Of a stretch of DNA of 29,709 nucleotides, positions 1-29,709 are shown one piece after another; position 1 is the first letter of the stretch; every line of letters begins with the position of its first letter. Below the pieces are notes generated by a model. It ran no database searches. It had not been told where the DNA came from and saw only the letters and a program-made list of their open reading frames with translations. The translations under genes were made by a program, and so were the position numbers. The stretch is from assembly GCA_016926595.1 (NCBI GenBank), contig JAFGOG010000020.1:1-29709 (forward strand), given 5' to 3'. Source of the stretch: Anaerolineae bacterium. Its GTDB lineage: Bacteria; Chloroflexota; Anaerolineae; JAAYZQ01.

Positions 1-2
1 CG

Positions 3-3000
3 CCCGGCAGCCAGGCGTCGGACCTCGACCAGGTGCGTGACGGTTGGCAGGAACAGGTCGAGGCCCAATTCCACCGGGCGACCTGCCTGGGGTTGATCGA
101 CCGCATTCAGGCCCGGCTGCCGGTGGAGATCCGCCTGGACCGGGTCAAGCCGGCCTACATCGCCGCGGACAGGGTCGGCGATGAGCTGCGCCGGGCGATT
201 GAATTGGCCGGCAAGCAGGCCAACGCGCACGCGGATGGACGCCGCCAACTGGAGCATCTGGCGGCGCCGGCCAAGCCAACCCCTACCCAGGTGGCAGAGA
301 TGGTGGATGCTATCAAGGCAACCAGCAGCCTCGACTGCGGTCGGCTGGACCGGTTGGTGGGACACGTCCTGGGCAGCCACCTGGACGATTTGATCGCCCG
401 TTACCAGGATTCCGCAAATCGGGCCGCCGGCGACCGAAGGGAGTCCCGGGGCACGAGCGGAGTGGACAAGGAAGCCTCTCTCCCCGGAGGGGACCTCCGC
501 CAGGGCCGGCTGGCCCGGGACCTGGAGCGGCTGCGCGACACGGTGGCCGAGAGCAAAAAGGGCGGGCGGGTCGACCTGGTGAGCCTGCTGCGGCAGCTCA
601 ACGACATGGTCCACCTGGAGCTGGAGGAGATCGAGGCACTGCTCAGCCAGGCCGCAGGCCATGAATATGACAAGTGGGCGCAGCGCCAACTGGCTGAAGT
701 TGAGGCGATCGCGGCGCGCGCACCCCTGGCCGATACTAACTGGGAAGCCATCGCCGAGCACCTGCTGGCCATCCACTACATCCAGAGGCAGGCGTTCGAC
801 CGTGAGCACCGCCGCCGCGCCGCGTGGATGCCCCGCTTTCCGTTCAGCCTCATGGCCCAGGCCCTCGTCCAGGACATCGAGCCGGAAGAGCTGCGCCGCG
901 AGATCCTGGAATCGCTGCATTGGGCCGTCGAGCAGCGCGAACAGACCTGGGGCCAGGCCGAGTTTAAACGGTGGGCGCGCCTGTCCCTCGGCGACTTGGA
1001 CCCCAAAAGGCAAAGCTCCCTGGCCCGTTACCTGGGCGCGCGCCAGCTCGGCGATCAGCGCCGCCTCACGGTAGAGGAGCTGGACCCTGACCTCCAAGAC
1101 CGCTTGCGCTTTATCCTGGTGTTGAGGAGCCTCAAGCAGCGACACGTGCGCCTGGGCGATCTGCCGCAGGCCGAGACGATACTGGCCGGGCTGAGCCACA
1201 CCATCGATGCCAGCATACTCGACAAGCCTGTCGGCGAGCTGGGCGGCGAGCTCCAGGAACGGATCGGCGCCCACCTCCGCCGGACCGGAATGCTGGACGA
1301 TGCGGCCGCCCGGGCCAGGCTCGTCGAGCAGCCTATCCGCGATTGGGATCGCCGCACCCGCGACGAGGCGGCGGCTTTCTTGGGGAGGCGGTTCCTGGAA
1401 GCGCACCAGGAGCGGCCGTTGGCGGACCTGGAACCGGCCGGCCGCGATCTGGCTATCGCCTACCTTCAGCGGCAGAGGTACTTTGTGGACGAAACGCGGG
1501 TGCAGCGCTTTTTCGTTCACCAGCGGCTGAGCGACCTGCCGGCTGAGACGCGGCGGGCGGCCATATCGCTGCTGGCGCGCTCGCGGCTGGATCGCGTCGC
1601 CCAGCGCAAGATCTCGAACCTGGACGTCAGCACCAGGCAGCTAGTCCTCGCCTCCCTCCAGCAGGCTGGGTTTTTCACCGACCAGGAGGGCCGCGACCAG
1701 CTCTTGGGCCGGCGGCTGGCCGACCTCGAACCGGAGCTGATAGTCGGGGTGAAAGCTTCTCTGGCCCGCGAACAGTGGGGCGACCGCCCTCTGCGCGACC
1801 TGGGCGACGGCGTGCGCCGCTCCGTCATCGACCGTCTGGCGCAGATAGGCCTGCTGGCCGACCCGGATCGCATCCGGCGCCTGGCCGGCCAGCGCCTGGC
1901 CGACCTGGACGGCGCGCCGGTCGCCGAAATCCGCGACAGGCTGTTCGGCCAACTGCGAGCCGACCTGGCGACCAAGACCATGGAGGAACTGCCGCCCGAT
2001 ACAAGCCAGATCGTCCGGCAGGCGTTGGAAGAGCGGGGCTATTTCGTAGACGAGACCAAGGTCGGCTGGTACGAGCGCAAGACGTTGGCCCAGCTCCCGC
2101 CTGACGTGCTGCGCGGCCTGGAGCAATGCTTGGGGCAGATCCGCGTGGCGGAATTGGCCGCAACCCCGTTCCGGGATCTGCCGGCGGAAACTCAAAAAGA
2201 ACTGATCGCCTTCTTTGATCAGGAAGGCCTGCTCACTGACCGCGCCGAACGGCTGCGCCTGACCCAAACGGGCGCCATAGCTCAATGGCCCGAGGCGATC
2301 CATGACGCCATCGCCCGGCACCTGGGGCGGCGGTGGCTGGTCCAGATCCGAGATCGCCGGCCGCCGGCTTTGCCCGACGAAGAAAGGAACGCGGTGTGGG
2401 CTTGTCTGCGGGGCAGCGGCTACTTTAATGACCAGTTCAAAGAGGAGCTGTTCCCCTACCAGCGGCTGGACGAGTTCGACGCCGAGATCCAGCGGGGGGT
2501 TGAAGATGACCTGCTTCAGCGCCTCAGCCGCATGCTGGAAACGCAGCCGGTCGGCGACCTTCCCCAGGAAATGCAGGCCGCCATCCAGGAATGGTTGGCT
2601 CAGGGCGACTATTTTATCGACGCGGATCGGCTGCGCCAGGTAGAGGAATCGCCGGCGCAGGATCTGGCGCCTCCTATCCGCCAGGCGATCGAGCAAGCTC
2701 TGGCTGAGACCCAGTGGGTGACGCTGCGCGTTGAGGAAGGCCGGCTGGTGGCCGACCTGTCACCCCAGGTGCAGGCGGCTCTGTGGCGGCACCTCGACGA
2801 AATCGGCTACTTTATCGACGACGACAAACAGACCCAGACGTTGGGGCGTCGCCTGGCTGACCTGGGCAGCGAGCTGTACGAGCAGGTCGTGCGCCACGCA
2901 GCCCGGCACCTCGACGCCGAGCTGGGCGACATGCCGGTTGCAGACATGGACGGCGATCTGCGCCAGGGACTGCGCGATGCCCTGGAATCACAGGGATACT

Positions 3001-3830
3001 TTGACCAGGCTGAGACCCAACCTGAACGGGTCCGCCTCTTGAGCCAGCCCCTTGCCGCCCTGCGGCGGGAGGACCTGGAAGCGTTGGCCGTCGAGTTTGG
3101 CCAGGCAAAGGTAAAGGCTTGGGCGGCGCAAGAGACCCAACATGGGCGCTTGAGCCTGGGCGACCTGGATGCGGCGGAGCGGGAGGTCATCCTTGCTCAC
3201 TTGCAAAGCCGCGATTGGTTTCTGGATTCAAGCCAGCTCGGCCAGCTTCAGAAGCAGCGGGTCCGCGACTTGGGCGATCCAGAACTGATCGAGATGCTGC
3301 GCTGCGAACAGGCGGCCGCATTGCGCCAGATGCAGCTAGGCAACCTGGATCGCGAGTGGACTGAGTGGCGCGCCGCGCTTCGCCCTTTGCTGCAGCAGGC
3401 AGAATTGGAGTTCGACGAGGGCCAGATGCACGCCATACGCAACACCAGGGTGGCGGATCTCGATCCAGACCTGTACGACGAGCTGGTCGACGGATTGGGC
3501 AGCGAAGCGATGGCTGCTTGGGGGGCAACCCCCTTCCAGAACCTGGACGAGCAGCAGCAGGCGCTATTGCGATCCTATCTGGGACGGAGGATCATGGGGC
3601 GCATCGAACAGACAGCGCTGCTCTATACGATCAGCCGCCTGTGGATCGACTATCTGACCGATATCGAGGATCTGCGGCGGGGGATTGGGCTGGAGGCTTA
3701 TGGCCAGCGGGATCCGCTGGTGGAGTACAAGCGGCAGGCGTTTGAGCTATTCGAGGAGTTGGGAGCCAATATCCGGCGGACGGTCGTTCGCTCCCTCTTT
3801 CGCTACGCGCCAGAACCGCTACGCCGCTAG
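3..3830 (+). CDS. secA: Protein translocase ATPase SecA, C-terminal part with giant repeat insertion (5' partial)
   Basis: The reading frame is open to the left edge, so the N-terminal motor domains lie outside the window; the GTG at 33 is probably internal. The last ~70 residues (from nt 3609) are recognisable SecA helical-scaffold sequence: a long helix with LWIDYLTDIEDLRRGIGLEAYG, then QRDPLVEYKRQAFELFEEL and a short tail. SecA is the cytoplasmic ATPase that drives unfolded preproteins through SecYEG. Before this motif lie over 1,100 residues with no counterpart in ordinary SecA (whole protein about 800-1000 aa). The first ~415 are charged and helix-rich; the next ~776 are about twelve degenerate ~63-residue repeats with [GD]YF-x-D and LADL signatures. 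The protein ends in PEPLRR without the usual cysteine-rich SEC-C zinc motif. The SecA identity of the end is firm. The missing N-terminus could not be checked, so a SecA-derived fragment remains possible. Confidence 0.8.
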   Translation, partial: PGSQASDLDQVRDGWQEQVEAQFHRATCLGLIDRIQARLPVEIRLDRVKPAYIAADRVGDELRRAIELAGKQANAHADGRRQLEHLAAPAKPTPTQVAEMVDAIKATSSLDCGRLDRLVGHVLGSHLDDLIARYQDSANRAAGDRRESRGTSGVDKEASLPGGDLRQGRLARDLERLRDTVAESKKGGRVDLVSLLRQLNDMVHLELEEIEALLSQAAGHEYDKWAQRQLAEVEAIAARAPLADTNWEAIAEHLLAIHYIQRQAFDREHRRRAAWMPRFPFSLMAQALVQDIEPEELRREILESLHWAVEQREQTWGQAEFKRWARLSLGDLDPKRQSSLARYLGARQLGDQRRLTVEELDPDLQDRLRFILVLRSLKQRHVRLGDLPQAETILAGLSHTIDASILDKPVGELGGELQERIGAHLRRTGMLDDAAARARLVEQPIRDWDRRTRDEAAAFLGRRFLEAHQERPLADLEPAGRDLAIAYLQRQRYFVDETRVQRFFVHQRLSDLPAETRRAAISLLARSRLDRVAQRKISNLDVSTRQLVLASLQQAGFFTDQEGRDQLLGRRLADLEPELIVGVKASLAREQWGDRPLRDLGDGVRRSVIDRLAQIGLLADPDRIRRLAGQRLADLDGAPVAEIRDRLFGQLRADLATKTMEELPPDTSQIVRQALEERGYFVDETKVGWYERKTLAQLPPDVLRGLEQCLGQIRVAELAATPFRDLPAETQKELIAFFDQEGLLTDRAERLRLTQTGAIAQWPEAIHDAIARHLGRRWLVQIRDRRPPALPDEERNAVWACLRGSGYFNDQFKEELFPYQRLDEFDAEIQRGVEDDLLQRLSRMLETQPVGDLPQEMQAAIQEWLAQGDYFIDADRLRQVEESPAQDLAPPIRQAIEQALAETQWVTLRVEEGRLVADLSPQVQAALWRHLDEIGYFIDDDKQTQTLGRRLADLGSELYEQVVRHAARHLDAELGDMPVADMDGDLRQGLRDALESQGYFDQAETQPERVRLLSQPLAALRREDLEALAVEFGQAKVKAWAAQETQHGRLSLGDLDAAEREVILAHLQSRDWFLDSSQLGQLQKQRVRDLGDPELIEMLRCEQAAALRQMQLGNLDREWTEWRAALRPLLQQAELEFDEGQMHAIRNTRVADLDPDLYDELVDGLGSEAMAAWGATPFQNLDEQQQALLRSYLGRRIMGRIEQTALLYTISRLWIDYLTDIEDLRRGIGLEAYGQRDPLVEYKRQAFELFEELGANIRRTVVRSLFRYAPEPLRR
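1281..3608 (+). repeat. About twelve degenerate ~63-residue repeats inside the SecA-like protein
   Basis: Translated repeats begin at residue ~417 (counting from the GTG at 33) and run to ~1192. Each starts near a [GRD]-[YFL]-F-x-D motif (RYFVDE, GFFTDQ, GYFVDE, GYFNDQ, DYFIDA, GYFIDD, DWFLDS). It continues about 12 residues later with RLADL or a variant, and has a second DL or DLP near its middle or end. Spacing is about 60-70 residues. Similarity is at protein level; no long exact DNA repeats were noticed, so the array appears old. Predicted content is helical with charged surfaces. I do not recognise a named repeat family. Confidence 0.75.
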
Positions 3831-3860
3831 CGCGCAGTCAGAAACAGGCTATGCCAACTC

Positions 3861-3889
3861 TTGATCTTTTTGGGTGAAGATGTTACAAT
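3861..3889 (+). promoter_or_regulatory. Sigma70-type promoter for the wHTH/KaiC cassette
   Basis: TTGATC at 3861-3866 and TACAAT at 3884-3889 are separated by exactly 17 nt, and lie just after the secA stop. Transcription would begin near 3896, leaving a ~137-nt leader that contains a possible long-loop stem, GGGCCA at 3978-3983 pairing with TGGCCC at 4003-4008. Confidence 0.6.
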
Positions 3890-4032
3890 AGGTGCAACGG
3901 CAAATTCGCCGGTTGTCGTGCGACATCCGGGGGTTGACCTGATCGATGGCCCCGTCTGCGGTTGTAGGGGAAGCATCGGGCCAGTGTGTAGCGGGGCAGC
4001 GTTGGCCCCAAAAACAAAGGGGAGGTGCAACT

Positions 4033-4410
4033 TTGGTCTTTAGCGGAGAAGATTTCACCACACGCCTTATGAACGATATGGATCCCCAGCTTCTGGACCT
4101 GGTCAAGACCAAGGTAAACTCGTTCATCAAATGGGACCTGGTCCGTTTCCTGCGCGAGAATCCTAACACAGCGGACACAGCCGATGGCATCGCCAAGTAC
4201 ATCGGCCGTAATGCTGCCACCATCGAAACCGAATTGCGCGACCTGTGCCAGGCCCGGATCATGGAGATGAGATCTGTGGAAGGGATGCCTGTGTATTCGC
4301 TGACCACAGATCCGGCCATCCGGGAGCTGATCGACAGGTTCATTGCCGCCTGTGAGGACCGCCACTTTCGGGTCAAGGTCATCTACCACATTGTCCGTGG
4401 TATGCGCTAG
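4033..4410 (+). CDS. Winged-helix DNA-binding protein (predicted regulator)
   Basis: A 125-residue protein. I chose the TTG at 4033 because GGAGG sits 7 nt upstream; the in-frame ATG at 3946 would add an unlikely low-complexity extension and lacks a good ribosome site, and the ATG at 4069 is another option. Residues ~30-90 read as a winged helix-turn-helix: IKWDLVRFLRENP, then a helix with TADGIAKYIGRNAATIETELRDLCQARIM and a wing ending in MPVYSLTTDP, similar to MarR/ArsR-like or archaeal-type transcription regulators. The C-terminal helix may dimerise. It is the first gene after the promoter and is followed 117 nt later by the KaiC-like ATPase, so it may regulate that cassette or work with the ATPase. 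The target is unknown. Confidence 0.7.
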   Translation: MVFSGEDFTTRLMNDMDPQLLDLVKTKVNSFIKWDLVRFLRENPNTADTADGIAKYIGRNAATIETELRDLCQARIMEMRSVEGMPVYSLTTDPAIRELIDRFIAACEDRHFRVKVIYHIVRGMR

Positions 4411-4527
4411 TCTATGGGCCGCCAGAGTGAGCTCTGGCCAGCGCGCGCCCATCGATTCGCAAAAAGGATGGCCTGGCATAGTGCGGTATATCCTACACAG
4501 GATCAAGATTCACACGGGAGGCAAAGA

Positions 4528-5295
4528 ATGAGCAACGATCGCGTTAAAACCGGCATCAAGGGTCTTGACGAGATGCTGGGCGGTGGGTTCCTGCCGCAGA
4601 CAGCCAACCTGGTGGAAGGGCCGCCTGGAACCGGCAAGAGCACTTTCGGCATGCAGTTCATATATAACGGCATCCGCGACCACAATGAGCCCGGCCTGAT
4701 CGTCACATTTGAGGAGTTCCCCCAGCAGTATTACCGCGACGCGCAGAGCTTGGGTTGGGATTTTCGCCAACTGGAGCGCGATGGCAAGCTGCGGGTGATC
4801 ATGACCAGTCCGGAGGTGAGCCGGGCCGATCTGGAGAGTGTCGGCGGAACGATTGAAACGCTGGCGCGTGAGATGGGGGCCCGCCGCATCCTCGTCGACA
4901 GCATCTCCCATTTTGACCAGTTGTCAGAGGATCCGGTCGAACTACGAGCTGTGGTATATGGCTTTATAAACTCACTCAAGCGTGAGGGGCTGACCAGTAT
5001 CCTGACCCGTGAGAGCCCGGTTCTGTTGGGCGGGGACGAAGAGCAGGATAACACAATCGCTTTCGTGGTTGACTCGTACGTTTTGCTCCGCTATGTCGAG
5101 ATCGACAGTGCGATCCATAGAGCCCTGCTGGTTTTAAAGCTGCGGGGGGGCGATCACGCCAAAGACATCCGCCAGTTCGAGATCACCGGTCAGGGTATCG
5201 AGATCATGAGCAAGTTTGAGGGGCGGGAAGGCATTATGAGCGGCAGCCCCAGGCGCATGGCCGACGCATTCATGGAGGCCTTTAGGCAACCGTAA
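4528..5295 (+). CDS. Single-domain KaiC/RadA-like ATPase
   Basis: A 255-residue RecA-fold ATPase. The ATG at 4528 follows GGGAGG, and the protein begins with the typical KaiC-family entry TGIKGLDEMLGGGF. Walker A GPPGTGKST lies at residues 31-39. The adjacent-glutamate motif VTFEEFP (E62/E63) matches the catalytic glutamates of KaiC domains. Walker B is RRILVDSISHF near 115-125. True KaiC has two such domains and phosphorylated Ser/Thr in the second; this protein has only one and no KaiA or KaiB gene is nearby. It is therefore better called a KaiC-like signalling ATPase than a clock protein. It lies between a winged-helix gene and small membrane proteins, upstream of a large sensor kinase. 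A role in sensing energy state or motility control is inference only. Confidence 0.85.
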   Translation: MSNDRVKTGIKGLDEMLGGGFLPQTANLVEGPPGTGKSTFGMQFIYNGIRDHNEPGLIVTFEEFPQQYYRDAQSLGWDFRQLERDGKLRVIMTSPEVSRADLESVGGTIETLAREMGARRILVDSISHFDQLSEDPVELRAVVYGFINSLKREGLTSILTRESPVLLGGDEEQDNTIAFVVDSYVLLRYVEIDSAIHRALLVLKLRGGDHAKDIRQFEITGQGIEIMSKFEGREGIMSGSPRRMADAFMEAFRQP

Positions 5296-5305
5296 TATTG
5301 CCCAC

Positions 5306-5599
5306 ATGACACAGACTATCGGCTCCATCCTAGTGTTGTATAGCTGGATCGTAGTTGCCATCCTGCTTTTCTTTCTGGTGCTGATCGGGCGTTTCTACCA
5401 GATGCAGTTCCGGCAGCGATCCTACTACCAGTTGTTCTCGGCGCCGTTGGTGTTATTTCTGGCAGGAGCGATCTGGTATCTGTTCAACACTCGGGATTTT
5501 GTCGGATTGCCAGGTCCGGATCTGTTGTTTTTGATTGGAGGGCTGGTGCTGATCGGCCTGGGCTATACCCTATACCGGATTATGATGGCGAGGAAGTGA
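5306..5599 (+). CDS. Small membrane protein, three predicted helices
   Basis: A 97-residue hydrophobic protein starting 10 nt after the KaiC-like gene. Predicted membrane segments lie at about residues 7-27 (ILVLYSWIVVAILLFFLVLIG), 44-60 (APLVLFLAGAIWYLF) and 72-90 (LLFLIGGLVLIGLGYTLY), separated by short charged loops such as RFYQMQFRQRSYY. I recognise no family or catalytic motif. Its stop codon overlaps the start of the next small membrane gene, so the two are probably co-translated and may form a complex in the cytoplasmic membrane. A membrane anchor or sensor for the adjacent soluble ATPase and kinase is a reasonable guess, not shown. Confidence 0.7.
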   Translation: MTQTIGSILVLYSWIVVAILLFFLVLIGRFYQMQFRQRSYYQLFSAPLVLFLAGAIWYLFNTRDFVGLPGPDLLFLIGGLVLIGLGYTLYRIMMARK

Positions 5600-5934
5600 T
5601 GGAAGTCATCACCGCGATTTTGGGATCGATCGGCCTGGCGTCGGTCATTTTTATCCTGGTGATCCTGGCGCGTTTCGGCCGGAAGCTTGGCGCTGTGACC
5701 AAGATGCGGCCGTTCTACTATGGTTATTACGGGGCGATCGGATGCTTATGCCTGGCCCTTCTCGCGCACTTGATAAGGGCAAGTGTGTTTTGGGCGCCGG
5801 TTGAGTCTGTGCCTTCAGTGCTAACCGATCCAATCTTCTACTTGCTCCTGCATCACCTGCCGATGGCCATTGCCTTGAGTGTCAGCCTGGGTGTCACGTG
5901 GTATTACTGGAGCTGGCTGCTGAAAGAACGATAG
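5599..5934 (+). CDS. Small membrane protein, three predicted helices
   Basis: About 111 residues from the ATG at 5599, which shares one base with the preceding stop (TGATG); a GTG at 5596 is an alternative start. Hydrophobic segments lie near residues 5-25 (TAILGSIGLASVIFILVILA), 40-62 (YYGYYGAIGCLCLALLAHLIR) and 85-108 (LLHHLPMAIALSVSLGVTWYYW). The overall pattern resembles the previous protein, with an N-terminal helix followed by a basic loop, which suggests related or paired subunits. No family is recognised. It ends 3 nt before the histidine kinase, so kinase and membrane proteins are probably made together. Confidence 0.7.
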   Translation: MEVITAILGSIGLASVIFILVILARFGRKLGAVTKMRPFYYGYYGAIGCLCLALLAHLIRASVFWAPVESVPSVLTDPIFYLLLHHLPMAIALSVSLGVTWYYWSWLLKER

Positions 5935-5937
5935 TGA

Positions 5938-8900
5938 ATGGCCGAAAAAGAGAGGATGCCAGATCGAGCAACTGCTGCTGTCAACAACAATCAGGCAGGG
6001 GAGGAAGCAGACCGCCAGCAGGCGGCTCAGTTACGGCTGATCGCCGACATCAGCCAGCGCGTCTTGTCGATTCTGGATCCAGAGGCCTTGCTCGACTATG
6101 CAGTCAAGGCGATCCAGACTGAATTCAGTTATTACTACGTTGACGTATTCCTGACCAACCCCCAGACCGGGTACGTTGTCTTTCGCAGCAGCAGCCATCC
6201 TGAAAAAATGCTGCACTGGCAAGAAAAAGGCCTGCGCTTCCGAATCGGGGAAGAGGGGATTATTGGACATGTAGCTGCCACCGGACGCCCTTACCTGTCG
6301 AACGACGTACTTCACGACCCGTTCTATATCCCCGACGAACTGCTCCCACACACCCGTTCTGAGCTGGTAGTACCGATCCGAGCTGGTGAGCGCGTGCTCG
6401 GCGTGCTGGATCTGAACAGCGAACAACCAAATGCTTTTGACGAGCAGGACCTGTTCGTGACGCAGAGCCTGGCCGATCAACTGGCCCTCGGGCTGGAGAA
6501 TGCCCGCCTGTTCGCGGCTGAGGCCCGCCGCCGGCGTGAGGCCGAGAAGCTACAGACAGCGACCCAGGCATTGAGCGCGACGCTCGATCTGAACCAGGTT
6601 TTGGAGTCGATCCTGGAGGAGCTGCAGGATGTAGTGCCTTACGACAGCGCATCGGTGCAGCAACTCAGAGATGGGTCGTTGGAGATCATCGGCGGCCATG
6701 GGTTTGCCAATTCCGAGCAGCTACTGGGCATGCGCTTTGATCTAGTCGCAGGCGACAACCCCAACCGGGAGGTCATGCTCAAGCGCGCCCCGGTGATCAT
6801 AGACGATGCCCCGACGATCTACCAGGGGTTTCAGAGCGAACCACACGTCCAAACACCCATCCGCTCCTGGCTGGGGGTGCCGCTGTTGTTCGGGGACCGG
6901 TTGATCGGGATGATCGCGCTCGACAAGCGGGAGCCTAGTTTCTACACCCAGGAGCACGCTCGCCTGGCGATGGCCTTTGCAGCGCAGGCAGCCATTGCCA
7001 TCGAGAATGCGCGCCTGTTCAGCGCGGAACGCCAGAGCCGCCTGGAGCTGCGGAGCCTCCAGGACACGGTTGCGGCCCTGAGCGCAGAGCTGCACCTGGA
7101 CACGCTTCTGGAGCGGATTGTGAACGAGGCAGCGCGGGCGTTTCAGGCTGAAGCGGTCAGTCTGATGCTGTGGGACAAAACGTCCAGCAATATGGTGGTG
7201 TCGGCCGGCTTTGGGCTGACGGCCGATTACGCGCAGCAGCAACGGATTCCAAGGGAACGGCTGACTGCGATGATCCCGCCTGACGGAAGGCCGCGCCCGA
7301 TTTACACAGAGGATCTAGCCGAGACCCCATACGGCGATCGGGAGCTGATCGTCAGGGAAGGGCTGCGAAGCGCGTTGTCTGTGCCGCTGTATCAAACACA
7401 ATTAAGCGGCATTTTGAATATCTATAGCAAGGGAAGGATCCGCACCTTCAGCCCTGCCCAGATCGATCTGGCCGAGACTTTTGCCGCCCAGGCGACGGTC
7501 GCCATCAAAAACGCGCGGCTATACCAGGCCGAGCGCGAGCAGCGGGCGCTGGCCGAGGCCATGCGCCAGGCCACCGCCGCCATCAGCAGCAGCCTGGACC
7601 TTGACCAGGTTTTGGATGACATTCTGGAACAACTGAACAACGTGATCCCTGGCGACGCCGTCAGCGTTATGCTGATCGACGGCGAGTATGCGCGCATGGT
7701 GCGGACGCGCGGCTACGAGCGCCTCGGCACTGCAAGCAGCTTCTCTTCTTTCGCCTTGAGGATAACCAATACCTCTACTTTTCGCGTTATGCAACAGACG
7801 GGCGCCCCTCTCCTAATCCCCAACACCGCAGACTATCCAGGTTGGGTACAGATGCCCGAGACTCCGTGGCTGGGCTCTTATGCCGGGGCGCCGATCTACG
7901 TGGGCGGACAGGTAATCGGCTTTCTGAACGCCGACAGCAGCACGCCTGACTTTTTCACCCAGGCCGACTGCGACCGGCTCCAGGCCTTTGCCGCCCAGGC
8001 AGCGGTCGCCATCCAGAACGCCCAGCTCTACCAGGAGCTGAGCCATCACCTGGAAGAGGTCCAGCTCTTGAACAAGGCGGCGCTGGCCGCCAGCTCTACT
8101 TTGGATTTCGACGAAGTGATCCGGCGAACCCTGGCAGCCCTATTGAAGATGCCCTGCTTTGAGCGGGCCAACGTACTGCTGCTGGACAGCGATACAGGCG
8201 AACTGTGGCTACATCCGGCTTTGGCTCACAGCGACCATTTTCCCCAGCGGGCCGACTTTCGCATCCCGCCGGGCATGGGCATCTCGGGGCGGGTGGTTCA
8301 GACGGGCAAGCCGTGGCGCGTGGACGATGTGCGCCAGGTGCCGACCTACGTGGCCGGCTACCCCGATACCCTCAGCGAGATAGCCGTGCCGCTGCGGGCC
8401 GGCGACCGGTTCATCGGCGTGCTGGACGCGCAGAGCACCCGGCTGAACGCCTTTACCGAGGAGGACGAGCGATTGCTCGTCACCCTGGGCGGGCAGCTAA
8501 GCACTGTCATCGACAACGCCCGCCTGTACGGCGAGGCCCGCCAGCGTGTCCGAGAGCTCACCGCCCTCAGCCAGGTCAGCCAGGCGCTCAACGAGGCCAG
8601 GGATCTCAAAGCCGTCCTCGACATCGTCCTCGAGGAGGCGTTCGAGCTCATGGGCAGCCAGGAGGGCTCGATCATCCTCATCTCCCCCCCGGGCGGCAAC
8701 AGGCTGCGCATGGTCGCCGAGCGGAGCCTGGGATCCGAGGTCGTCGACGCCTTTAACAACCGGCCAGTATACACCCACGAAGGCACCTACCGCCGCGCCC
8801 TCGCCACCGGCCAGATCGTCGAGGTACCAGACACGTCGGCCGACCCCGACTTTCTGCAAGACGTCGGCTCGCGAGCCAAGTCTATAACCAACGTGCCCTT

Positions 8901-10275
8901 GATCACCGAGCACAGGGCCATCGGATTGATTGCCGTAGACGGCCTGCCCAAGGACGACGCCACGAGGCGGCTTCTCATGGCCCTGGCCGACATGGCCGCT
9001 GCCGCCATCGACAAGGAACGGCTCCACCAGGAAACCACCGACCGCCTGGCCGAAGTATCCACCCTCTATACCCTGTCCACCCAGATAACCGGCAGCCTGT
9101 CCCTCAGCCGGGTCATGGAATCGATCGTCACCATCCTCAAGGTGACCATCAACTGCCGCGCCTGCTGCATCTTTCTCGTCGACCCGGCCACAAGCACGCT
9201 GCGGCTCGAAGCCAGCAGCGGCCTGCCCCAAGAACAGCACGCCTCCGCCCGGTTGAGCCCCGATCGCGGCATCGGCGGCCGCGTCTTTAACGAGCGCCGT
9301 TCCATCTACATTCCCGATGCGCGCTTGGTCGCCGACCTGGATTACTTTGATACTGAGGTCAGCTCCCTCTTGGCCGTACCCCTCATCGTTCGCAACCAGG
9401 TCATCGGCTTGCTTGCCCTCGATGATACCAGGACCGGCGCCTTTGCCGGCGAGATACGGCTCCTCACTATCGTCGCCGCCCAGGCCGCCGTCGCCATCGA
9501 GAACGCCCAGCTCTACGAAAGCCTGCAGGCCAGCTACCACGATCTCGAAGACGCGTACAGCGCCTTGCGCGAGCTGGATCGCATGAAGTCCGAGCTGGTC
9601 CAAAACATCTCCCACGAGCTGCGCACACCCCTTACCTTTGTCAGGGGCTACCTCGAGCTGCTCCAAGAGGGTGACATGGGAGAGCTGAGCCAACAGCAGA
9701 AACAGGCCCTTGACATCGTGGCCGACAAGGCCAGCCTCTTGTCGCGCCTGGTCGACGACATTATCACCCTGCAGTACGCCAGAGAGCAGGTTCAGTTTCA
9801 CTCCGTGCCCCTCGCCGACGTGGGCCGCAACGCCCTCCGCGCCGCCCAGGCCAGCGCCGACCAGGCGCGCATCGCTCTCCGAGACGAGATCGCCGCCGAT
9901 CTGCCCCTCATCCTGGGCGACGAGCAGCGCCTCGGCCAGGTTTTCGATAACCTGCTCAGCAACGCCCTCAAGTTCAGCCATCCGGGCGGCGCCGTTACAG
10001 TCCGCATCTACGAAGAGGCCGGATCCATCCGCGCCGAGGTCGAGGATCAGGGCGTCGGCATCCCCGCCGACAAGCTGACCCGCGTCTTTGACCGGTTTTA
10101 CCAAATCGACGGCTCTACCACCCGGCGCTTTGGCGGCACCGGGCTGGGGTTGGCTATCGCCAAGCAGATCGTCGAGGCCCATGGGGGCCAGATAGGCGTT
10201 CGCAGCAAGCAAGACGAGGGGAGCTGCTTCTACTTCACCATCCCCAAGGCTCCGCCGCCGGGCGCCCAGCCTTGA
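5938..10275 (+). CDS. Soluble sensor histidine kinase with seven GAF domains
   Basis: A 1445-residue protein. Seven GAF domains follow one another with a very regular period of ~165-169 residues. Each ends in a helix of the AIENARLY type (ends at about 192, 361, 529, 698, 864, 1030 and 1193), which leads into a coiled linker. A HisKA domain follows with phospho-acceptor His at ~1226 in SHELRTP. The ATPase domain has its N box near 1335 ([10 protein letters not shown]), G1 near 1370 (DQGVGIP) and G2 near 1400 (GGTGLGL). No membrane segment, PAS domain or receiver domain is seen, so it should act in the cytoplasm. GAF domains commonly bind cyclic nucleotides, tetrapyrroles or small metabolites; the ligands here cannot be read. 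It is the last gene of the KaiC-like cassette, and no response regulator is adjacent. By eye, codon use becomes more C-ending after about 8,500. Confidence 0.93.
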
Positions 10276-10295
10276 TCAACGACGAGGAGGTCATC

Positions 10296-11225
10296 GTGAC
10301 CATATCGATCGAAACCTTTGATAAGCTTTTGCAGGCAGCCAGGGCCAAAGGACCCAAAAAAGTGGCCATCGCCGCCGCCCACCAGAGCGAGGTCATGCTC
10401 GCCGGCCTCGACGCCGAGCTGGCTGGCCTGGCCGAGGTGATCCTGGTCGGAGACGGCGGCGCCATCGAACAGATCGCCGCCAAAGAAGGCTTTGATATCT
10501 CCCGCATGGAGGTCATCCACCAGCCCCAGCCGCAGGAAGCTGCCTGGCAGGTGATGAGGCTGATCAGCGACGGCAAGGCAGAGATCGCCATGAAGGGCAA
10601 AGTGGAGACCAGCGACTTTTTGCGCGCCGCTCTCAACAAGGAGATGGGGCTGCGCACAGGCCGCCTCTTTACCCACGTAGCCGTTTTCGAAATCCCCGGC
10701 TTTGACCGGCTCATCTTTATTAGCGACGCCGGCGTCGTCGTCGCTCCCGACCTGGAGCAAAAGGTCCAGATCGTCCAGAACGCCATCTTCGTCGCCCACG
10801 CCCTGGGAGTCACCCTGCCGCGCGTGGCCGTCCTGGCCGCCACCGAAGTGGTCAACCCCAAGATCCCCACCACGCTCGACGCTGCCAACCTGTCCAAAAT
10901 GGCCGACAGGGGTCAGATCAGGGGCGGCCTGGTCGATGGCCCGCTCGCCCTGGACAACGCCATCTCGCCCGAATCGGCCCGGATCAAGGGCATCAAGAGC
11001 GAGGTCGCCGGCTATGCCGACATCCTCATCGCCCCAGACATCGAAGCCGGCAACGTCCTGGCCAAGGCCATCACCTACTTTGCCCAGGGCAAGATGGCCG
11101 GCGTGGTCGTCGGCGCCCGGTGCCCGCTGATCGTCTCATCGCGCTCCGACACCCGCGAGGCCAAGCTGGTCGGGCTGGCGTTAGGGGTCATGCTGGCCCA
11201 CGACAACAGGCGCCGGTCAAAATAG
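10296..11225 (+). CDS. Phosphate acetyl/butyryltransferase-family protein, copy 1
   Basis: A 309-residue protein from the GTG at 10296, chosen because GAGGAGG lies 5 nt upstream; a TTG at 10272 that overlaps the kinase stop is less likely. The family transfers acyl groups between CoA and phosphate. Family hallmarks are KKVAIAAAH near the N-terminus, ISDGKAEIAMKGKVETSDFLRAAL, the internal VAVLAATEVVNPKIPTT, and the C-terminal IRGGLVDGPLALDNAIS, then YADILIAPDIEAGN and GARCPLIVSSRSD. The length (~300) fits Ptb rather than long Pta. A second copy lies at 12131, with an ATPase gene between. With the oxidoreductase downstream, the likely role is acyl-CoA to acyl-phosphate conversion during fermentation of 2-oxoacids. 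The chain-length preference is not readable. Confidence 0.85.
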   Translation: MTISIETFDKLLQAARAKGPKKVAIAAAHQSEVMLAGLDAELAGLAEVILVGDGGAIEQIAAKEGFDISRMEVIHQPQPQEAAWQVMRLISDGKAEIAMKGKVETSDFLRAALNKEMGLRTGRLFTHVAVFEIPGFDRLIFISDAGVVVAPDLEQKVQIVQNAIFVAHALGVTLPRVAVLAATEVVNPKIPTTLDAANLSKMADRGQIRGGLVDGPLALDNAISPESARIKGIKSEVAGYADILIAPDIEAGNVLAKAITYFAQGKMAGVVVGARCPLIVSSRSDTREAKLVGLALGVMLAHDNRRRSK

Positions 11226-11232
11226 TTCAATC

Positions 11233-11988
11233 ATGAGCAAGTTGGACCTGGCCACAAACCACAGCCATATCCTGCTCTTCACCGGTCGCTTTGGCAGCGG
11301 CAAGACCGAGGTCGCGATCAACTATGCCCTGCGGCTGGCATTGGCCCAGCCTCCGGCGAGCGCGCGGCCCGGAACGTCCGCCGAGGCCGTCATCCTGATC
11401 GACCTGGACATCGTGACACCCTACTTCCGGTCACGGGAGATCGGCGCGGTGCGGGCCATGGAGGAACACGGGGTGCGGGTGGTCGCGCCGCACGCCGCCG
11501 GCCAACACCTGGATATACCCGCCATTACACCCCAGATCCTGGGCGCGCTCCAGCAGTCGGAGCGACCGGTGGTGGTCGACGTGGGCGGCGACCCCCAGGG
11601 AGCGCGCGCTCTGGGCCAGTTCAGCGGCGCTATCCGCCAGGCCATGACCGAGGGGCGGCCCTACACCATGCACTTTGTCGTCAACCCCTACCGCCCCTTT
11701 ACCAATACACTGCAGGGGCTTGCCCAATCGATCGCCGAGATCGAGACGACTTCCCGGCTGAAAGTAAGCAGCCTGGTGAGCAATCCCAACCTGATCGGCG
11801 AGACGACAGTGCAGGCGATCGTCGACGGGCACGCCCGGATCGAGGAATTTGCCGGCGAGCTGGGACTGCCCATCGCCTTCTTGTGCGTCGAGAGGCAGTG
11901 GGTCCAACAAGTGAAGGCGGCCATGCGCCACACCGGAGCCCGGCCGATGCTGGTGCTGGACCGCTACTTTGCCATGCCCTGGGAGTAG
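11233..11988 (+). CDS. P-loop ATPase of unknown role between two Ptb-like genes
   Basis: A 251-residue protein starting 7 nt after the first Ptb-like gene. It opens with a Walker A of unusual spelling, GRFGSGKTE (residues ~18-26). It has an acidic LIDLDIVTPYFRSREIG motif at ~55-71, then RPVVVDVGGDPQGAR at ~110-125, which resembles a Walker B/switch region of SIMIBI-type ATPases such as MinD or CooC. The DPQGAR and NPYRPF motifs suggest recognition of a specific partner. No signal peptide or membrane segment is seen. Its location between two acyltransferase genes, upstream of a 2-oxoacid:ferredoxin oxidoreductase, points to a service role for this pathway (maturation, metal insertion or regulation), but no function is established from sequence. 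Confidence 0.75.
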   Translation: MSKLDLATNHSHILLFTGRFGSGKTEVAINYALRLALAQPPASARPGTSAEAVILIDLDIVTPYFRSREIGAVRAMEEHGVRVVAPHAAGQHLDIPAITPQILGALQQSERPVVVDVGGDPQGARALGQFSGAIRQAMTEGRPYTMHFVVNPYRPFTNTLQGLAQSIAEIETTSRLKVSSLVSNPNLIGETTVQAIVDGHARIEEFAGELGLPIAFLCVERQWVQQVKAAMRHTGARPMLVLDRYFAMPWE

Positions 11989-12078
11989 CTATGGCCGCCA
12001 TGAATGAAAACCGTACGCGTGAGTCTAATTCGAGCGAGTCGCCATGCCCTTTCGGGCGCCACGATGAACGAAAGCTGT

Positions 12079-12101
12079 GGGGGCGCGGTCGCCGCGCCCT
12101 C
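12079..12101 (+). promoter_or_regulatory. GC-rich hairpin in the leader of the second Ptb-like gene
   Basis: GGGCGCGG at 12081-12088 and CCGCGCCC at 12092-12099 form a perfect 8-bp stem with loop TCG, extendable by one G-T and one G-C pair. It lies in the 142-nt gap between the ATPase and Ptb-like copy 2. No T-run follows, so it is not a standard terminator; it may tune mRNA stability or reduce read-through. Confidence 0.4.
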
Positions 12102-12130
12102 CGGGTGGGTCTATTTTCGAGGGAGGCCGA

Positions 12131-13051
12131 ATGACGGCAGGAAAACAACCGGCGATTAGAAACCTGGACCAATTGATGGAAGCCGCTCTGGCTCGCGGGC
12201 CGAAACGGGTGGCCATCGTCGGAGGCGCCCAACGACAAACGCTCCATACCGCGTGCCAGGCCCGCGACATCGGCCTGGCGCAGTGCACCATCATCGACTC
12301 CCCGAACCGAGCCAGGACCATCGCCGCCGAGGAAGGGCTGGACCTTTCGGGCATGGAGATCATAGCCGAAGACGACCTGCTCCAGGCTGCTTACAAAGGC
12401 GTAGAGATGATCCATGCCGAGCAGGTGGACCTGTTGATGAACGGCCGCGCCCAACCGGTGGAACTGCTCAAGGCCGCACTGGACTCGAAAACCGGCCTGC
12501 GGATCGGCAAGCTCTTGTCCGATATCAGCGTTTTCGAGATCCCAGAGTTTGACCGGCTGCTGCTGATCAGCGACGTGGCGATCGTCGTCACACCAACGCT
12601 GGCCCAAAAGATCGCCATTGTGCAGAATGCCATCGACACGGCCATCGATCTGGGGATCGAGCGGCCCAAAGTGGCAGTTCTGGCAGCCACAGAGATGGTC
12701 AACCCTGAAATGCGGGCCAATATGGACGCCGCCAACCTGTCCAAGATGGCCGAGCGGGGCCAGATCCGGGGCGGGATCGTGGATGGGCCGCTGGCGATGG
12801 ACAATGCCATCTCACCCAGGGCAGCAGAGATGAAAGGCATCCACAGCTCCGTGGCCGGCTATGCCGACATTCTGATCACGCCTGACGTCGAATCGGGCAA
12901 TATCCTGTCCAAGGCCATTTCCTATTTTGCCAAGGGCCGGGTGGCGGCGGTAGTCGTCGGCGGCAAGTGTCCAATCATCATGCCATCCCGTTCCGATCCA
13001 CCGGAACAAAAACTGCTGTCGCTGGCGCTGGGGGTTTACTTGGTCAAGTAG
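12131..13051 (+). CDS. Phosphate acetyl/butyryltransferase-family protein, copy 2
   Basis: A 306-residue protein from the ATG at 12131, with GGGAGG close upstream; the frame stays open further upstream, but that stretch translates to arginine-rich sequence that looks non-coding. It aligns by eye over its whole length with the copy at 10296. Shared motifs are KRVAIVGGAQ, SDISVFEIPEFDRLLLISD, VAVLAATEMVNPEMR, GQIRGGIVDGPLAMDNAIS and GGKCPIIMPSRSDPPEQK. The residue differences are numerous and spread out, so this is an older duplication or two subunits rather than a recent copy. It probably catalyses acyl-CoA/acyl-phosphate exchange with a different substrate range, or pairs with copy 1. No acetate or butyrate kinase is encoded nearby. 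Confidence 0.85.
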   Translation: MTAGKQPAIRNLDQLMEAALARGPKRVAIVGGAQRQTLHTACQARDIGLAQCTIIDSPNRARTIAAEEGLDLSGMEIIAEDDLLQAAYKGVEMIHAEQVDLLMNGRAQPVELLKAALDSKTGLRIGKLLSDISVFEIPEFDRLLLISDVAIVVTPTLAQKIAIVQNAIDTAIDLGIERPKVAVLAATEMVNPEMRANMDAANLSKMAERGQIRGGIVDGPLAMDNAISPRAAEMKGIHSSVAGYADILITPDVESGNILSKAISYFAKGRVAAVVVGGKCPIIMPSRSDPPEQKLLSLALGVYLVK

Positions 13052-13053
13052 TA

Positions 13054-13141
13054 ACTGCTCACTCTATCATAGGTTGATCGTGATTTCACACAGGAATCTT
13101 GTTACGATTAGCATTTCAACCTGCTTTATGAGCTGAGCAGT
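13054..13141. repeat. Inverted repeat bracketing the intergenic region before the oxidoreductase operon
   Basis: ACTGCTCA at 13054-13061 and TGAGCAGT at 13134-13141 are perfect inverse copies separated by 72 nt. They lie between the Ptb-like copy 2 stop and the ferredoxin subunit. No convincing promoter was found in the gap, although TTGTTA- and TTACGA-like hexamers occur. It may be a weak long-range stem or chance. Confidence 0.3.
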
Positions 13142-13173
13142 AACGTCACATAATCAAAGGAGGGCTGTGAGGA

Positions 13174-13440
13174 ATGAGCTACATTGTCATTGCCGAGGAC
13201 CGATGCAAAGGGTGCGAGCTGTGCACCACGGTCTGCCCGCAGGACCTGGTGCACATGGCGGATCACTTTAATGTGAAAGGCTATCGTCCCTCGATCTTTG
13301 TCGATCCCGACGGCAAGTGCACCGGTTGCACACTGTGCGCAATGATGTGTCCGGACATGGTGATCACCGTCTACCGGACGGTGAGAAGAAAACGGGATGT
13401 GGGAGACGCCAAGCCGGCAGGCGGGAGGGTAGAGCCATGA
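13174..13440 (+). CDS. 2-oxoacid:ferredoxin oxidoreductase, delta (ferredoxin-like) subunit
   Basis: An 88-residue protein with two [4Fe-4S] motifs: C11, C14, C17 and C21 followed by Pro, and C49, C52, C55 and C59 followed by Pro. The start is supported by AAAGGAGGG about 10-15 nt upstream. In the Por/Vor/Kor families this subunit passes electrons from the TPP-linked active site to an external ferredoxin. Its stop overlaps the start of the alpha subunit (ATGA), so the two are translationally coupled. The C-terminal tail ([15 protein letters not shown]) is longer than in many delta subunits and basic. Confidence 0.9.
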
Positions 13441-14480
13441 AAACACTGATGAAAGGGAACGAGGCGATTGCCGAGGCCGCCATCCGCGCCGGATGTGAAG
13501 CCTACTTTGGGTATCCGATCACGCCTCAGACCGAGGTGCTGGAGTATATGTCGCGGCGGATGCCCGAGCTGGGCCGGGTCTTTGTCCAGGCGGAAAGCGA
13601 GCTAGGGGCGATCAATATGGTTTACGGCGCAGCCTGCACCGGCGCGCGGGTGATGACCACAACCTCCAGCCCCGGCTTTAGCTTGATGCAGGAAGGGATC
13701 TCGTACATCGCCCTGTCTTTTGTGCCATGCGTCGTGGTCAATGTCATGCGCGGTGGACCCGGCCTGGGCAACATCCAGCCGGCGCAGGGCGACTATCTCC
13801 AGATGGTCAAGGGAGGGGGGCACGGCGACTATAACCCTATCGTGCTGGCGCCAGCCACCATCCAGGAAGCGGTGGATCTGGTTATCCTGGCCTTTGATCT
13901 GGCGGAAAAGTATACGCAACCGGTGATGGTCATTGCCGATGGGATGGTCGGCCAGATCATGGAACCGGTCGAGTTCCCCGACATGCAGCCGATCAGGCGA
14001 GCCACCTTCCCCTGGGCATTGACCGGGGCAAAAGACCGGCCGCACAACATCATAACTTCACTGTTTCTCAACGCCAGCCAACTGGAGGAGCAAAACTTGC
14101 GGCTGCAGCGGATCATCGCCGAGATCCGGGCCAACGAGGTCCGCTACGCCGAATATATGATGGACGGCGCCGAGATTGTGGTAGTGGCCTATGGTACGGC
14201 TGGGCGTATTGTGCAGACGGCGGTCAAGCAGGCGCGGTCGCAGGGGATTCCGGTTGGCCTGTTTCGCCCCATCTCGGTATTCCCCTACCCGTACGCAGCT
14301 CTGGACAAGGTCGCCGACGCCACCCGCCAGTTTCTGGTGGTAGAGCTAAACGCCGGACAGATGCTCGAGGATGTCCGGCTGGCCACCCGCGACCGGGTGC
14401 CGATCTCTTTCTTTGGCAAGATGGGCGGGGTGGTTCCGCTGCCGGAAGAGATCCTGGACGAGATCAAGAAGCTGGCATAA
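13437..14480 (+). CDS. vorB: 2-oxoacid:ferredoxin oxidoreductase, alpha subunit (VorB type)
   Basis: A 347-residue protein from the ATG at 13437, which overlaps the ferredoxin stop. It carries the pyrimidine-binding and domain II regions of the family. Motifs are [15 protein letters not shown] near the N-terminus, [47 protein letters not shown] and [19 protein letters not shown]; the C-terminal half has [15 protein letters not shown] and [12 protein letters not shown]. The match is closest, from memory, to 2-oxoisovalerate (VorB) and 2-oxoglutarate (KorA) alpha subunits. The enzyme oxidatively decarboxylates a 2-oxoacid to acyl-CoA plus CO2 and reduces ferredoxin. VorB is favoured because Ptb-family genes lie next door; a 2-oxoglutarate enzyme cannot be excluded. 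Confidence 0.88.
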
Positions 14481-14494
14481 GGAAGGAGCCCAAA

Positions 14495-15262
14495 ATGACA
14501 GAGGAAGTTGAGCTAGTCTTTAGCCGTCCCAAGTCCTTGGCGGATGTGGTTACCACCTACTGCCCTGGCTGTATACACGGCATCACCCACCGTCTGATCG
14601 CCGAAGTGATGGACGAACTGGAGATCCGGGAGCGGACGATCGGCATCGCGCCGGTCGGCTGCTCGGTGCTGGCCTATTACTTTTTTGAGTGTGATTTCGC
14701 CGAGGCAGCACACGGCCGGGCGCCGGCGATGGCGACAGGCATGAAGCGTACCAACCCGGATAAGATCATCTTTACTTACCAGGGAGATGGCGACCTGGCG
14801 TCGATCGGCACAAACGAACTGATCCATGCCGCAGCGCGCGGGGAGAATATCACCATCATTTTTATCAACAATGCAGTGTACGGCATGACCGGCGGCCAGA
14901 TGGCGCCAACGACGCTGCCGGGCATGGTCACAACTTCATCGCCCTACGGCCGCGATGTCAAAACCCAGGGGTATCCGGTCCGTGTGGCCGAATTGGTGTC
15001 GCAGTTGGACGGCGCGGCGTATATCGTCCGGCGGACGGCCTATAACCCGGCCGAGGTGCGCAAGCTGCGCAGGGCGATCAAGACCGCCTTCCAGGTACAG
15101 ATGGCCGGGTTGGGTTTTTCCCTGGTCGAAGTGGTGTCCAACTGCCCGACCAACTGGGGCATGACGCCCAAGGAATCGCTCAAGTTTGTAGAAGAGCGGA
15201 TGGTCGCCTACTACCCACTGGGTGACTATAAGGTCAAAGACGAGGTCAAGGCCTTGAAATAA
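14495..15262 (+). CDS. 2-oxoacid:ferredoxin oxidoreductase, beta (TPP-binding) subunit
   Basis: A 255-residue protein starting 14 nt after the alpha subunit, with AAGGAGG upstream. The N-terminal YCPGCIHG motif is typical. The TPP-binding signature is [18 protein letters not shown] followed by [34 protein letters not shown] and the C-terminal [15 protein letters not shown], with a conserved Cys near the end, also fit the family. This subunit holds thiamine pyrophosphate and is the decarboxylating half of the enzyme. It is co-transcribed with the alpha and gamma genes. Sequence alone does not separate a branched-chain (Vor) from a 2-oxoglutarate (Kor) enzyme. Confidence 0.9.
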
Positions 15263-15272
15263 GGAGCCAGCC

Positions 15273-15818
15273 ATGCACGAAGAGATCATTATCTCCGGTT
15301 TTGGGGGGCAGGGCGCCCTCTTTGCCGGCCAATTGCTGACCTATACCGGGATGGACGAAGGATGGCACGTGACCTGGATCCCGTCCTACGGGCCCGAGAT
15401 GCGAGGGGGCACGGCCCACTGCATCGTCATCCTATCGGACGACGACATCGGCTCGCCGATCATCCGCCAACCGACGATGGCCATCGTCATGAACCCAGCT
15501 TCAATGGACAAGTATGAGCCGCTGGTCAAACCGGGCGGACTGCTGGTGGCCAACTCGACGCTCGTCCGAGACAGGTCAAAGCGAGATGACATCGAGGCGA
15601 TCTATGTCCCGGCCAACGAACTGGCTGTGGAGCTGGGCAATGTGAGAATGGCCAATGTCATCCTGCTGGGGGCCATGCTCGGCAGGCGGGAGGTTGTGTC
15701 GCTCAAGGGCATCGAACACACCCTGGAGAGCCACCTTCCTGAGGCACGTAGAAAGATCGTCGAGCCCAACAAGCGGGCTCTAGCCCGCGGGGTCGAGTTT
15801 GTGAGGAGTCAGGAATAG
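15273..15818 (+). CDS. 2-oxoacid:ferredoxin oxidoreductase, gamma subunit
   Basis: A 181-residue protein 10 nt after the beta subunit, with AAGGAG upstream. It has the gamma-domain hallmarks: [18 protein letters not shown], then [31 protein letters not shown] and [14 protein letters not shown]. In this superfamily the gamma domain helps bind CoA at the active site. It completes a delta-alpha-beta-gamma operon in the usual four-subunit architecture. The metallo-hydrolase gene follows only 8 nt later and may be in the same transcript. Confidence 0.9.
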
Positions 15819-15826
15819 GAGCGCAA

Positions 15827-16678
15827 ATGCGCCTGGGGAATGTCACCCTCCACGCCCTATCCGACGGAATCCAATGGTCCGACGGCGGCGGTTTGTTTGG
15901 CCTGGTACCCAAGGTGCTGTGGGAACAGGTGGCCGAGCCGGACGAGCTGAATCGCGTTGCCTTTCAACTGCGCTGCTTGTTGGTCGAGACCGACAAGCAG
16001 CGCATCCTGATCGATACCGGCCTCGGAGACAAGCTCTCTGACAAGGAGCGGGAGCAGAACAAACTGATCGGCGAGCGACGCCTGCTGACCAGCCTGGAAA
16101 CGGTGGGCATCGGGCCTATGGACGTCGACATGGTTATCAACACCCACCTCCACAACGACCATTGTGGCGGCAATACGCGATATGGCGAGGATGGCGAGCT
16201 GGCGCCGACGTTCCCCTGGGCGACCTACTGTGTGCAGCGGCTGGAGCTGGCCGACGCCACTTTCCCCAACGAGCGAACACAGGCCACTTACCGGCAAGAG
16301 AACTGGGAACCGTTGCAGCAGGCAGGACAACTGCGCATTCTATGGGGCGATACCCGCCTCACCGACGAGGTCAGCGTCGTCGTGACCCCGGGCCATACCA
16401 GGGCTCACCAGTGTGTGCTGATCGAAAGTGAGGGGCAGAAGGCGCTGTTCATGGGCGACCTGGCCTCTTGGCCCATCCACATGGAAAGGCTAGCCTGGGT
16501 CCCCGCCTACGACGTGGAACCGTTGGTCAGCATCGAGACCAAGCGCAAGATCGCGAACTGGGCTGCGGAGGAGCGGGCGCTGCTCATTTTTGAGCATCAT
16601 CCTGACGTCGTAGCTGGCTATCTTGTTTCTACAGAACGGCCCGACCGATTCCGATTAGAGCCCATGGATTTCGCGTAA
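15827..16678 (+). CDS. Metallo-beta-lactamase-fold hydrolase
   Basis: A 283-residue protein with the zinc motif THLHNDHCGG (H107, H109, D111, H112), a second histidine at ~190 in VTPGHTRAHQ, an aspartate near 211 in LFMGDLASW and a late histidine in FEHHPDV. These are the ligands of a two-metal MBL-fold hydrolase. The N-terminal RILIDTGLGDKLSDK is typical of the lactonase/quinolone-hydrolase-like branch. Substrates in this superfamily range from lactones to thioesters and phosphodiesters, so the reaction is open. It starts 8 nt after the oxidoreductase gamma subunit, with AGGAG upstream, and may belong to the same transcript; a role in acyl-thioester hydrolysis is speculation. No signal peptide is seen. 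Confidence 0.85.
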   Translation: MRLGNVTLHALSDGIQWSDGGGLFGLVPKVLWEQVAEPDELNRVAFQLRCLLVETDKQRILIDTGLGDKLSDKEREQNKLIGERRLLTSLETVGIGPMDVDMVINTHLHNDHCGGNTRYGEDGELAPTFPWATYCVQRLELADATFPNERTQATYRQENWEPLQQAGQLRILWGDTRLTDEVSVVVTPGHTRAHQCVLIESEGQKALFMGDLASWPIHMERLAWVPAYDVEPLVSIETKRKIANWAAEERALLIFEHHPDVVAGYLVSTERPDRFRLEPMDFA

Positions 16679-16727
16679 GAGGCAGTTGTTACTCGGCCTA
16701 TCGTAAGCAGCTATAAAGGGCAACGCG

Positions 16728-17555
16728 TCACGTGGTCTCTTCCCACTCTTTGATGGCGTCCGCGATCAACTGGCGGGCCGTCAGGTTGGGAATGTCGTTT
16801 GCATCCTGGTAGTCGCGCCCGTCGAACTGGAAGTGAACCGCACCTGAGGGATCGGCACGCATGTGCAGCTCGCGGTCATGAAAGGCCGGGATCGTCTGCA
16901 TCCGCCTTTGGAGGATCTCTTCGATGTGATCCACAAAGGTACGAGGACGCTCTTCAAGGCCCTTGGGTGTCAGGCGATGTTGGATAGAGCTGATCAGGCC
17001 CGGTTTCTCAGGCGGCGAAGCCTGGCCCATTTCGGCGAGCATGCTCAGGAACTGCTCCTCGATAGCGGCTTTTGCCACCGGCCTGGCTGCAGCCGGTTGG
17101 TCGGCGGGCGCGCCACGGATCTGCTTCAGCTCCTCCTGGCTTTCCTGGCGCAGATCTTCACGCCAGCGATAGGTCCTGTCTATCGGCGCCGGCTCTTCCA
17201 CCTGCTGACCAAGCACCCCGGTAAAACGGACCAGCTCCATAGCTGCGACTACGATCTGCCTTTTGCTCTCCACATCCTGGACCTCGGCCAGGCTTCGATA
17301 GCGCACCCCGCCGATCTCCACTTGGAGTGGTCCGCCTTCTGTGTCGCGGACGAGGGATAGGGGCTGCGTGCCGGCCGAAAAGGAATGGTCCGAGGATGCC
17401 CTGCCCCCTCCAGGCAACCCGCCCTCTTGACCGCGCGCGGTTTTCTTTCGGCTGGACAACATGACATAGGCAATGAGGACCACCATCAAGACAACAATGG
17501 CGCCGATCACCAGGATCAGCAACGTTCGCAATTGGTCCAGGCTAAACTGCTCCAT
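16728..17555 (-). CDS. Membrane-anchored protein of unknown function
   Basis: About 275 residues from the ATG at 17555, with GGAGG 4 nt upstream; a TTG immediately before it is less likely. A single hydrophobic helix at ~9-34 (LRTLLILVIGAIVVLMVVLIAYVML) is followed by basic SSRKK, which predicts an N-out, C-in anchor. The rest is soluble: an acidic and proline/alanine-containing linker, a segment QVEIGGVRYRSLAEVQDVESK, a middle AIEEQFLSMLAEMG, and a C-terminal domain with FDGRDYQDANDIPNLTARQLI, which echoes the GVRYRSLAEV segment (a ligand-like 'xxYRSLxEI' pair). I recognise no family. It converges on the MBL gene at its 3' end. Confidence 0.65.
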   Translation of the reverse strand: MEQFSLDQLRTLLILVIGAIVVLMVVLIAYVMLSSRKKTARGQEGGLPGGGRASSDHSFSAGTQPLSLVRDTEGGPLQVEIGGVRYRSLAEVQDVESKRQIVVAAMELVRFTGVLGQQVEEPAPIDRTYRWREDLRQESQEELKQIRGAPADQPAAARPVAKAAIEEQFLSMLAEMGQASPPEKPGLISSIQHRLTPKGLEERPRTFVDHIEEILQRRMQTIPAFHDRELHMRADPSGAVHFQFDGRDYQDANDIPNLTARQLIADAIKEWEETT

Positions 17556-17619
17556 CAAGCCTCCGGCAATGCAGATCTATCTCTGATGCGTCTCATCGCT
17601 GAGCATTCGGGTCATTCCT

Positions 17620-17648
17620 ATTATATCAGATTTTGCCTTCAGAGTCCA
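17620..17648 (-). promoter_or_regulatory. Sigma70-type promoter for the membrane-anchored protein
   Basis: On the minus strand, TGGACT (17643-17648) and a perfect TATAAT (17620-17625) are 17 nt apart. The -35 box is a 4/6 match and overlaps the last bases after the mutM frame. Transcription would begin near 17613, 58 nt before the ATG. Confidence 0.5.
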
Positions 17649-17652
17649 GTCC

Positions 17653-18462
17653 CTATCGCTGGCATTTAGGGCAAAAGTGGGTGGAGCGCCCGCCGACGAT
17701 CAGCCGTTCGATAGGGACGCCGCAAACCGGGCAAGGGTCGCCTGTCCGGCCATACACCTCCACCTGATAATCGCCGGCCCGGCCCTCCGCATCCAGGTAG
17801 TTGCGATCCGGCAGTGTCGTGCCGCAAGCGACAATGGCACGCTGCAGCACCGCGCGGATCGCTTCATACAGGCGCACCTGGTCGGCGGCGGTCAGGGTAT
17901 CGACCCGGCGTAGGGGGTTGAGCCGGGCAGCAAAGAGTATCTCGTCGGCATAGATATTGCCCACTCCGGCCAGGAATTGCTGGTTAAGCAGCATCGACTT
18001 GAGCCGGCCAGAACGCCGGCCCAACAACCGACTGAAATCCTCCTGTGAGAAATCGGCTGCCAGAGGCTCTGGCCCAAGGGTCGCCGTGATCTCTTCCGGT
18101 TCGCCGACCAGGTAGATGCGCCCAAACTTGCGGGCATCCCGGAAGCGTAATTGCCGGTCATCGTCGAGGTCCAGGACAGCCCGAATATGCGGGCCCAGGG
18201 CTTCGCCGGCCAGCGCCACGAACAACCGGCCGCTCATCTTCAGGTGGACGAGGAGATAGCCTTGGTCCAGCTTGATGACCAGATACTTGCCCCGCCGGGC
18301 GACCGATTCGACCCGCCGGCCAGCGATCCGGGCTTGGAATTCGTCCAGCGCCGGGCGGGCGAGGGTGCGGGGCCAGTAGATAGCCGCGGCGGTGATGGTT
18401 GAGCCCGGCAAGCACTGGTGCAGCCCGCGGGCGACCGTTTCGACTTCTGGCAGCTCCGGCAT
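17653..18462 (-). CDS. mutM: Formamidopyrimidine-DNA glycosylase
   Basis: A 269-residue protein, the normal length for MutM/Fpg. It removes 8-oxoguanine and formamidopyrimidines from DNA and nicks the abasic site. The N-terminus is the invariant MPELPEVET, with Pro2 the Schiff-base nucleophile and Glu3 catalytic. HLKMSGRL, the helix-two-turn-helix region LLNQQFLAGVGNIYADEILF, and the C-terminal zinc finger CPVC-(16 residues)-CPKC are complete. The YGRTGDPC loop before the finger is also typical. Its start codon overlaps the maf stop by one base (TGATG), so it is translated together with maf and the HIT gene. Confidence 0.97.
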   Translation of the reverse strand: MPELPEVETVARGLHQCLPGSTITAAAIYWPRTLARPALDEFQARIAGRRVESVARRGKYLVIKLDQGYLLVHLKMSGRLFVALAGEALGPHIRAVLDLDDDRQLRFRDARKFGRIYLVGEPEEITATLGPEPLAADFSQEDFSRLLGRRSGRLKSMLLNQQFLAGVGNIYADEILFAARLNPLRRVDTLTAADQVRLYEAIRAVLQRAIVACGTTLPDRNYLDAEGRAGDYQVEVYGRTGDPCPVCGVPIERLIVGGRSTHFCPKCQR

Positions 18463-19136
18463 CAGCTCACCGCCTGGCGTTGTGGCAAAAGCGGCATAGA
18501 GCAGTCACGCTGGCTGAAAGCCCGGCATATCCCCGGCGCGTCTGGGTCCAGGCTGACACCGAACTGGGCCAGCGCCCGGCCAAGATGGCACAACGGAAGG
18601 CCCATGACGCTGAGCCAACAACCTTCGACCCGCGCGACCGGGTCAAAGGCGGGATGTTGGATGGCATAGGCGCCGGCCTTGTCCAGCGGGTCGCCGCTGC
18701 CCACATAACGGGCAATCTCGTCGTCGCCATACTCGCGCATCCAGACGGCGCTGTCCGCCAGCTCGGACACCAGGCGCCCGCTGGCCGGATGCCAGGCGCT
18801 GATGCCGCTGTACACATGGTGGAGCCGCCCGCGCAGCAGGCGCAGCATCTGCGCTGCTTCACCCGGACTGACCGGCTTGCCCAACACCTGGCCGTCGAGC
18901 GCCACGACCGTGTCGGCGGCGATGACCAGCTCGTCGCGCCGGGCATCGCCGATCGACCGGGCCTTGGCCTGGCTCAGGCGGACGACCATCTCGGGCGGCG
19001 ATTCGCCGTCCAACCAACGCTCGTCCACATTGGCCGCCCGGATGACAAAGGGCAGGCCCAACAGTGAAATCAGCTCCCGCCGGCGTGGCGACCCGGAGGC
19101 CAGGATCAAGCGGCGGATGGCAAAATCCAAGGTCAT
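18462..19136 (-). CDS. maf: Maf-family nucleotide pyrophosphatase
   Basis: About 224 residues from the ATG at 19136, which overlaps the HIT stop (ATGA); an in-frame start 20 codons upstream would lie inside the HIT gene. Motifs of the Maf/YhdE family are present: LILASGSPRRRELISLLG at the N-terminus, VIAADTVVALDGQVLGKP with the catalytic Asp, and DPLDKAGAYAIQ, then GLPL. The family hydrolyses non-canonical or canonical pyrimidine nucleotides (dTTP, UTP and modified forms) and is linked to septum control. A ~25-residue C-terminal extension (CRAFSQRDCSMPLL) is beyond the usual end and may be non-essential. The gene is in a tight three-gene unit with HIT and mutM, all tied to nucleotide or DNA sanitation. 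Confidence 0.92.
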   Translation of the reverse strand: MTLDFAIRRLILASGSPRRRELISLLGLPFVIRAANVDERWLDGESPPEMVVRLSQAKARSIGDARRDELVIAADTVVALDGQVLGKPVSPGEAAQMLRLLRGRLHHVYSGISAWHPASGRLVSELADSAVWMREYGDDEIARYVGSGDPLDKAGAYAIQHPAFDPVARVEGCWLSVMGLPLCHLGRALAQFGVSLDPDAPGICRAFSQRDCSMPLLPQRQAVS

Positions 19137-19561
19137 AAAGCTTCCCGTATCTGCGCTGCCAGCGCGTCCAGGGTGTCGCGGCTGGGCCGGTCCCAATAGC
19201 CGGGAGGGAAGCGAAAGCCAAAACCATCGCCCTGAAAACGGGGCAGGATATGGAGGTGAACGTGAAAGACATCCTGTCCCGCCGCCTCGCCGTCGGCCAG
19301 GAAAAAGTTAATCCCTTCACAGCGAAGCGCCGATCGACGCATGGCAGCGGCCAGCTTCATCCCTACCCGGAACAGGTGAGCGCCGGTATCGGGATCCAGG
19401 TCCGCCAGGTAAGCGGCATGAACGCGGGGGATGATCAGCAGGTGCCCGGGGATGACCGGCTGGATGTCCATGAAAGCAATGGCCTGCTCGTCGGTGTAGA
19501 CGACGCTGGCCGGGGATTGGCCCCGGATGATGTCACAGAAAACACATGGGGGATTAGTCAC
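19133..19561 (-). CDS. HIT-family nucleotide hydrolase/transferase
   Basis: A 142-residue protein starting at GTG 19561, with GGAGG 8 nt upstream. The histidine triad DVFHVHLHILPRF lies near residues 98-110, with the N-terminal CVFCDIIRG pair of cysteines (C6, C9) and the loop QPVIPGHLLIIPRVH. This is the Hint/HinT branch, which removes AMP from phosphoramidates or adenylated substrates. It heads the HIT-maf-mutM unit behind its own promoter at 19594-19622. Specific substrates are unknown. Confidence 0.92.
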   Translation of the reverse strand: MTNPPCVFCDIIRGQSPASVVYTDEQAIAFMDIQPVIPGHLLIIPRVHAAYLADLDPDTGAHLFRVGMKLAAAMRRSALRCEGINFFLADGEAAGQDVFHVHLHILPRFQGDGFGFRFPPGYWDRPSRDTLDALAAQIREAL

Positions 19562-19593
19562 TGCCGAACCTCCTCGCCTCTTTGATCGCCACG

Positions 19594-19622
19594 ATTATAG
19601 CATGAAGCAGGCCGAAAACCAA
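19594..19622 (-). promoter_or_regulatory. Promoter for the HIT-maf-mutM operon
   Basis: On the minus strand, TTGGTT (19617-19622) and a perfect TATAAT (19594-19599) are separated by exactly 17 nt. The -35 box lies inside the T-rich tail of the upstream terminator. Transcription would start near 19587, 26 nt before the GTG start of the HIT gene. Confidence 0.6.
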
Positions 19623-19648
19623 AACCGGGAGAGCAAGGGCTCTCTCGG
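19613..19648 (-). terminator. Intrinsic terminator of the thiol-redox gene group
   Basis: Bases 19625-19634 pair with 19639-19648 (10 bp including one G-T, loop AAGG). Read on the minus strand, the stem is followed by TTTTGGTTTT. It lies 16 nt past the glutaredoxin-PDZ stop. Confidence 0.7.
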
Positions 19649-19663
19649 TCATCCTGTTTCCCG

Positions 19664-20188
19664 CTATAAGCGGATCAAGGTGTGGTGTGTCTCGCCATCC
19701 CTGACATAGGCGAGCGATATTTCACGGCCTGGCGGCATGTTCGCCAGGAGGCGATGCACATCGCCAGCACGTTGGACCGGCTCGCCGCCCAGAGCGGTGA
19801 TCACATCGCCGCCGCGCAGTCCAACCCGTTCGACTGGCGAGCCAGGCTTGACCTTGCCCACATAGGCGCCGGCTGCCGGGATACCGGGGTGTTTCTTGAT
19901 TTGCGCCGCAGCGTCGGCGATCAACGCGCCGAGCTTGGGCCTGGCCTGGACGGCCTGGTCAAGCAGGCGCCTCAACCGGGGCTGGTCAAAGCCGACGACC
20001 ACCTGGCCATCTACCGTGATCACCGGCACGCCCTGCTGCCGCGAGATGCGGACCATCTCCATGGCCGCATTCCGGTCCAATTCGACGTTCTTTTCCACAA
20101 AGGGAACGCCGCGGCGCGATAGGAACTCTTTTGCCTGAAAGCAGTAGGGACAGTGAGAGCTAGTATACAGCGTCACATTCATCGTCAT
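19664..20188 (-). CDS. Glutaredoxin-PDZ fusion protein
   Basis: A 174-residue two-domain protein. Residues 1-80 are a glutaredoxin: VTLYTSSHCPYCFQAKEFL with CPYC at 13-16, and the cis-proline motif GVPVITVDG, then a conserved VVGFD. Residues ~95-174 form a PDZ domain: GAYVGKVKPGSPVERVGLRGGDVITALGGEPV, then ISLAYVRDG. A short helical linker joins them. PDZ domains bind C-terminal peptides, so the fusion could bring a thiol-disulfide enzyme to specific partners. No signal peptide or membrane helix is visible, so it is expected in the cytoplasm. The start overlaps the preceding ferredoxin stop (ATGA); a second ATG lies two codons inside. It is the last gene before an intrinsic terminator. Confidence 0.88.
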   Translation of the reverse strand: MTMNVTLYTSSHCPYCFQAKEFLSRRGVPFVEKNVELDRNAAMEMVRISRQQGVPVITVDGQVVVGFDQPRLRRLLDQAVQARPKLGALIADAAAQIKKHPGIPAAGAYVGKVKPGSPVERVGLRGGDVITALGGEPVQRAGDVHRLLANMPPGREISLAYVRDGETHHTLIRL

Positions 20189-20460
20189 TGCCTCTTGTCG
20201 GACACCCGCGGCGGGATGATCGCTTTATAGGGGCAGGCGTCGGCGCAGGTATAGCACCCCAGGCAAAAGCCCGCGTCCGGGACCGGCACGCTGTCGGGCC
20301 TTGGCCGGCACAACGCTCCGGTGGCACAGGCAGCCACCGGCGGACAGTCGGCGCAGCGGCGGCACAGATCGCGGTCTATGCGCGGTATTATGTCATCCCA
20401 CAATCCGCCAGGCTGGGCCTTCACGGACGCTTTGTACCTATGGCATGAAAGGGCGACCAT
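20185..20460 (-). CDS. Small 2[4Fe-4S] ferredoxin-like protein
   Basis: Up to 91 residues. Two cluster motifs are present. The first is C33, C36, C39 and C45 with a longer final gap (five residues instead of three) and an extra C51. The second is C66, C69, C72 and C76 followed by Pro, the classical pattern. The start is uncertain: the ATG at 20460 has a GGAG directly against it, and a downstream start is possible because the first ~20 residues are not ferredoxin-like. The stop overlaps the glutaredoxin-PDZ start by 4 nt, so it probably supplies electrons to, or works with, that protein. No partner enzyme is encoded next to it apart from the redox group. Confidence 0.8.
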   Translation of the reverse strand: MVALSCHRYKASVKAQPGGLWDDIIPRIDRDLCRRCADCPPVAACATGALCRPRPDSVPVPDAGFCLGCYTCADACPYKAIIPPRVSDKRQ

Positions 20461-20474
20461 CTCCAGCCGCGAGC

Positions 20475-20510
20475 GGCCCTACACGTGACGGGGATTTGCG
20501 TCACGGGGCC
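20475..20510 (-). promoter_or_regulatory. Hairpin between the PDO and ferredoxin genes
   Basis: CGTGACG (20484-20490) pairs with CGTCACG (20499-20505), and the outer GGCCC (20475-20479) pairs with GGGCC (20506-20510), leaving a 4-nt bulge. It begins 4 nt beyond the PDO gene end. No T-run follows in the minus direction, so it may be a processing or stability element rather than a terminator. Confidence 0.4.
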
Positions 20511-20514
20511 ACCC

Positions 20515-21264
20515 CTACTTCCGGGCCTTGGGCCGCTTTTGGCCCTTCTGCTTCTCGACCTTGTCCTTTTTCGGCTTGTCCTTTGGCTCCTGCTCCGGTG
20601 CGGGGGCAAGGGCCTGCAGCAGCTTGGCCAGGAGGATTGGCTCAGGCACGGCGCCCTCCTGGTGGATCTTGTCGTTGATCACGGTGCGCGGCACACCATA
20701 GACCTGGTACTTGTTCGCCAGGTGAGGAAACTCGATCGCTTCGACCATATCAGCCTGCACCAGCCCCTTGGTCTCCAGTGCAAACATGTGGGCCAGGTGC
20801 ACAGCCTGGGGGCAGTAGGGACAGGTGGGGGTGATGAATACCTGGATGTGCACCGGCTGGGTCAGGCCGGCCAACACCTTTTGCGTCGCGGGCTTGAGCC
20901 CCGATTCACCCCGGGACACGGCCAAAATGTCCTCGACGACGGTAGAAAACTCGTAGCCGGATGGTATGCCGTAGAAGCGGATGCCATAGTCCTGATCCTT
21001 GCCGTCCTGCATGCCGAGGATGACGATGGCCGGAATCTCGGCAATGCCATAGCTCTCGGCCACCGGCTCGTCGGTGACAAAGTTATAGATCACCGACTCG
21101 ATCTTGTCCGACAGCGCCGCGACCTCTTCCACGATCTGGCGGGTTTCGGCGCAGAATTGACACTCGACCGTCTGGGTGAACATCACCAGCTTGATGGGAT
21201 TGACCAACTGCGCGGCAAACTCGTCGCGCAAAGCGTCCGCGTCCTTTTTCGAAATGAGTGGCAT
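20515..21264 (-). CDS. Protein disulfide oxidoreductase with two thioredoxin folds (PDO)
   Basis: A 249-residue protein with two active sites: CQFC at 35-38 and CPYC near 147-150. Both positions match the PDO family known from Pyrococcus and other thermophiles, which makes and reshuffles disulfide bonds inside the cell. The cis-proline motifs IAEIPAIVIL and VYGVPRTVIND follow each site. The last ~35 residues are lysine-rich and disordered (EPKDKPKKDKVEKQKG), an addition to the usual ~225-residue family length. The start has GGAGGA 6 nt upstream. It is in line with a CoA-binding gene and a ferredoxin/glutaredoxin pair, which supports a thiol-disulfide function. No signal peptide is seen. Confidence 0.92.
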   Translation of the reverse strand: MPLISKKDADALRDEFAAQLVNPIKLVMFTQTVECQFCAETRQIVEEVAALSDKIESVIYNFVTDEPVAESYGIAEIPAIVILGMQDGKDQDYGIRFYGIPSGYEFSTVVEDILAVSRGESGLKPATQKVLAGLTQPVHIQVFITPTCPYCPQAVHLAHMFALETKGLVQADMVEAIEFPHLANKYQVYGVPRTVINDKIHQEGAVPEPILLAKLLQALAPAPEQEPKDKPKKDKVEKQKGQKRPKARK

Positions 21265-21397
21265 TTTGATTCCTCCTACAGAACTTGATTAAAAGCCTGC
21301 TCCATGAGCGGCCAAAGGTTGCAATATTGGGCCAAACCGGCCATTTCCAGTGGGTTAGCCATCACGATCAGGGGAGATCGCCGCGCCCTACTCGTAC

Positions 21398-21805
21398 CTA
21401 GTCCCAGTTCTGCCGCAGAGCCATGGCACATGCATCGTGAATCACCTGGATGCCATGCCGGTGGCAGTAGTCGATGGCGGTCTCGGATTCGGAGCCTGGC
21501 TGCATCCAGATGCGCGTCAGGCCCAGCTCCTTGACCTCTTTTACGACCTGCTCGGTGACTGCCGGCGGCACAACCAGATCGACGACCTCTGGCTGCTGAG
21601 GCAGATCAGCCAACGAGGGATAGACTTGCGCCCCGTTTATCTCACCGCCTTTGGGGTTGACCGGGTATACGTGGTATCCAGACGCAAGCAGGCTGCGATA
21701 GATGCGGTTGCCGTACTTGGCCGGATCCTGGCTGACTCCCACCACGGCCCACACACGCCGGGCGATGAAATCAGAGATTAGTTTCTCGATGTCGGTTTGT
21801 TCCAT
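21398..21805 (-). CDS. YccU-like CoA-binding protein
   Basis: A 135-residue protein from the ATG at 21805, with GAGGGAG about 9 nt upstream; the frame extends 19 codons further, but that stretch overlaps the leader. It is a single CoA-binding Rossmann domain: VWAVVGVSQDPAKYGNRIYR, then YHVYPVNPKGGEINGAQVYPSL, VVDLVVPPAVTEQVV, and the C-terminal IWMQPGSESETAIDYC. Such proteins bind CoA or related nucleotides; the biological role is poorly defined. It is first in the minus-strand thiol-redox group, behind a consensus promoter, so a link to CoA thiol status is plausible. Confidence 0.9.
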   Translation of the reverse strand: MEQTDIEKLISDFIARRVWAVVGVSQDPAKYGNRIYRSLLASGYHVYPVNPKGGEINGAQVYPSLADLPQQPEVVDLVVPPAVTEQVVKEVKELGLTRIWMQPGSESETAIDYCHRHGIQVIHDACAMALRQNWD

Positions 21806-21836
21806 GATCTTATCTCCCTCACTCATTACTCCCGTA

Positions 21837-21851
21837 TACCCCCCGGGGGTA
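21837..21851 (-). promoter_or_regulatory. GC-centred palindrome at the transcription start (possible operator)
   Basis: TACCCCC at 21837-21843 and GGGGGTA at 21845-21851 are perfect inverse arms around one central base. It sits 11 nt downstream of the -10 box, so it covers the expected start site and early leader. The layout resembles operators of the CsoR/RcnR/CstR family (TACC-type runs of C then G), which respond to metals or persulfides. No regulator of that family is encoded in the window. Confidence 0.45.
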
Positions 21852-21861
21852 CACAAATGCA

Positions 21862-21890
21862 ATTATAGCATGGTCGTTATCGTTTGTCAA
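21862..21890 (-). promoter_or_regulatory. Perfect-consensus sigma70 promoter for the thiol-redox genes
   Basis: On the minus strand, TTGACA (21885-21890) and TATAAT (21862-21867) are separated by exactly 17 nt, identical to the E. coli consensus. Transcription would start near 21855. Confidence 0.75.
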
Positions 21891-21923
21891 GTTCCAGTCG
21901 CCCCAACTCCGACCACCTCTAGA

Positions 21924-21952
21924 TTGACCGGTGGGCCAGAGTGTAGTATAAC
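21924..21952 (+). promoter_or_regulatory. Sigma70-type promoter for the DUF4476 gene
   Basis: TTGACC (21924-21929) and TATAAC (21947-21952) are 17 nt apart, each matching the consensus in 5 of 6 bases. It is divergent from the promoter at 21862-21890, with ~33 nt between the -35 boxes. GGAGG follows at 21966-21970 before the ATG at 21979. Confidence 0.65.
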
Positions 21953-21978
21953 ACAGATCGAACTTGGAGGTAACATCG

Positions 21979-22491
21979 ATGAAACACAAAGATCGGACTG
22001 GACCGGAGGAGACAGCCTACCAGGTGTTGGCCGACCTGCGCGAGGCCAGGAATATGCTGGACGCTATCAGGCAGCCGCAGGTGCGGGAGCGCCTCGACCT
22101 GCTCCTGGCCAGGGCCGAGCTAGGAGCCGACGACCTGCGGCGCCACCTGGCAGGGTCGCCCAGGCCCCCCAGGCCTCACGGGCCGCCCAGACCCCACGGG
22201 CCGCCGGCCGTCGCGCCGGAAGAGTTTGACATCATCCTAGAGGCGATCAGGAAAAGGTGGCCCGACAGGGAAAGGGTCGCGCTCATTCGCGAGATGGGGA
22301 CCGGCGGACGGTTCACCAGCGCCCAGGTGCGCGCTCTGCTGGAGACGTTCAACTTTGACGATGAGCGTGTCGAGGCCGCCGTCCTGCTCTACCCAAAGGT
22401 CGTGGACCGAGAGACCTTTTTCCAGGCGCTCGAGGCGTTCAAGTTCCCGTTCAGTCGGGATGAGGTGCGGAAGAGGCTGGGGCTCGACTGA
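21979..22491 (+). CDS. DUF4476 domain protein
   Basis: A 170-residue protein from the ATG at 21979, with GGAGG 8 nt upstream. Residues ~10-55 form a charged coiled helix pair (LADLREARNMLDAIRQ, LDLLLARAELGADDLRR). A proline/histidine-rich linker with a repeated RPHGPP unit follows (~60-75). The last ~90 residues match the DUF4476 pattern: EFDIILEAIRK, then IREMGTGGRFTSAQVRALLETFNFDDERVEAAVLLYPKVVD and FFQALEAFKFPFSRDEVRK. DUF4476 proteins are often secreted in Bacteroidota; this one has no signal peptide. The function is unknown, probably a helical protein-binding domain. Confidence 0.8.
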   Translation: MKHKDRTGPEETAYQVLADLREARNMLDAIRQPQVRERLDLLLARAELGADDLRRHLAGSPRPPRPHGPPRPHGPPAVAPEEFDIILEAIRKRWPDRERVALIREMGTGGRFTSAQVRALLETFNFDDERVEAAVLLYPKVVDRETFFQALEAFKFPFSRDEVRKRLGLD

Positions 22492-22702
22492 GCACTGGAC
22501 GGAAGACCCTTCTTTTGGTCTCCTGCAGGCGCATAGCTGACAGAAAATCTCTACACCAGGTACCGTCATCAAACAGATCGTTGATCTCGGCGGCGCTGGT
22601 GAATTTGCGCCAGGTGGTGGGAATATCTGGGAGCAGCGCAGCGATGCTTCGGCTTGTACCAAGTGCGCCGATACACAAGTGGTGTCTGCCGGGCCGTGGC
22701 AT
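22492..22702. other. Intergenic region without a recognised gene
   Basis: This 211-nt stretch between the DUF4476 stop and the promoter of the lysine operon shows no RNA gene or terminator with a T-tail. One minus-strand frame gives a protein-like 60-residue stretch (SIAALLPDIPTTWRKF, SAAEINDLFDDGTW), which could be a remnant of a former gene. Confidence 0.4.
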
Positions 22703-22731
22703 TTGACAAAAGGGGTTGGGCGGCGTATACT
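22703..22731 (+). promoter_or_regulatory. Strong sigma70 promoter for the lysine catabolic operon
   Basis: TTGACA (22703-22708, perfect) and TATACT (22726-22731, 5/6) are separated by exactly 17 nt. Transcription would begin near 22738, about 200 nt before the GTG start of the reductase gene. Confidence 0.7.
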
Positions 22732-22737
22732 GGCAGG

Positions 22738-22938
22738 GCAGCCAATGGGGGCTGGAGAAGTTACTTTTAGATGGCTGGCTGTGGCCGGTACCCTGCGCAC
22801 CGGCCTTTATTCTACATGGCGATCAGCTTTCAGTTTTCGGCGGCGTTTGCGCCCGGCTGGAAGCTGATTGCTGAAAGGGCAGAGGGCGACCATGAGGGGG
22901 AGGGCGACCACATGGAGTCGCCCATACAGGAGGGGAAT
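22738..22938 (+). promoter_or_regulatory. Structured ~200-nt mRNA leader of the lysine operon
   Basis: Four hairpins can be drawn. (a) 22739-22743 with 22750-22754. (b) GGCCGGT 22783-22789 with ACCGGCC 22799-22805, followed by TTTATTCT, which is terminator-like. (c) A long stem, 22820-22829 with 22861-22870 (10 bp with one G-T), continuing inward and capped by 22842-22845 with 22850-22853. (d) GGGCGAC 22902-22908 with GTCGCCC 22917-22923, just before the ribosome site at 22928. A second copy of GGGCGAC at 22884-22890 could compete for the same partner. No known riboswitch class was recognised; the lysine riboswitch signature was not seen. Confidence 0.45.
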
Positions 22939-24246
22939 GTGACTGCAATTATTGGAGTAAGACGCGAAGACAAGAGTATCTGGGAACGGCGGGTGCCGGT
23001 TACGCCCCAGGACGCCGCCGACCTGAAAGAACAGGGCATCGACGTGATCGTCCAGCCTTCGCCGATCCGGGCTATCGTCGACCAAGAGTTTGTGGAGCAG
23101 GGCATCACGGTCCAGGACGACCTTGGGCCGGCGTCGGTCATCCTGGCGATCAAGGAGATCCCAGAGTATGCCTTCGAGCCGAACAAGACGTACGTCTTTT
23201 TTTCACACACGATCAAGGGCCAGCCGTACAACATGCCGATGCTGAAGCGGATGCTGGAATTGGGCTGCACACTGATCGACTATGAACGGGTGGTGGACGA
23301 CAAGAACCGCCGGCTGATCTTTTTCGGCTGGCACGCCGGGGTGGCAGGGATGATCGACACGCTGTGGGCGTTGGGGCAGCGGCTGGCCTGGGAAGGGATT
23401 CCAAACCCGTTCTCAGAGCTGCGCCAGACCCGCACCTACCACGACCTGGCCGAGGCCAAAGAGGCGCTGGCCCGCGTCCGGGCCCGGATCGAGACCGAAG
23501 GGCTGCCTAAGCAGTTAACACCACTGATCGTCGGCGTGGCCGGCTATGGGAATGTGTCGCGCGGCGCCCAGGAGATGCTCGACCTGCTGCCGGTGATCGA
23601 GATCCAGCCGGAGGAGGTGGCAGCAATTTCGGCCAGTGCCGAGCCGTCGCAGCATCACCTGTACAAGGTAGTGTTCAAAGAGTGGCACATCGTCGAACCG
23701 GTGTCGCCGGAAACGACCTTTGAGCTGCAGGATTATTACCAGCACCCCGAAAAGTACCGGGGCGCCTTTGAGCAGTATATCCCTCACCTGACGGTGCTGG
23801 TCAACGCCATTTTCTGGTCGGCCAAGTACCCGCGCCTGGCGACCAAGGCCTATCTGAAGGAGCTGTTCAGCGGGGCCAAGCCGTGCCTGCGGGTCATCGG
23901 CGATATTAGCTGCGACGTCGAAGGCGCCATCGAGTGCACGGTCAAGGCTACCGATCCCGGCGACCCACTGTTCGTCTACGAGCCGCTGACCGGCAACGTG
24001 GCCGACGGCCACGAAGGGCCGGGCGTGGTGGTGGTGGCGGTGGACATTCTGCCCAGCGAGCTACCGCGCGAGGCGTCGGTCGACTTTTCGCGCATCCTGA
24101 AGCCTTTTATCCCAGCGATCGCCAGAGCCGATTTCTCGGCGCCTTTCGAGGCCAGCAGCCTGCCGCCCGAGATCAAGCGGGCGGTCATCGCCTATCGCGG
24201 GCAGTTGACGCCCGAATATGAGTATATCCAGCAGTACCTCGGATAA
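22939..24246 (+). CDS. Lysine-ketoglutarate reductase (saccharopine-forming)
   Basis: A 435-residue protein from the GTG at 22939, which has AGGAGG 5 nt upstream and gives the standard N-terminus TAIIGVRREDKSIWERRVPVTP; an in-frame ATG at 22912 or 22816 would lie in the structured leader. It joins lysine and 2-oxoglutarate to saccharopine with NADPH, the first step of saccharopine-route lysine catabolism. Motifs are the alanine-dehydrogenase-like N-domain (VPVTPQDAADLKEQGIDVIVQPS, then TYVFFSHTIKGQPYNMPML), GWHAGVAGMIDTLWALG, and the Rossmann LIVGVAGYGNVSRGAQEML. In plants and animals this is fused to saccharopine dehydrogenase; here the two are separate adjacent genes, 31 nt apart. Confidence 0.88.
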   Translation: MTAIIGVRREDKSIWERRVPVTPQDAADLKEQGIDVIVQPSPIRAIVDQEFVEQGITVQDDLGPASVILAIKEIPEYAFEPNKTYVFFSHTIKGQPYNMPMLKRMLELGCTLIDYERVVDDKNRRLIFFGWHAGVAGMIDTLWALGQRLAWEGIPNPFSELRQTRTYHDLAEAKEALARVRARIETEGLPKQLTPLIVGVAGYGNVSRGAQEMLDLLPVIEIQPEEVAAISASAEPSQHHLYKVVFKEWHIVEPVSPETTFELQDYYQHPEKYRGAFEQYIPHLTVLVNAIFWSAKYPRLATKAYLKELFSGAKPCLRVIGDISCDVEGAIECTVKATDPGDPLFVYEPLTGNVADGHEGPGVVVVAVDILPSELPREASVDFSRILKPFIPAIARADFSAPFEASSLPPEIKRAVIAYRGQLTPEYEYIQQYLG

Positions 24247-24277
24247 CGAATAATCAAGGAGCAGTGGAGGATTTCCC

Positions 24278-25603
24278 ATGAAGAAGGTTCTCGTACTCGG
24301 CGCCGGCCTAGTCGCTAGACCGCCGGTGCAATATCTGATGGATCTGCCCGGCGTCGAGGTCACGGCCGCCAGCCGGACTGTGAGCAAGGCACAGGCAATC
24401 GTCGGCAACCACCCACAGGGCCGGGCGGTAGCCCTCAGCGTGGACGACGACTTGGCCTTGGAAGCGGCTGTCAGTCAAGCCGACCTGTCGATCAGCCTGC
24501 TGCCCTACGTTTACCACCCCAAGGTTGCGGCGTTGTGCGTCAAACACCGGAAGCACATGGTCACGACTTCGTACGTGAAGGACCAGATGAGCGCCCTCGA
24601 CGGCGCGGCCAAGGAAGCAGGGGTGATTCTGCTAAACGAGATCGGCGTCGATCCGGGTATCGACCATATGTCGGCGATGAAGGTCATCCACGAGGTAGAG
24701 CGCAAGGGCGGCAAGATTTCCAGCTTTGTGTCGTGGTGCGGCGGCCTGCCCGCCCCCGAAGCGAGCGACAACCCACTGGGTTACAAGTTCTCGTGGAGCC
24801 CCAAGGGGGTGCTGCTGGCCGGCAAGAACCCGGCCCGCTTTCAGAAAGAGGGGCGGATCGTCGAGATCCCTGGCGAGGAGTTGTTCGACCACTACTGGCC
24901 GGTGCAGATCCCGGGCCTGGGCGAGTTTGAAGGCTATCCCAACCGCGACAGCCTGCCCTACGCCGACACCTACGGCATCCGGCCCAGCGGTTGGATGTTC
25001 CGGGGAACGCTGCGCAACCCCGGCTGGTGCCGCACGCTAAAGACGATCTCGGCGATGGGGCTACTGGAAGACACGCCGGTGGCCGATCTGCCGGCCACCT
25101 ATCGCGGCCTGACCGCACGGCTGCTGGGCGCAGACGCTCGCTCTGACCTTCAGCAATGCCTGGCCGACCGGTTCGGCCTGGCCCGGTCTGACAAGCCGAT
25201 CGCCGACCTGGAATGGCTGGGGCTGTTCTCCGAAGATCCATTGCCTGCCGGCAAGAACACGCCGATCGACATCTTGACGGAGCGGATGTTGGGCTTGATG
25301 TCCTACAAGCCGGGCGAGCGTGACATGCTGATCATGCAGCACGAAATCGTGGCCGAATATGCAGACCACAGGGAAGCGATCACGGCAACGATGATCGACT
25401 ATGGCATCCCATACGGCGACAGCTCGATGTCGCGCACCGTTGGCCTGCCGGCTGCCGTGGCCACCGGTCTGATCCTGGACGGCGACATGGCAGGACAGAC
25501 CGGCGTGCAGACGCCGGTGATACCGCAGATCTACGAGCCGGTCCTGGCCAGGCTGGCCGGGATGGGCATCGGCCTGACCGAAAGGTGGGAAAAACTGCCG
25601 TGA
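24278..25603 (+). CDS. Saccharopine dehydrogenase (glutamate-forming), Lys9 type
   Basis: A 441-residue protein with AGGAGC and GGAGG upstream. It opens with the Rossmann motif [20 protein letters not shown] and continues with [16 protein letters not shown], then [43 protein letters not shown] and [15 protein letters not shown]. All of these match the yeast Lys9/LKR-SDH C-terminal enzyme. It splits saccharopine into glutamate and aminoadipate semialdehyde. Read in the degradative direction with the preceding reductase, it consumes lysine; in fungi the same type of enzyme works in lysine synthesis, but no AAA-pathway synthesis genes are seen here. The stop overlaps the next gene's likely GTG start. 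Confidence 0.92.
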
Positions 25604-26799
25604 CCGAAGAGTATATCGCCATCGAGGACCGTTACAACGCCCACAACTATCACCCGCTCGACGTGGTGCTGACGCGCGGCCAAGGCGTGTGGGTGGAGGA
25701 CGTGGACGGCAAGCGCTATATGGACTTTTTGGCCGCCTACTCGGCCTTGAACCAGGGCCACTGCCACCCACGGCTGGTCAAAGCGATGGTCGACCAGGCG
25801 TCGCGGCTGGCCCTCACCAGCCGCGCCTTTCGCAATGACCAGTTACCGTTCCTGGCCAAGGAACTGTGCGAGTTGACCGGCTATGAGATGATGCTGCCGA
25901 TGAACTCGGGGGCCGAGGCGGTGGAGACGGCGCTCAAGGCCGCCCGCAAATGGGGGTACAAGGTCAAGGGAGTGACGGAAGACTGTGCCGAGATCATTGC
26001 CTGCGACGGCAACTTTCACGGGCGGACGATCACCATCGTCAGCTTTTCGATGCAGGAGGAGTATCGCGATGGCTTTGGGCCGTTCACACCTGGCTTTAAG
26101 CTGATCGCCTACGGCGACGCGGCAGCGCTGGAGGCAGCTATCACGCCCAATACCGTCGCCTTTTTGGTGGAGCCGATCCAGGGGGAGAGCGGTGTGGTGG
26201 TGCCGCCGGAAGGGTATTTAAAGCAGGCGCGGGAGATCTGCACCAGGAACAAGGTGCTGTTGATCACCGACGAGATCCAGAGCGGGCTGGGCCGCACCGG
26301 TAAGCTGCTGGCCGCCGAATGGGAAGGGGTGCGCGCCGACATGGTGACGCTCGGCAAGGCGCTGTCAGGCGGGATGTACCCGGTTTCGGCGGTGGTGGCG
26401 TCCAAAGAGGTCTTGGGCGTCTTTCAGCCGGGAGAGCACGGCAGCACATTTGGCGGGAATCCGCTGGCCTGCGCCGTGGCCCGCGAGGCGCTGAAGGTGC
26501 TGGTCGAGGAAGGGCTCCCCCAGCACGCCCAGGAACTGGGCGACTATTTACTGGAACGCCTGCGGCAGATCGACAGCCCGCACGTCGCCCTGATCCGAGG
26601 TCAGGGGTTGTGGATTGGCATTGTGCTCAAGCCCGAGGCGGGCGGCGCCCGGCGCTTTTGTGAGGCGCTGAAGGAGCGAGGAGTCCTGGCCAAAGAGACC
26701 CACTGGAATGTGATCCGCCTGGCTCCACCCTTGGTGATCAGCCGCGAAGAGATCGACTGGGCGCTGGAGCGCCTGGCCAAAGTGCTACAGATGCCGTAA
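25600..26799 (+). CDS. rocD: Ornithine aminotransferase (ornithine--oxo-acid transaminase)
   Basis: A 399-residue fold-type I PLP enzyme. The start is either the GTG at 25600 (GTGA overlap with the dehydrogenase stop) or the GTG at 25585; homologs begin around ETYGANNYHPL, so both fit. Hallmarks are [79 protein letters not shown], the PLP lysine in LGKALSGGM (Lys253) and the [13 protein letters not shown] loop. The closest memory match is Bacillus RocD. It moves the delta-amino group of ornithine to 2-oxoglutarate. Placed behind two lysine enzymes, it could instead act on lysine or a related omega-amino substrate, and its preference cannot be read from the sequence. Confidence 0.9.
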
Positions 26800-26815
26800 T
26801 CTCCCCCTCACCCTG

Positions 26816-26837
26816 CCCTCTCCCCCAAGGGAGAGGG
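26816..26837. repeat. Palindromic intergenic repeat (REP-like hairpin)
   Basis: CCCTCTCCC (26816-26824) and GGGAGAGGG (26829-26837) are perfect inverse arms with a CCAA loop, 16 nt after the rocD stop. Similar CCCTC-rich palindromes occur as dispersed repeats in many bacteria. It could work as a 3' stabiliser or partial terminator, but no T-run follows. Only this copy is in the window. Confidence 0.6.
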
Positions 26838-26866
26838 ATGTCGGATGAAGGGGCAAAAACCGCAAG

Positions 26867-27874
26867 ATGGCGATCCTGGTAACGGGCGGGACAGGGCTGA
26901 TCGGCAGCCACCTGGTAAAGCGCCTGGCAGCACAAGGGCGCCAGGTGCGGGTGCTGGTGCGTCCCACCAGCCAGCGGGGCGAGCTGGCCAATCTGCCGGT
27001 TTCCCCGGAATGGGTGAGCGGCGACCTTCTGGACGTCGACTCGCTGCAGGCGGCGATGCGCGGCGTCGAGCAGGTCTATCACCTGGCCGCCGTCATGGAC
27101 GATTGGGGGCCGTGGGAGCTGTTTTACCAGACCAACGTGACCGGCACAGAGAATGTGTGCGCTGCAGCGCTGGCTGCCGGGGTCCAGCGGCTGATTTACA
27201 CCAGCTCCATCGCCGCCACCGGCCTCGAGGACTATTCTGGGCTGAAGGATGAGACCTTTCCATACATCGACCCCTACCAAAAGGGGCAACATCCCTACTG
27301 CGCCACCAAGGCCCTGGCCGAGCAGGTGGTCAAGCGCTACCACGACGAGCACGGCCTGCCAGCCGTCATCCTGCGTCCGACCTACGTCTATGGCCCGCGC
27401 GAGCACAAGGTTGGGCCGTACATCGTCGCCCGCGTTGTGCGGCGGGGCCTGCGGCTCTTGCCCGGCGACGGGCGCAACTGGCACCACTGGGTCTATGTCG
27501 GCGACGTGGCGCGGGCCCTGGTTCTGGCCGCTCAGCCGGGCACGCCTACGGGGCGACCCTATCTGATCGGCGGGCTGCTGACTACCGCCAGGGAAGGATG
27601 GCAGGCGCTGACCGAGGCGATGGGCTGCGGGTCGATCGTCTATGCGCCCAAAAGCCTGGGCTGGATTGTGGCGGCGGCGCTGGAAGGGCTCAACCGGGTG
27701 ACGCGAAGCCGCTCTAGCCCGCTCCTGTCCCGGTTTCGACTGGCGATCCTGACCAACAACAACGGCTGGGATACCGGCCGCGCCGAACGGGAGCTGGGCT
27801 TTGTGGCCGAGGTGGACATCAAAGAAGGGATGGTACACACCGTCAAATGGTGGCACGAGCACGGCTGGCTGTAA
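26867..27874 (+). CDS. NAD(P)-dependent SDR epimerase/dehydratase
   Basis: A 335-residue extended SDR. The N-terminal nucleotide-binding motif is VTGGTGLIGSHLV, followed by the acidic region LLDVDS and YHLAAVMD. The catalytic pair is Y144-C-A-T-K148 in HPYCATKALAE, with upstream serines in IYTSSIAATG. The motif LRPTYVYGPRE is also typical. A C-terminal domain (from ~240) would set the substrate. The best general class is NAD-dependent epimerase/dehydratase acting on nucleotide sugars or 3-beta-hydroxy/isoprenoid-like substrates; the substrate is not readable. No strong ribosome site precedes the ATG. It is followed by a GNAT gene with only a 1-nt gap. Confidence 0.88.
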   Translation: MAILVTGGTGLIGSHLVKRLAAQGRQVRVLVRPTSQRGELANLPVSPEWVSGDLLDVDSLQAAMRGVEQVYHLAAVMDDWGPWELFYQTNVTGTENVCAAALAAGVQRLIYTSSIAATGLEDYSGLKDETFPYIDPYQKGQHPYCATKALAEQVVKRYHDEHGLPAVILRPTYVYGPREHKVGPYIVARVVRRGLRLLPGDGRNWHHWVYVGDVARALVLAAQPGTPTGRPYLIGGLLTTAREGWQALTEAMGCGSIVYAPKSLGWIVAAALEGLNRVTRSRSSPLLSRFRLAILTNNNGWDTGRAERELGFVAEVDIKEGMVHTVKWWHEHGWL

Positions 27875-27875
27875 G

Positions 27876-28490
27876 ATGAGGCTACACGGAGCACGGGTCA
27901 CCATTCGGCCCATGAAACGGGCGGACCTGGAGGCTATGGCCCAGTGGCGGCCAATGGTCGATCCGCTCTACCAGCCGTTCGACATGCCGCAGCATAGCCT
28001 GGCCGAAAGCGTGCGCTGGTTCAACTGGCGGAACAATGACCCCTCCCGCCGGCTATATACGGTCGAAAACGAACAGCACCAGGTAATCGGCAGCGTGACC
28101 CTGCGCGAGATCGACGGCCGTCACTCCGCACGGCTGGGGATCACATTGGGCGCCGATTATGTCAGCCAGGGCTATGGCACCGAGGCGCTACGGGTTTTCC
28201 TGGCCTATTACTTTGACAAGCTGAGTCTCGACCAGATAGTCCTGGACGTAGCCGGGACCAATCTGCGCGCCCGACACTGTTACCAGGCGTTGGGCTTTCG
28301 CCTAGTTAGCCAGCACTATCGCCGCGCCGACCACAAAAGCTATCACCAGATCGCCCACGAGCCCCGCTATCAGCACCTGCGCCATTTTTTCCGCAACGAA
28401 GGAAGCGATCTCCAGGTCCTGTTCTACGACATGGCCCTCACCCGCGAGGAGTGGCAGGCCGGCCAGAATCTAGAATCTACCTCATACTGA
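27876..28490 (+). CDS. GNAT-family N-acetyltransferase (RimJ/RimL-like)
   Basis: A 204-residue protein from the ATG at 27876, 1 nt after the SDR stop. N-terminal VTIRPMKRADLEAMAQWRP is the classical GNAT opening. Motif A is RLGITLGADYVSQGYGTEALRVFLAYYF with the acetyl-CoA loop QGYGTE, and motif B is NLRARHCYQALGFRLV. This arrangement is typical of the RimJ/RimL group, which acetylates protein N-termini or small amines. The C-terminal part (ISH-like HLRHFFRNEGSDLQVLFYDMALTREEWQ) extends the domain. The last 14 nt overlap the opposite-strand tex gene in convergent orientation. Confidence 0.88.
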   Translation: MRLHGARVTIRPMKRADLEAMAQWRPMVDPLYQPFDMPQHSLAESVRWFNWRNNDPSRRLYTVENEQHQVIGSVTLREIDGRHSARLGITLGADYVSQGYGTEALRVFLAYYFDKLSLDQIVLDVAGTNLRARHCYQALGFRLVSQHYRRADHKSYHQIAHEPRYQHLRHFFRNEGSDLQVLFYDMALTREEWQAGQNLESTSY

Positions 28491-29709
28491 GGCCGATCCG
28501 GCCTCGCTCCAGGTCGACGCTGATCACCGTTACGTCGACCACGTCGCCGACGTTGACCACCTCGAAGGGGTTGCGTACGTAACGGTCGGCCATTTTCGAG
28601 ACGTGGACCAAGCCATCCTGCTTGACGCCGATATCCACAAAGGCGCCAAAGTCGACGACGTTGCGCACAGTGCCCCGCAGGCGCATCCCGATCTGTAGAT
28701 CCTCAATCTTGAGCACGTCCTGGCGCAGCACCGGCGGCGGCAGGTCGTCGCGGGGGTCGCGGCCGGGGCGGGCCAGGCCATCGAGGATGTCGGCCAGGGT
28801 CGGCTCGCCGACGTCGAGCAGCTCGGCCAAGGCGGCCAGGCCCAGCTCGTCGCGCACGGCCTGGACCCGGCCCAGCATGTCCCGCGCTCCCAGGCGGGTG
28901 CCGGCCAGCTCCAGCAGGCGTTGGACCACCGGATAGGATTCGGGGTGGATCGGAGTCCGATCCAATGGGTTGGCCGATTCGGGCACGCGCAGGAATCCGG
29001 CTGCTTGCTGGTAAGCCTTGGCCCCCAAGCCTTTTACCTTGGTCAGGTCAGAGCGTTTCTTGAACGGGCCGTGCTCGTCGCGGTGGGCAACGGTGTTGGC
29101 CGCCACGGCCTTGCTCAGACCCGCCACGTAACGGAGGAGGGCCGGCGAGGCGGTGTTGACGTCGACGCCGATGTAATTGACCACCGATTCGACCACGGCG
29201 TCGAGCGCTTCGGTCAGCTTTTTCTGATCGACGTCGTGCTGGTAGAGCCCAACGCCGATCGACCGGGGATCGATCTTGACCGACTCGGCCAGGGGGTCCT
29301 GGAGGCGACGGGCGATGCTGACCGCGCCGCGCATCGAAACATCAAGGTCGGGCAGCTCCTGGCGGGCCAGCACAGAGGCGGAATAGACCGACGCGCCAGC
29401 CTCGCTGACCAGGGCATACTGCACACCGGAAAAGTCATCGAGCAGCTCGGCTACGAGCTGCTCAGTCTCACGGCTGGCCGTGCCGTTGCCAATGGCGATC
29501 ACCTGGACGCCCGCCGTCTTGACGGCGGCAGACAGCGCCTTTTTGGCCTCGTCCCAACGGCGCTGCGGCTCGTGGGGATAGATGGTAGTGGTGGCGATCA
29601 CCTTGCCGGTTGAGTCTACCACGGCGACCTTGCAGCCGGTGCGATAGCCGGGATCAATGCCCATCACCACCCGGCCGCGCAGCGGCGGCTGGAGAAGCAG
29701 GTTGCGCAG
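28477..29709 (-). CDS. tex: Transcription accessory protein Tex, C-terminal part (5' partial)
   Basis: The frame runs from the right edge to the stop at 28477, so the N-terminus is missing from the window. The visible ~410 residues begin with LRNLLLQPPLRGR, then VMGIDPGYRTGCKVAVVD, the YqgF/RuvC-like domain. A helix-hairpin-helix region follows, with VDVNTASPALLRYVAGLSKAVA and VKGLGAKAYQQAAGFLRVP. The end is an S1 RNA-binding domain, IGMRLRGTVRNVVDFGAFVDIGVKQDGLVHVSKMADRYV. Tex is a conserved nucleic-acid-binding factor involved in transcription and stress tolerance. The C-terminal SMR stop overlaps the GNAT gene by 14 nt, tail to tail. Confidence 0.95.
   Translation of the reverse strand: MRNLLLQPPLRGRVVMGIDPGYRTGCKVAVVDSTGKVIATTTIYPHEPQRRWDEAKKALSAAVKTAGVQVIAIGNGTASRETEQLVAELLDDFSGVQYALVSEAGASVYSASVLARQELPDLDVSMRGAVSIARRLQDPLAESVKIDPRSIGVGLYQHDVDQKKLTEALDAVVESVVNYIGVDVNTASPALLRYVAGLSKAVAANTVAHRDEHGPFKKRSDLTKVKGLGAKAYQQAAGFLRVPESANPLDRTPIHPESYPVVQRLLELAGTRLGARDMLGRVQAVRDELGLAALAELLDVGEPTLADILDGLARPGRDPRDDLPPPVLRQDVLKIEDLQIGMRLRGTVRNVVDFGAFVDIGVKQDGLVHVSKMADRYVRNPFEVVNVGDVVDVTVISVDLERGRIGLSMR

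Follow-up and report, generated by a model that had tools for sequence, protein, structure and literature searches.

The window analyzed here, a 29,709-nucleotide stretch of DNA from an Anaerolineae bacterium, begins inside a gene whose visible part ends like SecA and consists largely of repeats. This raises the questions of whether such a gene encodes a genuine translocase motor, how a repeat array came to lie within it, and what the array might do for the cell.

The gene at the window's left edge

The left contig end truncates the open reading frame at 3-3830 (+), leaving the SecA motor outside the window. Residue 1 of the window protein (P0001) aligns with residue 965 of P0003, the closest among the listed relatives (2,229 aa, 78% identical), and by this comparison a 5' portion of ~964 codons lies beyond the contig start. 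The part within the window is laid out as follows.

3..3830, +, giant secA, 3' part (last 1,275 codons and stop); open frame with SecA_SW match
3..593, +, wing insert, non-repeat N-terminal part (residues 1-197), from the alignment to P0003 from residue 965
594..968, +, insert base, helical (residues 198-322)
969..3620, +, array of 14 units of ~63 residues (residues 323-1206), from profile self-comparison and unit HMM
969..1130, +, unit 1 (unit HMM, as for all units)
1131..1316, +, unit 2
1317..1508, +, unit 3
1509..1697, +, unit 4
1698..1877, +, unit 5
1878..2066, +, unit 6
2067..2258, +, unit 7
2259..2447, +, unit 8
2448..2633, +, unit 9
2634..2834, +, unit 10
2835..3032, +, unit 11
3033..3242, +, unit 12
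3243..3431, +, unit 13
3432..3620, +, unit 14, whose second half passes into the two-helix finger
3540..3806, +, two-helix finger region, C-terminal SecA_SW (residues 1180-1268; PF07516, E 3.8e-21)

The C-terminus of P0001 is matched by solved SecAs (best E 2.8e-11) and by positions 118-199 of Pfam SecA_SW, a segment that relatives show to be the two-helix finger (THF) end of this family; the protein stops a few residues past the finger. A sequence-only reading of this DNA had rightly recognized a SecA C-terminus after an insert at the wing, but had taken the segment for scaffold. Across eight blocks of the frame GC3 is 0.75-0.87 versus a GC2 of 0.36-0.47, and the presence of this contrast in every block indicates that the whole frame is coding-like. 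Downstream of secA lies a KaiC-kinase cluster at three of the five loci compared (window, L001 and L002); at L040 and L042 a different gene comes next within the ~1.1-1.2 kb examined.

The missing motor can be read from relatives, as 86 of 120 listed proteins (query counted) are at least 2,000 aa long. Among these giants the SecA Walker A motif GEGKT occurs in 85 of 86, DE[VA]D and QLRGRxGRQG in all 86, and each of six motor motifs in 81-86. All four relatives scanned (P0003, P0096, P0109 and P0111) carry SecA_DEAD, SecA_PP_bind, P-loop_SecA and SecA_SW on one chain, with SecA_SW split into two stretches; its N-terminal part is found in these four and its C-terminal part in the window. The motor domains that the sequence-only reading had proposed to look for in frame upstream, namely the DEAD motor and NBD2 (PF07517, PF21090) together with the preprotein cross-linking domain (PF01043), are thus observed in relatives, upstream of the point where the contig edge cuts the window. 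With ~2,200 residues versus roughly 800-1,000 in canonical SecA, the giants are indeed the greatly enlarged motors that had been suspected. They share NBD1, PPXD, NBD2, scaffold helix and two-helix finger, in the same order, with the canonical SecAs of E. coli, B. subtilis, M. tuberculosis (1nkt) and T. thermophilus (2ipc). We are nearly certain that the window gene is the 3' part of a SecA gene from an Anaerolineae-like bacterium, with an array-bearing wing.

Some members of the family depart from this plan. Main-group SecAs have a further insert of ~90 residues in NBD2; P0002, P0047 and P0051 are shorter frames despite long contigs; and P0090 has an end that does not line up with the other members and lacks the finger motif.

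The fourteen-unit wing and its origin

The insert, residues 796-2139 of P0003 (equivalent to 716-780 of M. tuberculosis SecA), stands in place of the helical wing domain, with the scaffold helix before it and the two-helix finger after it. A canonical wing region of ~65 residues is replaced by ~1,340, made of a non-repeat base and then 14 units of ~63 residues; the large wing insert claimed earlier therefore stands, but its size of ~1,190 residues was too small. Several intermediate SecAs, described below, align with the insert model over its N-terminal part, and the last helix of the base (residues ~292-322) is the counterpart of the last HWD helix of ordinary SecA.

The repeats themselves had been seen from the sequence, as about twelve copies in residues 417-1192; both count and span need revision, to 14 units in residues 323-1206. 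Self-comparison of an 87-row profile gave off-diagonal matches down to E 2.7e-69, mostly within residues ~287-1229. A unit HMM finds 14 units in P0001 from residue 323 to 1204 at 44-75 bits each, scores that are partly circular because the HMM was built from those very segments, with no relatives included. Across the giants 14 units occur in 72 of 86, 15 in ten, 12 in two, 13 in one and 16 in one, and the scaffold-to-finger distance is 1285-1425 (SD 24) in 84 of the 86, being unmeasurable in the other two. Thus the original claim of a SecA with a large repeat expansion holds, both in P0001 and in the 86 listed relatives of at least 2,000 aa.

Each unit comprises three helices with the motif order LxDL ... 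LxDLP ... GYFxD, and no unit matches a Pfam family above its cut-off. Tandem Repeats Finder returned no rows for a tandem array at the DNA level, and identity among the P0001 units averages 21.8% (maximum 39%); the duplication is therefore old. Conserved unit positions are mostly buried-type residues. Between P0003 and P0111 the array is 25% identical and the motor 68%; this faster divergence of the array means that no sharply conserved binding face is demonstrated.

Within the same class we found 19 expanded-wing intermediates, 14 with one unit and five with none. Their frames are 1,313-1,535 aa in 18 of 19 (L061, 1,951 aa) and their scaffold-to-finger distances 365-458 in 18 (~510 in L061). 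In eight ordinary SecAs this distance is 129-133 in four, ~195 in two (L068, with one weak unit match of 10.3 bits, and L070) and 281-289 in two (L062 and L066), the last two coming from the group nearest the expanded clade. The groups labelled 'mid', 'mid2' and 'ordinary' were set by length and distance before any tree, and L074 (G217) was left out for want of a usable frame. Long extensions of the frame at the N-terminus occur in L060 and L064, and the finger of L065 is absent from the stretch examined.

With the finger removed, a profile of the 14 one-unit SecAs finds the base together with unit 1 (residues 198-368, E 4.7e-15), and there are weaker matches to other units (E 7.6e-6, 1.2e-5); when the finger is kept, unit 14 with the finger is matched as well (E 7.5e-31). 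The finger-less profile of the five no-unit SecAs, longer than intended because a motif cut the L058 insert too far upstream, matches the base alone (residues 195-313, E 4.7e-9). Finger-less ordinary SecA profiles gave no insert match (best E 0.06 for the two nearest, 0.05 for the six others). The unit HMM makes the unit visible in only 6 of the 14 one-unit sequences taken singly, so the one-unit claim rests on the profiles. The top match of the no-unit profile with finger (residues 860-1271, E 9.1e-23) was not accepted as evidence of units; in it the scaffold helix falls on units of the array, and the posterior sum is 198 over 385 columns. An insert-only search of the phylum recovered 19 of 400 genomes at E <=1e-8, comprising one giant and 18 genomes whose frames measure 1,317-1,411 aa.

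In a motor tree of 53 rows, rooted on the assumption that ordinary SecAs lie outside, 17 giants form one clade (FastTree 100, IQ-TREE SH-aLRT 99) to which the 19 intermediates are sister (FastTree 99, SH-aLRT 98). G090 (L054), truncated by its contig at 3,709 bases, falls with the giants. The sister clade carries the non-repeat base, joined by a unit in its one-unit members, at the same position as the giants, with 0 or 1 unit versus 14. We consider it likely that a single ~63-residue unit in a base-plus-unit ancestor was amplified in place to 14, the number then being held. The opposite direction, in which the sister clade went down from 14 units to one, agrees with this tree too.

Housekeeping or accessory SecA

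Eight further genomes with the full array, of unstated completeness and exclusive of G090, were examined. A SecA_DEAD search gave one match in seven and none in G002, where the contig cuts the giant gene and so accounts for the missing match. No second SecA was found by this search in any of the eight genomes of unstated completeness, so that the ordinary secA elsewhere which the sequence-only reading had named as a refuting observation was not seen there, and SecY is present in one copy in all eight. This suggests that the giant is probably the housekeeping SecA, seemingly the sole SecA of its genomes, and the single SecY is consistent with ATP-driven translocation through SecYEG. Trigger factor is kept in all eight, which indicates that the array is no replacement for it; SecB was found in none of the eight.

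What the giants do not share with canonical SecA is the C-terminal zinc tail. The SEC-C pattern CxCx8C[HC] after the finger is absent from all 86 giants (85 with a recognizable finger) and all six giant loci, and present in 5 of 14 one-unit, 5 of 5 no-unit (10 of the 19 intermediates) and 6 of 8 ordinary SecAs. Passages of PMC6620043 report that this zinc domain binds ribosomes and is absent from 39 of 156 SecAs. Because the tail is also missing from 9 of 14 one-unit, 2 of 8 ordinary and those published SecAs, its loss needs no array.

A SecA motor joined to a repeat solenoid has a precedent in the second SecA of Treponema azotonutricium, described in part of Kamneva et al. 2015 (PMC4452313) as bearing TPR and NACHT domains. 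By analogy, the giant could be an accessory, SecA2-like protein for special substrates working alongside an ordinary SecA. However, the Treponema protein is an additional copy with Pfam-recognized TPRs, whereas the giants have wing repeats without a Pfam match and are apparently sole SecAs; with no second SecA_DEAD match in the eight genomes of unstated completeness and a single SecY in each, an accessory role is very unlikely. Less probable still is that the whole architecture is an artefact of window mis-assembly or gene decay. The contig start hides the window gene's own motor, and the short frames P0002, P0047 and P0051 on long contigs and the finger-less P0090 could be read as decay, but this architecture is found again on many other contigs, coding-like codon-position bias runs along the full window frame, and the window, L001 and L002 have flanking gene order in common. 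Open frames and the steady unit number and insert length of the relatives likewise argue against the earlier worry that this might be a pseudogene.

The same parts of PMC4452313 describe planctomycete canonical SecAs, also housekeeping and with a broken-up Pfam SecA_SW; as described there, they differ from the giants in having no repeat array mentioned. Among the PubMed Central papers that our searches listed, judged by title and start of abstract, none gives an account of an expanded SecA wing array, which to that extent agrees with the sequence-only reading that no such SecA is known to be described.

Predicted fold and candidate roles

AlphaFold2 predicts the array to be a regular three-helix solenoid (mean pLDDT 82.4), for which no solved structure gave a clear match. 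Over 101 residues, the finger together with the last wing helix can be overlaid on E. coli SecA 730-830 at 2.0 A. In the best model the array's two ends meet at the same place on SecA, as expected of a hoop rather than a free arm; this one model (pTM 0.39) weakly suggests a hoop.

The wing domain has become a base and 14 three-helix units, set after the last wing helix and ahead of the two-helix finger; we propose that the array would form a rigid curved solenoid flanking the motor on its cytosolic side. Passages of PMC6123708 report that ATP binding moves the preprotein-binding domain toward the HWD, and the array would stand near where this domain swings wing-ward. Such a solenoid may act as a cytosolic preprotein cradle or docking arm, a function that we infer. 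This placement and role is a plausible reading that we put a little short of even, and the whole explanation (housekeeping SecA, amplified wing array, preprotein-side solenoid) we hold to be about evenly poised.

The array might instead run laterally along the membrane from the wing and bind other components of the translocon, another SecA or an envelope protein instead of the preprotein. Solenoids often act as binding scaffolds. In a substrate-engaged SecA-SecY structure, HWD residues R645 and E646 contact the lipid surface (PMC6599042, in part), so a wing extension could follow the membrane. However, the 884 array residues of P0001 are not basic overall (152 D/E versus 120 K/R), an acidic excess that does not favor binding to acidic lipids, and neither the KaiC-kinase cluster nor the other genes after secA at the five loci offer a candidate partner; we regard this scaffold as rather unlikely. 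Neutral expansion, in which an insertion-tolerant wing grew by chance and the array, though it has no task of its own, persists because it folds, would account for wing lengths that range from 129 to 1425 in scaffold-to-finger distance within the class, for an array evolving much faster than the motor, and for other inserts such as that in NBD2. Yet steady unit number and length (14 units in 72 of 86, SD 24) among arrays of 25-55% similarity look like selection on length, and a useless ~900 residues in an abundant protein should, we argue, be shed. We find neutral expansion as doubtful as the lateral scaffold.

Returning to the preprotein-side solenoid, its boldest form joins several steps: a closed or nearly closed 14-unit hoop, built by self-duplication of a wing element, that would serve as a preprotein cradle or ribosome dock in the cytosol and succeed the zinc tail. 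We offer this joint reading tentatively and think it improbable in full. Were it true, motor and targeting chaperone would be one chain, and no solved structure would have a solenoid of this type.

As a bacterial motor SecA is essential and has been much studied, and its size and domain set are usually assumed to be fixed. Wings with no unit, one unit and fourteen units constitute a natural experiment on the role of the wing, and the series also bears on the way repeat solenoids come into being within essential machinery. It raises the testable question of whether a chaperone or ribosome dock can be built into a translocase motor.

The SecA end and its giant relatives

3–3830, forward strand: 3' part of a giant secA; the frame is open to the left contig end and encodes 1,275 residues

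In the Pfam scan of this window protein, positions 118–199 of PF07516 (SecA wing and scaffold) match residues 1180–1268 (E 3.8e-21), and residues 1–1179 match no Pfam family at its cut-off. Among solved-structure sequences there are 21 matches at E up to 10: 20 are SecAs, and the remaining one has an E of 1.1. Judged by sequence, the C-terminal end of the frame is SecA, as the sequence-only reading had it.

A search for similar proteins gave 124 matches, of which 120 are listed, the query included. Among the matches listed, 86 have 2,000 aa or more, and the named giants listed come from Anaerolineae or Chloroflexi bacteria, from which we inferred the class of the genomes surveyed below. The relative P0003 (2,229 aa, 78% identical to the window protein, whose residue 1 aligns to its residue 965) carries SecA_DEAD at 7–402, SecA_PP_bind at 253–359 and P-loop_SecA to 719, followed by SecA_SW in two stretches; the relatives P0096, P0109 and P0111 have the same layout. 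Sequence alignment of P0003 with M. tuberculosis SecA stops at 796 and restarts at 2139, at residues 716 and 780 of the ordinary protein, which places about 1,340 residues at the position of the helical wing domain. NBD2 of the main giant group carries a further insert, about 90 residues long (~471–561 in P0003), which is absent from P0107, P0109 and P0111.

Many relatives among the matches listed are publicly annotated 'preprotein translocase subunit SecA', and a literature search, judged on titles and abstract openings, found no description of such an expanded SecA; as far as we have seen, giant SecAs are catalogued in public annotation yet undescribed in the literature. The nearest published cases found are planctomycete SecAs with a rearranged SecA_SW and a second, TPR-bearing SecA of one spirochaete (PMC4452313).

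The repeat array and its history

Comparison of the family profile with itself gave strong off-diagonal matches, mostly within residues ~287–1229. An HMM built from the window protein's own units recognizes 14 units in it (residues 323–1204), where the sequence-only reading had about twelve. A unit of about 63 residues comprises LxDLxPE, a helix with LGRxxL at its end, PLxDLPxELRxxV and then GYFxDExR. By the same HMM, the 86 giants listed carry 14 units in 72 cases, 15 in 10, 12 in two, 13 in one and 16 in one. In 84 of the 86, scaffold helix and two-helix finger lie 1285–1425 residues apart (SD 24). Units of one protein share a mean identity of 21.8% and no DNA-level tandem repeat is visible in the window, which indicates that the array is old, with fixed units. 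It changes faster than the motor: P0003 and P0111 are 25% identical in the array and 68% in the motor.

The full array occurs in 8 of 396 genomes of the class surveyed; a ninth candidate (genome G090), its gene cut at a contig end, groups with the giants. Other genomes of the class hold intermediates, expanded-wing SecAs with the base (the non-repeat part of the insert before the array) and one unit or none. Frames are 1,313–1,535 aa in 18 of the 19 examined (1,951 aa at locus L061), and the scaffold-to-finger distance is 365–458 residues (~510 in L061), against 129–133 (four), ~195 (two) and 281–289 (two) in eight ordinary SecAs measured. When the finger is omitted, a profile made from 14 of the intermediates aligns to residues 198–368 of the window protein, where the base and unit 1 lie (E 4.7e-15), with weaker matches to other units (E 7.6e-6 and 1.2e-5); the five other intermediates match the base only (residues 195–313, E 4.7e-9), and ordinary SecAs do not match the insert (E 0.05 or worse). 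With the finger kept, this profile also aligns to unit 14 and the finger (residues 1136–1273, E 7.5e-31), one and the same stretch of the intermediate corresponding to unit 1 as well as to unit 14. Because single-sequence HMM scoring detects the unit in only 6 of the 14, its presence there rests on profile comparison. When the insert alone was searched against 400 genomes of the phylum, 19 gave matches with E no higher than 1e-8; one of them holds a giant, the other 18 have frames of 1,317–1,411 aa, and all had already come up in the class surveys.

In trees of the motor sequence with the insert removed (FastTree and IQ-TREE, root taken among ordinary SecAs), the 17 giants group in a single clade whose sister clade is made up of the 19 intermediates, and 17 ordinary SecAs fall outside. 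The simplest reading is that one unit was amplified in place, and the reverse history, in which the sister clade lost units from 14 to 1, could also hold.

Walker A to scaffold helix spans ~617–825 residues in the intermediates L045–L053, L055–L059, L061, L063 and L071–L073, versus ~552–645 in giants, so these SecAs have expanded at more than one site. At L061 (genome G283), L060 (G034) and L064 (G038), Walker A lies 484–504 residues after the frame start, which suggests that the N-terminus is extended or that an open frame has been fused to the gene.

Neighbouring genes and Sec components

Within 3946–10275: 154-aa protein, no match in the Pfam scan, downstream of secA
4414–5295: KaiC-type ATPase, downstream of secA
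5938–10275: histidine kinase, 1,445 aa, seven GAF stretches, downstream of secA
10272–13051: two related phosphate butyryltransferase-like genes either side of a 251-aa gene without family match
13317–15818: 2-oxoacid:ferredoxin oxidoreductase subunits, following that trio
22771–26799: three consecutive genes, AlaDh/PNT-like, saccharopine dehydrogenase and class III aminotransferase, perhaps for lysine degradation

At the secA loci L001 and L002, the giant secA is likewise followed by the 154-aa protein, ATPase and kinase, and the order of the butyryltransferase-like pair and 251-aa gene is kept; L040 and L042 have a different next gene in the ~1.1–1.2 kb examined beyond secA.

Gene counts come from eight other genomes with the full array, which may be incomplete. 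SecA_DEAD has one match in seven of the eight; G002, where the gene is cut at a contig end, has none, and in G029 the motor match sits on a different contig from the array, consistent with a split assembly. None of the eight yielded a second SecA, and the giant is probably the housekeeping form. SecY and trigger factor are each present once in all eight, and SecB was found in none. The sole SecY match of G023 (C189:4292-5329) contains one TGA, either a sequencing error or real.

Possible function of the array

Since motor, scaffold and finger are conserved, giant SecAs are expected to perform ATP-driven translocation, with the array hanging, we infer, from the helical wing. The preprotein-binding domain swings toward the wing on ATP binding (PMC6123708), part of the wing contacts lipid (PMC6599042), and the zinc tail of other SecAs is reported as binding ribosomes and SecB (PMC6620043). 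This tail was found in none of the 86 giants listed; it is also absent from 9 of 14 one-unit SecAs, which makes the link between tail and array a loose one. With the SecA identity taken as given, the position of the array on the wing and the missing zinc tail of the giants lead us to favour, tentatively, an array that may serve as a preprotein cradle or a ribosome dock; a lateral scaffold and growth by neutral processes seem to us somewhat less likely, one as much as the other.
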